64,000 nt of DNA. It comes from Streptomyces graminilatus (lineage in GTDB: Bacteria > Actinomycetota > Actinomycetes > Streptomycetales > Streptomycetaceae). Positions 1 through 64,000 of the stretch are shown here, piece after piece; the first letter of the stretch is position 1, and each line of letters opens with the position of its first letter. The translations under genes were made by a program, and so were the position numbers. A model generated the notes under the pieces. The model did not search any database. It saw only the letters and a program-made list of their open reading frames with translations, and was not told where the DNA came from. The DNA lies in contig NZ_LIQQ01000178.1 of the NCBI RefSeq assembly GCF_001418565.1, positions 1 to 64,000 on the forward strand, given 5' to 3'.

Positions 1-930
1 GCCCGTTCCCCCGCCACTCGCGCCCGCCACACCTGCCACGACCGCCCCCGGCAGGGGCACAGCCCCGCCGACCACCACCTGTTCACCGTCCACGAGGAAC
101 CGCGCGCGGTTGAGCCCGTCGGTCTTCGTACCGGGACGCACCCCGCCGGCGGCCCGCAAGGCGTCGGCGACCCTGGATCCGGCGGGCAGCCGATGAACCC
201 CCGGCTCCCGCACCTTGCCGCTGACGTCCACCACGATCCTGGGCCCGGCCGTTCCCGTACCGCTCCGGGGACCGGCGGCGACGCCACCCGTCCGTGCCAC
301 CCCGAACGGAGCCGCCGCCCGCACCACCTCCGGCGCCCGAACCGGCTGCACACGCCCGGCCCAGAAGTGCTGTACGGCGAGCGCCCCGGCGGCGACCAGC
401 ACCACCGTGAGCGCCACCACGCTCCGCCGTTCCAGACCGCACCGCACCTGCAACCACAGGGGCATCCGCTCCCGCACCGCGAGCCCGGCCCGCTCCCGCC
501 AATCCCCGGCGGCCCGACCGCCCACGACACCGACACCGACACCTCTGCCGGCAACAGCATGGACATCGGCATCGGCATCGGCATCGGCAACGGCAACGGC
601 AGGCGCGATGACCGTGTCCCCGTCGCCGCCCGAACCGCCCCCACCGGAAACCCCACGCCCTACCGCCGCCCCGGGAAACCGACGGCCCTCCGCCACCCCC
701 GCGTCCCGCTCACCGCCTCCGGGCGGACCGTTCCCCGACTCCCGTCGTTCCACTACCTGTTCGCCGAAGAGCACCTCCGCCCGTCGGCGGATCTCGTCGG
801 CCGACGCCTGATGCTGACGGGCCCGGCCGCGAGGACGGCGATGTCCGTGACGGACACGGCCGTCGGACATCGGGCCGCGCCCCGGGCCGCTGGTCGGAGT
901 GGTCGCGTGTGAACGTGATCGAAGTGCCAT
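1..930 (-). CDS. comEA: ComEA-family DNA-binding/competence protein, partial (3' end outside window)
   Basis: The frame opens with ATG at 930 (MALRSRS) and runs 310 codons to the window edge without a stop. The first ~60 residues are Arg-rich and cytoplasmic, followed by a conserved patch (SADEIRRRAEVLFGE). An Asp-Ala dipeptide run and Gly-rich linker lead to one membrane helix near residues 168-188. An SLBB-type ligand-binding fold follows near residues 230-285 (IVVDVSGKV, GVHRLPAGSRVADAL). The helix-hairpin-helix DNA-binding domain that ends this family would lie beyond base 1. In competent bacteria ComEA binds incoming DNA outside the membrane; in Streptomyces its role is not settled. comEC would be expected next, beyond the edge. 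Family call is firm; function is by family. Confidence 0.85.
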   Translation of the reverse strand, partial: MALRSRSHATTPTSGPGRGPMSDGRVRHGHRRPRGRARQHQASADEIRRRAEVLFGEQVVERRESGNGPPGGGERDAGVAEGRRFPGAAVGRGVSGGGGSGGDGDTVIAPAVAVADADADADVHAVAGRGVGVGVVGGRAAGDWRERAGLAVRERMPLWLQVRCGLERRSVVALTVVLVAAGALAVQHFWAGRVQPVRAPEVVRAAAPFGVARTGGVAAGPRSGTGTAGPRIVVDVSGKVREPGVHRLPAGSRVADALRAAGGVRPGTKTDGLNRARFLVDGEQVVVGGAVPLPGAVVAGVAGASGGGTG

Positions 931-1048
931 GCGCCGATGATGGGGCAATCCACCACACCCGCGATGATCTTGCTCAATTCCGGTGGAAAACCATCTGGTT
1001 GTGGATAACTCCCTCACCCACACGAGTAAGGGAGCACCACGGAACCCC

Positions 1049-1894
1049 TCACCGAGGCGACACGACCACGCCCAGCAACCCAGGCCCCGTATGCGCCCCG
1101 ATCACCGCCCCGATCTCGCTCACATGCAGCTCGGCCAGCCCAGGCACCCGTTCCCGCAACCGGTCCGCGAGGGCCGCCGCCCGGTCGGGGGCGGCCAGAT
1201 GGTGAACGGCGATGTCGACCTGCGCCAGGCCCGTCTGCTCGACGACGATCTCCTCCAGGCGGGCGATGGCCTTGGACGCCGTCCGTACCTTCTCCCGCAT
1301 CTCGATGCGACCGCCGTCGAGCTGCAGCAGCGGCTTCACGGCCAGGGCGGAGCCGAACAGGGCCTGCGCGGCGCCGATCCGGCCGCCACGGCGCAGATAG
1401 TCGAGGGTGTCGACGTAGAAGTAGGCGAACGTGCCCGCGGCCCGCTTCTCCGCGGCGGCGACGGCCTCGTCCACCGTGCCGCCCGCTTCCGCCGCCTCGG
1501 CCGCGGCCAGTGCGCAGAACCCGAGGGCCATCGCCACCATGCCGGTGTCCACCACCCGTACGGGCACCGGCGCCTCACGGGCCGCCAGGACCGCCGCGTC
1601 GTACGTGCCCGAGAACTCGGCCGAGAGGTGCAGCGAGACGATGCCGGTGGCACCGGACTCGGCCACCTTGCGGTAGGTCTCCGCGAAGAGCTGGGGGCTG
1701 GGGCGCGAGGTGGTGACCGGCCGGCGCTTCTGGAGTGCCTGGGCCAGGGAGCGGGCCGAGATCTCGGTGCCCTCTTCGAGGGCCTGGTCACCGAGGACAA
1801 CGGTCAGCGGCACCGCGATGATGCCGTGACGCTCCATCGTCCGCGGCGGCAGGTAGGCCGTTGAATCGGTGACGATCGCGACATGGCGGGACAT
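1049..1894 (-). CDS. DegV family fatty-acid-binding protein
   Basis: 281 residues, the usual length for DegV proteins. The N-terminus (VAIVTDSTAYLPP) and the central TSRPSPQLF segment are the family signatures; the latter contributes to the fatty-acid pocket. The GRIGAAQALFGSALAVKPLL segment is also typical. DegV (FakB-like) proteins bind a single fatty acid and, in Firmicutes, present it to the kinase FakA; a partner kinase is not visible here. It starts at ATG 1894 and lies between comEA and a small membrane-protein gene, all in the same direction. Confident family assignment; the physiological role in actinomycetes is inferred. Confidence 0.9.
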   Translation of the reverse strand: MSRHVAIVTDSTAYLPPRTMERHGIIAVPLTVVLGDQALEEGTEISARSLAQALQKRRPVTTSRPSPQLFAETYRKVAESGATGIVSLHLSAEFSGTYDAAVLAAREAPVPVRVVDTGMVAMALGFCALAAAEAAEAGGTVDEAVAAAEKRAAGTFAYFYVDTLDYLRRGGRIGAAQALFGSALAVKPLLQLDGGRIEMREKVRTASKAIARLEEIVVEQTGLAQVDIAVHHLAAPDRAAALADRLRERVPGLAELHVSEIGAVIGAHTGPGLLGVVVSPR

Positions 1895-1988
1895 GAGCTG
1901 GAGGTTACCTGCCGTAGCCCCGCGGCGGCAGCCCGCCCCCTTTCACCTGCGACGGGACCGGAGCCGGCCCGCCCGGTCACTCACCCGT

Positions 1989-2747
1989 TCAAGTCGTGCT
2001 CTCGGGACGGGGTTTCTTCTGCCAGGGGTGGACGGGCTGCCGCACCGGCGGGGTGATGGCCGGCCGGGCCGGTTCGGCACCCGGGCGTGCGGCGGGGTTG
2101 TCCGGCCACGTCTGCTGCGCGCCACCGCCGCCTGCGGCCGGGGCCTCCGGCCACGACGGCGGAGCGGGAGCAGCAGAGGGAGAGGCAGTGGGCGTGGGCT
2201 CCCCGGTCGTCCAGTGCCGCAGGGCGCCCGCCTCGATGTCTATCTGGGTCCTGAGGGCGTCCAGGTCGTCGCCCGCGAAGCGGTTGGCCCGGTCCCGGGC
2301 CGCCCAGCGCAGCGAGTCGGACGCCTGGGTGATGTGGCCGGTGCGCTCACGCAGGTCGGGCAGCCGTGAGGCGAGCTTCGCCCGGTCGGGCTCGGACTCC
2401 AGCCGCTTGAGTTCGGCGTCCAGCTCGTAGCCGTGCGTACTGAGCCGCTGGAAGAGGCCGAGGGACTCCCTGAGGGACTCGTCCTCGCCCACGCCCGCGT
2501 GCAGCGCGTCCTGCGTGGCACGCATGGACGTGCGCAGCTTGAGTCTGAGCTGGGCCAGTTCACCGGCCGGGCCGAGCTGGGTGTAGGTCTTGGCGCGCAG
2601 CGTGGTGTCCTCGACCGTGCGGCGGGCCTGCGAGATGGTCCGGTCCACGCCTCTCTTGGCCGCGCCGACCGCCTTCACCGTCGCGTACACGCCCAGCACG
2701 ACGAACAGCAGGAAGAGCAGGGCGACAACTGCGGCAGCGGCTTCCAC
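1989..2747 (-). CDS. Single-pass membrane protein with helical domain and Pro-rich tail, function unknown
   Basis: Start taken at GTG 2747, which has a strong GGAGG ribosome site a few bases upstream; an in-frame ATG further up lacks one. The product is 252 residues. An N-terminal membrane helix (residues ~2-24, rich in Val/Leu) is followed by ~130 residues of charged, Leu-heptad-like helix with no Cys, and then a disordered Pro/Ala/Gly tail ending at the stop. It sits between leuS and degV in the same direction and is the sort of conserved Streptomyces hypothetical protein found at this locus. I recognise no catalytic motif. Topology suggests a cytoplasmic helical domain tethered to the membrane. 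Confidence 0.8.
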   Translation of the reverse strand: MEAAAAVVALLFLLFVVLGVYATVKAVGAAKRGVDRTISQARRTVEDTTLRAKTYTQLGPAGELAQLRLKLRTSMRATQDALHAGVGEDESLRESLGLFQRLSTHGYELDAELKRLESEPDRAKLASRLPDLRERTGHITQASDSLRWAARDRANRFAGDDLDALRTQIDIEAGALRHWTTGEPTPTASPSAAPAPPSWPEAPAAGGGGAQQTWPDNPAARPGAEPARPAITPPVRQPVHPWQKKPRPESTT

Positions 2748-2915
2748 GGCGCTCCTCCTCGAACCGGTCGCGGCTTTCGGGCCGCTCTTCAAAGGTAAAC
2801 GCAAAGGGCAGGCCCGGAGTTCCAAAAGAACCCCGAACCTGCCCGTAGGGGACTACCCGGAGCCGCCCGGCAGACCGCCCGCCGGACCGCCGTCGGACAG
2901 CCCGCCCCTGCGCCG

Positions 2916-5795
<2,880 letters not shown>

Positions 5796-5841
5796 GGTCC
5801 TCAAAGCTCCATCGATCGTCTCTGCCTGCGGCCTGGAAATG

Positions 5842-5866
5842 AAAAATCCCCTCGCACAGGAGGGGA
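5842..5866 (-). terminator. Intrinsic terminator inside the leuS leader (attenuator)
   Basis: On the minus strand a perfect 7-bp stem, TCCCCTC with GAGGGGA around a 6-nt loop, is followed at once by TTTTT. Such a U-tract terminator is unusual in Streptomyces and sits 47 nt upstream of the leuS start, after the Leu leader peptide. It is the conditional stop of the attenuator. Confidence 0.85.
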
Positions 5867-5867
5867 C

Positions 5868-5920
5868 GCCGCGCCGATGCCGACCACGATTCGGCAGTGG
5901 TCGGGACTGATCAGCGCGGC
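5868..5920 (-). promoter_or_regulatory. leuS leader RNA: nested hairpins linking leader peptide and terminator
   Basis: Two nested helices can be drawn on the transcript. The inner one is a perfect 8-bp stem CCGACCAC/GTGGTCGG (5897-5904 with 5880-5887). The outer one pairs GCCGCGCTGAT (5910-5920, overlapping the last codons and stop of the leader peptide) with ATCGGCGCGGC (5868-5878), 11 bp with one G-U. The outer 3' arm abuts the terminator. Ribosome position on the leader peptide would decide whether the outer helix forms. I could not identify the antiterminator pairing with certainty. Confidence 0.65.
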
Positions 5921-5949
5921 TCGCTAAGCAGAAGGCGTACGGCACGCAT
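5911..5949 (-). CDS. leuS leader peptide ([12 protein letters not shown])
   Basis: A 12-codon frame with ATG at 5949 and TGA at 5911-5913. Residues 6-8 are Leu-Leu-Leu, encoded CTT-CTG-CTT; CTT is a poorly used Leu codon in Streptomyces, which favours stalling when charged tRNA-Leu is short. It ends 45 nt before the terminator stem in the leuS leader. This is the standard layout of a ribosome-mediated leucine attenuator. Too short for protein-level proof, so the call rests on codon content and RNA structure. Confidence 0.75.
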
Positions 5950-6286
5950 GGCGTCAGGGTACCGCAGCCGTCGAGCGCGCCGCGACGGAGTTCCAGGGGC
6001 GCGCGGCACCGGGTGCCACACCGGGGAAGTGTCCTGAAAGTCCCCACAGGACCCCCACACAACGCTCTCCGGACGCCCGCGCCCCCCAGGGGGAAACGTG
6101 AATCGCCACACATTGAAACCTGAACCAGGTTCAAAAATTACTCCGCGTAACAACCTCTATGGGACATCACGCCAGCCTCAAAACCCTTTGGTAACAGCGC
6201 AATAACTCAAACCTCGTACTCCTTGGTATGTCTCGACTTAGAGTTCGACGCGGGACCGCCTTCCCGAACCGCTCGGAGTTGCCCCC

Positions 6287-7573
6287 ATGAACCTTCGTAG
6301 TAACAGTTCGCTTCCCCGGACGGGCCGTTCGGCCTCCGGGATAGCGACGGCTGCCATGCTGCTGCTCATACCCGTGGTCGTGCTGGTCGGAGGTGACACG
6401 GTCCAGGACTTCCTCAACTTCGGCGCCGGCGTGCTGTCACTGGTCGCCCTCTCCTGCTCGGTGATCTGGGGCCTGGTCGCGACGGACCGGGTCTTCCTGA
6501 ACACCCGTCAGCGGTTGATCGCCCAGGCCGTGCACCGGACGACCGCCGTCTCCTCGGTCGCCTTCCTGCTGCTGCACATCTCGGTCAAGATCGCGCTCGA
6601 CCACGCCCCGCTGATCGCCGCGCTGATCCCCTTCAGCCTCGGCGTGACCGGCACCGGAAGCCTCATCGGCTTCGGCTCCGTGGCCGGCCTGCTCATGATC
6701 TTCACGGCCGTCACCGGCGCGCTGCGCAGCCAGTTCGCGTCCCCGGCCCCGGTCGCGGCCCGCTGGCGCATCATGCACATGATGGCCTACCCGGCCTGGT
6801 GCTTCGCCCTGGTCCACGGCCTGTACGCGGGGCGCCCGGCGAAGCCGATCTTCACCATTCTGTACAGCCTGTGCCTGGTCGCGGTCATGGCGGCCCTGGC
6901 CCTGCGCTCGGCGCCCCGCCCGTTCAAGCGCAAGGTGGCCGCCCAGATCATGGCCGTCCTGGGCTCCCAGGAGCGATTCGGCCGCGAGGGCCTGGACGCG
7001 AGCCGGGCACGTATCGGGGAGTCGGCGGGCTACGACAGCAAGCCGGCGGGCAGGCCCGCGCGCGGCGACTCCGGGGTTCCCCCGCAGCGCGGCGCGGCCG
7101 CCCCGAACCCGCTCTACGACGCTCCGGCCAGCCGCACCATGACCCCCGAACCCTCGCAGGACGGCTTCGCCGCGGCCTACCGCGCCGCGACACCCCCGGC
7201 CGGGCAGGACTCGTACATGGGCCAGACCGCGCGGATGGACATCCAGGCCACCGAGGCGATGCCGCGGATCGACGGCAGTACGTCGGGCACCTGGCCGGTC
7301 CCGTCCCCGCCGCCCGTCGGCGAGGCGCCCGTCTCGGCGTACGACCCGATGAACGACACGGGATTCAACATCCCGGCCTATGGCAATCCGGGCCCCGCCG
7401 CGTACCGCACGAGTGATGTGTACAACACCGGTGAGTCGAATGCCGCCTATGGCACGTACAACGCGAACGACACGTACAACAGCGGTCCCGCCACTGATGT
7501 AAACCCCGGTGCTCCTTTCGAGGCACCGGGTTCGGGCGAACCTTGGAACGCGCCTTCCGGAGGCTTTAAGTGA
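6287..7573 (+). CDS. Ferric-reductase/cytochrome b-like membrane protein
   Basis: 428 residues from ATG 6287. The first ~230 residues hold about six hydrophobic helices. His residues at helix positions (QAVHRTT, LLLHISV, RIMHMMAY, LVHGLY) are spaced like the paired haem ligands of the ferric-reductase-like transmembrane domain. The remaining ~190 residues are Pro/Gly/Ala/Tyr-rich and probably disordered and cytoplasmic, ending in repeated YNT/YNA motifs. The stop overlaps the GTG of the NuoF-like gene (GTGA), so the two are translationally coupled. Inference: it passes electrons between the membrane and the flavoprotein. Haem binding is predicted from the His pattern only. Confidence 0.75.
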   Translation: MNLRSNSSLPRTGRSASGIATAAMLLLIPVVVLVGGDTVQDFLNFGAGVLSLVALSCSVIWGLVATDRVFLNTRQRLIAQAVHRTTAVSSVAFLLLHISVKIALDHAPLIAALIPFSLGVTGTGSLIGFGSVAGLLMIFTAVTGALRSQFASPAPVAARWRIMHMMAYPAWCFALVHGLYAGRPAKPIFTILYSLCLVAVMAALALRSAPRPFKRKVAAQIMAVLGSQERFGREGLDASRARIGESAGYDSKPAGRPARGDSGVPPQRGAAAPNPLYDAPASRTMTPEPSQDGFAAAYRAATPPAGQDSYMGQTARMDIQATEAMPRIDGSTSGTWPVPSPPPVGEAPVSAYDPMNDTGFNIPAYGNPGPAAYRTSDVYNTGESNAAYGTYNANDTYNSGPATDVNPGAPFEAPGSGEPWNAPSGGFK

Positions 7574-9192
7574 ACGAGGCTCTGCCCGACGTCCCCGAAG
7601 TCCGCGTGGTCGGGCTTCCCGTGCTCACGTCGGGTTTCGACCTTGTCGAACGACTGGACCTGCCCATGCACCTCAAGGTGCATGGGCCGCTCGAACCCAT
7701 GGGCGGCGAGCAGCTCGCGCAGCTCGCCGAACGTATTTCGCTGAAGGGCCGCGGCGGCGCGGGCTTCCCGTTCCACAAGAAGCTGCGCTCGGTCGCCGAG
7801 ACGGCGATCCGCCGCGGTGTGCGGCCGGTCGTCGTCGTCAACGCGAGCGAGGACGAGCCCGCCTGCCGCAAGGACACGGTACTGGTCAACCGTGCCCCGC
7901 ACCTGATCCTGGACGGCGCCCTGCTGTGTGCGGAAGCCATGGGCGCCCGCACCCTCGTCATCGGGGTGACACGTGAATCCACCCAGCGTTCCATGGAGGC
8001 GGCGCTCTCCGAGCGTGGCCTCAACAACGGCCGCAGATCGGCTCTACGCGCGCGCGTGCAGCGCAATCCGATCCGGATGGTCACCGGCGCCGCCGCCTCG
8101 CTGATCCGTTCCATCGACGGCGGCCCGGCGATCCCGCCCGGCCGCAAGATCAGCGCCTCGCAGACCGGCGTCGGCGGCGCCCCCACCCTGCTGTCCAACG
8201 CCGAGACGTACGCCCAACTGGCGATCGCCGCCCGCATGGGAGCCGAGCGCTACTGCAACACCGGCCTGTACGACGAGCCGGGCACCGTCATGCTCACGGT
8301 CTCCGGCGCGGTCGCCCGCCCCATGGTGATCGAGGTGCCGACGGGCGTACCGCTGCGGTACGTCCTCCAGCTCGCCGGCGCCCCGCCGGTCCCGCAGGGT
8401 GTGCTGACCGGCGGCTACCACGGCAAGTGGGTCGACGCGGCGACGGTGAACGAGGCGATCGTCTCGCGCAACTCCCTGGACGCGGTGGGCGGCGCGCTCG
8501 GCGCCGGCGCGATCCTGCCGATCAGCCAGGAGACCTGCCCGCTGGGCGAATCGCTGCGCGTGGCCCAGTGGCTGGCCGAGGAGAGCGCCGGCCAGTGCGG
8601 CCCCTGCTACCTCGGCCTGCCCGCCGCGGCGCGCGGCATGCAGGACATCCTCAACGGCGGTGGCCCGGCCGCCCTGGAGGCCGTCAAGCAGGTCGCCAAG
8701 TCCGTGAAACGACGCGGTGCGTGCTCGCACCCGGACGGCTCGGCGATGTTCCTGGAATCGACCATCAAGGCGTTCACGGACGACATCGCGGCCCATGTCC
8801 TCGGAAACGGCTGCGGAAGGCCCGTAGAAGGCGTTCTGCCGCTCTTCGAGGGCGGTCAGATGCCTACGGGCATCCCGGGCGGCGGACAGCCGGAGGAGGA
8901 GAGCGGCCCCAGCCGCCAGAAGATCTACGTCGACTGGACCCTCTGCCGAGGTCACGGCCTGTGCGCCGACCTCCTCCCGGAGGTCTTCGAACTCGGCGCC
9001 GACGGGTTCCCGACCGTCGCCCAGGCGAAGGTGCCCCGGTACGCGGAGGCGAAGGCGCTGCGCGCGGTGCGCCGCTGCCCGGCGCTGGCGCTGCGCATCG
9101 AAGAGGACACCAGGGCCTCGGCCCCCGACCGCCTGCCGGTCCTGTCCCAGCGCGGCGGCAGGGGCCGACGCGCCCTCGGCAGCGGTCGCTGA
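7570..9192 (+). CDS. NuoF-like NADH dehydrogenase (51 kDa-type) flavoprotein with C-terminal ferredoxin domain
   Basis: 540 residues from GTG 7570, overlapping the upstream stop. The N-terminal half carries the NAD/FMN fold of complex I subunit NuoF (GRGGAGFPFHKKL, NASEDEPACRKDT), then the SLBB region, then a Cys motif for a 4Fe-4S cluster (AGQCGPCYLG near residue 343 and RGACSHPDG near 384). The last ~80 residues are an appended ferredoxin with C-x5-C (CRGHGLC) and a distal CP (RRCPALAL), the single-cluster type. There is no NuoE or NuoG nearby, so this is not complex I. With its membrane neighbour it looks like a stand-alone NAD(P)H-to-haem electron path. Exact substrate unknown. Confidence 0.82.
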   Translation: MNEALPDVPEVRVVGLPVLTSGFDLVERLDLPMHLKVHGPLEPMGGEQLAQLAERISLKGRGGAGFPFHKKLRSVAETAIRRGVRPVVVVNASEDEPACRKDTVLVNRAPHLILDGALLCAEAMGARTLVIGVTRESTQRSMEAALSERGLNNGRRSALRARVQRNPIRMVTGAAASLIRSIDGGPAIPPGRKISASQTGVGGAPTLLSNAETYAQLAIAARMGAERYCNTGLYDEPGTVMLTVSGAVARPMVIEVPTGVPLRYVLQLAGAPPVPQGVLTGGYHGKWVDAATVNEAIVSRNSLDAVGGALGAGAILPISQETCPLGESLRVAQWLAEESAGQCGPCYLGLPAAARGMQDILNGGGPAALEAVKQVAKSVKRRGACSHPDGSAMFLESTIKAFTDDIAAHVLGNGCGRPVEGVLPLFEGGQMPTGIPGGGQPEEESGPSRQKIYVDWTLCRGHGLCADLLPEVFELGADGFPTVAQAKVPRYAEAKALRAVRRCPALALRIEEDTRASAPDRLPVLSQRGGRGRRALGSGR

Positions 9193-9228
9193 GACACGCG
9201 GGAACACAGGAACACGCGAGAACAACCA

Positions 9229-9263
9229 CGGCGGGCCACTCGGATCGATCGAGTGGCCCGCCG
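9229..9263 (+). terminator. Terminator after the NuoF-like gene
   Basis: A perfect 14-bp inverted repeat (arms 9229-9242 and 9250-9263, loop GATCGAT) begins 36 nt after the stop codon. It has no U-tract, as is common in Streptomyces. It could work in both directions and also insulate the tRNA gene transcribed towards it. Confidence 0.75.
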
Positions 9264-9326
9264 TCCGCGTTCCCCGTACGTGTCCCGCGTACGCGTGTCC
9301 TGAGTACGCATCCCTGTGCACAACGC

Positions 9327-9363
9327 CGAAGGCGGGCCATCCTGTTCGGATGACCCGCCTTCG
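9327..9363 (-). terminator. Terminator of the first tRNA-Ala gene
   Basis: Arms 9327-9341 and 9349-9363 pair over 15 bp with one mismatch around a 7-nt loop. It lies 7 nt beyond the 3' end of the minus-strand tRNA-Ala. Confidence 0.7.
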
Positions 9364-9370
9364 ACTTCTG

Positions 9371-9443
9371 TGGAGCTAAGGAGAATTGAACTCCTGACCT
9401 CCTGCATGCCATGCAGGCGCTCTACCAACTGAGCTATAGCCCC
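9371..9443 (-). tRNA. tRNA-Ala (anticodon GGC), copy 1
   Basis: 73 nt without encoded CCA. The transcript begins GGGGCTATAGCTCAG, has the anticodon loop ATGGCAT (anticodon GGC) between CTGC/GCAG arms, a TTCAATTC T-loop and ends TAGCTCCA, pairing with the 5' end in the acceptor stem. It is identical to copy 2 at 10241-10313; the identity extends beyond the gene over 89 bp in total (9367-9455 and 10237-10325). Confidence 0.97.
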
Positions 9444-9540
9444 TCGCGTTCCGCCGGGTTTCCCTGGCGGCGACGCCAACATTACCGGTCCTCCGGTGCA
9501 GCACCAAATCGTTTCCGTCGGGCCCGGCCGGGGTACCGGG

Positions 9541-9774
9541 TCAGGCCGTGACGAACGAGTAGAACCGCTTGAGGGTGCAGTGCTCCTCGAGGAGCCGTCC
9601 GTAGATCGGCTCGCCCTCCAGCTCACGGTAGGTCTCGATCGGGTCGCCCTTTATGATCAGCGCCCGCGCGCATTCCTCGCACCAGTACTGGTAGTCGTGG
9701 TTCACCGGCTCCATGTCACGGACGATGGGCGTACCACTGCCGCACCAGTCGCATTTCCTCCTGTGTGCACCCAT
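9541..9774 (-). CDS. Small zinc-ribbon protein, function unknown
   Basis: 77 residues from ATG 9774. Two Cys pairs, CDWC near residue 8 and CEEC near residue 32, form a zinc-ribbon-like site; the rest is acidic and aromatic with no known motif. It begins 3 nt after the stop of another tiny zinc-ribbon gene, so the two are probably co-transcribed and translationally coupled. Both lie between duplicated tRNA-Ala genes. Conserved-looking Streptomyces hypothetical; nucleic-acid binding is a guess from the fold. Confidence 0.75.
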   Translation of the reverse strand: MGAHRRKCDWCGSGTPIVRDMEPVNHDYQYWCEECARALIIKGDPIETYRELEGEPIYGRLLEEHCTLKRFYSFVTA

Positions 9775-9777
9775 CGA

Positions 9778-9951
9778 TCAGCTCCAGCTGTGGCCGCAGG
9801 CCGTGCACACGTAGGAAACGCCACCGTTGTCACCGAGGACCTGGGCGACATGGCCGGAACCGCAGGAAGGGCAGCTGAGACGGGTTCTCCTGCCCCGTAT
9901 GACCGCCGCATCAGGGAGGTTACCGACCTCCCTGAGGATGCTCGCAGGCAT
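9778..9951 (-). CDS. 57-residue zinc-ribbon protein, function unknown
   Basis: ATG at 9951 preceded by a GGGAGG ribosome site. The product begins MPASILREVG and contains CPSCGSG and CTACGHSWS, a C-x2-C...C-x2-C ribbon that resembles the ends of TFIIS/RPB9-type ribbons or of transposase-derived ribbons. It is followed 3 nt later by the 77-residue ribbon gene. Probable partner of its neighbour; function unknown. Confidence 0.75.
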   Translation of the reverse strand: MPASILREVGNLPDAAVIRGRRTRLSCPSCGSGHVAQVLGDNGGVSYVCTACGHSWS

Positions 9952-10181
9952 CGCAACTCCCTCCCGTCGGGCCGCGCCCCCTTCCGGCCGTTTGATTCTG
10001 CCACGGACGGACCAATACGGTCAGCGACGCCTTCGTACCAGTCCGGACACGGCACCCACCGCAGCCGTCGCGGCCAGCGCGAACTTGCATCAAAGAAGAG
10101 CTTCCGCAGAGGTATACGCCTCCGAGCCCCCAAGTGACTCAGCCGGTGCGGGAAGAGTCTGCCGGAGACGGCGGTCGAACG

Positions 10182-10220
10182 ACGAGAGTCCCGCCCCCGG
10201 ATGGGGAGCGGGACTCTCGT
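10182..10220 (-). terminator. Terminator of the second tRNA-Ala gene
   Basis: Perfect 13-bp arms (10182-10194 and 10208-10220) begin 20 nt past the 3' end of the tRNA on the minus strand. The rest of the 9952-10181 gap shows no frame I can support. Confidence 0.75.
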
Positions 10221-10240
10221 CACACGATGTTCCTGATCTG

Positions 10241-10313
10241 TGGAGCTAAGGAGAATTGAACTCCTGACCTCCTGCATGCCATGCAGGCGCTCTACCAACT
10301 GAGCTATAGCCCC
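10241..10313 (-). tRNA. tRNA-Ala (anticodon GGC), copy 2
   Basis: Identical over all 73 nt to copy 1, with the same anticodon GGC, and with identical short flanks on both sides. CCA is not encoded. Probably the product of a local duplication; both copies have their own terminator hairpin, which differ from each other. Confidence 0.97.
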
Positions 10314-10420
10314 TCGCGTTCCGCCCTGACCTGCGGGGCGAACAAGAAGAACTTTAGCCTGCGACCAGCCGGAAAGTGAAATCCGGGTTCCGGCCCCTGA
10401 CGAGGTGCGGGGAGGGGCGC

Positions 10421-11095
10421 TCAGTCGTCGTCGCCGAGGACCGGTTCGGGCAGCGTGCCGGCGTTGTGCTCAAGGAGGCGCCAGCCGCGGGCGCCCTCGC
10501 CGAGGACGGACCAGCAGCAGTTGGAGAGACCGCCGAGGCTCTCCCAGTGGCGGGCCTCCAGGCCGAGCAGGCGCCCGATGGTGGTCCGGATGGTGCCGCC
10601 GTGGCTGACCACCACGAGGGTGCCGTCGTCGGGGAGTTTGTCGGCGTGCCGCAGCACCACGGGGGCGGCGCGGTCGGCGACCTCGGTCTCCAGTTCGCCG
10701 CCGCCGCGGCGGATCGGCTCACCGCGCTTCCACGCGGCGTACTCCTCGCCGTGGCGGGTGATGATCTCCTCGTGCGTCAGCCCCTGCCAGACGCCCGCGT
10801 ACGTCTCGCGCAGGCCCTCGTCGTGCGCGACCGTGAGGCCGGTGAGCCCGGCGAGTTCGCGTGCCGTGTGCGCCGCGCGCTGGAGGTCCGAGGCGACGAT
10901 CGCGTCGGGCTTCAGCGAGGCGAGCAGCCGGGCGGCGCGGCGCGCCTGGCCGACGCCGGTCTCGGTGAGCTCGACGTCGGTGGTGCCCTGGAAGCGCCGC
11001 TCCACGTTCCACGCCGTCTGGCCGTGGCGCCACAGGATGAGGCGGCGGCCCGGACCCGGCTTGCGGCGGGTCTGGGCGGACGCGGGGGCGGTCAC
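10421..11095 (-). CDS. Histidine phosphatase family protein (phosphoglycerate-mutase-like)
   Basis: 224 residues from ATG 11095. The catalytic RHG motif is in RLILWRHGQTAWN near residue 24, and the second His is in VVVSHGGTIRTTI. The Glu proton donor falls in the ETYAGVWQG segment. These acid-phosphatase-fold enzymes hydrolyse phosphate esters of sugars or cofactors; the substrate is not set by sequence. The start overlaps the rsfS stop by 4 nt (ATGA), a pairing that is standard in actinomycetes (nadD, LCP gene, rsfS, phosphatase). Confidence 0.9.
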   Translation of the reverse strand: MTAPASAQTRRKPGPGRRLILWRHGQTAWNVERRFQGTTDVELTETGVGQARRAARLLASLKPDAIVASDLQRAAHTARELAGLTGLTVAHDEGLRETYAGVWQGLTHEEIITRHGEEYAAWKRGEPIRRGGGELETEVADRAAPVVLRHADKLPDDGTLVVVSHGGTIRTTIGRLLGLEARHWESLGGLSNCCWSVLGEGARGWRLLEHNAGTLPEPVLGDDD

Positions 11096-11535
11096 CGCAG
11101 GCCTCCGAAGTCGGCGGTGTCCTCCTCGGCCCGGAGCTTGGCGTGCTCGGCGGCCTTGCCGCGGGTGGCCTTGGCGTCCTCGGGAAGCTCCAGCTCGGGG
11201 CAGTCCTTCCAGAGCCGCTCAAGGGCGTAGAAGACGCGCTCCTCGCTGTGCTGGACGTGGACGACGATGTCGACGTAGTCCAGGAGCACCCAGCGGGCCT
11301 CGCGGTCGCCCTCGCGGCGGACCGGCTTGGTGCCGAGTTCCTTGCTGAGCCGCTCCTCGATCTCGTCGACGATCGACTTGACCTGGCGGTCGTTGGGTGC
11401 GGAGGCCAGCAGGAAGGCGTCCGTGATCGACAGCACGTCGCTGACGTCGTAGGCGATGATGTCGTGCGCGAGCTTGTCGGCAGCCGCCTGCGCGGCGGCG
11501 GAGATGAGCTCGATGGAACGGTCAGTGGCGGTCAC
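11092..11535 (-). CDS. rsfS: Ribosome silencing factor RsfS
   Basis: 147 residues from ATG 11535. The DUF143/Oligomerisation domain is clear: DKLAHDIIAYDVSDVLSITD, LASAPNDRQVKSI and the DYVDIVVHVQ core. RsfS binds ribosomal protein L14 and keeps 50S and 30S apart under nutrient limitation. An acidic/Lys-rich tail follows. It lies in the nadD-LCP-rsfS-phosphatase group and overlaps the next gene by 4 nt. Confidence 0.95.
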   Translation of the reverse strand: MTATDRSIELISAAAQAAADKLAHDIIAYDVSDVLSITDAFLLASAPNDRQVKSIVDEIEERLSKELGTKPVRREGDREARWVLLDYVDIVVHVQHSEERVFYALERLWKDCPELELPEDAKATRGKAAEHAKLRAEEDTADFGGLR

Positions 11536-11623
11536 TACAAGGCTTTCGGTCGGCGGTCAGGAACCCTTGCGGGATACCCAAGGGTCTCACGGACCGCCGA
11601 CACCGCCCCACGTCATCACCGGA

Positions 11624-13387
11624 TCACGATGTGCCCTTGTAGTCCTTGCCGAGGATCACGGACACGTCGGCGTTCGAGGTGACCGTGCCCTTCTTGACCG
11701 CGCTCGTGGGCAGGCCCAGCGTCTTGGCGGCCTGGACGGCGTTCTCCTTGTCGGCGGCGTCGGCGTAGAGGACCTCGGAAGTGGCACTCACGCTGTCGGC
11801 CGTACCGCCCTCCAGGAAGGTGAAGCCGCCGTTGAGTAGGACGACGCGGGCCTTCTCGGTGTCGCCCTTGTCGCCGCCGGCGTTCTGGACGGAGACACGG
11901 ACGGCGGCGCCCTTGTCGGGGCTCTTGGCGGTGCCGCCGAGGACGGCCTTGACGACCGAGGAACCGGCCTGGGCGCTCAGGGTGCCGTCGCCCCGGACGG
12001 GCAGCAGCGCGGTCTTGTAGTCGCCGCCCTTGGCCAGGTCGGCGAGCCTGGCGAGGAAGCTGCCGAGGTCCTTGTCGGTCAACGAGGGGTCGAGGATCTG
12101 CGCCAGGGTCTGCACGGTGACCGTCGCGGCCTGGCTGTCGGAGGACAGCTTGCGCAGCACCCCCTGGATGACCTGGCCGAACCGCTCCAACTGGGCGTCC
12201 GGGGCCTCGCCGGGGGCGAGGTAGGTGGCGTAGGCGACGGCCATCTTGCCGCTGAGGGTCTGCGCCTGGCCCTTCTTCACCAGGGGCGCCGTGCCCTTCT
12301 TGGCGGCGTCCGGGTCGGGGACGTCCGTGTTGGTGTCGATGTCGATGTCGCCGACCAGGTCGACGAGGTTCTGCAGATAGGGGGTGTCGAGCCGCCAGGT
12401 GCCCTCGATGTCGGTGCCGAGGACGGTGTCGAGCGCGTCGCGTGTCCCGGAGGAGCCGTCGTCGTCGACGGACTTGCCGAGCGTGGTCGTGGTGCCGTCG
12501 TCGTCGGTCAGGGCGAGGGAGTTGGGCAGCAGGATGGTGGTGCCCTCTTTGGTGGTGGCGTTGTCGACGAGCAGCACCGTGGACGTGCCGCCCTTCTTGG
12601 TGTTGTGCAGGTGGACGACGACGACGTCCCGCTTCTGGGCCCCGCCCGCGGTCACGCCGCCGGTCCGGGTTTCCGCGTCGGACGATCCCGGCAGCATCCC
12701 CGCGTACCAGAGCCAGCCGGCCCCGCCCACCGCCACCAGGGCGAGGACGACGGTGAGGGCGATGACGCGGCCCCGGGTGCGGCGCTTGGCCTCCTCGCGG
12801 CGCTCGGTGCGGTTCTCGGTGAAGTTGAGCCAGTCGATGACATCCTCGGAGTCACCGGTGGGCTCCTCGACGAAGGCGAACTGCTGGGTGCTGTAGTCGC
12901 GTTCACCCTCGCCCTGCGTGCCCTGGCCGCTCGCCTGGGCCTGCGGGACGTCACCCTCGACAGGACCGCCCTGCTGGGGGACGTAGGCGGTCTGTTCGGC
13001 CTGCGCGGTCCGTGGCGTCGGTACGGCGTGCGCGGTCTGCTCGGCGACCCTGGGCTGCGGCCCGCCGGGCGCCGCCTGCCCGTAGGGGTCGTACCCGGTG
13101 GCCGGGTTCCCGGTGCCGTACGGGTCGTACGACGGGGTGGGCTGCTGCTGTCCGGTCGCGTACGGGTCGTAGCCGTACGGGTCGTACCCCTGGGGCTGGG
13201 GGGTCTGCTGCCCGTAGGGGTCGTACGGCTGCTGCCCCGGCTGCACGTGGTGCTGCTGCGGTTGCTGCTGCTGGTACCCCTGCTGTGGTGGCGGCACCTG
13301 CTGGTACACGGGCCGGCCGTGGTCGTCGTAGCCGACGAGCTCGTACTGCTGGTCGCCGTCGTACCCGGAGTCGTATGGGTCGTTCAC
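11624..13387 (-). CDS. LytR-CpsA-Psr (LCP) family membrane protein with LytR_C domain
   Basis: 587 residues from GTG 13387 (VNDPYDSGYD), chosen because upstream codons are in low-scoring sequence that overlaps nadD. Residues 1-~150 are cytoplasmic, Gln/Pro/Tyr-rich with recurring YDPYG units. A single membrane helix (VIALTVVLALVAVGGAGWLWYA) follows. The outside portion has an LCP-like domain (VVVVHLHN, TTILLPNSLAL, RLDTPYLQNLVDLVGDI) and a C-terminal LytR_C domain (VRVSVQNAGG, VLLNGG). LCP proteins attach teichoic acids or other polymers to peptidoglycan. The catalytic Arg/Asp pattern looks divergent, so enzymatic activity is uncertain. Confidence 0.88.
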   Translation of the reverse strand: MNDPYDSGYDGDQQYELVGYDDHGRPVYQQVPPPQQGYQQQQPQQHHVQPGQQPYDPYGQQTPQPQGYDPYGYDPYATGQQQPTPSYDPYGTGNPATGYDPYGQAAPGGPQPRVAEQTAHAVPTPRTAQAEQTAYVPQQGGPVEGDVPQAQASGQGTQGEGERDYSTQQFAFVEEPTGDSEDVIDWLNFTENRTERREEAKRRTRGRVIALTVVLALVAVGGAGWLWYAGMLPGSSDAETRTGGVTAGGAQKRDVVVVHLHNTKKGGTSTVLLVDNATTKEGTTILLPNSLALTDDDGTTTTLGKSVDDDGSSGTRDALDTVLGTDIEGTWRLDTPYLQNLVDLVGDIDIDTNTDVPDPDAAKKGTAPLVKKGQAQTLSGKMAVAYATYLAPGEAPDAQLERFGQVIQGVLRKLSSDSQAATVTVQTLAQILDPSLTDKDLGSFLARLADLAKGGDYKTALLPVRGDGTLSAQAGSSVVKAVLGGTAKSPDKGAAVRVSVQNAGGDKGDTEKARVVLLNGGFTFLEGGTADSVSATSEVLYADAADKENAVQAAKTLGLPTSAVKKGTVTSNADVSVILGKDYKGTS

Positions 13388-13403
13388 CGGTGCCCCTCTC
13401 GGC

Positions 13404-14111
13404 TCACTCGCCGCGGTACAGCTCGCGCTTGTCGATGTAGCGCACCACACCGTCCGGCACCAGATACCAGACCGGGTCGCCCTTGGCTACCCTCGCCCGG
13501 CAGTCCGTGGACGAGATGGCAAGGGCGGGCACCTCGACGAGCGAGACACCGCCCTCCGGGAGACCCGGGTCGGTCAGGGTGTGGCCCGGCCGGGTGACCC
13601 CGATGAAGTGCGCGAAGGAGAACAGCTCGTCGGCGTCCCGCCAGGTGAGGATCTGGCCGAGCGCGTCGGCGCCCGTGATGAAGAACAGGTCCGTGTCGGG
13701 GTTGAGCGCGCGCAGATCGCGCAGGGTGTCCGTGGTGTACGTCGGGCCACCGCGGTCGAGGTCGATGCGGCTGACCGAGAACTGGGGGTTCTCGGCCGTC
13801 GCGATGACCGTCATCAGGTAGCGGTCCTCGGCCGGCGACACCTTGCGGTCCGACTTCTGCCACGGCTGCCCGGTCGGCACGAAGACCACCTCGTCGAGGT
13901 GGAACTGCGCGGCGACCTCGCTGGCCGCGACGAGGTGTCCGTGGTGGATCGGATCGAATGTGCCGCCCATCACGCCGAGGCGGCGCTTGCCCGGGTTCGA
14001 CGGGCCGTTGCCGGGCCCGCGCCGGAGCAGCCCCGGGCCGCTGTCCACATCGCGCGCCTCACGGTCGCCGGCGTTGTCCGCCGGGCCGGTAGGCATGTCC
14101 TGCTCTCCCAT
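13404..14111 (-). CDS. nadD: Nicotinate-mononucleotide adenylyltransferase
   Basis: 235 residues from ATG 14111 (MGEQDMP). The nucleotidyltransferase signature [11 protein letters not shown] and the closing [10 protein letters not shown] motif are both present. It makes nicotinate adenine dinucleotide from NaMN and ATP in NAD synthesis. The first ~50 residues before [13 protein letters not shown] are an actinobacterial extension without motif. It lies 16 nt upstream of the LCP gene. Confidence 0.95.
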
Positions 14112-14177
14112 GCGGCAGACCCTACCGGCCCGTCCTGCGGGCATTGGCCACGGCCTCCGGCCCCGGCTGGACCGGAA

Positions 14178-14342
14178 TCAGCGGTCGCGGTTGAAGCGGG
14201 TGGTGATCCACAGCAGGAGCAGCAGAATGCAGAGGGCGCCGCCACCTGTGAGGAAGGGGCTGAGGCTCTCGTGGTTGCCGCCGTGCTCCTCGCCCTCGGC
14301 TGCGAGGGTGACCAACTGGGCTGCGGTGCTGTGGAAGCTCAT
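14178..14342 (-). CDS. 54-residue membrane protein, function unknown
   Basis: ATG at 14342 (MSFHSTAAQL), stop at 14178. A short soluble N-terminus (AAEGEEHGGNHES) leads to one helix (GALCILLLLLWITTRF) and a basic end NRDR. No ribosome site stands out, but codon use matches the region. Seen as a small conserved protein next to nadD in Streptomyces. Function unknown. Confidence 0.75.
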   Translation of the reverse strand: MSFHSTAAQLVTLAAEGEEHGGNHESLSPFLTGGGALCILLLLLWITTRFNRDR

Positions 14343-14473
14343 CTTCGGCAGGACCTATCCGGTGAGGGCGGGATAAAGACGTCGGCCCATCGTAAGCGTG
14401 CCCGCGCGCGGGGATCACGCCGACTCCGCCGTCAGCTCCGGGGAGCGGACGGCGAGGGAACTTCCGGCCCGTC

Positions 14474-14635
14474 TCAGTCGTCCTTCTGCCTGTACCCCCG
14501 CAGCAGGAGCCACGCGGTCAGGATGCAGCCGAAGAACATCACGATCAGCACGACCCGGAGCAGATCGCCGGATCCCTGCTTCTCGGCGGCGCTCGCGGCC
14601 TCGTTGATCCAGTTGGTTACGGGGGTGTGGTCCAT
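14474..14635 (-). CDS. 53-residue membrane protein, function unknown
   Basis: ATG at 14635 with GGAG-like ribosome site (AAGGAGCG upstream). The product begins MDHTPVTNWINEAAS and has one helix (VVLIVMFFGCILTAWLLL) followed by RGYRQKDD. Divergent from the M48 peptidase gene 100 nt away. Structurally similar in plan to the 54-residue protein downstream. Function unknown. Confidence 0.78.
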   Translation of the reverse strand: MDHTPVTNWINEAASAAEKQGSGDLLRVVLIVMFFGCILTAWLLLRGYRQKDD

Positions 14636-14735
14636 CGGATCGCTCCTTACGGTGTGCTGCCCCGCCACGGTATCTCCGCCTGGGCCGGGCTCCACCTCGG
14701 GGGGCACATAGGGCAATCGACGCATGGGGGAACGC

Positions 14736-15857
14736 ATGTCCGACGACAGCCGCGACAGCAACGGGCACGGGCCGGAGGGGACCAGGGGACACGAGAACGT
14801 ACCGAGCAGACAGCGCACCCGCTTCCCGGGGATCTCCTCACGGGCGTACGAGCACCCGGCCGACCGCTCCGCGCTGGTCGCCCTGCGCAAGCTCAGCGGG
14901 TTCGACACCGTCTTCAAGGCGCTCAGCGGGCTGCTTCCCGAGCGCAGTCTGCGGCTGCTGTTCCTGTCCGACTCCGTGCGTGTCTCGGACCAGCAGTTCG
15001 CCCACCTCAACGCCATGCTGCGCGACGCCTGCCACATCCTGGACCTGGAGAAGGTCCCGCCGATGTACGTCAACCAGGACCCGCAGCCCAACGCGATGTG
15101 CATCGGCCTGGACGAGCCGATCATCGTCGTGACGACCGGTCTCGTCGAACTGCTCGACGAGGAGGAGATGCGGGCGGTCGTCGGCCACGAGGTCGGACAC
15201 GCGCTCTCGGGCCACTCCGTCTACCGGACCATACTGCTCTTCCTGACCAACCTGGCGCTCCGCGTCGCCTGGGTCCCGCTCGGCAACATCGCGATCATGG
15301 CGATCGTCACCGCCCTGCGCGAGTGGTTCCGCAAGTCCGAGCTGTCCGCCGACCGCGCGGGTCTGCTCGTCGGCCAGGACCTCAAGGCCTCGATGCGCGG
15401 CCTGATGAAGATCGCCGGCGGCAACCACCTGCACGAGATGAACGTGGACGCGTTCCTCGCCCAGGCCGAGGAGTACGAGTCGGGGGGCGACCTGCGCGAC
15501 TCCGTGCTGAAGATCCTCAACGTCCTCCCCCGCACCCACCCCTTCACCACCGTGCGCGCCGCCGAGCTGAAGAAGTGGGCGGAGTCCCGCGACTTCCAGC
15601 GGATCATGGATGGCCACTACCCCCGCCGCACCGAGGACAAGGACACCTCGGTCACCGGCTCCTTCCGCGAGTCGGCGGCGAGCTACGCCAACAACGTCAA
15701 GAACTCCAAGGACCCGCTGATGAAGCTGGTCACCGACATCGCGGGCGGAGCGGGCGACCTCGGGGGCCGGGTCAGGCGCGGCTTCACCGGGTCCGGCAGC
15801 TCCACCCCCGGCGACTCCACCCCGCCCAGGGACCAGCCGCCCCACGACGAGAACTGA
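14736..15857 (+). CDS. M48 family metallopeptidase (HtpX-like), membrane associated
   Basis: 373 residues. I chose ATG 14736 (MSDDSRD) because GGGGG lies 5-9 nt upstream; another ATG at 14724 is in frame. The zinc motif HEVGH is in RAVVGHEVGHALSG, with the third ligand Glu in the SELSADRAGLL segment. A hydrophobic stretch after the motif (ILLFLTNLALRVAWVPLGNIAIMAIV) would sit in the membrane. M48 proteases act in membrane protein quality control. The C-terminus is Gly/Ser/Pro-rich. Confidence 0.9.
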   Translation: MSDDSRDSNGHGPEGTRGHENVPSRQRTRFPGISSRAYEHPADRSALVALRKLSGFDTVFKALSGLLPERSLRLLFLSDSVRVSDQQFAHLNAMLRDACHILDLEKVPPMYVNQDPQPNAMCIGLDEPIIVVTTGLVELLDEEEMRAVVGHEVGHALSGHSVYRTILLFLTNLALRVAWVPLGNIAIMAIVTALREWFRKSELSADRAGLLVGQDLKASMRGLMKIAGGNHLHEMNVDAFLAQAEEYESGGDLRDSVLKILNVLPRTHPFTTVRAAELKKWAESRDFQRIMDGHYPRRTEDKDTSVTGSFRESAASYANNVKNSKDPLMKLVTDIAGGAGDLGGRVRRGFTGSGSSTPGDSTPPRDQPPHDEN

Positions 15858-16172
15858 CGACCACCCCACCGACACAGACACCGGCACCGGCACCGGCACC
15901 GGGTACGCTCCCCTGGCCCTGGCACCGCCGCCGGCGGCTTGGCTGCGCCCTGGGCCGCACTCCCGTGGCCCTGGCACCGGGCACCGGCGTACCCGGGCAC
16001 CCGGGCCCGCCACCAGCCGCGCTTCCGCGCCCCGACCACCGGCCTACGGGCCACCGCGCCACAGGACACCCGGAACCGCACCACGGGCCACCGGCCCACA
16101 GGGGACCGCGTAACGGGCAACGGGCCACGCGGCATCGCACCTCGGCCCACCAGCCACCAGCCACCAGCAGGG
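15858..16172 (+). other. Low-complexity CACCGG-rich spacer without genes
   Basis: The 315 bp between two convergent genes are made largely of short CACCGG/GGCCAC-type units (for example four CACCGG in a row near 15880-15902, and repeated CCACCGGCC or CCAGCCACC blocks). Every frame is open by composition, but none has a ribosome site or sensible protein. I see no gene, only slippage-prone repeats. Confidence 0.6.
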
Positions 16173-17243
16173 TCACACCCTCGGCTGCGCCCCCGCCGCC
16201 AAGGAGCCGCACAGTGCCGTCGTGCCGCCCGTCGCGTAGGGGTCCGTGCCGGCGGGGCCGCCCGCCTTGGCCGTCTGGCCTGCCAGCAGTGGGCGGAAGT
16301 GGTTCGCGGAGTCCTCGGCGCAGGACAGCGGGCCGGCCTGGACGTAGGAGACGACCAGGCGGGCCTGGTGCATCCGCAGGTCGTCGCGGTCGAAGCTGAA
16401 GTGCAGCTCGCGCCGGACGGTGAACAGCGACGCCTTCGCCCGCCCACCCGCGCCGGTCGGCCGCAGCGCGTAGACGAAGGTGTGGTCGGCGACGACCTCC
16501 AGGGTCGCCGCGTCGGTCTCGGCGGCCCGCAGCGTCCCCCGTACCCGGATCCTGCTGTCGGCGAGCTGGGCGCGGGCCGGGTCGAAGCGCACCAGCCAGC
16601 CGGTGGGAGCATGTCTGCCGTCGGCGGCCGGGCGGTCGAAGCTGGCGTCGAACTGGTCGAGCTGGTCCGGATCGAGCAGCACCCGCACGGCCCGGACCTC
16701 GCCGCGGGTGAGCACCTCGGGATAGAGCGAGGAGTCGACTATGTAGTCCTTGGCGGTGGTCAGGGCGCTGACCACCTGGCTCTCCGAGAAGTGCGAGGTG
16801 CGCCGGGTGGCGGGCAGTGGGATGCCTTCCGCGCCCACGGAGAACTGGGCCGCCGGACTGTGGGCGAACAGCCGTTCGGGGTCGGTCGCGCCGGGCACGG
16901 CACCCTGCGGCGCGAGCGGGATGACGGTCATCCGCAGCGGCTCGGGGGGCAGCGCGGCGACGGGGCTCTGGTACGGGTTCCGTACGCCCATGTAGATCGC
17001 GGTGCCGAAGGCGAGAGCGATGAGCACGACGAGGACCAGCGCCTGCCGGGGCAGCCCCCGGTTCAGAGGCCGGCGACGGCGTACTGCGGGGGCATGGTCG
17101 TCAAGGCGCTCCTGCGCGGAGAACTCCTGGAGCCGGGCAGCGCGGACGAACGATTCGTCGAAGACGACGGATCGGTACTCGTCCTCGCCGCCACCAGGGG
17201 CAGCCTCGGGTGTCCCCTCAGGTGGGTCTCCTGGTCCGCCCAT
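16173..17243 (-). CDS. Single-pass membrane protein with extracytoplasmic domain, SVVFDE motif
   Basis: 356 residues from ATG 17243. A cytoplasmic N-terminus contains EYRSVVFDESFVRAARLQEF near residues 22-41, followed by one helix (ALVLVVLIALAFGTAIYMGV, about residues 68-87) and a ~260-residue outside domain with two Cys near the end (LSCAED, ALCGSL) that may form a disulfide. No enzyme motif is seen. The next gene (17345-18004) has the same N-terminal motif, a helix and an outside tail, so the two are probably related or interacting parts of one envelope function. Confidence 0.8.
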   Translation of the reverse strand: MGGPGDPPEGTPEAAPGGGEDEYRSVVFDESFVRAARLQEFSAQERLDDHAPAVRRRRPLNRGLPRQALVLVVLIALAFGTAIYMGVRNPYQSPVAALPPEPLRMTVIPLAPQGAVPGATDPERLFAHSPAAQFSVGAEGIPLPATRRTSHFSESQVVSALTTAKDYIVDSSLYPEVLTRGEVRAVRVLLDPDQLDQFDASFDRPAADGRHAPTGWLVRFDPARAQLADSRIRVRGTLRAAETDAATLEVVADHTFVYALRPTGAGGRAKASLFTVRRELHFSFDRDDLRMHQARLVVSYVQAGPLSCAEDSANHFRPLLAGQTAKAGGPAGTDPYATGGTTALCGSLAAGAQPRV

Positions 17244-17344
17244 ACCTTCAGAGTAGGTCTCAGGAAGCCCCGGTAAACGCCCCGCTGCACGACAAGTTCT
17301 GACAGGTTCCCACCAGGAATGAACAGGCCACCGGCGGGTTCGGG

Positions 17345-18004
17345 TCAGGGAGTCCCGGGGATCACCGAGACGGCCGGGTTGGAGTAGTCGGCCGAGGCCG
17401 AGGGACTCGCTCCGGCGCCCCGCCCACTGCCCTGCCCACTGTCCTGCCCGCTGCCCTGTCCCGTACGCTGCCTGCCGCCCTGCTCAAGGCCGGTGGAGGC
17501 GGGCGGCGGCACCTGTTCCTGGCGGCCGGCGGACGCCCCCTTGTAGACCGCGGTGAACGCCAGCGCGACCATGCCGATGCCCATGACGATGGCGAGCAGC
17601 CAGGCGACCGGACGGTGCCAGCGGGAGATCTGCTTGCCGTGCGGGCCCGGAGCGCCGTAGCGGCTCTCCAGGAACTGGGCCCGCTCCTCCAGGTCGTCGA
17701 GATCCGGATCGTGGCCGAAATAGGCGGGGTCGTCGGATCCGAAGCCGTCGTCGTAACGGTCGTCGTCGCCTCTGAGGCCTCTGGAGTGCGCCCGGCGGGC
17801 CTCGGCCTCGGAGGCCTCCGCTCTCGCCTGCGCGGCAGCCAGGAGGCGCTCGACGGCGGTCGGCTCGTGCACCACGGCCGCCCGTACGAAGGCCTCGTCG
17901 AAGACCACGGAGGCGAACTCTTCGTCCGACACCCCGCGGTCGTGGTCGTCGTCGGGCTCCCAGCCGTCAGGGAAGAACGGCGTGCCCCCCACGTCCTCCG
18001 GCAC
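17345..18004 (-). CDS. Single-pass membrane protein with SVVFDE motif and Ser/Gly-rich tail
   Basis: 219 residues from GTG 18004 (VPEDVGGTP). The N-terminal part contains EFASVVFDEAFVRAAVVHEP, nearly the same motif as in the neighbouring gene, then an Ala/Arg/Glu-rich coiled region and an acidic stretch. One helix (PVAWLLAIVMGIGMVALAFTAVY) precedes a Gln/Gly/Ser-rich outside tail. No known domain. The motif ahead of a membrane helix suggests a shared cytoplasmic partner for the two proteins. Confidence 0.78.
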   Translation of the reverse strand: MPEDVGGTPFFPDGWEPDDDHDRGVSDEEFASVVFDEAFVRAAVVHEPTAVERLLAAAQARAEASEAEARRAHSRGLRGDDDRYDDGFGSDDPAYFGHDPDLDDLEERAQFLESRYGAPGPHGKQISRWHRPVAWLLAIVMGIGMVALAFTAVYKGASAGRQEQVPPPASTGLEQGGRQRTGQGSGQDSGQGSGRGAGASPSASADYSNPAVSVIPGTP

Positions 18005-18186
18005 GGATCCAGAGTAGACCGGGGGTGTCAATTTGGGCAGACGGTAGAGAAATTCAGCTACCGGATGAGACAGGTTTGCGCGCCACGGACCGCTGCCGCC
18101 GGACCCGGACCGCCGGGGGCACAGCGCCGGGCGTACACCTGCCGTCCGCCGGGCGCCCCACCCCGGCGGACTCGTGATCATGCCTC

Positions 18187-19473
18187 TCAGCGGCGGATAT
18201 GTCCGTCGCCGGTGACGATGTACTTCGTGCTGGTCAGCTCCGGCAGCCCCATCGGTCCGCGCGCGTGCAGCTTCTGCGTCGAGATGCCGATCTCCGCGCC
18301 GAAACCGAACTGCCCCCCATCGGTGAATCTCGTCGAGGCGTTGACGGCGACCGTCGTCGAGTCGACGAGCTGGGTGAAGCGGCGGGCGGCCTGCTGGGAG
18401 GTCGTCACGATCGCCTCCGTGTGCCCGGAGGTCCACAGCCGGATGTGCTCGACGGCCTTGTCGAGGGAGTCGACCACGGCGGCCGCGATGTCGTAGGAGA
18501 GGTACTCGGTGTCCCAGTCCTCCAGCGTGGCCTCGACCACGGTCGCCTTCGAGTCCTTCGCGTACGCCAGCACCCGCGGGTCCGCGTGCACGGTCACCCC
18601 GGCCTCGGCGAGCGCGTCGAGGGCGAGCGGCAGGAACTCGGGGGCGATGTCCTGGTGGACGAGGAGCGTCTCGGCGGAGTTGCAGACGCTGGGCCGCTGG
18701 GCCTTGGAGTTGATCAGGATGTCGACGGCCATGTCGAGGTCGGCCTGGGCGTCGACGTAGACGTGGCAGTTGCCGACGCCGGTCTCGATCACGGGGACCG
18801 TGGACTCGGTGACGACGGTCTGGATCAGGGAGGCGCCGCCGCGCGGGATCAGTACGTCGACCAGGCCACGGGCGCGCATCAGTTCCCGTACGGAGTCGCG
18901 GCCCTCGCCGGGCACGAGCTGCACGGCGTCAGCGGGCAGGCCGGCCCCGCCGACGGCGTCGCGGATCACCCGTACCAGAGCGGTGTTCGACTCGAAGGCG
19001 GAGGACGAGCCGCGCAGCAGCACCGCGTTGCCGGACTTCAGGCAGAGGGCGGCGGCGTCGACCGTGACGTTCGGGCGGGCCTCGTAGATGATGCCGACGA
19101 CGCCCAGCGGGACGCGGACCTGGCGCAGGTCGATGCCGTTGGGCAGGGTGGAGCCGCGCACGACCTCGCCGACCGGGTCGGGCAGCGCCACCACGTCCCG
19201 GACGTCGGAGGCGATGGCGCGCACCCGCTCCGGGGTGAGCGTCAGCCGGTCGATGACCGTCCCGCTGGTGCCGGCCTCCCGCGCGCGGGCGATGTCCTTG
19301 GCGTTGGCCTCGACGATTTCGCTCGTACGGACCTCCAGCGCGTCCGCGATGGCGAGCAGCGCGTCGTCCTTCTCGGCCCGCGGGAGGGGGGCGAGATCGG
19401 CGGCGGCGGCCTTGGCGCGGTAGGCGGCCCGGGTGACCGGGGACATCGAGTCGTACGGCGAAAGCGTGGTCAT
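18187..19473 (-). CDS. proA: Gamma-glutamyl phosphate reductase
   Basis: 428 residues from ATG 19473. It reduces gamma-glutamyl phosphate to glutamate semialdehyde with NADPH in proline synthesis. The aldehyde-dehydrogenase fold is clear: [30 protein letters not shown], and the catalytic Cys in [15 protein letters not shown]. The closing segment [21 protein letters not shown] is also diagnostic. proB lies 0.8 kb away in the same direction with one small gene between. Confidence 0.97.
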
Positions 19474-19569
19474 GGGGGAAGCGTAGTGCGCCGGACGCAG
19501 CCGTCCACCGGCTATCCCAAACCCCGAGACAGGCCCTGAGAGCCCATAAAAGGGGCGGCGTGGGCAGGG

Positions 19570-20043
19570 CTAGAAGGGGTGGACGCCCACCGGGGTCGCC
19601 GGGAGTGGGCCGAAGCCCTCGGCGATGCGGTAGTGGTAGGTCTCGCGGTCGATGACCTCCAGGCCGACGATCTCCCAGGGCGGCAACTGCGCGGTCTGGC
19701 GGTGCTCGCCCCACAGGCGCAGGGCGACGGCGGCAGCGTCGTGCAGATCGCGTGCCTCCTCCCAGTAGCGGATCTCCGCGTGGTCGTTGGCGTATCTGCT
19801 GGTCAGCAGGAAGGGGTGGTCGTGGGCGAGCTGTTCCAGACCGCGCCGGACCTCTTTCAGCGGGGCCTCCGCGCCGGAGACGCTGAGGGTGACATGCCAC
19901 AGACGGGGCACGTCCTTGGGCTCCTCGTACGTCTCCTCGTAGCGGGCGCCGGCCGCGACGCTCGTCAGGGCGCGTTCCTCGCCCACCTTGCGGGAGGCGG
20001 ATCCACCGCGGGACGCCGCCGCCCCAGGGCGCACTCGTCTCAT
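19570..20043 (-). CDS. Conserved hypothetical protein between proB and proA
   Basis: 157 residues from ATG 20043, chosen for the GGAGG site just upstream; longer in-frame starts have none. A basic N-terminus is followed by a compact alpha/beta-looking domain (VPRLWHVTLSVSG, YWEEARDLHDAAAVALRLWGEH, PPWEIVGLEVIDRETYHYRI) ending GVHPF. No catalytic motif recognised. Located between proline-synthesis genes and read in the same direction; conserved in this position in Streptomyces to my knowledge, function unknown. Confidence 0.8.
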   Translation of the reverse strand: MRRVRPGAAASRGGSASRKVGEERALTSVAAGARYEETYEEPKDVPRLWHVTLSVSGAEAPLKEVRRGLEQLAHDHPFLLTSRYANDHAEIRYWEEARDLHDAAAVALRLWGEHRQTAQLPPWEIVGLEVIDRETYHYRIAEGFGPLPATPVGVHPF

Positions 20044-20257
20044 GGCGGCCTCCTTTACCCGATGGTCGTGCACCCGATGGTCGTGGCGAATCTCCCTGAA
20101 ACAGAGAGAAGCAGGTACGCACGCTCCATGGGGCACTTTTGCGGAACGTCCACCTCACGGCGGTCGGATTTGCGGGGCGTTCCCCCTGTTTTCGGCCTTT
20201 GCGGTACCGGGGTCAGGGGGAGGGGTCAGGGGTGACGAGCCGCAGGCCTCAGGGGTT

Positions 20258-21385
20258 TCAGGGGTTCAGGACGACCAGGTCGTCCCGGTGCACGACCTCG
20301 CGCTCGTACGCGGCGCCCAGTTCGCGGGCCAGTTCACGCGTCGAGCGGCCGATGAGCTGGGGGATCTCCCGGGCGTCGAAGTTGACGAGCCCACGGGCGA
20401 CGGCCTGCCCCGCGCTGTCGCGCAGCTCGACCGGGTCACCCGCGACGAACTCGCCCTCTACGGCGGCGATCCCGGCCGGCAGCAGCGACTTGCGGCCCTG
20501 GACGACCGCGCGCACGGCGCCGTCGTCGAGGGTGAGCGAGCCCTGCGGGGTGGAGGCGTGCTGGAGCCACAGGAGACGGTCGGCGGAGCGTCTGCCGGTG
20601 GCGTGGAAGTAGGTGCCCGTGTCCCGGCCCGCGAGGGCGTCGGCGGCGTGGACCGCGCTGGTCAGGACCACCGGGATACCGGCGGCGGCGGCGATCCGGG
20701 CGGCCTCGACCTTGGTGACCATGCCGCCGGTGCCGACACCGGCCTTGCCCGCGCTGCCGATGTCGACATGGGCGAGGTCGGCCGGACCGCGCACCTCGGC
20801 GATCCGTGCCGTACCGGGTTTGCCGGGGTCGCCGTCGTACACGCCGTCGATGTCGGACAGCAGTACGAGGAGGTCGGCGCGGACGAGGTGGGCGACGAGG
20901 GCGGCGAGGCGGTCGTTGTCGCCGAAGCGGATCTCGTCCGTGGCGACGGTGTCGTTCTCGTTGACGACCGGCAGGGCGCCCATCGCGAGGAGCTTGTCGA
21001 GGGTGCGCGAGGCGTTGCGGTGATGGGCGCGGCGGCTCATGTCGTCGGAGGTCAGCAGCACCTGGCCGACCCGCAGTCCGTGCCGGGCGCAGGAGGCGGT
21101 GTAGCGGGCGACGAGGAGCCCCTGCCCGACGCTGGCGGCGGCCTGCTGACGGGCCAGGTCCTTGGGGCGGCGGCGCAGGCCGAGCGGGGCGAGTCCCGCG
21201 GCGATGGCACCGGACGAGACGAGAACGATCTCCTTCTCACCCCCGTCGCGGCTCTTGGCGAGGACGTCGACGAGCGCGTCGACCCGGTCGGCGTCGAGGC
21301 CGCCGGCCGCTGTGGTCAGCGACGAGGAACCCACTTTGACGACAATCCTGTGGGCCTCTGCGACGGCCTGCCTTGCCCCTGCCAC
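20258..21385 (-). CDS. proB: Glutamate 5-kinase
   Basis: 375 residues from GTG 21385 (VAGARQAVAEA), which gives the usual length; a longer ATG start would add 34 residues of low-complexity sequence. The kinase begins HRIVVKVGSSSLT, with SSGAIAAGL, NENDTVATDEIRFGDND and KAGVGTGGMVTKVEAA all present. A C-terminal PUA domain follows (GSLTLDDGAVRAV to the end). First step of proline synthesis, feedback-inhibited by proline in the family. Confidence 0.97.
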   Translation of the reverse strand: MAGARQAVAEAHRIVVKVGSSSLTTAAGGLDADRVDALVDVLAKSRDGGEKEIVLVSSGAIAAGLAPLGLRRRPKDLARQQAAASVGQGLLVARYTASCARHGLRVGQVLLTSDDMSRRAHHRNASRTLDKLLAMGALPVVNENDTVATDEIRFGDNDRLAALVAHLVRADLLVLLSDIDGVYDGDPGKPGTARIAEVRGPADLAHVDIGSAGKAGVGTGGMVTKVEAARIAAAAGIPVVLTSAVHAADALAGRDTGTYFHATGRRSADRLLWLQHASTPQGSLTLDDGAVRAVVQGRKSLLPAGIAAVEGEFVAGDPVELRDSAGQAVARGLVNFDAREIPQLIGRSTRELARELGAAYEREVVHRDDLVVLNP

Positions 21386-21502
21386 CTGCGTTCCCGTCCC
21401 CTCGGGTCGTCCTGCTTGCGCTGACGGGCAATTTACGCGAACAGGCGCGGGGGTGTGCGTCGGTCCAGTGGGCGGACCGACGCACACCTCCGTCCACCGC
21501 TC

Positions 21503-23539
21503 TCAGGTCCGCGCGCCCGCCGCCTGCCGCTTCTGCCCCTCGTTGCGGGTCTCGGCCTTCGCCGCGAGGTCCGCCGTCGCGGTGTTGAACTGCTCGATGG
21601 ACGGCGGCTCGTCGGGCCCGAGCAGATACCGCTTGAGCTCCACCCGCTCACCGGCCAGCGGATCGGCCGCCGGATCGCGCACCGCGTCCAGCAACCGCCC
21701 CAGTTCCCCGGCGTCGTTGCCGAGGATCACGGCGGCGCGTACGGCGGTGTTCTGCCGCTTGAACTCCTCCGCGCCGAGCCCCGCCGAGTCCGTCACGGCG
21801 TACGGCTTGCCGCTCGCGATGAAGTCGGAGACCACGCTGGAGATGTCGGAGACCATCGCGTCGGACACGTTGAAGCAGTCGTACAGCCGTGGTTCGGCGC
21901 CCATGACGACCCGGTGCTCGGCGGCGCCGAACGAACGCCAGTACGCGTCGTTCCACTCCGTGCGCAGCGCCTCGATCTCCGCGTGGCGCTGTACGTCGAC
22001 GACCCCGTCCCGGGTCGCCTCCGCCTCGTCGCCCTTCTCTCCGGCGGCCCCGGCCAGTTCGGCCAGCCGCGCCTCGACCCGCGCGAGGTCGGCCTTCGCC
22101 CGCGTCCGCTCGCCGGGGTCGCCCGGGAAGCGCGGGTCGGCGGCCCGCTCGGCGGCGGCCTTCTCCACCAGCGCGGTGATCCGCTCGTGCGCGGCCCTGG
22201 CCTCGCCGCTGCGGGTGCCGGTGAAGGGGTGCGGCTTGTACAGCACACGGACCGGCGGATCGGCCGACACCAGCTCGCGCACGATGTTCTCGCCGGCCAG
22301 CAGGATGGAGGTGTTGCCGGGGTCGTCGTCCCAGCCCTCCCAGGTCGGCGCGTAGAGAACGGTCGGGCAGTGTCCGTCGGCGGGTGTTCCCTGCGGCCCC
22401 TGGATGGGGGCGAGCTGGGGCCGCCCGACCTCGACGATGTCCTCGTCGCGGACGCCCACGTCGGCGATCGCGTACCGGTCGCGCCCGGCCCGCCCGGCGA
22501 CCCACACCTCGTCGTAGGCCTTGCTGAACGGGTTCACACTGGCGATCTTGTCGCTGTCGCCGTGCCCGATGAACACGTGCTTCATGGTCGGTACGCGCAG
22601 CAGGTGGATGTTCTTGCCGACGTTCGCCGCGTAGAGCGCGACCCGGACCGTGCGCAGGTCCAGGTTCATCAGGTGGATGCCGCCGGGCACACAGATGACG
22701 GGGACGGTCGTCGGGGCGAGGTTCTGCAGGATGACGCGTTCCCGCAGGACGATCAGCGGCCGGGTGTCGAGCTGCTCCATCGTCTCCAGCCACATGTTGA
22801 CCTGGTACGCCGAGTCCTTGGAGCCGGAGAAGTACAGCAGCGTCTGCGGCCGGTACTCCCGCAGCCAGTCGTCGGTCGCCGCGAGCACCGTCTCCGCGAC
22901 CGGCGGGATGCGGCGGCCCCTGACATAGGGCGCGAGGGCGGCCACGTACAGGAAGGCCAGGCCGAGGGTGAGGCCGACGCCGACCATGCCGAACGCGGGT
23001 GAGCCAGTCTCCGTCGTGAGGAGGATGCCGACCAGCGCGGCCAGGTCGAGGTGGAGCATCTTCTCGGTGGAGCGTTCCAGCAGGAAGCGCGGCGGGGCGT
23101 CGGGGATGGTGATGCGTGAGGCCAGGTCGACGTTGCGGGTGGCGACCGGCATCCGGCGGCGGTTGCGGATCAGCGTGGTCAGGGCGCTGTGCGGGGCCTG
23201 GAATCCGTAGAAGGTGATGAAACAGGCGATCGCCGCGTAGAAGATCGCGCTTCTGGAGAGGTCTACGCGCGCCAGCAGCAACAGCACCAGCAGTTCCCGG
23301 ACCAGGAACCGGATGGAGACACCGGCCCGCACCTTGCTGAGGCGGTTGACCAGATAGCTGCCCCGGCGGTGCAGATAGTGGTCCGCCAGGTAGGTCACTG
23401 CGGCGAAGGCGGCGAAGGCGGGCACGCTCGGGATGAGCGCGGCCAGCATGAGACAGGGGAAGCCCAGCATCATGAGGACCGCCGCGGCCAGTTCGGCCGG
23501 GCTGCCCACCCGGGCGACGCGAATAGCAGTGGAAATCAA
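21503..23539 (-). CDS. Membrane-anchored CDP-glycerol/ribitol phosphotransferase (TagF-like)
   Basis: 678 residues from ATG 23539. The first ~220 residues contain several hydrophobic helices. The rest is the teichoic-acid polymerase fold: HVFIGHGDSDKIASVNPF, YDEVWVAGRAGRDRY, VLYAPTWEGWDDDP, VLYKPHPFTG and VSDISSVVSDFI, matching the CDP-glycerol glycerophosphotransferase family. A charged helical insertion sits near residues 465-540. It probably transfers polyol phosphate to a growing wall polymer at the inner face of the membrane. The next gene upstream makes the likely CDP-polyol substrate. Family sure; the exact polyol is inferred. Confidence 0.88.
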   Translation of the reverse strand: MISTAIRVARVGSPAELAAAVLMMLGFPCLMLAALIPSVPAFAAFAAVTYLADHYLHRRGSYLVNRLSKVRAGVSIRFLVRELLVLLLLARVDLSRSAIFYAAIACFITFYGFQAPHSALTTLIRNRRRMPVATRNVDLASRITIPDAPPRFLLERSTEKMLHLDLAALVGILLTTETGSPAFGMVGVGLTLGLAFLYVAALAPYVRGRRIPPVAETVLAATDDWLREYRPQTLLYFSGSKDSAYQVNMWLETMEQLDTRPLIVLRERVILQNLAPTTVPVICVPGGIHLMNLDLRTVRVALYAANVGKNIHLLRVPTMKHVFIGHGDSDKIASVNPFSKAYDEVWVAGRAGRDRYAIADVGVRDEDIVEVGRPQLAPIQGPQGTPADGHCPTVLYAPTWEGWDDDPGNTSILLAGENIVRELVSADPPVRVLYKPHPFTGTRSGEARAAHERITALVEKAAAERAADPRFPGDPGERTRAKADLARVEARLAELAGAAGEKGDEAEATRDGVVDVQRHAEIEALRTEWNDAYWRSFGAAEHRVVMGAEPRLYDCFNVSDAMVSDISSVVSDFIASGKPYAVTDSAGLGAEEFKRQNTAVRAAVILGNDAGELGRLLDAVRDPAADPLAGERVELKRYLLGPDEPPSIEQFNTATADLAAKAETRNEGQKRQAAGART

Positions 23540-23644
23540 GGGGAACCTGTATCTGAGAAGTACCCGGGAACGGTCTGGAATTTACTCGAACAACTACGAG
23601 AACTGCGACAATCGGCAAACTTTATGGAATTGATGAAATTGATG

Positions 23645-23686
23645 GATCGGGCGGAATTACAGGAATTATCCGGAGGTCCGCCCGAT
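23645..23686 (-). terminator. Hairpin between the CDP-ribitol gene and the TagF-like gene
   Basis: Perfect 10-bp arms ATCGGGCGGA (23645-23654) and TCCGCCCGAT (23677-23686) around 22 nt of AT-rich sequence, 30 nt after the stop of the CDP-ribitol gene. Probably a terminator or partial read-through stop. The 23540-23644 segment next to it is notably AT-rich, so a promoter for the TagF-like gene may lie there. Confidence 0.55.
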
Positions 23687-23715
23687 GGTTTCGCCCATTC
23701 TATCCGTCACCGGTT

Positions 23716-25218
23716 TTATGCCAGGTCGTCGTTCTGCCGGTCGAGGACGCTGGCGAGTGCCTGCTCGAAGCCGGAGGCCCGGCCGGCCACGGCCGTCGGG
23801 TCCTGCTGGCGGACGTCGATGACATGCCCGGTCAGTTCGGACAGCAGTACGTCGAGCGAGGTACGGGCCACCGCCTCGGAGGACAGCAGCGAACCCGCGG
23901 GCTCCTGGCCGAAGGCCTTCGTCCGCATCGGCGTGGCCGTACGCTCCGGGTTGACGCAGTTGACGCGTACGCCGTCGGCGGCCCATTCGTCCGACAGGGC
24001 CTGGGTGAGGTTCACCATCGCGGCCTTGGTGGAGGAGTAGAGGCTGTACTCCGCCCGGCCACGGGTGTAGCTGCTGGAGGTGTAGAGCAGGAGCTGGCCC
24101 TTGGTCTCGGCGAGGTACTTGTAGGCCGAACGGGCGATCTGCACCGGGGCGAGATAGTTGACCTTCAGCGCTTCCTCGATGGTCGCGTTGTCGGTCTCGG
24201 CGAGTTTGCCGATGCGCAGGACGCCGGCCGTGTTGATGACGTAGTCGATGCGCCCGGTCGCGGAGTACGCCTTGGACAGCGCGTCGTCGACCTCCTCCGG
24301 GTTCTCGACATGCGTGCCGGTGGTGGAGCGCCCGAGGGCGTACACCTTGGCGCCGTATCCCTCGGCCAGCTCGGCGATGTCCTTGCCGATGCCGTAGGAC
24401 CCGCCGAAGACGACGAGTGTCCTGCCGGTGAGCAGCTCGCGGTAGGCCTCCTCGCTCATCTGCTCGGGCGTCGCCGCGGAGGCGAGCTGGAAGAGCTTGT
24501 CGGCGATGAAGACGTCGACGGGCTGGGTGACCTTCATGTTGTACTCGTCGCCCGCCACGACATGGATCGGCACGTCCGGCAGATATCTGAGTACGACCGA
24601 ACAGTCGTCCGTGGCCTGGAAGTTGGGGTCGCCCGCCGCGACCTCGTAGGCCCGCCGGATGGTCGACAGCTTGAACGCCTGGGGCGTCTGCCCCCGGCGC
24701 AGCCGCGACCGGTCGGGAATCTCGGTGATGAACTCACCGTCCTCGCCGTGCGTGCGCGTCACGATGATCGTGTCGGCGGAGGGAATGGCGACGTCGACCG
24801 CCTGGTACCGCTCCAGGGCGATCACGCAGTCGTCGATGACCCGCTGGGACAGCAGCGGCCGTACGGCGTCGTGGAACAGAACGTTTCGGTCTTCACCCTC
24901 GGCCAGGCCCTCCCCGAGGGCTTCGATGGCCCGCTCGGTGGTGTCGTTGCGGGTGGCACCGCCCTCGATGATCCGGACGACCTTCTTGAAACCGGCCTTG
25001 GCGACGATCTTCTCGACGTCGGCCACATAGCCGGGCGCCATCAGCACGATGACGTCGTCGATCGAGTCGGCGTGCTCGAAGGTGGTGAGGGTGTGCTCGA
25101 TGACCGCCTTGCCCGCGATCTTCAGCAACTGCTTCGGGATCGACAGACCCACCCGCTGACCGGTGCCGCCCGCGAGGACGACGGCGGTGGTGCGGGGCTT
25201 GTCTTTGCGCTGGGACAC
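23716..25218 (-). CDS. Fused CDP-ribitol pyrophosphorylase / short-chain reductase (IspD/TarI-SDR, Bcs1-like)
   Basis: 500 residues from GTG 25218. Residues ~1-240 are an IspD/TarI cytidylyltransferase (VVLAGGTGQRVGLSIPKQLL, HDAVRPLLS, GQTPQAF). Residues ~260-495 are a short-chain dehydrogenase (VVFGGSYGIGKDIAE nucleotide-binding turn, catalytic YSLYSSTKAAMVNL). This domain order is that of Haemophilus Bcs1, which reduces ribulose-5-phosphate and activates ribitol-5-phosphate with CTP. It lies upstream of the TagF-like gene, so CDP-ribitol for a wall polymer is the likely product. IspD activity for isoprenoids is less likely given the fusion. Confidence 0.87.
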   Translation of the reverse strand: MSQRKDKPRTTAVVLAGGTGQRVGLSIPKQLLKIAGKAVIEHTLTTFEHADSIDDVIVLMAPGYVADVEKIVAKAGFKKVVRIIEGGATRNDTTERAIEALGEGLAEGEDRNVLFHDAVRPLLSQRVIDDCVIALERYQAVDVAIPSADTIIVTRTHGEDGEFITEIPDRSRLRRGQTPQAFKLSTIRRAYEVAAGDPNFQATDDCSVVLRYLPDVPIHVVAGDEYNMKVTQPVDVFIADKLFQLASAATPEQMSEEAYRELLTGRTLVVFGGSYGIGKDIAELAEGYGAKVYALGRSTTGTHVENPEEVDDALSKAYSATGRIDYVINTAGVLRIGKLAETDNATIEEALKVNYLAPVQIARSAYKYLAETKGQLLLYTSSSYTRGRAEYSLYSSTKAAMVNLTQALSDEWAADGVRVNCVNPERTATPMRTKAFGQEPAGSLLSSEAVARTSLDVLLSELTGHVIDVRQQDPTAVAGRASGFEQALASVLDRQNDDLA

Positions 25219-25395
25219 TGGCGACCTACCTCGGGGCAACGGAGAACCCTGAAATCGTCCCACCTGCCGTTACCGCAGTGCAAGGTGAGCGCCCGGCGAG
25301 GCATATGTGAACAACTGAGGGCGCCCATCGGAATTTCCGTGCGTTGTGAGTAACGGCACAGAATTCCGGGTGAGCGCCCCCGGGGATTCTCCTTC

Positions 25396-25434
25396 CCCGC
25401 TCGGACGGCCCGCTCGGACGGCCCGCTCGGACGG
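25396..25434. repeat. Three tandem 13-bp repeats downstream of phoD
   Basis: Three exact copies of CCCGCTCGGACGG lie head to tail (25396-25408, 25409-25421, 25422-25434), followed by a degenerate fourth unit that runs over the phoD stop codon at 25440. Slippage product at a gene end; no function evident. Confidence 0.85.
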
Positions 25435-25439
25435 CCCCC

Positions 25440-26990
25440 TCAGACGGTCCGTACTCCCGGTTTCCCGGAATCGACGCGGAGCGTGGCCAGGGTCCGGGAG
25501 GCGGAGGTGGGCCTGGTCACGGTGTCGGCGATGCGGACCTGGGCGTCGATTCCGGCCTGCCGGATGTCGAACAGGTGGTATCCGCGGTGGTTGTCGATGA
25601 CCTTCCAGTGCGGGTTGTCGGCCTTGAGCGGGTCCATCTGCCGGTGGAAAGCGGCCGAGTTCTGGTCCCCACCGCTGGAGATGGACGTACCGACGAACTC
25701 GGCCCCGACCACCGCCGAGCGGGGATCGGCGAAGTCCAGCTTGAGGTCGCTGATCATGGTGACGTGGCGGTCACCGGAAAGGACGACGGGGTTGCTCACA
25801 TTCGCGAACTCTGCGAGCAGCGCGTTGCGTTCGACCTGGTAGCCGTCCCAGGCGTCGTAGAACCAGGCTTTGCCGTCGCCGAGCTTGACGTCGGTCTCGG
25901 CCATCATGATCTGCGAGGCGATGAGGTTCCACCGCGCCTGCGACCCGTGCAGCCCGTCCAGCAGCCACTGCTTCTGCTCGGCACCGAGCATCGTCATCGC
26001 CGGGTCCAGGGCGCCGGCCTGGCTGGTGGCCTGGTCGCTGCGGAACTGCCGGGTGTCGAGCATGTTGAGGCGCACGAGCCGCCCGAAGTCGAGCCGCCGG
26101 TGCATCCGGATGTGGGGCCCGTTGGGCACGGCCGTGGCGCGTACGGGCATGTGCTCGTAGTAGGCCTGGTAGGCGGCGGTGAGCCGCGCGGCGAACGCCT
26201 CGGGGGACTGCTTGTCGGGGTCCTGCGGCAAGTCACCGGCGAAGTCGTTGTCGACCTCGTGGTCGTCGAAGGTGACGACGAAGGGAGCGGCGGCGTGCAT
26301 CGCCTTGAGGTCCGGATCGGTCTTGTACTGGGCGTACCGGTTGCGGTATTGGACGAGGCTGAACGGCTCGCCGGTGCCCTCGTGTTCGCGAATGCTGGTG
26401 ATCGGGGACGTCGACTCATAGATGTAGTCGCCCACGAAGACGACGAGATCCGGGTCCTGGGCGCGCATGTCGGCGTACGGGGTGAAGTAGCCGTGCTGCC
26501 AGTTCTGGCAGGAGGCGAGCGCGAGCCGCAGTCGGCTGCCGGCGGCGGACGCCGCGGGAGCGGTACGGGTGCGTCCGACCGGCGAGAGCTGCCCGCTGGT
26601 CCGGAACCGGTACCAGTAGTGCCGGTCGGGCCTGAGCCCCCGTACGTCGGCGTGCACGCTGTGCCCGTACTCGGGCCGGGCCCAGGCGTAGCCTCGCCGG
26701 ACCTGCCGCCGGAACCGGGAGTCCTCGGATATCTGCCACTCGACGGCGACAGCCCGCTGAGGCATCCCTCCACCGTGGAGCGGATCGGGGGCGAGCCGCG
26801 TCCACAGCACGACGGCGTCGGGCAGGGGGTCCCCGGAGGCGACCCCGAGGCTGAACACCCCGGCGGGCAACGGGCTTTGCGCGGCACGGGCGGTCCCCGC
26901 CAGCAGAACCTGCCCGGACGCGGCGGCCCCGACGACGGCGGCACCAGTGGTCAGAAACCGGCGTCTGCCGGGCACAGCACTTCCGCTCAT
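25440..26990 (-). CDS. phoD: Alkaline phosphatase/phosphodiesterase D (PhoD), Tat-secreted
   Basis: 516 residues from ATG 26990 (MSGSAVPG), which has a GGAG site upstream. A Tat signal (RRRFLTTGAAVVGAA, then a hydrophobic run ending near TARAAQ) sends it across the membrane folded. The PhoD core shows FVGDYIYES, VVTFDDHEVDNDF and LSGDRHVTMI, which bind metal ions. It releases phosphate from phosphodiesters and monoesters; the gene is usually under PhoP control in Streptomyces, but I did not identify PHO boxes upstream with confidence. Confidence 0.93.
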   Translation of the reverse strand: MSGSAVPGRRRFLTTGAAVVGAAASGQVLLAGTARAAQSPLPAGVFSLGVASGDPLPDAVVLWTRLAPDPLHGGGMPQRAVAVEWQISEDSRFRRQVRRGYAWARPEYGHSVHADVRGLRPDRHYWYRFRTSGQLSPVGRTRTAPAASAAGSRLRLALASCQNWQHGYFTPYADMRAQDPDLVVFVGDYIYESTSPITSIREHEGTGEPFSLVQYRNRYAQYKTDPDLKAMHAAAPFVVTFDDHEVDNDFAGDLPQDPDKQSPEAFAARLTAAYQAYYEHMPVRATAVPNGPHIRMHRRLDFGRLVRLNMLDTRQFRSDQATSQAGALDPAMTMLGAEQKQWLLDGLHGSQARWNLIASQIMMAETDVKLGDGKAWFYDAWDGYQVERNALLAEFANVSNPVVLSGDRHVTMISDLKLDFADPRSAVVGAEFVGTSISSGGDQNSAAFHRQMDPLKADNPHWKVIDNHRGYHLFDIRQAGIDAQVRIADTVTRPTSASRTLATLRVDSGKPGVRTV

Positions 26991-27120
26991 CGTCGAACTC
27001 CGTTGTCTGGTAGGCCACTTGGGCCTACGCAAGCTCCCACGGCACGATGAACCGGAGACCCCCCGAGGCCTGAATCAAGGGAAGATCATACTTCCGGCGA
27101 TGGGACGGCAGACGCGACGA

Positions 27121-27154
27121 GGGCGGCGGGGGCGAAAAATCGCCCCCGCCGCCC
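27121..27154 (-). terminator. Strong terminator after obgE
   Basis: A perfect 15-bp G/C stem (27121-27135 with 27140-27154) closed by an AAAA tetraloop, 67 nt beyond the obgE stop on the minus strand. It ends the rplU-rpmA-obgE unit before phoD. Confidence 0.85.
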
Positions 27155-27220
27155 ACCTCACACGTCTGGAACCAGCTGAGCTACCTGGAACTGGCCGGAG
27201 CCGGCTGGACTTTGCTGGAT

Positions 27221-28657
27221 CTAGAACGGCTCGAAGTCGTCGAACTCCTTCTGCGCCTCGTCCCGCTCAGCCTGCTGATCGCGACGCCGCTGCGCGGCGG
27301 GCCGAGGTACGTCAAGGCGGTGGTCCTCACCACGCCGCCCCAGCATCTCCGCGCCGGCCATGACCGTCGGCTCCCAGTCGAACACCACGGCGTTGTCCTC
27401 GGGACCGATGGCGACGCCGTCGCCCGCGCGGGCCCCGGCCTTCATCAGCTTGTCCTCGACACCCAGCCGGTTGAGCCGGTCGGCGAGATAACCGACCGCC
27501 TCGTCGTTGTTGAAGTCGGTCTGCCGCACCCAGCGTTCGGGCTTCTCGCCGCGCACCCGGTAGAGCCCGTCCTCTTCCTGGACGACGGTGAAGCCCGCGT
27601 CGTCGACGGCCTTCGGCCGGATGACGATCCGGGTCGTCTCCTCCTTGGGCTTGGCGGCCCGCGCCTTCGCGACCACCTCGGCGAGCGCGAACGACAGTTC
27701 CTTCAGCCCGATATGGGCGACGGCGGACACCTCGTACACCTGGTACCCGCGAGCCTCCAGCTCGGGCCGCACCATCTCGGCGAGATCCAGCCCGTCCGGC
27801 ACGTCGACCTTGTTGAGGACGACGATCCTGGGCCGGTCCCCCAGCCCCCCGTACTCCTTCAGCTCCTCCTCGATGATGTCGAGGTCGGAGACGGGGTCGC
27901 GCTCGGACTCCAGCGTCGCCGTGTCCAGCACATGCACGAGCACACTGCACCGCTCGACGTGCCGCAGGAACTCCAGCCCGAGCCCCTTGCCCTGGCTGGC
28001 GCCGGGAATGAGACCGGGCACGTCGGCGATGGTGTAGACGGTCGCGCCGGCGGTCACGACACCCAGGTTGGGCACAAGCGTCGTGAACGGATAGTCGGCG
28101 ATCTTGGGCTTGGCCGCACTGAGCACGGAGATGAGAGACGACTTACCGGCACTCGGATACCCCACGAGTGCCACGTCGGCGACCGTCTTCAGCTCCAGGA
28201 CGATGTCCTGGAGCCCCCCGGGCACCCCGAGCAGCGCGAACCCGGGCGCCTTGCGGCGGGCCGAGGACAGCGCGGCGTTGCCGAGCCCGCCGCGCCCGCC
28301 CTCTGCGGCGACGTACGAGGTCCCGTGGCCGACGAGGTCGGCGAGCACGTTGCCCTCCTTGTCGAGGACGACGGTCCCGTCCGGCACCGGCAGAACCAGG
28401 TCCTGCCCGTCCTTGCCGGACCGGTTGCCGCCCTCGCCGGGCTTGCCGCTGGTGGCCTTGCGGTGCGGGGAGTGGTGGTAGTCGAGCAGCGTGGTGACGG
28501 ACTGGTCGACGGTGAGGATCACGTCGCCGCCGTGTCCACCGTTGCCGCCGTCGGGCCCGCCCAGCGGCTTGAACTTCTCACGGTGGACGGAGGCACAGCC
28601 GTGACCTCCGCTACCCGCGGCGACATGCAGCTCGACGCGGTCCACGAAGGTGGTCAT
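27221..28657 (-). CDS. obgE: GTPase Obg/CgtA
   Basis: 478 residues from ATG 28657. N-terminal Gly-rich Obg domain ([36 protein letters not shown]). The G domain has [22 protein letters not shown] and [10 protein letters not shown]-terminal OCT domain follows (residues ~345-430), with an acidic/aromatic tail ending DDFEPF. Obg binds the 50S subunit and, in Streptomyces, is linked to growth and the onset of aerial development through GTP levels. Downstream of rplU-rpmA as in most bacteria. Confidence 0.97.
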
Positions 28658-28786
28658 GGGATGTGCCTCCAGTTACGTACGAAAACTCTGTCGACGTGCC
28701 TCACGAGCAAGAGCAGGCACGTTCTATGACGCGTTCCAGGACGCTATGGCGCGTCCATGGCGCGTTCTATGAAGAGAACACGCGAA

Positions 28787-28825
28787 AGGCGGACCCGCTT
28801 CCCGATCGGGAAGTGAGGTCCGCCT
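28787..28825 (-). terminator. Hairpin between rpmA and obgE
   Basis: Arms AGGCGGACC/GGTCCGCCT (9 bp, 28787-28795 and 28817-28825) enclose a perfect palindrome CTTCCCGATCGGGAAG. It begins 15 nt past the rpmA stop and 130 nt before obgE, so it is likely to reduce read-through from the ribosomal protein genes. Between it and obgE, three near-copies of TATG(A/G)CGCGTTC lie at about 28723-28772. Confidence 0.65.
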
Positions 28826-28839
28826 CGCGAAAGAACCGA

Positions 28840-29094
28840 TCAGGCGACCGGAACGATGTTCACGACCTTGCGCCCACGGTGGGTACCGAACTCCACCGCA
28901 CCCGCGGCCAGCGCGAACAGCGTGTCGTCCTTGCCACGGCCGACGCTCGCGCCGGGGTGGAAGTGGGTGCCACGCTGGCGGACCAGGATCTCACCGGCGT
29001 TGACGACCTGACCGCCGAAGCGCTTCACGCCGAGCCGCTGAGCATTCGAGTCGCGACCGTTCCGAGTGGACGATGCGCCCTTCTTGTGTGCCAT
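28840..29094 (-). CDS. rpmA: 50S ribosomal protein L27
   Basis: 84 residues from ATG 29094, the expected length. It begins [17 protein letters not shown] and contains [18 protein letters not shown]. There is no Firmicutes-type cleavable N-terminal extension. L27 reaches the peptidyl-transferase centre of the 50S subunit. It starts 16 nt after rplU. Confidence 0.99.
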
Positions 29095-29110
29095 GTCTCA
29101 GTCCCTACCC

Positions 29111-29431
29111 TTACTTCGCAGCCGCGGGGATCTCAGTGACCTTGATCGCCGTGTACTGCTGGCGGTGGCCCTGACGACGGCGGTAGCCGGTCTTGTTCTT
29201 GTAGCGAAGGATGTCGATCTTGACGCCCTTGTGGTGGTCCACGATCTCGGCCTGGACCTTGATGCCGGCCAGGACCCACGGGTCGCTGGTCACAGCGTCG
29301 CCGTCGACAACGAGCAGGGTCGAGAGCTCGACCGTGTCGCCAACCTTGGCAGTGGAAATCTTGTCAACCTCAACGATGTCGCCGACAGCAACCTTGTGCT
29401 GGCGACCACCGCTGCGCACGATGGCGTACAC
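29111..29431 (-). CDS. rplU: 50S ribosomal protein L21
   Basis: 106 residues from GTG 29431 ([14 protein letters not shown]), with a GAGAG ribosome site upstream; the longer ATG frame adds non-homologous residues. The end [19 protein letters not shown] is typical and binds 23S rRNA. First gene of the L21-L27-Obg group. Confidence 0.98.
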
Positions 29432-29659
29432 GCGGATCTCACTCTCTCGCTCGGGAACGGCACCCCCGCAGTCCAGCCGCCCGCCGGAAGCGAACGGCCT
29501 CTCCCGCCGCACCGGACGACCGGTACTCAGGAGGATGCAGGTTTACGGGGATGTGACGCGTCACGGATGAAGCTATGGACACGCCGACGCTCAAGATTAC
29601 GGGCCCGGCCTGAACGGGTCAAACTGAGCCCGGTTCCCCACACCCACGCCACTCAAACA

Positions 29660-29697
29660 CGGCGGTCCGCCCGGTGATGAACCCGGACGGACCGCCG
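29660..29697 (-). terminator. Second hairpin after the RNase E/G gene
   Basis: Ten-base arms CGGCGGTCCG/CGGACCGCCG plus an inner 3-bp helix. It lies 60 nt past the RNase stop and about 230 nt before rplU. The remaining rplU leader (29432-29659) holds the promoter by position but I cannot define its boxes. Confidence 0.65.
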
Positions 29698-29724
29698 TAC
29701 CGCGACTGTGAATCCCCTTGCTGT

Positions 29725-29746
29725 CCCGGCAGCCGAGGCTGCCGGG
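29725..29746 (-). terminator. Terminator of the RNase E/G gene
   Basis: Perfect 10-bp stem CCCGGCAGCC/GGCTGCCGGG with a 2-nt GA centre, starting 11 nt after the stop codon. Confidence 0.8.
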
Positions 29747-29756
29747 AGGTCAGGGA

Positions 29757-32700
29757 TCAGCCTTCCGTGCTCGCCGAGACCGACGCCTGCGCCGACTGCT
29801 CGGCAGCGGACGTCGTCTTCTTCGCCGCCGCCGACGTCTTCTTCGCCGTGACCTTCTTGGCGGCCGTCGTCGTCTTCTTGGCGGCCGTCTTCTTCACCGC
29901 CGCGGTCTTCTTCGCGGGGGCCTTCTTGGCCGTGGTCGCCTTCTTGGCGGCGGTCTTGCGTGCCGTCTTCTTGGCGGGAACCGCGTCCTCGGCCTCAGCC
30001 TCGGCCCCGGTCACCTCGGCAGGCGCCGAAGGCTCGGTGGCCGCCGGGACGACCACGACGGCCGCCTCCTCGGAGGAGGTGGGCGCGGTGGCCTTGCGCA
30101 CGGCACGTCGCCGCGGCCGGGCCGGAGCCGGGCTGTCGGCCGGCACCTCGGGGGCTTCGACCGGAGCCGGAGCCACGACCGGCTCGGTGACGACCGGCTC
30201 CGCGACCGTCTCGGTGACGACCGTCACCACGGTCTCGGCAGCGGCCTCGTCGGCGGCCTTGGGCGAACCGGCCGGAGCCGACGCCTTACGGGTGGCCCGC
30301 CGACGCGTACGCCCCTGGGGAGCCGCGTCGTCCAGCACCACGGCCGGAGCCTCGGCGACCGGCGCCTCGACGACCGGGTCCTCGACGGCCACGGGCTCGG
30401 CGTGCGCCACGACCTGCTCGACCGTGACCGGAGCAGCGACAGGAGCCGTGACCGGAGCCGTGTCCTCGACCACCGAGGATTCGGCGGCATCGGCGACGTC
30501 GGCGACGACGGGCTCGGCCGTACGGGCATCAGTACCGCGCCCGTGGGCCCCACGGGACTCCGCCCTGGGCGCCCCCGCCGGAGCCGAGGCCCGCCTGCTG
30601 GCGCGCCGCCTGGAACGGCCGCCGCGGCCGGCCGCGGCCTCCGCCTCGGCCGCGCTGTTGTACAGCTCCTCGTCGGGCTCGAAGACGGGCGCCGACAGCG
30701 CGACGGGCGCCGCGACCTCTGCGGCGACCTCGGCCTCGGTCTCCTCGACGACCTCGATCTCGGCGTCGTCGTCGGATCCGTCCAGGAGCACATCGTGCTC
30801 GTGGGTGTGGTCGAGTTCGTGCTCGGCACCGCCACGGCCGCGCCTCTTGCGCTTGCCGCCGCCCCCGCTGGAGGTCGGCTGCTCCATGTGCACGATGACA
30901 CCGCGGCCGTTGCAGTGGACGCAGGTCTCGGAGAACGACTCCAGCAGGCCCTGGCCGACCCGCTTCCGGGTCATCTGGACCAGGCCGAGCGAGGTGACCT
31001 CCGCCACCTGGTGCTTCGTACGGTCGCGGCCCAGGCACTCCAGCAGCCGCCGCAGCACGAGATCCCGGTTCGACTCCAGGACCATGTCGATGAAGTCGAT
31101 GACGACGATGCCGCCCAGGTCGCGCAGCCGGAGCTGGCGCACGATCTCCTCGGCCGCCTCCAGGTTGTTCCTGGTGACCGTCTCCTCCAGGTTGCCGCCC
31201 TGGCCGGTGAACTTGCCGGTGTTGACGTCGACGACGATCATCGCCTCGGTCTTGTCGATCACCAGCGAGCCGCCGCTGGGCAGCCACACCTTGCGGTCGA
31301 GCGCCTTGGCGAGCTGCTCGTCGATGCGGTACGTCGCGAAGACGTCCACCTCGGAGGTCCACTTCGACAGCCGGTCGGTCAGGTCCGGGGCCACGTGGGC
31401 CACGTAACCGTGGATGGTCTGCCAGGCCTCGTCACCGCTGACGATGACCTTGGTGAAGTCCTCGTTGAAGATGTCGCGCACGACGCGGACGGTCATGTCC
31501 GGCTCGCCGTACAGCAGAGTCGGCGCGTTCGAGCTGCCGCCGCTCTTCGACTTCTTCTGGATGTCCTCCCACTGCGCCTGGAGCCGCTCGACGTCACGGC
31601 GCAGCTCGTCCTCGCTCGCGCCCTCGGCGGCGGTGCGCACGATGACGCCCGCGTCCTCGGGGACGATCTTCTTGAGGATGGTCTTCAGACGCGCGCGCTC
31701 GGTGTCGGGCAGCTTGCGGCTGATGCCGGTCATCGACCCCTCGGGGACGTAGACCAGATAGCGGCCCGGGAGCGACACCTGACTGGTCAGGCGCGCGCCC
31801 TTGTGGCCGATCGGGTCCTTCGTGACCTGCACGAGCACCGGCTGGCCGGACTTCAGCGCGCTCTCGATGCGCCGCGGCCCGTGGGCCATCCCCAGCGCCT
31901 CGAAGTTGACCTCACCGGCGTACAGGACGGCGTTGCGCCCCTTGCCGATGTCGATGAACGCGGCCTCCATGGAGGGCAGCACGTTCTGCACCTTGCCCAG
32001 GTACACGTTGCCCACGTACGAGGTCGACTGCTCCTTGTTGACGTAGTGCTCGACGAGCACGTTGTCCTCAAGGACGCCGATCTGCGTGCGGTCGCCGTAC
32101 TGGCGTACGACCATCACACGTTCGACGGCCTCACGGCGGGCCAGGAACTCGGCCTCGGTGATGATCGGAACGCGTCGGCGGCCCTGCTCACGGCCTTCGC
32201 GGCGGCGCTGCTTCTTGGCTTCCAGCCGCGTCGAGCCCTTGATGGACTGGACCTCGTCGCTCGGGTGCTCCTCGCGCTTGGCGCGCGGCTCGCGGACCTT
32301 GACGATGGTGCGCTCGGGGTCGCCGTCGGCGAGCACGGGCTCGCTCTCGCCGGACGAGTCACCGGCGCGACGCCTGCGGCGGCGACGGCGGCGGCTGCTG
32401 GCGGAACCGGACCCGCCCTGCTCGTCGCGCTCGTCCTCCTCGGCGTCCTCGTCCGCCTGGTCGGCGGTGTCGGCGGCGTCCTCGTCGGCACGCGCGGTCT
32501 GCTCGCCCGCGTAGTCGTCGTCACCGGAGTCCGTGTCGGAGTCGGCGGACTCGCCCCGGCGCCTGCGACGGCCGCCGCGGCGACGGCGACGGCGCGAACC
32601 GGGGCCCTCTTCCTCACCGTCGTCGTCGGTGTCGGCCTCAGCGGCGGACTCGTAGGCGTCGTCGACACCGTCCGTGTCGTCCGGCTCCTCGGTCACGACG

Positions 32701-33677
32701 GGTGCGACGGGCGCGGCGGCCACGGGCTCCTCGTCGCCGCCCCGGCGACGGCGGCGACGGCGCGGCGCCTGCTCCTCTACGACGGTCTCGGCGACCGGAG
32801 CGGCCTCGACGGCCTCTTCCTCGGCCTCCAGCTCGTCAACGTCGTCGGCCGCCTCCGCGGCGGCGGCAGCGGCGGCGGCCCGCTCGGCCGTCTGGAACAT
32901 CGGCTCGGTGAAGACGGGCGCCTGGAACACGGCTACCGCGGGACGCGCGGGACGCCGCCCGCCCTCGTTCTCACCGTTCGTGACGGCGGGCGCGGGCGCG
33001 GAGAACCCGACAGCGGCCTTACGGGTGACCCGGCGACGACCGCGACGCGGCGCGGCGTCGTCGGTTGCCTCAGGCTCGGTCTCGGGCTCGGCCGCCACCT
33101 CGGCGACAGGCGCGGGTGCCTCTTCCACGGGAGCTGCCACGGGGGCGGGAGCCTCCGGAGCGGCGGCGGTCTCGGTCCCGGCGGCGGGCGCGGAGACCCG
33201 GCGGGTGGCCCGACGGCGGGTACGCGGAGCGGGCGCGGCCTCCTCCGCGACAGCGGGGGCCTCGACGGCGGGGGCCGCCTGGACGGCCACGCTCTCCTCG
33301 TCGCCCTGCTCGCCGCTCTCCTCGGCAGTCGGGGCGGATACGGCGGCAGCGGCGGGCGAACCGGCGGGCGCGGACGCGCGCCGGGTGGCCCGACGGCGGG
33401 TACGGGGAGCTGGCGCGGCGGCCTCTTCCTCGGCGTTCCCGGTCTGCTGGTCGGTTTGCTGGTCGGTCTGCACGGCCGTGTCAGCGGTGCTCGCCTCGGC
33501 GGCCGGTATGGCCGGTGCCGTGGTCTCGGCCACGGCGGTGGCTCCGGCCCCGGCGACGGGCGGTCCCGCGGGGCGGGACGCCGCGCGGCGCCGACGGCGC
33601 GGCGGCAGGGTGTCGCTGGGGGTGTCGTGTGCGGAACCCTCGGCGGGCTCCGAAGTGGTCTCGGTCTGTTCGAGCAT
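29757..33677 (-). CDS. rne: Ribonuclease E/G with long disordered flanks
   Basis: 1306 residues from ATG 33677 (MLEQTETTSE), preceded by a GGAGA site. The catalytic core lies centrally (~residues 555-985): S1 domain (VYLGKVQNVLPSMEAAFIDI), RNase H-like part (VDVNTGKFTGQGGNLEETV, DFIDM with catalytic Asp) and the zinc link CVHCNGRG. Placing the core centrally between disordered arms is the actinobacterial arrangement. The arms are Glu/Ala-rich with basic RRRATRR-type repeats, three on each side, and the C-terminus is a Lys-Ala-Pro histone-H1-like tail. It processes and degrades mRNA and rRNA; the arms probably bind RNA and partners such as PNPase. Confidence 0.95.
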   Translation of the reverse strand: MLEQTETTSEPAEGSAHDTPSDTLPPRRRRRAASRPAGPPVAGAGATAVAETTAPAIPAAEASTADTAVQTDQQTDQQTGNAEEEAAAPAPRTRRRATRRASAPAGSPAAAAVSAPTAEESGEQGDEESVAVQAAPAVEAPAVAEEAAPAPRTRRRATRRVSAPAAGTETAAAPEAPAPVAAPVEEAPAPVAEVAAEPETEPEATDDAAPRRGRRRVTRKAAVGFSAPAPAVTNGENEGGRRPARPAVAVFQAPVFTEPMFQTAERAAAAAAAAEAADDVDELEAEEEAVEAAPVAETVVEEQAPRRRRRRRGGDEEPVAAAPVAPVVTEEPDDTDGVDDAYESAAEADTDDDGEEEGPGSRRRRRRGGRRRRRGESADSDTDSGDDDYAGEQTARADEDAADTADQADEDAEEDERDEQGGSGSASSRRRRRRRRRAGDSSGESEPVLADGDPERTIVKVREPRAKREEHPSDEVQSIKGSTRLEAKKQRRREGREQGRRRVPIITEAEFLARREAVERVMVVRQYGDRTQIGVLEDNVLVEHYVNKEQSTSYVGNVYLGKVQNVLPSMEAAFIDIGKGRNAVLYAGEVNFEALGMAHGPRRIESALKSGQPVLVQVTKDPIGHKGARLTSQVSLPGRYLVYVPEGSMTGISRKLPDTERARLKTILKKIVPEDAGVIVRTAAEGASEDELRRDVERLQAQWEDIQKKSKSGGSSNAPTLLYGEPDMTVRVVRDIFNEDFTKVIVSGDEAWQTIHGYVAHVAPDLTDRLSKWTSEVDVFATYRIDEQLAKALDRKVWLPSGGSLVIDKTEAMIVVDVNTGKFTGQGGNLEETVTRNNLEAAEEIVRQLRLRDLGGIVVIDFIDMVLESNRDLVLRRLLECLGRDRTKHQVAEVTSLGLVQMTRKRVGQGLLESFSETCVHCNGRGVIVHMEQPTSSGGGGKRKRRGRGGAEHELDHTHEHDVLLDGSDDDAEIEVVEETEAEVAAEVAAPVALSAPVFEPDEELYNSAAEAEAAAGRGGRSRRRASRRASAPAGAPRAESRGAHGRGTDARTAEPVVADVADAAESSVVEDTAPVTAPVAAPVTVEQVVAHAEPVAVEDPVVEAPVAEAPAVVLDDAAPQGRTRRRATRKASAPAGSPKAADEAAAETVVTVVTETVAEPVVTEPVVAPAPVEAPEVPADSPAPARPRRRAVRKATAPTSSEEAAVVVVPAATEPSAPAEVTGAEAEAEDAVPAKKTARKTAAKKATTAKKAPAKKTAAVKKTAAKKTTTAAKKVTAKKTSAAAKKTTSAAEQSAQASVSASTEG

Positions 33678-33942
33678 GCGGGCGGTTCTCCCGTCAGGCT
33701 CCCGGGCGCCGCGCACCTGGTCCGGCTTGGGTGCCGGTGACGTCCGCGGCTCGCGCAGTGCGCGGTGCCGCCGTCCGGGGCGCGGGCGCCGCACGGGAGC
33801 TCTCTGTGTCCTGTCTCGCCGGTTCCGTACGCCATGTTGCGTACGGCCTGGCGAAAGTCTTGTGGTAGGTGCGCTGCCCGACCCAGGTGGCTCCCGAGTC
33901 CGAGGGCGGCGCTACGACGTTCGTCCCTTCGCGGGACCTTCC

Positions 33943-34770
33943 TTACGCCGGCGCCTGCGACGCGGCGGCAAGCGGCGTGGCCTTGGAGAGGGCCACCGCT
34001 GCCTCGCGGTCGGGCGCGAGCGGGTCGGTCACCGTGCCGGTCTCTTCATCGAACAGCCCCTGCGCCAGCCTGGTCACCCCTGCGGGGACCGGCGGCGCCA
34101 GGTCGGCCACGGCGCGAAGACCGGACAGGACGTCGTCGGGTCGAACGGCAGGCGTCACGTGCCGAACAACCAGCCGCAGTATCGCACAGGGCCGGCCGGT
34201 AGGCCTATCAGCCGCTGGACTGTGCGTCTCGCCATTTGTCCCGACGCCTGTTTCCTGTGCCTCTGTTTCCTGTGCTGCCTCGACCGTCTCCATGCCCGCG
34301 ACCGCGGCCCGGGCATCGAAGGTCCTCATGCCGTTCTTGGCGAGGCGCTGGACCTCGACGGTCTCGGCGGCGTTGAAGGCGTCGACGGCGCGGCGCGCGT
34401 CCTCGGGCGCCACACCCTCCAGTCGCAGCTCCCATACGGAAGCCGTCAGCCGGTCGGCGAGCCCGGAGGTCCGGGCCTCGACCGCGTCGACGATGTCGAG
34501 CCCGGCGGGCAACGACTCGTCGAGCAGCTCACGCAGTTTCTCGGGATCGCGCGCTTCGGTGAGCGCGATCTCCAGGTACTCCGCCTCACTGCCCGTGCCG
34601 GTGGCTGCGGCATTGGCGTACGACACCTTCGGATGCGGTGTGAACCCCGCCGAGTAGGCCATCGGCACCTCGGCGCGGCGCAGCGCACGCTCGAAAGCGC
34701 GCTGGAAGTCACGGTGGCTGGTGAACCGGAGGCGGCCACGCTTGGTGTAGCGCAGTCGGATGCGCTGCAC
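33943..34770 (-). CDS. TIGR03936 family radical-SAM-linked protein (DUF2344)
   Basis: 275 residues from ATG 34770. It starts RIRLRYTKRGRLRFTSHRDF and continues FERALRRAEVPMAYSAGFTPHPKVSYA, the family signature. There are no Cys clusters; it is a companion of the TIGR03960 radical SAM protein and in most actinobacteria lies next to it or is fused to it. Here the partner gene is 21.4 kb away at 56191 because accessory DNA has inserted. Both are thought to act in tRNA or ribosome-related modification, not proven. Confidence 0.9.
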   Translation of the reverse strand: MQRIRLRYTKRGRLRFTSHRDFQRAFERALRRAEVPMAYSAGFTPHPKVSYANAAATGTGSEAEYLEIALTEARDPEKLRELLDESLPAGLDIVDAVEARTSGLADRLTASVWELRLEGVAPEDARRAVDAFNAAETVEVQRLAKNGMRTFDARAAVAGMETVEAAQETEAQETGVGTNGETHSPAADRPTGRPCAILRLVVRHVTPAVRPDDVLSGLRAVADLAPPVPAGVTRLAQGLFDEETGTVTDPLAPDREAAVALSKATPLAAASQAPA

Positions 34771-34817
34771 CGCGGGTGCGGGCGGCGGGCCTTCGGGCTG
34801 TCGCTTGCCCAGTGGAG

Positions 34818-35966
34818 TCAGTCCTTCGTGAGTGCGGTCGTACTGCTACCAAGAGTACGTCCGTCGACGCCTCCTGGTTCCCGCCGGGGCGCCGGGACCG
34901 CCTGTGGACGCTCCCGTCCCGACGCCCCGAGGAAGATCCGGCGGATGTCGGCGCGCGCCTGCCGAGCCGTGTCGCGGGCCGTGGCCAGTGCCTGCCGGGT
35001 GATCCGTCCCACACCGCGCGCGGCCTCGGCGGCGGGCCGCAGCACGGCGTCCCGTACGAAGTGCCCGACGGGTGTCAGCACGGTCTGGTACACCCAGCGC
35101 GAGGGCTCCACGAGGATCAGCCGAAGGAGGGTCCCCAGGAACCGTCCGACGGCGAGCGAGATGTGCCCGGCGATACGCCAGGCATGCCCGAGCGCGGCTC
35201 CGACCTCGCGCCCGACGACGACAAGGGCGCGTCCCACGGGCGTCAGAACCCAGCGCCACAGCGCGAGCGCGGGCATCATGACGAGCAGGCAAAGCACCCA
35301 GTCGAGCGCGAACCCGATCCCGGTGCCAGCCTTGGCGACAAGCCACGCGACCCCCTGAGCACACAGAGCGAGCGCCCGCCCGACAGGCGTCAGAACCCAC
35401 ACGTACAACCACTGCGCGGGTACGACGACCAGGTACCGGACGAGCCACACGGCAACCTCGTACACCCCGAGCCCGACGGCCGCGACCCCCTTCCCGAGCC
35501 CCCTGAGCACCCACAGCGCCCCGTACCCCACAGGCGTCAGCACGCGCGCGTACAGCCACCCGAGCCCACTGCCGACCGCCCGGAACACCCAGGCGATCCC
35601 GTGCCCGAGAGGCACCAGCACTTGACGGCCGGCCCAAACCAGCGGAACCACGACGAGCACGTTCCCGAGCCATCCGAGCGCCTTGCCGAGGGGCACGACG
35701 ACGTATCGCCACAGCCCGACGGACGACCGGACGAGGACAGCGCCCACGACCCACGCGAGCGCCCGCCCGAGCGCCCACCCAAGTGGCCGCAGCACCGCGT
35801 CCGTCAGGAGGCGCCAGCCGGCGACCAGGCCGTCCCACGCCAGCCGCACCGGCACGACCAGCACAAGCACCGCGATTCGGACGGGGATGCGAATCGCGAC
35901 AACGAGACACCCTTCGGCCTGCCGCTCGGGCTGCCGTGCCTCGGCGGCCGGTTTCTCCAGATCCAT
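34818..35966 (-). CDS. Hydrophobic protein built of VLTPVG repeats
   Basis: 382 residues from ATG 35966 (MDLEKPAAEARQ). After a short start, the protein consists of about seven repeats of 35-45 residues, each with an amphipathic or membrane helix and a turn of the type VLTPVG or VVPLG (DAVLRPLGWAL, RYVVVPLGKAL, RQVLVPLGHGI, ARVLTPVGYGA, VWVLTPVGRAL, RWVLTPVGRAL, YQTVLTPVGHF). A basic C-terminus (ARQARADIRR) and Pro-rich tail follow. The longer frame that runs up to 37064 is not one gene: its first half is the pseudogene upstream. No known family recognised; membrane location is inferred from hydrophobicity. Confidence 0.7.
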   Translation of the reverse strand: MDLEKPAAEARQPERQAEGCLVVAIRIPVRIAVLVLVVPVRLAWDGLVAGWRLLTDAVLRPLGWALGRALAWVVGAVLVRSSVGLWRYVVVPLGKALGWLGNVLVVVPLVWAGRQVLVPLGHGIAWVFRAVGSGLGWLYARVLTPVGYGALWVLRGLGKGVAAVGLGVYEVAVWLVRYLVVVPAQWLYVWVLTPVGRALALCAQGVAWLVAKAGTGIGFALDWVLCLLVMMPALALWRWVLTPVGRALVVVGREVGAALGHAWRIAGHISLAVGRFLGTLLRLILVEPSRWVYQTVLTPVGHFVRDAVLRPAAEAARGVGRITRQALATARDTARQARADIRRIFLGASGRERPQAVPAPRREPGGVDGRTLGSSTTALTKD

Positions 35967-36082
35967 ACCGAGGTAGACGCACCAAACCCCTGTCCGGATG
36001 CGGCGTATCCGAAAAGTGATCAGAACGAGGGACAAGGTCCGTAAACCTACGACTTCACGGACCCTTCCACTCTTCTGCTCTT

Positions 36083-37233
36083 CTACGCCTGGTTCACGCC
36101 CGTCGCGGTGGTCCGCTCCCGTCCGTGGCGGCCGTCGGCCGGACCGGGCACCGCGGCAACGGTCTGACCGACCGCGAACTCCCGGTTGAGCACGGTCTGG
36201 CGGCGGATCGGCTCGGGCAGGTCCGGCATGGCCAGCAGCGTGTCGCACGCCTCGACCGAGGCGGCGTAGTCGCCCACCCAGTAGACGGTGATGGAGTACT
36301 CGAAGAGCAGACCCCAGCAGTACACCCATGCCTTGGTGAACAGCAGGTCGTCCGGTTCCGGGGCACCGACGACATCGCCGAGGAGGGCGTGCGCGGTGCG
36401 GTAGCGGCCCGCACGCGCAGGCGGGAGCCAGTTCGTAGCACGCTTCGAGGCGCGTGGGCCGGGTGTCCCACGCGCGGGAGAACGCGTCCATGGCGCCCGG
36501 CCAGTCGTCGGCCCGCTCCGCCCTGAGGAGGCCGGACTCCAGCAGCGAGCAGTAGACCTCCTCCGGCCAGCCGCCCATCGCCGCCCGCCGCTCGTACAGG
36601 TCGATCGCCTCCTGTACGTGCCCCAGGTCGCGTTCGGTGTTGGCGAGGTAGAAGACGGTGCGTGTGTTGGCGGGGTCGCGTTCGAGTTCACCGCGCAGAA
36701 GACGGGCGTCGCGTTCGAACTTGTCGGTCCGGCAGCCGCCGTCGGCGTGGTCCTCGATGACAAGGGCGTCCAGGTTCTCCTGGACGTCGGGCCCGTCCGA
36801 CTCGTCCGCGCACGGGTACTCGTGGGTGCCCCCTTCGTAGCGCCACGCGCGGTCGCCCCGCATGAGGTGCTTGAAGCGGTGCTGGGTGCCGGGGGTGTCG
36901 TACCGCAGCATGTAGGACGTCGCCGTCAGCTGGGGCAGCGGGGTCCTGGCGCATGACGTGGTCGGCGTCGAGGGTGAGGAGGTAGTCGGCCTTGCCACGG
37001 GCCCGCTGGATGTTGGCGGTCCGGTTGTGCCCGAAGTCGACCCACGGCTCCTCGTGCAGTTCACCCGGGATGCCGTCGAGCGTCTTGCGGATCAGCTCCT
37101 GCGTACCGTCCGTGGAGCCGGTGTCGCTGATGACCCAGTGGTCGATGAGGTGCCGTACGGAGCTGAGGCACCGTTCGATCACCTGCGCTTCGTTCTTGAC
37201 GATCATGCAGAGGCAGAGGGTCTGCTTTTTCAC
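36083..37233 (-). pseudogene. Family 2 glycosyltransferase with TPR-like region, frameshifted
   Basis: Homologous-looking protein sequence is spread over three frames. Frame 1 (from GTG 37233, [20 protein letters not shown]) has the GT2 start including [12 protein letters not shown] and runs to about 36950. Frame 2 (LTATSYMLRYDTPG through ERDLGHVQEAIDLYERR) runs to about 36440. After a few residues in another frame (SRLRVR), the last part (GRYRTAHALLGDV to the stop) is in frame 3. At least three single-base indels are needed to restore one product. Intact relatives transfer sugars and carry TPR-like repeats. Sequencing error at G/C runs cannot be excluded, but three indels in 1.1 kb favour a true pseudogene. 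Confidence 0.75.
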
Positions 37234-37471
37234 GGCGCCAATGCGGCATGCGCCGGATACGTCCGTATTCGTACACGCGGGAAGCGTGGCACACAGGCAA
37301 CCCATCCGAATGTACCGATTAATCCTATGCGTTGATAAACGCACGACTTGCCGCCCGAATTGCGGCTCCGCGCATCGCACTCGGGTAAAGCTCCCCCTCG
37401 GGTCCGGGACAGCCCGAACAGTCGAGGCAGGTCAAGGCAATTCAAGGCACGTCGACGCAAGGAGCACACCG

Positions 37472-38353
37472 ATGAGTCCTGAGTACAGGACGCGTTCGCT
37501 TCTCGGGCCGCTGGCCCGGGACAGGTTCAAGAAGGCCGGACTGGTGGCCTCACTCGCGCTGGTCCTGGCCGCGAGCGTGGCCGGCCCGGCGACGGCCGCC
37601 GCGCGCGCCATGGGCGACCACACCACCCAGGCGAGCCACTACAACGGCGGCGGCAAGGACAAGTGCAAGAAGGACAAGGGCAAGGGTCCGAAGGCCCGCG
37701 CCGCCTCGACCGCCCTGGGCGGCAAGGACAAGTGCCAGGGCCCGACGGGTCCGACCGGGCCCAAGGGCGCCACCGGCGCGACGGGCGCGACAGGTGCGAC
37801 GGGCGCGACGGGCGCGACGGGTCCGACCGGCCCCCAGGGCCGACCGGGCGTGACAGGTCCCATCGGCCCCCAGGGCAACACTGGCCCTCAGGGCAACACC
37901 GGTCCCCAAGGCACGACCGGCCCCCAAGGCAACACCGGTCCCCAGGGCAACACCGGCCCTCAGGGCGCGACCGGAACTATCGCACCCTGTTCCGACATCG
38001 ACGCACAGCAGAGCCAGGGAGCCTACGAGCTGCGCGCCGCGTTGACCAACGGAAAGTACTACGCGGGCATCCGTGACCTCCGCGGGAGCACCCCTGCTCC
38101 CCCGTTCCTCTGGACCGACCTCAGCGGCAGGACCAACTACCCCGACAGCGCCGCGACAGGCTTCGCCTGCGGTGCGTCCGTCAATGAGCAGCAGACGAGT
38201 GAGCGCATCAAGTTCAACCTCATCACGACCATCGGAACGGTCTACGAGATTCGCTGCGACCAGGTACTGAGCACCGACCCAGCAACCCTGAGCTGCGACG
38301 CCGCATGGACGCAGCTTCTGAACACGCCGACCGCGGGCGCTATCAACAGCTAG
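37472..38353 (+). CDS. Secreted collagen-like repeat protein
   Basis: 293 residues from ATG 37472 with an AAGGAG site. A Sec signal (hydrophobic run [16 protein letters not shown], then ATAAARA) is followed by a Lys/Cys-rich linker ([10 protein letters not shown]) and about 26 uninterrupted Gly-X-Y triplets (GPT, GAT, GPQ, GNT types), near residues 90-168. A C-terminal domain of ~120 residues with four Cys follows (APCSDID, FACGASV, EIRCDQ, LSCDAAW). Such proteins form triple helices at the cell surface. It is the only plus-strand gene here and borders the integration site. A strong terminator follows. Role unknown. Confidence 0.85.
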
Positions 38354-38369
38354 CCCCGGGCAACGCGGA

Positions 38370-38414
38370 AAGGGGTGTCCGACAGGTCAACGACCGACCA
38401 GTCGGACACCCCTT
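38370..38414 (+). terminator. Terminator of the collagen-like gene
   Basis: Perfect 14-bp arms AAGGGGTGTCCGAC/GTCGGACACCCCTT (38370-38383 and 38401-38414), 16 nt after the stop. Confidence 0.85.
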
Positions 38415-38446
38415 GCGACGCCCCACAAACGGGATGCCGCCGACAC

Positions 38447-38549
38447 TCAGTGGCTGTGCCCTCTCCCAGCAGGCTGCTTCACCGTCAACGGCAGCAACTG
38501 CTTGCCCGTGGAACCGATCTGGACACTGGATATCGGTGTCCACCTGAGG
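38447..38549 (-). repeat. Decayed copy of the 3' end of the radical SAM gene (old attachment-site remnant)
   Basis: Read on the minus strand it gives CPQVDTDIQ and then, after a small indel, GSTGKQLLPLTVKQ...GHSH and a stop. This is the C-terminus of the TIGR03960 gene at 56191 in broken form. The core segment is TCCACCTGAGG (38539-38549), against TCCATCTGCGG in the other two copies. Net length is 4 nt longer than the intact 99-bp copies. It is the oldest displaced end. Confidence 0.8.
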
Positions 38550-38597
38550 GCACAGCCGTACACCGGAAGCCCGTTCGGTCGCGTTGGTTGTTGCGGG

Positions 38598-39233
38598 TCA
38601 TGACGTAGTTGACGGTGAGTCTGGGGCGGTCGGCGGGGCAGGATTGGTCGTGGACGGTCCGGCGCGGACGACGGCCTGGTCTCCTCGTGGACCGAACAGG
38701 TGCAGGATCTCCACGGTGTTCGTGTCCGCGGGGCCGAACCAGTGGGGCTCGGTGGTGTCGAACTCGGCCACTTCGCCGGGCCGCAGCGTGAAGTCCTCCG
38801 GCCCGAGGATCAGGCGCAGCCGCCCGGCGAGGACGTAGAGCCATTCGTAGCCCTCGTGGGTGACCAGTTCCGGCGGGCGCGGTGCCAGTACCTGCTTGAA
38901 GACCTGGACCCGTCCCGGATACTGCGTCAGGGGTACGAGGACGCTGCCGCGTTCCTTGTGCACGGGCCGGAGGTGCACCCGGGGGTCGCCGCTGGCCGGT
39001 GCCGCCACCAGTTGGTCGAGTGCGATGTGGTGCGCTCGTGCCAGCGGGATGAGCAGGTCCAGAGTCGGGCGCCGCTTGCCCGACTCCACCCGGGACAGTG
39101 TGCTGACGGTGATCCCTGTGGTGGCCGCGAGTGCTTCGAGCGTGAGTCCCCGGTCCTGGCGCAGCCTGCGCAACCGGGGCCCGATGGCGTCGAGGATCTG
39201 CTCCAGCTCCGCGTCCTTGGACCCTGTGTTCAT
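38598..39233 (-). CDS. XRE-cupin transcriptional regulator
   Basis: 211 residues from ATG 39233 (MNTGSKDAE). An HTH lies near residues 20-75 (LRRLRQDRGLTLEALAATTGITVSTLSRVESGKR), and a cupin fold follows (HEGYEWLYVLAGRLRLILG, LRPGEVAEFDTTEPHWFG). Such proteins sense small molecules through the cupin. It is divergent from an MFS exporter with 96 bp between, and a 6-bp inverted repeat sits just upstream of its start, so local control of itself and of the exporter is likely. It lies in the short interval between the decayed and intact att copies. Confidence 0.9.
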   Translation of the reverse strand: MNTGSKDAELEQILDAIGPRLRRLRQDRGLTLEALAATTGITVSTLSRVESGKRRPTLDLLIPLARAHHIALDQLVAAPASGDPRVHLRPVHKERGSVLVPLTQYPGRVQVFKQVLAPRPPELVTHEGYEWLYVLAGRLRLILGPEDFTLRPGEVAEFDTTEPHWFGPADTNTVEILHLFGPRGDQAVVRAGPSTTNPAPPTAPDSPSTTS

Positions 39234-39241
39234 GGGCCCAG

Positions 39242-39260
39242 TTTTGCAGTGTTCGCAAAA
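39242..39260. promoter_or_regulatory. Candidate operator between the XRE-cupin gene and the MFS gene
   Basis: TTTTGC-N7-GCAAAA, a perfect 6-bp inverted repeat in the 96-bp divergent gap, 9 bp from the regulator start. Position and symmetry fit a binding site for the XRE-cupin protein. Confidence 0.5.
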
Positions 39261-39329
39261 TTGCTGGGCTGTGGCTGTCGTCCCCTCCGATCCTTGCCGG
39301 GCAGTGTTCCCGGACGTGAGAGGTGGACC

Positions 39330-40760
39330 TTGACCGCGACGACTCACCCTGTTCAGCCAGTTGAACCCGTTCAACCCGCTCAACCTGTTCAGACCGTGCT
39401 GAGTGTGCGCAGGCGCTGGACGGTGCTGGCCGTCTGCTGCCTGAGCATGTTCCTGGTGGGGCTGGACACCACCATCGTCAATGTGGGTCTGCCGACCATC
39501 GGGCGCGGCCTGGACGTCGACACGCGCGGTCTCGAATGGATCGTGGACGCCTACACTCTCGTCCTGGCCAGTCTCCTGATCTCCTCCGGCGCGCTGGCGG
39601 ACCGTTTCGGACGCCGCCGGGTGTTCCAGTGCGGGCTGGCCCTGTTCGGCGCGGCCTCACTGCTGTGCGCGCTCGCCCCGTCGGCGGGCGTACTCGTCGC
39701 GGCCCGCGCGCTGCAGGGTGTCGGCGCCTCGATGCTCAGCCCGGTGGCGCTGGCGATCGTGGTGAACGCGATGCCGGACCCGAAGGAACGGGCGCAGGCG
39801 ATCGGCGTCTGGGCGTCGGTGTTCGGGCTGAGCATGGCCGCCGGTCCCGTGACGGGCGGCGCGCTGCTCGCGGGGCTCGACTGGCGTGCGCTGTTCTGGA
39901 TCAACGCACCGGTCATCGCGTCAGCTCTCCTCCTCAGCGCGGTGTTCGTGCCGGAGTCCCGGGCGCAGCGGGCGCGGCGGCTCGACCTGCCCGGCCAGGT
40001 CCTGCTGACCATGGTTCTCGCGGTCGTGGTCGGCGTCCTGATCGAAGGGCCGCACATCGGCTGGACGTCACCCGCGGCACTGGCGGGATACGCGTCGGCT
40101 GCCGCGGCGACAGCCGGATTCGTATGGGTCGAGTCCCGCCGCCGCGAGCCACTGATGGATCTGCGGCTCTTCCGGAGCCCGGGCTTCGGCGGCGCGGTCG
40201 TGGGCGCGGCGGCGGTCTTCGTCGCCCTGAACATGACGCTGCTGCTGAACACGCTCTACCTACAGCACACCCGGGGCTGGACGCCGCTGGCCGCAGGCGC
40301 GGCGACCTTGCCCCTGGCCCTCGGAGCGACGGTCTGCGCCCCTTGGTCCGGCCGCATGGTCGGCCGCACGGGACCGCGCCGACCGCTCCTCGTCGCCAGC
40401 GGTTTCATCACAGCCGGCGGACTCTGCATGGTCCGGCTCACCCCGCACACGAGCGTGCTCCTGCTCCTGGCCGCCTACGCGCTCATAGGCATCGGGTTCG
40501 GCTTCGCCAACGCCCCGATCACCAATACGGCGGTCAACGGACTGCCCCCGGCCCGAGCCGGCGTGACCGGGGCAATCACCTCCACGGCCCGCCAACTCGG
40601 CTCCGCCCTGGGCATCGCCCTCGCAGGCGCCCTGATCACGACCGCCACCCCAACGGAACTCGCACAAGCGTCCCGCCCGGGCTGGATCATGGTCGCCGGC
40701 TGTGGGGCGCTGCTCTTCCTCATCGCCCACATGTCAGGGCCGAAGGCCTCGCACGGCTAG
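39330..40760 (+). CDS. MFS multidrug exporter, DHA2 (14-helix) family
   Basis: 476 residues if translation begins at TTG 39330, which is followed by TATTHPVQPVEP and preceded by a GAGAGGTGG site; the start is not certain. Motif LDTTIVNVGLPTI in the first helix and ADRFGRRRVFQCG between helices 2 and 3 are typical of DHA2 proton-driven efflux pumps, and about 14 hydrophobic segments can be counted. A Pro/Val/Gln repeat precedes the first helix. The adjacent XRE-cupin regulator probably controls it. Substrate unknown. Confidence 0.88.
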   Translation: MTATTHPVQPVEPVQPAQPVQTVLSVRRRWTVLAVCCLSMFLVGLDTTIVNVGLPTIGRGLDVDTRGLEWIVDAYTLVLASLLISSGALADRFGRRRVFQCGLALFGAASLLCALAPSAGVLVAARALQGVGASMLSPVALAIVVNAMPDPKERAQAIGVWASVFGLSMAAGPVTGGALLAGLDWRALFWINAPVIASALLLSAVFVPESRAQRARRLDLPGQVLLTMVLAVVVGVLIEGPHIGWTSPAALAGYASAAAATAGFVWVESRRREPLMDLRLFRSPGFGGAVVGAAAVFVALNMTLLLNTLYLQHTRGWTPLAAGAATLPLALGATVCAPWSGRMVGRTGPRRPLLVASGFITAGGLCMVRLTPHTSVLLLLAAYALIGIGFGFANAPITNTAVNGLPPARAGVTGAITSTARQLGSALGIALAGALITTATPTELAQASRPGWIMVAGCGALLFLIAHMSGPKASHG

Positions 40761-40798
40761 ACAGCCATACCCGGCATCAGCGCCACCAGCCCCGCACG

Positions 40799-40897
40799 TC
40801 AGTGCACATGCCCACTAGCCGCAGCATCCTTCTTCACGGTGAGCGGCAGCAGCTTCTTCCCCGTGGGCCCGATCTGAATGCTGGTGTCCATCTGCGG
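40799..40897 (-). repeat. Intact displaced copy of the radical SAM 3' end (left attachment site)
   Basis: 99 bp, the same length as the working end at 56191-56289, with about 75 identities by hand count and no gap. On the minus strand it reads PQMDTSIQIGPTGKKLLPLT...SGHVH and stop. Most differences fall on third codon positions. The shared core TCCATCTGCGG is at 40887-40897. Just past it the sequence becomes element-specific, and TGTCCAT-N9-ATGGACA spans the junction, a symmetry expected at serine-integrase sites. Confidence 0.85.
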
Positions 40898-40939
40898 CCA
40901 TATGGACACAGGGTTAAAACCATCTCTACCCTTCCTGAC

Positions 40940-42553
40940 ATGGGCAGATACTCACGCAACCGAAGCGCAGCCGAGCAGAAGGCGTACGACGTCGAGGCAG
41001 AGTGGACCGCCGCCGACCTGGCCTTACTTGACGAGTTGAAGAGGTCTGAGGCGTTACTGCCTGACGACGCTCCCAGAGCGCTCTTATCCGTCCGGCTCTC
41101 CGTCCTGACAGACGACACCACCTCACCGGTACGCCAGGAACTCGACCTCCGCAGGCTGGCAAGGGAGAAGGGATGCCGGGTCGTCGGCGTCGCCAGCGAT
41201 CTGAACGTCAGCGCGACGAAGGTTCCCCCCTGGAAGCGCAAGCAGCTCGGCGACTGGCTCAACAACCGCGCGCCCGAGTTCGACGTCCTCATGTTCTGGA
41301 AGCTCGACCGGTTCGTCCGTCGGCTCTCGGACCTGGCCACCATGATCGACTGGTCGCTGAAGTACGAGAAGAACCTGATCTCCAAGAACGACAGCATCGA
41401 TCTGACCACCACGGCCGGGAAGATCATGGTCACCATCGTCGGTGGCATCGCGGAGATCGAGGCGGCGAACACCAGCACCCGGGTGGCAAGCCTCTGGGAC
41501 TACGCAAAGACCCAGGAAGACTGGCTGATCGGCAAACCGGCCTACGGCTACATGACGTCCGTGGACGAGAACGGGAAGATCACCCTCGTTCACGACCCCA
41601 TCGCACACCGCGCTTTGCACTGGGCGCGCAGGATGGCGATCCGTGGAGTGTCCGCCCGCCGCATGGTCATGGTCCTCGTTCGATCCGGACTGTGCGGCCC
41701 CAGCCTCACCGTGTCGACTCTGCTGCGCAGGCTCAGGAATCCCGCGCTCCTGGGCTACCGCGTCGAGGAGTTGAAGAACGGCGGGCAACGTCGGTCGAAG
41801 TTGCTCCTCGGCAATGACGGCAAGCCGATCAGAGTCGCCGAAGCCGTCTTCACCGAGGACGAGTTCGACAGCCTCGGTGCAGCACTCGACAAGCGCATGA
41901 AGAATCAGCCGCCCCGCCAGCAGGGCGGAGCCACCAAGTTCCTCGGTGTACTCATCTGCGCCGACTGCGACAGCAACATGATCGTCCAGGTGAACAGGAA
42001 CAACTTCGGGGTGTACGAGTATCTCCGTTGCCAGAAGTGCAAAAGCGGCGGACGCGGCGCACCCCACCCCATGGCCGTCTACGAACGGCTTGTCGCCGAC
42101 GTCCTCTCGATCCTCGGAGAGGAGCCGGTACAGACGCGGGAGTACGCCAAGGGGGCCGAGGCTCGCAAGGAAACCGAGCGGCTGGAAGGGTCCATCGCCT
42201 ACTACATGCGCGAGTTGGAGCCCGGAGGCCGGTACGCGAAGACGCGGTTCACCAAGGAGCAGGCCGAGAAGACCTTGGACAAGCTGATCGCCGACCTTGA
42301 GTCGATCGACCCCGAGACGACCAAGGACCGCTGGGTAAAGGTCCACAACGACAAGACCTTCCGGGACCGCTGGCAGGAGGGCGGCATGGAGGCCATGTCT
42401 GCGGACCTGCTTCGGGTCGGCGTGAAGTGCAAGATCACACGAACCAAGGTGAAGGGTGTCCGCGCCCCGCACATCCACATGAAGCTCATGATCCCCAAGG
42501 ACGTGCGAGACCGGCTGATACTCAAGGAAGACGACTTCGCGAAGGTCTTCTGA
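40940..42553 (+). CDS. int: Large serine recombinase (site-specific integrase)
   Basis: 537 residues from ATG 40940, 43 bp from the left core site. The resolvase domain has the catalytic Ser in SVRLSVLTDDTTSPVRQ (residue ~53) and DVLMFWKLDRFVRRLSDL. The recombinase domain follows (GKPAYGYMTS, ARRMAIRGVSARRMV, LRNPALLGYRV), and a zinc ribbon (ICADCDSNM, RCQKCKSGG) and coiled coil complete the large-serine-integrase layout. Codons 29, 39 and 49 are TTA, a codon read only by the bldA tRNA in Streptomyces. Long in-frame upstream sequence belongs to the MFS gene's other frame and is not part of it. It catalyses integration at the radical SAM gene end. Confidence 0.95.
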   Translation: MGRYSRNRSAAEQKAYDVEAEWTAADLALLDELKRSEALLPDDAPRALLSVRLSVLTDDTTSPVRQELDLRRLAREKGCRVVGVASDLNVSATKVPPWKRKQLGDWLNNRAPEFDVLMFWKLDRFVRRLSDLATMIDWSLKYEKNLISKNDSIDLTTTAGKIMVTIVGGIAEIEAANTSTRVASLWDYAKTQEDWLIGKPAYGYMTSVDENGKITLVHDPIAHRALHWARRMAIRGVSARRMVMVLVRSGLCGPSLTVSTLLRRLRNPALLGYRVEELKNGGQRRSKLLLGNDGKPIRVAEAVFTEDEFDSLGAALDKRMKNQPPRQQGGATKFLGVLICADCDSNMIVQVNRNNFGVYEYLRCQKCKSGGRGAPHPMAVYERLVADVLSILGEEPVQTREYAKGAEARKETERLEGSIAYYMRELEPGGRYAKTRFTKEQAEKTLDKLIADLESIDPETTKDRWVKVHNDKTFRDRWQEGGMEAMSADLLRVGVKCKITRTKVKGVRAPHIHMKLMIPKDVRDRLILKEDDFAKVF

Positions 42554-42578
42554 CACGGCCCAGCCACCACACGACCAT

Positions 42579-42611
42579 GGCCGCCTCCCCAGGATGTACG
42601 GGGAGGCGGCC
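42579..42611. terminator. Bidirectional terminator between int and the rep operon
   Basis: Perfect 12-bp arms GGCCGCCTCCCC/GGGGAGGCGGCC (42579-42590 and 42600-42611), between two convergent genes. Confidence 0.85.
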
Positions 42612-42618
42612 TCTTGTC

Positions 42619-42786
42619 TCACTCGGACCACAACACCGGATCGAACGGCTCTTCCGTACCGTCCTCGCCTACGATCACGATTTCACTCTCGATCAGACGC
42701 GAAGCCCCATCGTCGCCAGACCGGGACACCGGCGGGCGCCGGGACTGCCGAGATTCACGTTCGGGCAGAGGAGTTATCGGCCCCAC
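42619..42786 (-). CDS. 55-residue protein downstream of Rep, candidate directionality factor
   Basis: GTG at 42786 overlaps the last 13 nt of rep, so it would be translationally coupled. The product is basic at first (ERESRQSRRPPVSRSG) and then LIESEIVIVGEDGTEEPFDP with the end VLWSE. No family recognised. Tyrosine-integrase AICEs have xis at this position; a serine integrase needs a different recombination directionality factor, and this is one of few unassigned small genes in the element. Purely positional argument. Confidence 0.5.
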   Translation of the reverse strand: MGPITPLPERESRQSRRPPVSRSGDDGASRLIESEIVIVGEDGTEEPFDPVLWSE

Positions 42787-44066
42787 TCCCCCTCTTGTCT
42801 CATCTCCACACCGAGCCTCCGAGACTCGGCAAGGTCGTCGGCGATTCCGGCGGCGATGAGTGCGGCGCCAGGGGTGTGACCGGAGCCGACGTAGCGCCAG
42901 GAGGCGTCGGTGGTCGTGTCGGGGATGGTGATGTGGCCGAGGTGGTGGGCGCGTTCGGCGCGGAGGGCCGCGTACGTCGTCGAGTAGGCGCGGGACTTGG
43001 TGAGGATGTGTCCTCGGTAGCCGAGGGTGTGGGCCCAGGTGCGGAGGCGGAGCGGCTCGTACTCGGGGAGGCCACCAAGGAGCCAGGCTGTACGCATCAG
43101 GGTGCGGACGTGGTCGGACACGTGGGCAGCGTCGATGTCCTGCCAGGAGGTGAGTCGGTAGTCGGTGCCGGCGCCTGTCTCGCTCGCGCCTTTGGTGACG
43201 TACTTGGCTACATACGCGGCCACCGCGTCGTCGTCGGCTCCGTCGGCGTCGGCGTGCAGGGGGCGGGCGTCGAGTTGGGTGCCCCAGCGGAGGGCGAGTT
43301 CGCCGATGGCGGGGCCGTAGGGGGTGCGGACCAGGACGCGTTGGGCGGATGCGCGTACGGCGTCGGTGAGTTGGTCGGTGGTGCCCCAGAGTGGGGGTTG
43401 GTCGTCGGGTCCGGCCGGGCCGTCGAGGCGGACCACCGCGTGCACGTGGACAGCAGCGCGCTTCTGGTATTCGGCGACGCGGGCGAAGGACAGTCGCGCG
43501 TGCTGCGAAAAGTGGGACTGGACGAGGCCTGCCGAAGAGGCGAGGTGGCGGCGTACGTCCCGGGTGAAGCGGTCCCACAGGATGCCCGCATGTGCGTGCC
43601 AGAGCACGTGGGCGGTGTAGTCGTAGCAGCCGGCGCACAAGGGCTGGCCGACGAGGAGAGCGTCCGGAGCGTGGACGACTCCGCAGCCGACGGGACGACC
43701 GTGCGCACAGGTGCCTCCAGCGCGACGAGGGCGGCAAGGGCCCGCCCCGGCACGGTGGACGGGTCCAAAGGAGGGCGCGGTGAGGGTGATGAAGAGGCGG
43801 GGGCGGTTGCGGATGGTGGTGGGGATGTTCTTGCCGCCGAGGAGGCCCGCGCGGACAAGGTGGTAGGTGTCGCCCGCGTGGAGTCGGGAGCAGGGGGCGC
43901 AGACACTCGCCCGCCGGTTGCGGCAGCGGACGAGGAGTCGTTCGCCGGGTTCGGTGCGGGTGTCGTAGTGGCGGAGGATCTCGCCGGTTACCGCGTCGAG
44001 AGTCGTGGTCGACCCGGACAGGTGGACGGGGTGGGCGCAGCCGCCGGTAGCGGTGATCTGCTCCAA
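42774..44066 (-). CDS. Replication initiator protein (RepSA-like); start codon uncertain
   Basis: 430 residues from TTG 44066, the first standard start in this frame. Coding sequence clearly continues upstream to about 44204 (TTITPEHITLADRRAVLDRA, then HPQFARWLEQI), but between 44299 and 44066 there is no ATG, GTG or TTG in frame; CTG 44174 or a mutated start at GTC 44204 are the options. Motifs include GGCAHPVHLSG, CRNRRASVCAPCS and the HVHAVVRLDG segment with metal-binding His residues seen in rolling-circle initiators. It should nick the origin and start replication of the excised circle. Confidence 0.82.
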   Translation of the reverse strand: MEQITATGGCAHPVHLSGSTTTLDAVTGEILRHYDTRTEPGERLLVRCRNRRASVCAPCSRLHAGDTYHLVRAGLLGGKNIPTTIRNRPRLFITLTAPSFGPVHRAGAGPCRPRRAGGTCAHGRPVGCGVVHAPDALLVGQPLCAGCYDYTAHVLWHAHAGILWDRFTRDVRRHLASSAGLVQSHFSQHARLSFARVAEYQKRAAVHVHAVVRLDGPAGPDDQPPLWGTTDQLTDAVRASAQRVLVRTPYGPAIGELALRWGTQLDARPLHADADGADDDAVAAYVAKYVTKGASETGAGTDYRLTSWQDIDAAHVSDHVRTLMRTAWLLGGLPEYEPLRLRTWAHTLGYRGHILTKSRAYSTTYAALRAERAHHLGHITIPDTTTDASWRYVGSGHTPGAALIAAGIADDLAESRRLGVEMRQEGEWGR

Positions 44067-44300
44067 CCAGCGCGCGAACTGAGGGTGTTGGGCGATACGG
44101 AGCGCGTCTCGGTCTGTTTCGGGGAGTTGGCGCAGGCGCGCCGCGCGGTCGAGGACGGCGCGCCTGTCAGCCAGGGTGATGTGTTCCGGGGTGATGGTGG
44201 TGACCTTCCGGGGTGAGCCGCCGCAGCGGCACGGATATGGGCGGATGGCGCGGTGTGGGTCATGGGGATCACTCCTGGCGTGGTCGGGCGGGTGGTGGGT

Positions 44301-44414
44301 TCAGCGGATGGTTCCGGTGCCCCGGCAGACGCGGCAGCGGCGCAGTCGTCCGGTCCAGGTCTTGCGTGCTCCGTCGCCCTTGCAGACGGTGCATCTCACG
44401 CGGCGCATAGGCAT
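44301..44414 (-). CDS. 37-residue DnaJ-type zinc-finger protein
   Basis: ATG 44414 to TGA 44301. MPMRRVRCTVCKGDG and CRVCRGTGTIR give two C-x2-C-x-G-x-G units, the repeat of the DnaJ cysteine-rich domain. Tiny proteins of this sort are common in the rep-tra operons of Streptomyces elements. Role unknown; nucleic-acid or protein binding is likely. Confidence 0.75.
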   Translation of the reverse strand: MPMRRVRCTVCKGDGARKTWTGRLRRCRVCRGTGTIR

Positions 44415-44438
44415 GGCGTACGTCCCTTCCTGCTTGGT

Positions 44439-44636
44439 CTAGAAGTGGGAGAAGCCGCTGAGGACCCAGGTGACGAAGCCGTTGATGGTGAGGCTGACGG
44501 GGGTCTGTCCGAGGTAGAGGCCGAACAGGGCGATGCAGACCGCTTCCCAGGCGCGGACGTCGCGGGCGCGGACGAGGAGGAAGGTGATGATCCCGAAGAC
44601 CACGACGAGGGACACGGCGGCACCTGTGCTGATCAT
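44439..44636 (-). CDS. Small membrane protein (Spd-like)
   Basis: 65 residues from ATG 44636, overlapping the traB stop by 4 nt. Two hydrophobic segments (VSLVVVFGIITFLLV and VCIALFGLYLG...) with a short basic loop. Position and size match spread (Spd) proteins that move element DNA along mycelial compartments after transfer. Assignment is by position and topology. Confidence 0.65.
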   Translation of the reverse strand: MISTGAAVSLVVVFGIITFLLVRARDVRAWEAVCIALFGLYLGQTPVSLTINGFVTWVLSGFSHF

Positions 44637-45937
44637 TGGGAGTCTCCTTCGAGGGCGGCGAGCGCGCGGGTGACGGTGGGCAGTTCGGGCACCAGGCCCG
44701 CGTGCTTACGGGTGACCGCTATGGCCTCTTGGGTGGGGGTGAGGTGGGAGCGGGCGCGGTTCCAGCCGCCATCCGGTCCGGTGCACACGGCCACGCCCTG
44801 TTCCTGAGCAGTGATCGACTGAGCGATGGCCACCGCGTCCTTGTTGAGGTCGCCGAGGATCATTTCTGCGGTGCCGGGGTCGTTGACCCGGTGGCAGATG
44901 CGTCCGCCGAGTTGTGCGCGCAGTGCGGTGACGCCGGGGCCGAGGTCGGAGCCGACGCGTTGCCCGGCGACGACGAGGTGGATGCCGAGGGCTGCGCCGA
45001 GCTGGGCGAGGCGGAGCAGGAGGGTGGAGCATTGTTCGGCTTCTGCTTTGCTCTCGCGTCTGCCGTCGGACAGGTACAGTTCCGCGATCTCGTCGACGAT
45101 CACGACGACGGGTACGGGCCGGAATCTGACGGGCAGTTCCCAGATGGATCGGGCCCCGGCCGTCCGGCAGACGCTCATCCGGTCCTGCATGTCGACCACC
45201 AGCGCGGCCAGCACCGCGACCGCCTCACGCCGACTCGTCGCCAGCGCACTGAGCCGCTCAGTAAACAAACCGAGTTCCATGCCGCCCTTGCAGTCGATCC
45301 CGACCAGGGCGACGGGCTGCGGGGCGAGTTGGGTGATCAGCCGGGCCAGCAGGGTGGACTTGCCCGACCGGGTGGCCCCGGCGATTAGCCAGTGCGGCAC
45401 CACCAGGAGATCCATCACCCACGCGCCGCCACTCTCCAACACCCCGATCAGTGCCGAGAGGAGTGCCGGCGGGGCAGCGGCCAGGCCGGGGCGTTGCAGT
45501 GGATCGGTGGCCGTTGCCGTCAGCAGCGCCAGCCCCCGTTCCGGTGAGGTGACCCGCACCGCATGGACCTTCCACGCATGCACGAGGGCATCGGCCGCCT
45601 TCAAGTAAATGGCCGGGGTCTGGCCCGCGTGCAGCCGCACCATCACGGTCAGCCCGGCACGCGTCGGACGAGGAAACGAGATCTTCGGTGCCACCGGCCG
45701 TAGCGGATCGCCCTTGACGACCAGGTCACCGAGGAGCCCGCGCGGCGGACGGCGGGACACGGCGAGGTCGGTGAGCATCGCGATCTTGCGCCAGGTGGAC
45801 ACCACCCGCCATGCAGTGGCCGGGTATCCGGCGAGGTACCAGTGCCAGACCGGGCGGTGACGCCGCAGCAGGTCACCGCCGCCCAGCACCCAGACGAGCA
45901 CCAACAGAGCGAGGGTGAGAGCGAGGATGCCGGTCAT
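44633..45937 (-). CDS. traB: TraB/TraSA-type FtsK-SpoIIIE DNA translocase
   Basis: 434 residues from ATG 45937. An N-terminal membrane helix (ILALTLALLVLVWVLGGG) is followed by the ATPase: Walker A GATRSGKST (residues 187-195), a KGGMELGLF segment and Walker B VVVIVDEIAEL (~residues 277-287). Single-protein conjugation of double-stranded DNA in Streptomyces depends on this hexameric pump, which recognises 8-bp repeats at a clt locus through a C-terminal winged helix (HLTPTQEAIAV region). It overlaps the genes on both sides, showing a tight operon. Confidence 0.93.
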   Translation of the reverse strand: MTGILALTLALLVLVWVLGGGDLLRRHRPVWHWYLAGYPATAWRVVSTWRKIAMLTDLAVSRRPPRGLLGDLVVKGDPLRPVAPKISFPRPTRAGLTVMVRLHAGQTPAIYLKAADALVHAWKVHAVRVTSPERGLALLTATATDPLQRPGLAAAPPALLSALIGVLESGGAWVMDLLVVPHWLIAGATRSGKSTLLARLITQLAPQPVALVGIDCKGGMELGLFTERLSALATSRREAVAVLAALVVDMQDRMSVCRTAGARSIWELPVRFRPVPVVVIVDEIAELYLSDGRRESKAEAEQCSTLLLRLAQLGAALGIHLVVAGQRVGSDLGPGVTALRAQLGGRICHRVNDPGTAEMILGDLNKDAVAIAQSITAQEQGVAVCTGPDGGWNRARSHLTPTQEAIAVTRKHAGLVPELPTVTRALAALEGDSQ

Positions 45938-46275
45938 CACGCACCACCGGCCTTTAAGGCGCCGGAGACGGGGGTGATGGCGTCGGCGCGGAAGCTGACG
46001 CCGTGCCGGTCGCCCATCGCCCACATGAACGCGGTCAGCCCGGTGACCTTGAGGATCATGCCTTCCTCGATGCCTTTGGGTTCGCCAGTGACGGCGATCT
46101 CGATAACGGAGATGCGCCGCCGGTCCTGCCTCACGGTGACGGCGACGGTGTAGACGGGGTTGCCGTCCCGGTCCTTCTTGACCTCCTGTGTCTCCTGGTT
46201 GCTGATCTTCGCTTCGGGGGCGATGGCGCACCGCAGTACGCCAAGCCGCCCGGTGTCCACGGGAATGGACTGCAT
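45937..46275 (-). CDS. Pra-like element regulatory protein
   Basis: 112 residues from ATG 46275 (MQSIPVDTGRLGVLRCAIAP). It continues with NQETQEVKKDRDGNPVY and a beta-rich body (VTVRQDRRRISVIEIAV, GMILKVTGLTAFMW). Proteins of this kind head tra-rep operons in Streptomyces elements and are often called Pra, the activator of replication, integration and excision in pSAM2. Its stop overlaps the traB start. Identification by pattern and position. Confidence 0.65.
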   Translation of the reverse strand: MQSIPVDTGRLGVLRCAIAPEAKISNQETQEVKKDRDGNPVYTVAVTVRQDRRRISVIEIAVTGEPKGIEEGMILKVTGLTAFMWAMGDRHGVSFRADAITPVSGALKAGGA

Positions 46276-46333
46276 GTCGTTGGCCTCCTTGGCCGATGAG
46301 GACGCCTGACATATTCAGACGTCACTTGTCCTT

Positions 46334-46395
46334 ACGAGTGATGACTATGAAGTGCTGTACGGCGAGAGCGCAAGTACTTATGCTGACGAGTGATG
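46334..46395. promoter_or_regulatory. Candidate KorSA operator: direct repeats ACGAGTGATG
   Basis: ACGAGTGATG occurs at 46334-46343 and again at 46386-46395, in the 164-bp divergent gap between the tra operon and the GntR gene. KorSA of pSAM2 represses pra and itself from such sites, so this fits control of both directions. Confidence 0.55.
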
Positions 46396-46439
46396 TCGCG
46401 CGTGCGACGTGACTACGACCTGAACCCGGAGATGCCGCC

Positions 46440-47219
46440 ATGTCGGAGATCCAGCGCCCCGGAGCCCTCTACCAGCAGGTGGCCGCCGCCATCCGGGAAG
46501 CCATCCTGTCGGGCGAGTTCGAACCCGACTCCCTGCTTCCGTCCGAGGCCCAGCTCATGGCCCGCTACGGCGTATCCCGCCCCACCGTCCGCAACGCCAT
46601 CGCGGCCCTGCGAGCGGAAGGCCTGATCGACGTCCGCCACGGCAAAGGCAGCTACGTCCGCACCAGCGGCCGGCCCGCTCTCACCCTCGAACGCCGCATC
46701 ACCCGCACCGCCGACGGCACGTTCGTGATGCCCAGCGGCGACGTGTGGGACGAGGCCGAGAAGCCAAGTACCTACCGCACCCGCACCACGAAGGACACCG
46801 GCCGACTCCTCCAACTCGGCACGGAAGAAGCCCTGTTCGGATGCGATCGTCTCCTGATCGACCCCAGCTCCGGGACGCGCGCCATGCACCGCACGCTGAT
46901 CCCCTTCACGACCGCCGAAGGCATCGCGGTGCTTGCCGAGGAGCCGTCCACGCGACCGGCGGCGATCTACGGGGTGCTCACCCAGTACGGGCACAAGCTG
47001 ACGTGGTCCGAGACTGTCCGCGCCCGCATGCCGCTGCCCGACGAGCGGGCCACGCTGCGCCTGCCGGATGCGACCCCGGTCCTGCACCTGGCCCGTGTCA
47101 CGCACGGCACCGACGGCCGCCCGCTGATCCTCGAAGAGCTGCGCACCGGGGCGGACCGTGCCGAACTCGCCTACCGGATCACCGCCGACAAGCAGCCCAC
47201 CCGACGCACCCGCGCCTGA
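46440..47219 (+). CDS. GntR-family repressor with UTRA domain (KorSA-like)
   Basis: 259 residues from ATG 46440. The winged helix is at residues ~10-75 (ALYQQVAAAIREAILSGEF, SRPTVRNAIAALRAEGLIDV, GKGSYVR), and a UTRA effector domain fills the rest (STRPAAIYGVLTQYGHKLTW, VLHLARVTHGTDGRPL). In pSAM2-type elements this protein keeps transfer and replication silent until mating or damage. It diverges from the tra operon and two hairpins follow it. Confidence 0.88.
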   Translation: MSEIQRPGALYQQVAAAIREAILSGEFEPDSLLPSEAQLMARYGVSRPTVRNAIAALRAEGLIDVRHGKGSYVRTSGRPALTLERRITRTADGTFVMPSGDVWDEAEKPSTYRTRTTKDTGRLLQLGTEEALFGCDRLLIDPSSGTRAMHRTLIPFTTAEGIAVLAEEPSTRPAAIYGVLTQYGHKLTWSETVRARMPLPDERATLRLPDATPVLHLARVTHGTDGRPLILEELRTGADRAELAYRITADKQPTRRTRA

Positions 47220-47261
47220 GCGCCAACGGCCATCGGTCGAAACAGCCTTCACTTCCTCAAG

Positions 47262-47307
47262 GGCGCGCCTGCGGCGCGCCGGGGCGCCCGGCCGCCCCGG
47301 CCGGGCG
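47262..47307 (+). terminator. Two tandem terminator hairpins after the GntR gene
   Basis: GGCGCGCC-TGC-GGCGCGCC (47262-47280), then CGCCCGGCC-N5-GGCCGGGCG (47285-47307). Between this and 47431 I see no gene. Confidence 0.75.
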
Positions 47308-47430
47308 TGCGGCGTGGCCGCCGATCCCGTCCGGACGCCAGCCGCCCCACACCGCAGCACGCCAGGGGATTTGAGGCGTCGACCGGCCGTTGCGGGCCGG
47401 GGTGTGGCGAGCTGGGGGTCGACGGCCTCC

Positions 47431-47577
47431 GAGACTTTAGGCAGCCACCATGGGGCGAGCCTCGAAGAACAGGGGGCCGATCGGGCTATTGCGGGCAGCT
47501 CCAAGGACTGCCCGATCCGCTGGCGAGCGTAAGGCCCCCTGTTCACTCGCCCCATGGCAGCTCCCGCCCAAAGTCTC
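47431..47577. other. 147-bp nested inverted repeat, possible replication origin or structured RNA
   Basis: Four pairs of perfect arms nest inside each other: 8 bp (47431-47438 with 47570-47577), 12 bp (47448-47459 with 47546-47557), 12 bp (47467-47478 with 47533-47544) and 8 bp (47479-47486 with 47510-47517). The strand could fold into one long hairpin. It lies in a 407-bp gap without a gene, next to the transfer genes. Such a structure fits a single-strand origin of a rolling-circle element, but a transposon remnant is possible. Confidence 0.6.
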
Positions 47578-47626
47578 TGCGGCCGGCGACGTGCCCACCC
47601 GCACCACTCACCAGCGACAGAGCGTT

Positions 47627-47905
47627 TCATGCCACCGACTCCAGGAGCGCGGCGAGCCTGTTGACGGCGTCCGGCCAGCCCGTCAGCCGAACGACTCCAC
47701 ACCCGCTCTCGTCCACCGAGGCGACCGCGCGCACGGCCGACAGTTCGAACCCGGTACCGAGCAGCGCGCGGTTCAGCCGGTCGGCAGCCTCACGCGCCTC
47801 GCGCCAGCCGGCGATGTAGTCGACACCGGGCACCCACAGTCCGGCATCTGCGCCCGCCACATCGTCCAAGCCGTCATGGATCCAGTCCTCACCCGAGTCA
47901 TTCAC
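47627..47905 (-). CDS. 92-residue hypothetical protein
   Basis: ATG at 47905 (MNDSGEDWIHDGL). Acidic protein with a helical middle (AGWREAREAADRLNRALLG) and a C-terminal beta-helix pattern (CGVVRLTGWPDAVNRLAALL) that looks like a small regulatory or immunity-type fold. No known motif. Flanked on both sides by structured noncoding segments of the element. Codon use is Streptomyces-like, so it is probably real. Confidence 0.6.
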   Translation of the reverse strand: MNDSGEDWIHDGLDDVAGADAGLWVPGVDYIAGWREAREAADRLNRALLGTGFELSAVRAVASVDESGCGVVRLTGWPDAVNRLAALLESVA

Positions 47906-48026
47906 GCCTGTTCACCCCAGCCCTGTTGCAGGTAATGGATCGTCAACTCCGTTGATTCCAGGGCTAGAAGCGACGCAACGCGACGGCCCCGGTACCATCA
48001 GGCACCGGGGACCGTCGCGTCCCCTC

Positions 48027-48168
48027 CCGGACCACCCCGATAGCTGCCAGGCGAGGGGGTGGTCCGGTCTCGGTATGAGGTTGTGAAGCGCGGCCCCCCG
48101 GGTTGGGAGGGGAGCTCCCGGAATTCCGGGGAGCCGCGCCCCTTGGCCGGAGTGGTCAGACTCCGGCC
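48027..48168. other. Cluster of three strong inverted repeats, possible transfer (clt) or replication site
   Basis: Within a 328-bp gene-free gap (47906-48233) there are CCGGACCACCCC/GGGGTGGTCCGG (48027-48038 and 48056-48067, 12 bp perfect), a 14-bp stem with one mismatch (48088-48101 and 48126-48139) and GGCCGGAGT/ACTCCGGCC (48145-48153 and 48160-48168, perfect). No reading frame is convincing. Density of palindromes in an AICE suggests an origin or the TraB recognition locus. Confidence 0.55.
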
Positions 48169-48233
48169 GTTGACCGGATCGCCGTCCGCTCCCGATCGCG
48201 AGGGAGCAGAACGGGGCGGCGACCCGGGGTCGG

Positions 48234-48788
48234 TCAGGCCGAGTTCTCAGCCCATAGGCGGTCGAGGTCCAGGCGGCACCACACTGTCTTGCCGGCCCTG
48301 ATCCCCGGCGACCACCACACCGCGTCCGCCAGCCGCTGAACGATCAGCAGCCCCCGTCCCCGGTCCGGCAGCAGCGCTTCGGAGAAACTGCCCGCAAGAT
48401 CGGGCGAGAAGAACTCACCCGCCGGGAGGTCCGGCGGAGTCGAGTCCTCATCCGACACCCCGATGACCAGCACTTCCGGATACGTCATCAGCGACACATC
48501 AATACGCCGCCCAGAACCAGGCAGCGCTAGCCGGTTGTCCGGCACCGCATGATGAACGACGTTGCCAACCAACTCCGACACGACGAGCCGCGCATCATCC
48601 ACCGCGTGCTCCAGGTGCCAGGTCGTGAGGTACGAGCCGACCATGTCCCGCGCAGCCTTGACGCAGTCCGGCGACTCGGCAAAGAGCGTCAGCGCCCGGA
48701 AGTGTCCGTTTGCCGGATCATGAATCGAACGACGCGGAGCACCCACCGCCGCCGTATTCGCTGCGTGTTCGCTCTGCTGTGCTTCCAC
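48234..48788 (-). CDS. Anti-sigma-factor-type ATP-binding protein (HATPase_c_2)
   Basis: 184 residues from GTG 48788. The N box VVSELVGNVVHHAV and the G box DRGRGLLIVQRLAD mark a GHKL ATPase of the RsbW/SpoIIAB kind without receiver or dimerisation domain. Streptomyces have many, several acting as anti-sigma factors or in regulation by partner switching. It diverges from an XRE/TPR regulator with palindromic sites between them, which suggests a regulatory pair. Substrate or partner unknown. Confidence 0.87.
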   Translation of the reverse strand: MEAQQSEHAANTAAVGAPRRSIHDPANGHFRALTLFAESPDCVKAARDMVGSYLTTWHLEHAVDDARLVVSELVGNVVHHAVPDNRLALPGSGRRIDVSLMTYPEVLVIGVSDEDSTPPDLPAGEFFSPDLAGSFSEALLPDRGRGLLIVQRLADAVWWSPGIRAGKTVWCRLDLDRLWAENSA

Positions 48789-48885
48789 CGCGTCCCCTCC
48801 CGAGCACTGACAGGCCCTGTAGCCCGTCGATCTGTGCCGACCAGTGAACGACGCAGGAAGTGCAGGCGGGAGCGTTCACCAGGGG

Positions 48886-48934
48886 GTTCACGTGAACACC
48901 GGCCAGCGCAAAGGGGGTTCACCAATGAACCCCC
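48886..48934. promoter_or_regulatory. Operator-like GTTCAC palindromes upstream of the XRE/TPR regulator
   Basis: A perfect palindrome GTTCACGTGAAC (48886-48897) and a perfect inverted repeat GGGGGTTCA-N4-TGAACCCCC (48913-48921 and 48926-48934) share the half site GTTCAC/GGTTCA. More half sites lie at 48845 and 48874. All are in the divergent gap between the ATP-binding protein gene and the regulator gene. Confidence 0.6.
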
Positions 48935-48995
48935 CAGGACGAGACTGCTGTGACACGATGGACACTCGCTGTCATTCTCGGGTTGGCAGGGGAGC

Positions 48996-50369
48996 ATGAG
49001 CCGAGAGCCGAACGCACAGTTGATCGCCGTCATGGGCGAGGCGCAAGTTTCGAACAAGGGTCTCGCGAAGCGGATACAGGACACCGCTGCCCAGCGAGGA
49101 GTGAGTCTCGGGACGACGCACGTCGCCGTGCAGCGATGGCGGGACGGCTCCGGCATCCAGCCGCAGACAGCGGCGATCATGGCGGACGCACTCTCCGCCA
49201 AGCTGGGCCGCCGCATCACACCGGGCGATCTCGGTTTCTTCGATCACTCGCGTCCGAGCACCCCGCAGCACATCGGCTACCCCGGCACGGTCCCCGACGT
49301 GCTGTCGATGCTGGCAGGACTGGCCGACCAGCGCGCCGAAGCCCCCGCATCCGACCAACTGACGATTGCGGAAGCCGACCTCAACTCCGCTGTCCTGTCA
49401 TGGATGATCGCGCGCCCCGACGGCATCCAGGCCGACAAGCCCGCCGGCCAGCGCATCGGCATGCGGGACGTACGCGCGATCAGAGACGCCGCCAGCATGT
49501 TCATGCAACTCGACTTCAAGTACGGCGGAGGCCACGGCCACAAAGCGCTGCGCCACTACTTCCGCCACGAAGTCCTGCCCCTCCTGGACGCCAGCTACAG
49601 CGAAAGGGTGGGCACGGAGTTATTCGGCGCCGCCGCCGAGGTCTCCCAGTTGCTCGCGTGGACCGCGTACGACACCGGAAACCACCGGCTCGCCCACCGC
49701 TACCTGACCTCCACACTCCGCCTTTCACAGGTCATCGACGACCGCATGTTCGGCGCCCGCATCCTCGGCAACCTCAGCCACCAGGCCAACTACCTCGGCA
49801 ACCACGCCCAGGCGATCCGGCTTTCGCGTGCGGCAGTCGAGGGCGCCAAGGGCCGGGCCACACCGCGAGCGATGGCGCTGAACTCGGCGATGGAGGCCCG
49901 CGCGCTGTCCAACGCAGGCGACCCGATCGGCGCCGGACGCGCGATGAACGAAGCGGAACGCTACTTCGAACGCGCGGACACCGCCGAAGACCCCGCGTGG
50001 CTCGGCTACTTCGACTCCGCGGAACTCATGGGCGAAATCTGTCACTGCTTCCGCGACCTCAGGCTGCGCCGGGAGTCCGTGACAGCAGCGCAACGCGCGG
50101 TCGACGACACCGACCCGAAGTACGCCCGCACCCTCGGTTTCTGCCGCATGGTGCTGGCCCAAAGCCACCTCCTGAACGGTGACTTGGAAGCCGCCGTCAC
50201 AACAGCCAGCCTGGCCGTGGACGGCGGCGACACCCTCCAGTCCAACCGCTTCCAGCGCTACGTGACCGACTTCCAGGCCGAGGTGAGCACCCACGCGACG
50301 AACCCGGTCGTGGCCGCCTTCAACAACCAGGTCCGCGACGCACTTGCCCGCCTGGAGGACGACGAGTAG
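48996..50369 (+). CDS. XRE-like transcriptional regulator with TPR-like region
   Basis: 457 residues from ATG 48996. Residues ~1-80 resemble a helix-turn-helix (NKGLAKRIQDTAAQRGVSLG, VQRWRDGSGIQPQTAAIMADAL). The rest is an all-helical repeat region (RLAHRYLTSTLRLSQVID, MALNSAMEARALSNAGDPIGAGRAM) like the TPR regulators common in Streptomyces. It is separated from the divergent ATP-binding gene by palindromic sites. Probably senses a peptide or small ligand through the repeats; target unknown. Confidence 0.82.
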   Translation: MSREPNAQLIAVMGEAQVSNKGLAKRIQDTAAQRGVSLGTTHVAVQRWRDGSGIQPQTAAIMADALSAKLGRRITPGDLGFFDHSRPSTPQHIGYPGTVPDVLSMLAGLADQRAEAPASDQLTIAEADLNSAVLSWMIARPDGIQADKPAGQRIGMRDVRAIRDAASMFMQLDFKYGGGHGHKALRHYFRHEVLPLLDASYSERVGTELFGAAAEVSQLLAWTAYDTGNHRLAHRYLTSTLRLSQVIDDRMFGARILGNLSHQANYLGNHAQAIRLSRAAVEGAKGRATPRAMALNSAMEARALSNAGDPIGAGRAMNEAERYFERADTAEDPAWLGYFDSAELMGEICHCFRDLRLRRESVTAAQRAVDDTDPKYARTLGFCRMVLAQSHLLNGDLEAAVTTASLAVDGGDTLQSNRFQRYVTDFQAEVSTHATNPVVAAFNNQVRDALARLEDDE

Positions 50370-50375
50370 CAGTCC

Positions 50376-51290
50376 TTACCAGGGCCGCCAGTCCCGAGGC
50401 GCATCGTCATTGCGCAGCCCGGCGATGCGCCGGCGATATTCGGCCGCCGTCCCCTCGTCCTCCTGCACGTTCTGCATGAGCCACGTCGTCATACCGAACT
50501 CCTGCAGGCCACGCAGCGTCCCGTACCCGTGCCAGTCGTACAGATCCCGCCCGTACGCGGCCACGAAATCGGCGTACTGCTCATCGGTCTGCCACCCAAG
50601 ACTGTGATGCTCCACCGACGTGACCATCAGATCCCACTCGGGATGATCGAAACAGAAGGCCTCGAAGTCGATCAGGATCACCTTCCCCTGATCGTCCACC
50701 ATGAGGTTCTGCACGTGGGCATCACCGTGCACCGGACCCTTGGGAGTCTCGAACCGCAACTCGTCGTACCTGTCGCGCAGTTCGTGCCACCGCTTACGCA
50801 GGAAGGCCTTGTCATCCTCAGAGACCACGGCCCGGTCCATCCGCAGTTCCTGCTTGTCGAAGGGATCGAACGAAGGCAGCTCAAGACCGTCCGGCACGGT
50901 CAGGGAGTGCAGATCCCGCAGGACGCCCCCCAACTCCCCATAGGTCGCCTTCCGATCACCCTCAACGATCAGATGCCAGAACGTCACCGGATGACCGTCC
51001 ACCAAGAGCGGCTGCTCAAGATCCTCAACGATCCGAGCCGCAGAGAACCCCTCCGTCTCCAGCCACCGCGAGACAGCCACTTCCGTACGCGCCGTCGGCA
51101 GCCACTCCTCCCCCCGTGCCACACGCACGATCACCGGAACAGAAGCCAGCCGGAACAACGCGTTCTCTCCGAGCCGGATCAACTCCGCCCCACTGCCATC
51201 GAGTCCAGCAGCCTGGCACGCGGCATCTAACACCCGCGCGGCCCCCACAGACGTGAACCCCTCTTCCGACCGAGCAGCGTCAACCGCCAT
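50376..51290 (-). CDS. Aminoglycoside phosphotransferase-family (APH) kinase-like protein
   Basis: 304 residues from ATG 51290 (MAVDAARSEEG), where a GGGGAG site precedes; the longer frame starts in other sequence. Kinase-fold motifs: VIVRVARG (ATP lysine equivalent region), VHGDAHVQNLMV (catalytic HGD) and VILIDFEAFCFDHPEWDL (metal-binding Asp). Members phosphorylate antibiotics or metabolites such as homoserine or choline. No resistance context except the MFS gene in the neighbouring interval. Convergent with the XRE/TPR gene, 6 bp apart. Confidence 0.87.
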   Translation of the reverse strand: MAVDAARSEEGFTSVGAARVLDAACQAAGLDGSGAELIRLGENALFRLASVPVIVRVARGEEWLPTARTEVAVSRWLETEGFSAARIVEDLEQPLLVDGHPVTFWHLIVEGDRKATYGELGGVLRDLHSLTVPDGLELPSFDPFDKQELRMDRAVVSEDDKAFLRKRWHELRDRYDELRFETPKGPVHGDAHVQNLMVDDQGKVILIDFEAFCFDHPEWDLMVTSVEHHSLGWQTDEQYADFVAAYGRDLYDWHGYGTLRGLQEFGMTTWLMQNVQEDEGTAAEYRRRIAGLRNDDAPRDWRPW

Positions 51291-51612
51291 GCCCGTACCA
51301 GCTCCCCTAGTCGCGCGATCAACCAGCACACGCCCACGGGCGACCAACCCGGCGCGCGCCAGACACAAAGACGACCGTACCGAGGAGTGACGGGCAAGGA
51401 CGAGCCCAGGGCCGAGGGTGGTCAACAGCTACAACGCCAAAAAAGGTCAGACACCAGTTGAGGAGCTACGGTCCGAGTCTGACGGGATGTCGGCAAGGCT
51501 CTGCAGACAGTCACGATGTCCGATATCCTGTCGCACCTACCTCTTGGGGCACTGCTTCAACTTGGGACTTCGGGAGCCTCTGGATCCGACAGCGGAGCGA
51601 TTAGAGCGGTAC
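51291..51612. other. Spacer with compositional break ahead of the defence genes
   Basis: 322 bp between divergent genes. GC falls from about 70% to near 50% across this spacer. An open frame reaches upstream from the DUF4297 gene to 51418, but its residues (Cys/Arg-rich, NSYNAKKG) look like noncoding translation. The defence promoter should lie here; I cannot name boxes. Confidence 0.5.
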
Positions 51613-52749
51613 ATGACAGAAATTTCCGGACCCCGGGATGGGGGCTATCATGCCCTAAAGGGTTTCGTCTTTCAATTCGATGCATCTCTGCTCAGGATTT
51701 ACAATGAGCCCGGCAGGGAATTCCAAATTGAAGGCGAGCAGGACCTCAGTGTTGAAGATTTCTTCATTCAAATAAAGCGCCGCAACCAAAAATTTTCACT
51801 CGGCGCTATCTCTGACGCCATCAAGCAAATGATCCAGCAGTTTTCCCGGAATCGGGAGAAGAGGTTCCTTCTCTACTGCCACTTCCAGGACAAAACTCCT
51901 GGGACTAATCTGACGCTAGATGTCGAGGAACTCAAAAGGATCACCTCAAGAGACGCGGAAGAATTCTCGGAAGATCTAGTAGAAGAATTCTCCAAATGTC
52001 TTACCATCCAATTTTCCGTTGACTATAAGGAACAGTTCGAAGATGTCATAAACCTCCTAACAAAAGAGCACTACCTTCATACCAAAGCAGAGGCTGTCGC
52101 TTGTCACGCCATCATTCAAAAATATTTGCTCGACCTGGTCGTTAATAATCCGCCCGAAGCTCGCAGGGTTTCAGGGAACCAGCTTCGCGAGGTTGTCGAC
52201 TCCGCCCGTACATCGATCTTCCATTCTGGATATCAAAATCTCTTCGGTAATGAAAAGTACCTAGGACTTCTCAAGTCCGAGATCACACAGCGTGGAATCA
52301 ACCTACCGAAGCGGGAGCGTCTATTCGTCGTAGAATGCACGTCGCAACTAAATGCACACGACGCCGTGGATATTGCAGTAGCTGTACGCAATCGATTCCA
52401 CAGGAAGCATAACGCTTTTTCTCCGTACCTCGTCCTTCGAGGGCTAGATGATCTATCCAACGTTAAGCGCATGCTCATTGACGCAGAAGTTAGAATATTT
52501 GACGGCACTTACTTCAATGGCGATAAGTTGCGCTTGAAGGACCTAACGAATCCGAAAATAAACCGTTCTGTCGAGCTAAAGATTTCAGGAGAGGAGAACA
52601 TACCTGGGATTATAGAAATGATCGACTTTGCCGACATTCATGAATTCTTTTTGTCGTCGCCTTCGCGGCTTATTCCTGACTCTATCGACGCCAGGGTGTA
52701 TAGGCGATTCATCCAGCGCCCACAGGACGTAGCAAGAGTTCTTAGATAG
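51613..52749 (+). CDS. DUF4297/Cap4-like nuclease of a HerA-associated defence system
   Basis: 378 residues from ATG 51613 (MTEISGPRDGGYHALKGF), chosen because the family usually starts this way. The nuclease core is at residues 38-60: E40-G-E-Q-D44, then VEDFFIQIKRR with Q53-x-K55, the PD-(D/E)xK pattern of DUF4297 (QIEGEQDLS, FFIQIK). The following 320 residues are helical with no second nuclease motif, and end RVYRRFIQRPQDVARVLR. GC is about 50%, unlike flanks. It is 8 nt upstream of the HerA gene. In known pairs the nuclease and HerA form a large complex that degrades DNA on phage infection. Confidence 0.82.
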   Translation: MTEISGPRDGGYHALKGFVFQFDASLLRIYNEPGREFQIEGEQDLSVEDFFIQIKRRNQKFSLGAISDAIKQMIQQFSRNREKRFLLYCHFQDKTPGTNLTLDVEELKRITSRDAEEFSEDLVEEFSKCLTIQFSVDYKEQFEDVINLLTKEHYLHTKAEAVACHAIIQKYLLDLVVNNPPEARRVSGNQLREVVDSARTSIFHSGYQNLFGNEKYLGLLKSEITQRGINLPKRERLFVVECTSQLNAHDAVDIAVAVRNRFHRKHNAFSPYLVLRGLDDLSNVKRMLIDAEVRIFDGTYFNGDKLRLKDLTNPKINRSVELKISGEENIPGIIEMIDFADIHEFFLSSPSRLIPDSIDARVYRRFIQRPQDVARVLR

Positions 52750-52757
52750 GAGAAATC

Positions 52758-54395
52758 ATGCCCGGTGCCGAAGTAGTGGCCGTATACCCAAACAAGATTA
52801 AGATTTCCGTGCATGAAATTGCAGACTTGGGCCAAGGCGTGCCCGTGGAGGTGGGATCCTATCTACGCATCTATGACAGCAACAAGTCGTCCATTATTGC
52901 CATCATCGAGAACTACTCGATTGAGGTACGCGGGCCAGAAACGTCCGATGGGGAAAGGGAAAAAGTATACCTCATCGAAGCCGTCCCTCTCGGTTTTATC
53001 GGCGAAGACGGGAATTTCCAGCGCGGAGGCGGAGGCATTGCAATCCCGCCCAAAGAGGTGACAGTAGCAAGCCACGACCAGATTCAGAAAATCTACGATG
53101 CGCTCGGAAACGACATTCGAAGATTCCACTTTGCCCAACTATCGCAAGACGTCAAGGTAGCCGTTCCTGTGGACGGCGATAAATTCTTCAACAGACATAT
53201 CGCTATTGTAGGATCCACGGGTTCCGGTAAGTCTCATGCCATGGCAAGAATTATCCAGTCTGCCACGGAAATCAGAGATCGCGGGCGCGAAGAGTACTCT
53301 TTGAACAATTCGCACATCGTGATTTTTGACATTCATTCGGAGTACCTTTCAGCATTTCCTGACGCCAACTATCTCAGTGTGGATTCTTTAGTCCTACCCT
53401 ATTGGCTCCTCAACTCAGAAGAGCTACAGGATCTTTTTATCGAAAGCGTGGAGGAGCAGTCGCATAATCAAGTCGCGACACTCAAGCGTGGCATCACAGA
53501 CAATCGAAAAAAACATTACAGGGGTTCGGACGAGAAACGCGATCTAATCCACTACGACTCGCCCCTTTTCTTTGATCTTGGCGAGGTGATTGAGTACATT
53601 CAAACCAGGAACGATGAGATGGTGACCGGGTCTAGCGGAAAGCCTGTGAACGGACCACTCAAAGGAAAGCTAGTTAATTTCCTAACCCGCCTGGAAAATA
53701 AGTACACAGACAGACGACTTGACTTCCTGCTTGGCGAGAAAGTTAAGAATCTCACGCTGGAGGATGTCCTTCGGCAATTCACCGGTTACCGCAAGGACAG
53801 TCCATCGAATGTGACTATTGTTGATCTAAGCGGGGTCCCATTTGAGGTGCTAAGCATTAGCGTCTCCTTGATCTCTCGCCTACTCTTTGATTACGCCTTT
53901 TATTACAAGAAGGCTCACGATGAAGGTAGAGCGGAGACACCCATTCTCGTCGTGTACGAGGAGGCTCACAAATATGTACCCCGAAGTGACCTCTCACGCT
54001 TCAGTGCTTCGCGTGGCGCCATTGAACGTATTGCTAAAGAGGGACGAAAATACGGAATCACAGCCGCCATTGTGAGCCAGAGACCAGCCGAGATCTCGGA
54101 AACTATCTTCTCCCAGTGCAGCAACTTTCTGGCTATGCGCTTGACTAATCCAGAGGATCAGCGTTACGTGCGCAGGCTGATTCCTGATTCACTTGGCCCT
54201 CTTACAGATTCCCTTCCCATGCTGCCATCGGGCGAGGCACTTTTGCTGGGGGACGCCGCTGTAATGCCATCTGTAGTGAAGTTGAAAGAGGCAGACCCTG
54301 CACCATCTTCGAGTGACGTTTGCTACATGCAGGAGTGGATCCGTCCATGGCACGACGTGCTCTTCGGTCCCCTTCTGGAGGACTGGGAAAAGTGA
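52758..54395 (+). CDS. HerA-type hexameric ATPase/helicase (DUF87) of the defence pair
   Basis: 545 residues from ATG 52758, with TAGGAG 6 nt upstream. A HAS-barrel-type N-terminus (residues ~1-100) precedes the ATPase: Walker A GSTGSGKSHAMA (152-163), IVIFDIHSEY, Walker B ILVVYEEAHKY (~396-406), then the sensor region GRKYGITAAIVSQRPAEIS and the C-terminal LPSGEALLLGDA. This is a bacterial HerA of defence operons, not the archaeal NurA partner. Codon 211 is TTA (53388-53390). GC is about 50% by spot counts. Partner of the DUF4297 nuclease just upstream. Confidence 0.92.
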   Translation: MPGAEVVAVYPNKIKISVHEIADLGQGVPVEVGSYLRIYDSNKSSIIAIIENYSIEVRGPETSDGEREKVYLIEAVPLGFIGEDGNFQRGGGGIAIPPKEVTVASHDQIQKIYDALGNDIRRFHFAQLSQDVKVAVPVDGDKFFNRHIAIVGSTGSGKSHAMARIIQSATEIRDRGREEYSLNNSHIVIFDIHSEYLSAFPDANYLSVDSLVLPYWLLNSEELQDLFIESVEEQSHNQVATLKRGITDNRKKHYRGSDEKRDLIHYDSPLFFDLGEVIEYIQTRNDEMVTGSSGKPVNGPLKGKLVNFLTRLENKYTDRRLDFLLGEKVKNLTLEDVLRQFTGYRKDSPSNVTIVDLSGVPFEVLSISVSLISRLLFDYAFYYKKAHDEGRAETPILVVYEEAHKYVPRSDLSRFSASRGAIERIAKEGRKYGITAAIVSQRPAEISETIFSQCSNFLAMRLTNPEDQRYVRRLIPDSLGPLTDSLPMLPSGEALLLGDAAVMPSVVKLKEADPAPSSSDVCYMQEWIRPWHDVLFGPLLEDWEK

Positions 54396-54460
54396 GCCGT
54401 GAGCTCTATGAATAGACTCAACGCGGTCATCAGGATGCGTCCCGCCCCTAAAATCAAGTG

Positions 54461-54492
54461 CGTCCTAAAAGCAGCGGCACCGCTTCAGGACG
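54461..54492. terminator. Convergent hairpin after herA
   Basis: CGTCCT/AGGACG with an inner AAGC/GCTT helix, between herA and the convergent gene. Likely ends both. Confidence 0.55.
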
Positions 54493-54495
54493 GGT

Positions 54496-55056
54496 TCATA
54501 TCTGCCGCAGGCACGCCGTGCACTCCGATTGCTGCTGAGCCTCGCCATCAACTACTTCTCCGCAGTACCCGCCGCACGTATCGCATACGAGGACATGTGA
54601 TTCCTCTCCAATCAAGGAGACCAAGTAGGCCGGGTTCTTGACCACCTCGACGGAGTACGTTGTCGACTCCTTCGGCAATGGCTTGGCTTGCGCCCGCCCG
54701 GCAAGCGCCGCCTCCAAGGCCCTCATAAGCTTCTTGTCTACCTTCAGTAGGGCCAGACCCAGTTCTGGCCCCAGACCCGCCGGATCGAAGCGAAGCCAGC
54801 CACCGGCAAACAACTTCTTCCGCAGCTCAAGAACCTGCGGCTCCGCCAAACGGTGAGACGTCGCTTTCCCCGAAGCCTCCCCAATCAGGATGAACCGCGA
54901 TTCGGTAACAGCCACCCAAAAGTTCGGACTGCTGTCCACGAACGTGGGAGTCAGCGTGTTGATGTCCGTCGCCGCGCCAAACGCCCTAACCGTCTCCTCT
55001 GCGTAAAGCGTGCGGTCGACTATCGCGCGAGCCATGTATGCATTCATGCCAGACAT
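54496..55056 (-). CDS. Hypothetical protein with C-terminal zinc ribbon, next to the defence pair
   Basis: 186 residues from ATG 55056 (MSGMNAYMARA), which has an AGAGGG site; an ATG at 55071 is also in frame. A beta-rich front half (NFWVAVTESRFILIGEASG), a helical middle (VDKKLMRALEAALAGRAQ) and a Cys end, CDTCGGYCGEVVDGE...CTACLRQI, typical of a zinc ribbon. GC is intermediate between the defence genes and the host. No family recognised. It is convergent with herA, so it may be cargo of a separate origin or an accessory gene of the system. Confidence 0.65.
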   Translation of the reverse strand: MSGMNAYMARAIVDRTLYAEETVRAFGAATDINTLTPTFVDSSPNFWVAVTESRFILIGEASGKATSHRLAEPQVLELRKKLFAGGWLRFDPAGLGPELGLALLKVDKKLMRALEAALAGRAQAKPLPKESTTYSVEVVKNPAYLVSLIGEESHVLVCDTCGGYCGEVVDGEAQQQSECTACLRQI

Positions 55057-55320
55057 GCATGCCCTCTTCATCTGTGATGGGTCTGTGCAGGGAGATGCAC
55101 TCTATCGCTGCAAGTGACCGCCTCGGGAGGTCCTATCGTCCATCGCCAACGCAATGTCCATCCGTCATCGGCTCGGGCGGGCACCCGTCGATCCCCCAAA
55201 CCCGGATTCCACCGCGCATGATCGCCTCGACGGTCTTACTCACCCGGGCCGCGAGGTTTGGTGACAGCCATTGATCCACTTCAACGAGGCACTGTCAGAG
55301 GCGTACGGCAACCTGGCGCC

Positions 55321-55953
55321 ATGAACAGATCGAACGACGCGGCATCCACACGCCGCATGCAGCCGGAGCTCAACTGGGTTGCGTCCATGGGTGGCCCGCT
55401 CATCGTCATACCGGTATCGGCGTTGCATGAGTGGAGCGGCTGCACGGAAGCCGGAATGGTCATCGGCGACACCGATGACCCGGACGACTACGACCGCGCG
55501 TGCGCGGTAGAAGACCTCGCCGCTGTGATCGACGTGGGCCCAGCCGGCGCGCAAGCCCTTGTGCTGGGCGACGAGCCGGCCACGACCTGCTATCTGCCCG
55601 AACGAAGGGCCTTCGTGCGCTGGCTCGCCGCAGACTCCGACGCAGAGCTCCTCGTGGCCTCCGAAAGGCTACTGGACGACCCCACCACCGCGTGGGAGGC
55701 AGCGGGAGTATGGGAAACGGACGGCCCGGCGATGCTCATGGACTCCGCCGAGGCCGGAGCGGATCTCGATCGGCCGTACCCCGACCGCCCCGAGCTGCCA
55801 GAACAAGCCCCCGTGGCTGTACCGGCAGGCCGCTGGAACGTCCGGGCGGTCCACGTGACCAACGAGTTTCCCTGTGTCGGCGTGGTCCAGCTCACTCCGG
55901 AACGAGGCGCCGACGTCTCCGCGTCAACGGCGGACAGCTCACCCCGTCCATAG
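55321..55953 (+). CDS. Imm21-family immunity protein, orphan
   Basis: 210 residues from ATG 55321. LNWVASMGGPLIVIPVSAL, followed by WSGCTEAGM...DYDRACAVEDL and ALVLGDEPATTCYLP, matches the Imm21 pattern of polymorphic-toxin immunity proteins. No toxin gene is visible on either side. It is the last sizeable gene before the right core site, a usual place for lone immunity genes carried by mobile elements. The Imm21 name is from memory of the pattern. The 249 bp before it hold only a 48-codon minus-strand frame that I do not support. Confidence 0.7.
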   Translation: MNRSNDAASTRRMQPELNWVASMGGPLIVIPVSALHEWSGCTEAGMVIGDTDDPDDYDRACAVEDLAAVIDVGPAGAQALVLGDEPATTCYLPERRAFVRWLAADSDAELLVASERLLDDPTTAWEAAGVWETDGPAMLMDSAEAGADLDRPYPDRPELPEQAPVAVPAGRWNVRAVHVTNEFPCVGVVQLTPERGADVSASTADSSPRP

Positions 55954-56000
55954 CCAGTCCTCAGACCCACCAGCCGACAGGCTCCAGGGGCTTCCAGCCC

Positions 56001-56189
56001 TCAGACCCACTCCACCTCAGAGTGGACGGTCGAAGAGGCCACAGGCGACGGCAGCGGCGTTCTTGGGGTATCCCGCACAACCCCCTGCCGCCTGCTCTGA
56101 GCGCCGAGCACCCTCAGGACGGCAGCGGCCTCTTCCTCGCCACCGCCGTCCTCCAGAGCCTCCACGATGCGCCGCAACGCCTCACTCAC
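56001..56189 (-). CDS. Possible small helical protein directly after the radical SAM gene
   Basis: GTG at 56189 starts 1 nt after the radical SAM stop codon and would be translationally coupled. 62 codons: MSEALRRIVEALEDGGGEEEAAAVLRVLG forms a plausible helix, then Arg/Pro-rich residues. It lies in the element's right end, so it would be supplied by the element. Could be chance. Confidence 0.35.
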   Translation of the reverse strand: MSEALRRIVEALEDGGGEEEAAAVLRVLGAQSRRQGVVRDTPRTPLPSPVASSTVHSEVEWV

Positions 56190-56190
56190 G

Positions 56191-56289
56191 TCAGTGCACG
56201 TGTCCGCTGGTCGGAGCGTCCTTCTTGACCGTCAGCGGCAGCAACTTCTTACCGGTCGGGCCTACTTGTACCCAAGTATCCATCTGCGG
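56191..56289 (-). repeat. Working copy of the radical SAM 3' end (right attachment site)
   Basis: Encodes the current C-terminus CPQMDTWVQVGPTGKKLLPLT...SGHVH and the stop at 56191-56193. Core TCCATCTGCGG at 56279-56289. About 76% identical to the copy at 40799-40897, differing mostly at silent positions. Everything left of the core here came with the element. Confidence 0.85.
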
Positions 56290-58143
56290 ACACACCCCGC
56301 AGTCGAAGCACGGCGTCCAGCGGCAGTCCTCGACCTCTGTCTCGTCGAGGGAGTCCTGCCAGTCCTCCCACAGCCAGTCCTTGTCGAGGCCCGAGTCGAG
56401 GTGGTCCCACGGCAGGACCTCCTCGTACGTGCGTTCGCGTGTCGTGTACCAGGCGACGTCGACGCCGACGTCGGGCAGTGTCTTCTCCGCGCAGGCCATC
56501 CAGCGGTCGTAGGAGAAGTACTCGCGCCAGCCGTCGAACCGTCCGCCGTCCTCGTAGACCGCGCGGATGACCGCGCCGAGGCGGCGGTCGCCGCGGGAGA
56601 GGAGGCCCTCGACGATGCCGGGCTTGCCGTCGTGGTAGCGGAAGCCGATCGAGCGGCCGTACTTCTTGTCGCCGCGGATCTTGTCCCGGAGCTTCGTCAG
56701 GCGGGCGTCCGTCTCCTCGGCGGAGAGCTGCGGGGCCCACTGGAAGGGGGTGTGCGGCTTGGGCACGAAGCCGCCGATCGAGACCGTGCAGCGGATGTCG
56801 TTCTGGCCGGAGACCCTGCGGCCCTCGGCGATCACGTTCATCGCCATGTCGGCGATCTGGAGGACGTCGTCGTCGGTCTCCGTGGGCAGCCCGCACATGA
56901 AGTACAGCTTCACCTGGCGCCAGCCGTTGCCGTACGCCGTGGAGACCGTCCGGATCAGGTCCTCTTCCGAGACCATCTTGTTGATGACCTTGCGCATGCG
57001 TTCCGAGCCGCCCTCGGGGGCGAACGTCAGGCCCGACCTGCGGCCGTTCCTGGTCAGCTCGTTGGCGAGGTCCACGTTGAAGGCGTCCACGCGGGTGGAG
57101 GGGAGCGACAGGCCGATCTTGTCCTCGGTGTAGCGGTCCGCGAGGCCCTTCGCGATGTCGCCGATCTCCGTGTGGTCCGCCGAGGACAGGGAGAGCAGGC
57201 CGACCTCCTCGAAGCCCGTCGCCTTCAGGCCCTTCTCCACCATCTCACCGATGCCCGTGATCGAACGCTCCCGCACCGGGCGCGTGATCATGCCGGCCTG
57301 GCAGAAGCGGCAGCCACGCGTGCAGCCGCGGAAGATCTCGACCGACATGCGCTCGTGGACGGTCTCCGCGAGCGGGACCAGGGGCTGCTTGGGGTAGGGC
57401 CACTCGTCGAGGTCCATGACGGTGTGCTTCGACACCCGCCACGGAACGCCCGACTTGTTGGGTACGACGCGCGCGATACGGCCGTCCGGCAGGTACTCCA
57501 CGTCGTAGAACGCCGGGATGTACACGCTGCCCGTCTTCGCCAGGCGGAACAGGACCTCCTCGCGTCCACCGGGGCGGCCCTCCGCCTTCCAGGCGCGGAT
57601 GATCTCCGTCATGTCGAGGACGGCCTGCTCGCCGTCGCCGATGATCACCGCGTCGACGAAGTCCGCGATCGGTTCCGGGTTGAAGGCCGCGTGGCCGCCC
57701 GCCAGCACGATCGGGTCGTCGACCGTACGGTCCCTGGACTCCAGCGGGATGCCCGCCAGGTCAAGCGCCGTCAGCATGTTCGTGTAGCCCAGCTCGGTGG
57801 AGAAGGACAGCCCGAACACGTCGAAGGCCCGCAGGGGCCGGTGCCCGTCCACCGTGAACTGGGGGACGCCGTGCTCCCGCATCAGCGCCTCAAGGTCGGG
57901 CCAGACGCTGTACGTACGCTCGGCGAGGACACCCTCACGTTCGTTCAGTACCTCGTACAGGATCATGACGCCCTGGTTGGGCAGTCCGACCTCGTACGCG
58001 TCCGGGTACATGAGCGCCCAGCGGACGTCGCAACTCCCCCAGTCCTTGACGGTGGAGTTCAGTTCGCCGCCCACGTACTGGATCGGCTTCTGCACATGCG
58101 GGAGCAGAGCTTCGAGCTGCGGGAAAACCGACTCGACAGACAT
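56191..58143 (-). CDS. TIGR03960 family B12-binding/radical SAM protein; host gene of the integration site
   Basis: 650 residues from ATG 58143. A B12-binding-like N-terminal domain (NQGVMILYEVLNE region) precedes the radical SAM core with the cluster motif RGCTRGCRFCQAG (C-x3-C-x2-C). Then SLSSADHTEIGDIAKGL and TFAPEGGSERMRKVINK complete the TIM barrel. A C-terminal Cys-rich segment follows (CRWTPCFDCGVCPQMD). The last ~30 residues come from the integrated element. Its usual companion TIGR03936 gene lies 21.4 kb away. Probable RNA-modification role by family; substrate unproven. Confidence 0.93.
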   Translation of the reverse strand: MSVESVFPQLEALLPHVQKPIQYVGGELNSTVKDWGSCDVRWALMYPDAYEVGLPNQGVMILYEVLNEREGVLAERTYSVWPDLEALMREHGVPQFTVDGHRPLRAFDVFGLSFSTELGYTNMLTALDLAGIPLESRDRTVDDPIVLAGGHAAFNPEPIADFVDAVIIGDGEQAVLDMTEIIRAWKAEGRPGGREEVLFRLAKTGSVYIPAFYDVEYLPDGRIARVVPNKSGVPWRVSKHTVMDLDEWPYPKQPLVPLAETVHERMSVEIFRGCTRGCRFCQAGMITRPVRERSITGIGEMVEKGLKATGFEEVGLLSLSSADHTEIGDIAKGLADRYTEDKIGLSLPSTRVDAFNVDLANELTRNGRRSGLTFAPEGGSERMRKVINKMVSEEDLIRTVSTAYGNGWRQVKLYFMCGLPTETDDDVLQIADMAMNVIAEGRRVSGQNDIRCTVSIGGFVPKPHTPFQWAPQLSAEETDARLTKLRDKIRGDKKYGRSIGFRYHDGKPGIVEGLLSRGDRRLGAVIRAVYEDGGRFDGWREYFSYDRWMACAEKTLPDVGVDVAWYTTRERTYEEVLPWDHLDSGLDKDWLWEDWQDSLDETEVEDCRWTPCFDCGVCPQMDTWVQVGPTGKKLLPLTVKKDAPTSGHVH

Positions 58144-58243
58144 CGCGGCGTTACCTTCGTGAGCTGACGGGGATGACCACCAAGCGTAACCCGCCCGGAG
58201 GACTCCCCCGCCCGCCTACTACCCACCTGTACGGGACCGGGTG

Positions 58244-59746
58244 TCAGATCTCCAGGGAGCCCTGGATCGCCTCCCACTCCTCCGGCACCCTCTCCTCCAG
58301 TCTCGCGGCCCGCTGTTCCTGGCGCCCGTACAGCAGTCCGTACGTGAAGGTGTCCTCCCCCGCCGCGTGCGCCACCGCGGCCAGCTCGCCGAGCGTTACG
58401 CGGAGCATGTGGCTGTCCTGGTGGTCGCCGAGCAGGGTCTGGAGGGACTTCATCGACTTGGCGAGGGCCTTCGCCGGGTCGCCGAGGGCGGGGGTCGCCG
58501 CCTCGGCCGCGTAGCGGGTGCGCTTGGCCTTCTTGCGGGCATCGTGCAGGCCGAGGTCACGGTCGGTGCCGGGCGGCTGTTCCATGCCCTCCTCGATCAG
58601 GGCGGCCACTTTCGCGAAGTCCTCGCGTACGGCCTTGGCGAGCACCTTCTCCGGCTTCTTCGCCGCCGCCCTGAGTACCGGCGGGTCGGTGACCACGGCG
58701 TCCAGGGCGTCGAGGAGCGCCAGATAGCGCGGGGAGTCCAGCACCCCGAGCAGCCTGCGGCGCGCTCCCTTGTGTTCGGCCTTGGACCAGTTGCCCAGCC
58801 GGTCCCGGATCGGGCCGTGGACGAGGGCGGGGGGCAGTTCGTCGAGGACCGTGGCCAGTTGCTCGGCCAGCACTTCCTGGTCGCGGCCCACGCCCAGCTC
58901 GCCGGCGAGCCACTTCAGCTCGTCGGCGATCGGGTCGGTGATCTTCCGGTCGAGGACCGCGCGGAAGGACTTGAAGGTGCTGCGCAGGCGGCGGGTGGCG
59001 ACCCGCATGTCGTGCACGGACTCCTCGGCGTCCTGGCGCACGGCCGGGTCGAGGTCGACGACGGCGTCCCGCTGCGCCCGGACGTAGGCGAGGACGTGGT
59101 CGCCCGCGGTGACGGGCTCGGCGGGTTCGTCCTTCGGGCGCGGCTGTCCGCCCTTGGTCTCCGCCAGCGCCCTGGCCAGCTTCGACGTGGACTTCGACGG
59201 CCGCACGCCGGCCTTGCGGAGGCGTTTCTCCACCTTGTCCAGGATGCGCTGGTCCCCGCCGTCGGCGAGCTCGACCTCGATCTCGGTCCACTCGGCGGTG
59301 CCCTTGCCGCCGAACAGCCGATCCGCCCGTACGGTGTCCACGCCGACCTCGGCGAGCTGCCGGCCGGCGGAGTCCACGAGGTCGCGCAGGTCCCGGGTGG
59401 AGCGGAGTCGGACGACGGGCACGAGCTGGCCCTCGCGGACCCGGGCGCGCACCAGGCCCACCAGTTCGTCGGGGACGGTGTCGGAGAGCGGTGCCTGGAT
59501 CTCGTCGCGGATGCCCGGTCCGACCGGGAGTTTCAGGTGCCAGCCCGCGTCGGAGCCACCGGTGCGGCGGCGCAGGGTGATCGAGGCCGAGGCCAGCCGG
59601 AGGTCCGAGGTGTCGTAGTAGGTAGCGTCCAGTTCGACGGTGCCCTTGTCGACAACGTCGGCGACCGTACCGGCGCCGGTCAGGTCGGGCAGCCCACTGT
59701 CGTCGGATTCGTACTTCCGCTCGATTTCCCGCTTCGTGTCCGCCAT
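58244..59746 (-). CDS. CYTH and CHAD domain protein
   Basis: 500 residues from ATG 59746. The CYTH domain (1-~215) starts with EIERKYES, the ExExK-type triphosphate-tunnel motif, with TYYDTSDLRLASASITLRRR and EIEVELADG. The CHAD domain (~225-490) has conserved His residues (EESVHDMRVATRRLRST, LHDARKKAKRTRYAAEA, LGDHQDS). CHAD binds inorganic polyphosphate; CYTH domains hydrolyse or form triphosphate compounds. Together they point to polyphosphate metabolism. Located between radical SAM and rodA genes. Confidence 0.95.
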   Translation of the reverse strand: MADTKREIERKYESDDSGLPDLTGAGTVADVVDKGTVELDATYYDTSDLRLASASITLRRRTGGSDAGWHLKLPVGPGIRDEIQAPLSDTVPDELVGLVRARVREGQLVPVVRLRSTRDLRDLVDSAGRQLAEVGVDTVRADRLFGGKGTAEWTEIEVELADGGDQRILDKVEKRLRKAGVRPSKSTSKLARALAETKGGQPRPKDEPAEPVTAGDHVLAYVRAQRDAVVDLDPAVRQDAEESVHDMRVATRRLRSTFKSFRAVLDRKITDPIADELKWLAGELGVGRDQEVLAEQLATVLDELPPALVHGPIRDRLGNWSKAEHKGARRRLLGVLDSPRYLALLDALDAVVTDPPVLRAAAKKPEKVLAKAVREDFAKVAALIEEGMEQPPGTDRDLGLHDARKKAKRTRYAAEAATPALGDPAKALAKSMKSLQTLLGDHQDSHMLRVTLGELAAVAHAAGEDTFTYGLLYGRQEQRAARLEERVPEEWEAIQGSLEI

Positions 59747-59886
59747 GAATCGAATCTAGTCACGTTTCGGCGTCGACGGCAGCCCCCAAAGGTCACTTAC
59801 TCGCCATCCGGGGCACATTGGCCGTTTCCCCGGATGACACCCACCGGTAACCCGTCGGCCACCCCCGGTCGCCCGCACTCACACGG

Positions 59887-61086
59887 TCAGGCCGACATCG
59901 GGCGCTGCACTCTGATCGACTGCAGCAGCCCCACCGCCACCCACACGGCGAACATCGACGATCCTCCGTACGACACGAAGGGCAGTGGCAGACCGGCGAC
60001 CGGCATGATCCCCAGGGTCATCCCGATGTTCTCGAACGCCTGGAAGGCGAACCACGCGATGATCCCGGCGGCGACGATCGTGCCGTACAGCTCGGTCGTC
60101 TCACGGGCGATACGGCAGGCGCGCCACAGGACCACGCCCAGGAGCACGATGATCAGGCCGGCGCCGACGAAGCCCAGCTCCTCCCCCGCGACCGTGAACA
60201 CGAAGTCGGTCTGCTGTTCCGGGACGAACTGGCCCGTGGTCTGCGAACCGTGGAAGAGGCCGGTGCCGGTGAGTCCTCCGGAACCGATCGCGATGCGCGC
60301 CTGGTTGGTGTTGTAGCCGACGCCGGAGGGGTCGAGTTCGGGGTTGGCGAAGGCGGCGAAGCGGTTGATCTGGTACTCGTCGAGGACGCCTAGCTGCCAG
60401 ATCAGGACCGCGCCCAGGGCGCCCGTGCCGAGCAGGCCGAAGATCCAGCGGTTGGAGGCACCGGAGGCGAGCAGCACACCGAGCACGATGATGACCATGA
60501 CCATGACCGACCCGAGGTCGGGCATCAGCATGACGATCATCATCGGTACGGCGGCCAGGCCCAGCGCCTGGAGGACCGTGCGGTGGTCGGGGTAGAGCTT
60601 GTCGCCCGCGTCGACCCGGGCGGCCAGCAGCATCGCCATACCCAGGATGATCGTGATCTTCACGAACTCCGAGGGCTGGAGCGAGAAGCCGCCGCCGAAC
60701 ACGATCCACGCGTGGGCGCCGTTGACGGTCGCGCCGAGCGGGGTCAGCACCATGAGGATCAGGAAGACCGAGAGCCCGTACAGGATCGGCACGGCGGTGC
60801 GCAGGGTGCGGTGACCGAGCCAGACCGTGCCCATCATCAGGCAGAACCCGATGCCGGTGTTCATGAGGTGCCGGATCAGGAAGTAGTACTGGTCGCCCTG
60901 GTTGATCTCGGTGCGGTTGCGGGTCGCCGAGTAGACCAGGATCGCGCCCATGAAGGACAGCGCGAGCGCGGACAGCAGTATCGGCCAGTCCAGCCTGCGG
61001 GCCAGCGAGTCGCGGGCCAGCATGCGGGACAGGGACGAGCGTTCGGGGCCGTAGCCGGAGACGGAGAAGGTGTTCGCGCCGGTCAT
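59887..61086 (-). CDS. rodA: RodA/FtsW/SpoVE-family SEDS glycosyltransferase
   Basis: 399 residues from ATG 61086, overlapping the PBP2 stop by 4 nt. About ten helices with SEDS motifs: GAHAWIVFGGGFSLQPSEFVK, MPDLGSVMVM, SGGLTGTGLFHGSQTTGQFVPEQQTDFVF and FVSYGGSSM. The catalytic Asp of the family falls in the QTDFVF segment. Polymerises lipid II into glycan strands together with the class B PBP encoded just upstream; in Streptomyces this pair serves tip or spore-wall synthesis. Confidence 0.96.
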   Translation of the reverse strand: MTGANTFSVSGYGPERSSLSRMLARDSLARRLDWPILLSALALSFMGAILVYSATRNRTEINQGDQYYFLIRHLMNTGIGFCLMMGTVWLGHRTLRTAVPILYGLSVFLILMVLTPLGATVNGAHAWIVFGGGFSLQPSEFVKITIILGMAMLLAARVDAGDKLYPDHRTVLQALGLAAVPMMIVMLMPDLGSVMVMVIIVLGVLLASGASNRWIFGLLGTGALGAVLIWQLGVLDEYQINRFAAFANPELDPSGVGYNTNQARIAIGSGGLTGTGLFHGSQTTGQFVPEQQTDFVFTVAGEELGFVGAGLIIVLLGVVLWRACRIARETTELYGTIVAAGIIAWFAFQAFENIGMTLGIMPVAGLPLPFVSYGGSSMFAVWVAVGLLQSIRVQRPMSA

Positions 61087-63341
61087 GAGTCCGTCCTTCG
61101 CCTGCTCTGCGGCCCGCGCCTGCTCCGCCCGCGCCTTCGGTGCGCCCTGTTGGTGCCGGTCCCCGCGGACGCGACCGTGGCCGGCGGGAGCTGTCCGGAC
61201 GCGAGGGCGAGCGTCTGCTCCTCGTCCACCTTCGGCGGCACGTACGGCTTGATCTTCGGGGCGTCGATCGAACCGTCCGACTCGATCTTCGGCAGGCTCT
61301 TCTGCGGGGTGGGCAGCAGCGCCTTCCTGTTGTCGATCTTGCCGTCCGGGGAGACCCCGTACAGAGCCTCGTATATCTTGCGGACGGCCGGTCCGGAGGC
61401 CCCGGAGCCCGTACCACCCTGGGAGATCGTCATGACGATCGTGTAGTCCTTGGTGTACGTCGCGAACCACGAGGTGGTCTGCCTGCCGTAGACCTCGGCC
61501 GTGCCCGTCTTGGCGTGCATCGGGATCTTGTCCTGCGGCCAGCCGCCGAACCGCCAGGCCGCCGAACCGCGGGTGACGACTCCCTCGAAGGCGGCGTTCA
61601 TGTCCTTCAGCGTCGCCCTGTCGATCGGCAGCCTGCCGTGGGACTTGGGCTTGATCTGCTGGACGGCCTTGCCGTCGGCGCTGATGATCGCCTTGCCGAC
61701 GGTCGGGTCGTACAGGGTGCCGCCGTTGGAGATCGCCGAGTAGATCGTCGCCATCTGTATCGGCGTGACGAGGATGTCGCCCTGCCCGATCGAGTAGTTG
61801 ACGGAGTCACCGGCGCGCATCAAATTGCCTTCGAGGCAGTTCTCGTACGCGATCTGCTGGGCGTACGAGCCGCCCTTCTTGCCGTACTTGCACCAGGAGT
61901 CCTTGTTGGCCTTCCAGTACTCCTGCTTCCACTTGCGGTCCGGGATACGGCCGGAGACCTCGTTCGGGAGGTCGATGCCGGTGACGGCGCCGAGGCCGAA
62001 CTTGTGGGCGGTGGTGTAGAACCAGTTCTTCGCGGTCTTCTTCGGCCTCAGGCCGCCGTCCTTGGCCCATTCCTGGTGGGCGAGGCGGTAGAAGACGGTG
62101 TCGCAGGAGACCTCGATGGCGCGGCCGAGGCTGATCGGGCCGTACCCCTTGGACTCGTAGTTCTTGAAGACCTGGCCGCCGATCGAGTACGAGCTTGAGC
62201 AGTCGTAGTGCCCGTCGAAGGGGTAGCCCGCGTCGACCGCTGCCGCGGTGGAGACGGCCTTGAAGATCGAGCCGGGGGCCGCCTGGCCCTGGATCGCCCG
62301 GTTGAGCAGCGGGTAGTTGGAGTTCTTGCCGGTCAGCCTGGCGTAGTCCTTGGCGGAGATGCCGCCGACCCAGGCGTTCGGGTCGTACGTCGGGTTGGAC
62401 GCCATGGCGACGACCCGGCCGGTCTTGGCCTCCATGACGACGACCGCGCCCGCGTCGGCCTTGTAGTTCTCGCCGGTGTTGTCGTCGAAGTCCTCGCGGG
62501 CCTTCTTCATCGCGTCGTTCAACTCGTACTCGGCGACGCGCTGGACTCGGGCGTCGATGCTGGTGACGAGGTTGGAGCCGGACTGGGCGGGGTCCGACTC
62601 GGCGGTGCCGATGACGCGGCCGAGGTTGTCGACCTCGTAGCGGGTGACGCCGGCCTTGCCGCGCAGCTCCTTGTCGTACTCCCGTTCGAGGCCGGAGCGG
62701 CCGACCTGGTCGGAGCGGAGGTAGGGCGAGTCGGTGTCCCGGGCCTTGGTGATCTCGTCGTCGGTGACCGGGGAGAGATAGCCGAGGACCTGGGCGGTGT
62801 TGGAGCCGCCGGGGCCCGCATAGCGGCGCACGGCGGCCGGTTCGGCGGTGATGCCGGGGAAGTCCTCGGAGCGCTCGCGGATCTGGAGGGCCTGGCGGGC
62901 GGTGGCCTCGTCGGTGATGGGGATCGGCTGGTAGGGCGAGCCGTTCCAGCAGGGCTGCGGGGTCTTGGCGTCGCACAGCCGGACCTTGTCCTTGACCTCC
63001 TTGGGCTGCATGCCCAGGACACCGGCGAGCTTGGTGAGGACGGCGGCGCCGTCGTCCTTCATCTTCAGCAGGTCGGTGCGGGAGGCGGAGACGACGAGGC
63101 GGGTCTCGTTGTCCGCGATCGGCACCCCGCGCGCGTCGAGGATCGATCCGCGCACGGCGGGCTGCACGACCTGCTGGACGTGGTTGCCGGACGCCTCCTT
63201 GGCGTAGGCGTCCCCCTCGCGGATCTGGAGGTACCACAGGCGTCCGCCGAGGGTGCCGAGGAGGGAGAGGACGAGGATCTGGATGACGACGAGACGGATC
63301 TGGACGCGCGGCGTCCGGCCGGTCTCCGGGATGTTGGTCAC
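61083..63341 (-). CDS. mrdA: Class B penicillin-binding protein 2 (transpeptidase)
   Basis: 752 residues from ATG 63341. One N-terminal membrane helix (LVVIQILVLSLLGTLGGRLW), the pedestal domain, then the transpeptidase with S358IFK (catalytic Ser), S513VN and K611TG. Cross-links stem peptides made by RodA. Longer than E. coli PBP2, with a Pro/Arg-rich C-terminal tail (AHRRRGRSRRG). Standard mreB-mreC-mreD-PBP2-rodA order is read in the same direction. Confidence 0.96.
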   Translation of the reverse strand: MTNIPETGRTPRVQIRLVVIQILVLSLLGTLGGRLWYLQIREGDAYAKEASGNHVQQVVQPAVRGSILDARGVPIADNETRLVVSASRTDLLKMKDDGAAVLTKLAGVLGMQPKEVKDKVRLCDAKTPQPCWNGSPYQPIPITDEATARQALQIRERSEDFPGITAEPAAVRRYAGPGGSNTAQVLGYLSPVTDDEITKARDTDSPYLRSDQVGRSGLEREYDKELRGKAGVTRYEVDNLGRVIGTAESDPAQSGSNLVTSIDARVQRVAEYELNDAMKKAREDFDDNTGENYKADAGAVVVMEAKTGRVVAMASNPTYDPNAWVGGISAKDYARLTGKNSNYPLLNRAIQGQAAPGSIFKAVSTAAAVDAGYPFDGHYDCSSSYSIGGQVFKNYESKGYGPISLGRAIEVSCDTVFYRLAHQEWAKDGGLRPKKTAKNWFYTTAHKFGLGAVTGIDLPNEVSGRIPDRKWKQEYWKANKDSWCKYGKKGGSYAQQIAYENCLEGNLMRAGDSVNYSIGQGDILVTPIQMATIYSAISNGGTLYDPTVGKAIISADGKAVQQIKPKSHGRLPIDRATLKDMNAAFEGVVTRGSAAWRFGGWPQDKIPMHAKTGTAEVYGRQTTSWFATYTKDYTIVMTISQGGTGSGASGPAVRKIYEALYGVSPDGKIDNRKALLPTPQKSLPKIESDGSIDAPKIKPYVPPKVDEEQTLALASGQLPPATVASAGTGTNRAHRRRGRSRRGPQSRRRTDS

Positions 63342-63483
63342 TGGTGCTGCCTCCCCCTCTCAGTGCGCCGACGTGTGTGCGCGTACGAATGATGAACGGC
63401 CGGCCTGTGAGGCCGCGTTCCGCCCCGGTGAACTCGTTCGAGTGCTCCATCCACTGGCGCGCTCCGCGCGCGGGCCGCCGCGG

Positions 63484-64000
63484 TCACAGGCGCTTGACCC
63501 CCTTGATGCGGCCGGCGCGGGCGGCCTTGGAGCGGGCCGCCTTCACCTTCAGGCCGCCGCGCTGGCTGCCGATGCGCAGACCGGTCCCGGAGGAGAGCCA
63601 GCCGGAGGAGATGTCGGCCTTCTTGGCCGAGGAGTTGGCCTCGGCGAGCGGGTCGTTCTCCGCTCTGCGGGCCAGGAACATGATGCCGGGCACGACGAAG
63701 GGCGCGAGCAGCAGGTCGTACAGCGCGGCCGTGAACAGCAGGCTGGGGAGGCCGACATGGCGGGCCGCGGTGTCGCCGACGAGGGCGCCGACACCGGCGT
63801 ACAGCAGGGTCGTGCCGACCGCGGCGGCGACCACGACCGCCATGGGTCCGGTGGCCGACTTGAGGCGGCCGTTCTCGGGTTTGACGAGGCCGGCCAGATA
63901 GCCGACGACGCACAGCACCAGGGCGTAGCGGCCGGCCGCGTGGTCGGCGGGCGGGGCGAGGTCGGCGAGGAGTCCGGCGCCGAACCCGACCAGGGCGCCA
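63484..64000 (-). CDS. mreD: Rod-shape-determining membrane protein MreD, partial (5' end outside window)
   Basis: 172 codons to the window edge in an open frame; the reading begins GALVGFGAGLLADLAPP at the edge and ends GRIKGVKRL. Four or so helices (ALVLCVVGYLAGLV, VVVAAAVGTTLLYAGVGAL, LPSLLFTAALYDLLLAPFVV) and a long basic C-terminal tail typical of actinobacterial MreD. Bridges MreC and the synthases RodA/PBP2. Upstream of the PBP2 gene by 142 nt. Confidence 0.88.
   Translation of the reverse strand, partial: GALVGFGAGLLADLAPPADHAAGRYALVLCVVGYLAGLVKPENGRLKSATGPMAVVVAAAVGTTLLYAGVGALVGDTAARHVGLPSLLFTAALYDLLLAPFVVPGIMFLARRAENDPLAEANSSAKKADISSGWLSSGTGLRIGSQRGGLKVKAARSKAARAGRIKGVKRL

Follow-up and report, generated by a model that had tools for sequence, protein, structure and literature searches.

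A Type-B HerA-DUF4297 Gene Pair, Probable Defence Cargo of an AICE in Streptomyces graminilatus

Results

A gene pair of low GC content

We analysed one stretch of 64,000 nt of Streptomyces graminilatus DNA (contig NZ_LIQQ01000178.1), called the window here, in which two adjacent ORFs share a strand:

51613..52749, + strand: DUF4297-type nuclease gene, 378 aa, DGG (type B) form
52758..54395, + strand: HerA ATPase gene, 545 aa

An earlier note on this DNA had described a DUF4297-type nuclease and a HerA ATPase running 8 nt apart in one direction, and the ORF coordinates agree: 8 nt separate the stop of the nuclease ORF from the start of the HerA ORF, with a good ribosome site, AGGAG, upstream of HerA. 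The core motifs that it gave, QIEGEQD...FFIQIK for the nuclease and GSTGSGKS and LVVYEEAH for HerA, were all found in the ORFs. Its estimate of a pair of about 50% GC in DNA of about 70% was confirmed by counting, the nuclease gene having a GC content of 0.47 and the HerA gene 0.51 vs 0.70 for positions 1-40000 of the window. Counted in 500-base bins, GC ranged from 0.47 to 0.54 across 51500-54499 (six bins), and every other bin of 40-64 kb lay at 0.61-0.75.

The element and its integration site

The pair lies within an AICE of 15.4 kb, where the earlier note had placed it. The features of the element and its target are as follows:

40795..40900, no strand: left attachment repeat, formed by a displaced radical-SAM gene 3' end, with CCATCTGCGG at 40888-40897
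40919..42553, + strand: serine-type integrase (Resolvase, Zn_ribbon_recom), stretch searched, start approximate
42774..44066, - strand: RepSA replication initiator (pSAM2 type), PF20199, E=3e-145
44633..45988, - strand: FtsK/SpoIIIE-type transfer protein (TraB-like)
46440..47219, + strand: GntR-UTRA regulator of the element
48996..50369, + strand: conserved 457-aa backbone protein, weak TPR match below the Pfam cut-off, putative regulator
50376..51425, - strand: APH-like kinase gene bordering the cargo slot, used as anchor
56187..56292, no strand: right attachment repeat, radical-SAM gene 3' end, apparently supplied by the element, with CCATCTGCGG at 56280-56289
56191..58143, - strand: host radical-SAM gene, whose 3' end is the integration target

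Judged by gene content, the element is an AICE: it has a RepSA-type initiator, an FtsK-type transfer gene, a GntR regulator and a recombinase, all between flanking repeats at a defined target. RepSA, the FtsK/TraB-like protein, the GntR regulator and variable cargo are common to Streptomyces AICEs (PMC9513070, PMC11706625), from which the present element differs in its serine integrase and in its target, the 3' end of a radical-SAM gene.

The attachment repeats are 106 nt long, 76% identical and 15392 nt apart. The left repeat resembles the usual host 3' end, unlike the right one, which now terminates the working gene. Both contain CCATCTGCGG, beyond which the left copy departs from the gene sequence, which suggests that recombination occurred within or next to CCATCTGCGG, the element supplying a new gene end. 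Of 41 genomes, 40, including that of the window, have a long match to the radical-SAM gene; in the 79%-complete genome G001 the match is short. Extra copies of its 3' end were found in three genomes (G003, G011 and G024).

HerA

The HerA protein matched the Pfam HerA central domain (E=3e-31), the PADLOC HerA model (E=5e-222) and PDB entry 8xau (E=3e-169). The anti-phage model NF042944 of NCBIfam gave 737.3 bits, under its cut-off of 850, and the NCBIfam models of repair HerA matched weakly (116.6 and 103.1 bits).

HerA of the E. coli HerA-DUF4297 system is resembled in the Walker A motif, the acidic pair, the R-finger residues and the C-terminal hook sequence. Kept in the window protein are GSTGSGKS (K158), E401/E402, and R430/K431 at the R-finger position; the E. 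coli equivalents are K157, E426/E427 and R455/K456 (PMC11291478). The hook stretch aligns, by sequence only, as far as the E. coli C-terminus. Its W527, W531 and W543 are invariant in five genus sequences, and similar tails are present in most aligned rows of the wider set, L071 excepted.

Compared with the 571 residues of the E. coli chain, the window HerA is 26 residues shorter, mostly at E. coli positions 285-321. The missing insertion was considered as a special trait and rejected, as insertion length varies in both type A and type B (defined below). E. coli R284, a DNA contact (PMC11291478), aligns with M288 here, and K287 falls in an unaligned stretch; these are basic DNA-contact residues and do not define the class. 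No second full HerA copy was detected in the host genome (9.6 Mb) at E<=0.001, the one other match being partial and weak (E=3e-5).

Identity, predicted fold and active site of the nuclease

The nuclease matched the PADLOC DUF4297 model at E=4e-30, and this value together with that of HerA excludes a chance match. It also matched PDB chains 8xav (E=1e-8) and 8ziq (E=5e-5). No Pfam family, DUF4297 included, was matched at E<=1, and NCBIfam NF042945 gave 131.6 bits, under its curated cut-off of 300. The HMM check that the earlier note had proposed was thus positive for both proteins with PADLOC and, with Pfam, for HerA and not for the nuclease.

An AlphaFold model was built from 41 sequences, the window nuclease and 40 partner proteins of HerA loci (pLDDT 89.1, pTM 0.74). 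Two domains were modelled:

Nuclease residues ~10-208: Cap4-like PD-(D/E)xK domain, N-terminal, with E40, D44, Q53 and K55
Nuclease residues ~211-378: C-terminal alpha/beta domain

The model has the DUF4297 fold. In a Foldseek search, each of its top 20 matches was either a HerA-DUF4297 complex entry or an entry of DUF4297 by itself. The C-terminal domain alone superposed on 8xaw_Q with an rmsd of 2.3 Å over 161 residues; over the full chain the rmsd against solved chains was 12-18 Å, which we attribute to a different placing of the two domains. The N-terminal domain resembles the nucleases of LmuA, Avs3, Hachiman and Cap4 (Z ~7-11). The long helical C-terminus that the earlier note had described is a mixed alpha/beta domain in the model, and its suggestion of a distinct effector-coupling domain gives way to the known DUF4297 C-terminal fold.

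E40, D44, Q53 and K55 are invariant among the 41 aligned sequences. Mutation of D40/Q53/K55 of E. coli DUF4297 abolishes defence (PMC11291478), and these residues align with D44, Q53 and K55 of the window nuclease. On the PADLOC and PDB matches and the predicted fold, rather than on a Pfam or NCBIfam name, we assign the nuclease to the HerA-DUF4297 class, in agreement with the class named in the earlier note.

Distribution of the pair

Within the genus, 5 of 392 genomes, counting that of the window, contain a relative of the nuclease at E<=0.001. When 396 genomes were sampled from the phylum, the window was recovered with one other match, short and weak. The other four genus copies all adjoin HerA and all lie in the same element family next to the APH-like gene. 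One of them (L008) agrees with the window in orientation and target gene. The other three (L009, L010 and L011) have the pair in the opposite orientation with respect to the APH-like gene, and in their fetched 20 kb no radical-SAM gene is present. The presence of both orientations indicates that the slot received the pair at least twice or that the pair was inverted there. At four further loci (L066, L067, L070 and L071) the pair occurs, but that APH-like gene is absent from the flanks that were fetched; those of L067 are short.

No relative of the nuclease was found in 50,697 phage records, and a pattern-based search of viral contigs by HerA also found none. Distant relatives are held by 7 of 72,556 plasmid records.

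Two types of partner nuclease

An earlier single-sequence scan of genome contigs found no relative. An alignment-based scan of species-genome contigs gave 225 relatives, the best 80 of which were kept as HerA loci. In 72 of these best 80 an upstream partner ORF with the E..D..QxK motif was present; the other eight include short contigs, a stretch with unknown bases and start-codon effects. A DUF4297 match and co-occurrence with HerA in other genomes were both looked for and both found.

Grouped by N-terminal motif, the partners at the 80 loci were 51 of type A (T[IL]xGY form, mostly 395-413 aa), 18 of type B (DGGYxAIKGF form, mostly 371-390 aa) and 11 unassigned. The window nuclease is of type B, which has four residues fewer than type A between the catalytic D and QxK. 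All six type-B proteins tested fell below the NF042945 cut-off (127-198 bits) and all four type-A proteins scored above it (410-550 bits); the NCBI name therefore misses the type-B proteins tested, though synteny and fold place them in the same system.

A HerA tree of 80 rows, from which L089, L069 and L104 were omitted and to which the window, L008 and L011 were added, was made by a quick search with a midpoint root. All 51 type-A rows fell on one branch (SH-aLRT 99), together with six unassigned rows and no type-B row. The nine actinobacterial rows, two of them identical, formed one set on a long branch (SH-aLRT 100). Their closest neighbours were type-B loci of Bacillales (support 90, under the midpoint root).

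Identities of HerA and nuclease were correlated over 72 loci (Mantel r 0.92; none of 999 permutations as high), 11 of 83 having been dropped as partial, masked or near-duplicate rows. The nuclease was the less conserved partner in all 2556 pairs, which are non-independent. Since the identities correlate this tightly and the pair recurs in both orientations and in other contexts, transfer of the two genes as a unit, which the earlier note had proposed, is supported.

Between the window and L008, HerA is 94% and the nuclease 76% identical, with dN of 0.034 and 0.141 and dN/dS of 0.018 and 0.090, respectively; these are simple NG86 counts with synonymous sites near saturation. By these counts, purifying selection acts on both genes, the rate of protein change being about fourfold higher in the nuclease than in HerA.

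Cargo of the slot beside the APH-like gene

The slot was defined as the region between the APH-like gene and the attachment site of the element. The APH-like anchor gave 27 matches at E<=1e-80 in 26 of 246 genus genomes. With 25 further stretches added to the window and L011, 27 were compared, in 18 of which the transfer gene was detected. Only two of the 27, the window and L011, contain the pair. Large cargo genes lie between the APH-like gene and the host in 14 of the 18 elements. The other four (L047, L055, L056 and L059) have there only genes taken as host by GC and sequence, without a family search; the slot of L056 is empty, its APH and radical-SAM matches being 384 bases apart.

Twenty slot proteins from 13 loci were scanned with PADLOC at E<=1e-5, and 14 of the 20, from 9 of the 13 loci, gave matches. 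The slot contents were:

L042: Gabija GajA and GajB (PADLOC)
L051: type I R-M (PADLOC)
L045: IetA with a DUF6414 protein (PADLOC)
L043: OLD-like ATPase (PADLOC)
L046: caspase/VMAP-C, MoxR-type ATPase and kinase genes (PADLOC)
L041: NACHT protein with a weak PDC-M54A match (weak defence evidence)
L044: candidate PDC-S39 (weak defence evidence)
L049: NB-ARC/TPR protein matching a generic TPR model (weak defence evidence)
L048: radical SAM protein with a weak viperin match (weak defence evidence)
L053: NACHT protein (no PADLOC match)
L050: trypsin with sub-threshold STAND matches (no PADLOC match)
L052: HD-CE with an HSP90-type ATPase (no PADLOC match; stretch short, transfer gene not seen)
L060: RNase III-like protein with HATPase (no PADLOC match)

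A PADLOC-family protein is present in the slot of 11 of the 18 elements, the window and L011 counted, the latter through its HerA (67% identical to the window HerA) and not by a PADLOC scan of its own. The number rises to 13 of 18 if the NACHT/STAND-type loci L053 and L050 (sub-threshold) are included. As a host control, none of 10 window ORFs outside the element matched PADLOC; this control is small and hand-picked, being 10 of the 12 largest called host ORFs with two passed over. Because the slot proteins too were picked manually, for the most part on size and low GC, the counts are an indication, and not a measured enrichment, that this slot is occupied by other defence-type genes in many sister elements. 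A literature search of open-licence full texts found no description of a slot beside the APH-like gene.

GC content of the pair and of other slot cargo

The pair is at 47-54% GC in all ten actinobacterial copies examined. The nearest two, window and L008, differ at pS 0.66-0.69, and GC3 is 0.53-0.57 in both. The earlier note had called the composition foreign and inferred that the pair was acquired; recent import from a low-GC phylum was rejected on the single actinobacterial HerA set, the ten mid-GC copies and synonymous divergence near saturation at constant GC3. Replacement by recombination with other mid-GC copies may have taken place. The dS of the module and that of the backbone are not comparable, because the GC3 of backbone and host (0.78-0.94) compresses dS.

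Of the 15 loci counted, 14 have slot cargo with a GC3 of 0.44-0.64; a backbone gene of the same element has 0.80-0.91. The exception was the type I R-M locus, with 0.89 and 0.90 for its methyltransferase and restriction genes and 0.70 for the specificity gene. Together with the ten mid-GC pairs, these values indicate that low GC is a lasting feature of the module, as it is of most cargo counted in the slot.

AT-richness as a general trait of suicidal systems was unsupported, since GajA and type I methyltransferases elsewhere have high GC3. GajA-family matches elsewhere in the genus had a GC3 of 0.86-0.89 (5/5, from the 5 of 150 genomes matched at E<=1e-60), although at 314-372 bits they lie farther from the model than the slot GajA (831 bits). 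For type I methyltransferases in the genus the range was 0.76-0.96 (23 of 24 matches, the cut-off locus L188 dropped).

Lsr2-like xenogeneic silencing of AT-rich DNA is known in actinobacteria (PMC7002338). Silencing of this type would be one way to restrain a toxic complex.

Discussion

The genes, the active-site residues, the predicted fold, the pairing across genomes, the purifying selection and the place in the element were observed here. With good confidence we propose that the AICE carries, as defence cargo, a type-B HerA-DUF4297 pair encoding a HerA-driven abortive-infection complex that degrades dsDNA. Assembly, nuclease activity, defence, the abortive outcome and the trigger are inferred by homology with the E. 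coli complex. The studied HerA-nuclease complex consists of 6 HerA and 12 nuclease molecules; assembly switches on its dsDNA cleavage and ATPase activities, and infected cells are killed (PMC11291478, PMC12198126). By analogy, a HerA hexamer would use its N-terminal domains to bind two layers of nuclease molecules through their C-terminal domains. Such an assembly would pair the Cap4-like nuclease domains and let HerA hydrolyse ATP and feed dsDNA into them. Phage infection would set off the complex, phage and host dsDNA would be cut, and the cell would die before phage release. The system is thus envisaged as probably suicidal and DNA-shredding.

The best-studied relative, the E. coli system (PDB 8xau-8xay; An et al. 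2024, PMC11291478), is like the window in the gene pair, the Cap4-like catalytic residues and the fold of the nuclease C-terminal domain, which in E. coli docks on HerA (PMC11291478). It is unlike the window in its nuclease: the window protein is only ~20% identical and of the DGG type. Against the proposal we counted this low identity to solved chains, the missed NF042945 and NF042944 cut-offs, the lack of a Pfam match and the change of R284 to M288. Other HerA-DUF systems (PDB 8ziq-8zit, 9c1m-9c5x) match the nuclease model in fold (Z 14.8-21) at low identity (14-21%), and their HerA was matched by phmmer. SIR2-HerA (PDB 8wiv-8wof) has a related motor (E=4e-45), but its effector is SIR2 and not a nuclease (titles of 8wld and 8woc). 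With Cap4, Avs3, Hachiman and Lamassu LmuA the N-terminal nuclease fold is common (Z ~7-11); these proteins carry other sensor or partner domains. The defence class itself is known and type B is a little-studied variant of it; the HerA-DUF4297 literature searched (open-licence full texts) yielded no activity test of a type-B pair.

A different target is conceivable. The module might serve the element against rival mobile DNA, killing or clearing cells that receive competing conjugative elements or plasmids, with phage secondary. The pair does sit on a conjugative element, the radical-SAM 3' end is repeatedly used as an integration site in some relatives (G003, G011 and G024), and the E. coli complex does not favour phage DNA over other DNA when it cuts (PMC11291478). 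However, the homologous system acts against phages (PMC11291478), the slot also holds other known anti-phage systems, and the pair also occurs at loci without the APH-like gene of the element in the fetched flanks. We regard this reading as distinctly unlikely.

It is still less likely that the module is decaying cargo without function. About half of the AICE cargo genes in one Streptomyces population are shorter than 150 aa, the threshold used there for probable pseudogenes (PMC9513070), but both frames of the pair are intact, the catalytic residues are kept and dN/dS is low in both genes. Least probable of all is that HerA and the nuclease process DNA ends for repair or element transfer in the manner of HerA-NurA, since the weak match to the repair HerA models is set against a DUF4297 fold in the partner, an NF042944 score far above those models and the rarity of the pair in the anchor set (2/27).

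As AICE cargo, restriction-modification and AIPR abortive-infection genes have been reported before, and dinuclease genes are known both in AICEs and near phage-defence systems (PMC9513070, PMC11706625). A survey of actinobacterial defence systems treated low GC as a sign of horizontal transfer, and its mobile-element analysis, as described there, was confined to plasmids and prophages, so that AICEs would not be counted (PMC10482375). The shared defence slot of the element family is new here and is a more unusual result than the pair itself. One could go further and view the AICE family as a vehicle for immune systems, with a slot dedicated to their exchange beside its attachment site; selection would keep the slot cargo AT-rich, possibly so that Lsr2-type silencing restrains suicidal systems until infection. 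We put this forward tentatively and consider it rather unlikely. If it is true, the low GC of Streptomyces defence genes would be partly regulatory and not a mark of recent import.

The HerA-DUF4297 pair of the window extends a structurally solved defence class to the divergent type B. Its saturated synonymous sites at constant GC3 cast doubt on low GC as a proof that transfer was recent. A concrete place to seek new immune systems is the slot next to the APH-like gene, where several large genes have no PADLOC match.

Slot cargo of related elements

The slot, the cargo site between the APH-like gene of the AICE family and its attachment site, contained the following in loci of related elements.

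L046, 11458-17275: consecutive genes for a caspase-like/VMAP-C protein, a MoxR-type ATPase and a kinase-DUF742 protein
L052, 6039-9107: large protein, HD-CE with HSP90-type ATPase
L060, 11737-14784: large protein, RNase III-like, carrying HATPase and dsRNA-binding domains

The gene row in L046 is a candidate ternary conflict system. The L052 and L060 proteins had no match in a PADLOC scan and are candidates for unnamed systems.

In another related locus, L011 (8722-8833), the nuclease frame had no ATG, GTG or TTG upstream of the conserved start; translation possibly starts at a CTG nine bases 3' of GGAGGGG. Elsewhere in the genus, one in-frame TAG was found in four of the five GajA-family matches (L176-L179), and the GC3 of these TAG-bearing matches was near 0.88.

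Genes 3' of the module and the integration target

Element genes located 3' of the module in the window were as follows.

54496-55071, minus strand: gene for 191 amino acids, with CxxC pairs
55258-55953, plus strand: Imm21 immunity-protein gene (Pfam, E=9e-54)

The Imm21 gene sits 3' of the module and ahead of the right attachment repeat. The 191-amino-acid protein had no match in a Pfam search at E<=0.01. Its gene has an 85% identical counterpart in the L042 stretch (17669-18241) and is thus found with another element of the same AICE family. Outside the element, on its left side in the window, an ORF contained a long collagen-like GPTGPQG repeat (36992-38353, plus strand).

In three relatives' genomes, additional copies of the radical-SAM 3' end shared a contig with the gene.

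G011, contig C4, 450104-453868: three extra 3' ends
G024, contig C56, 55669-55793: one
G003, contig C13, 13155-13225: one

Such copies are the pattern that repeated integration at the radical-SAM target would leave.
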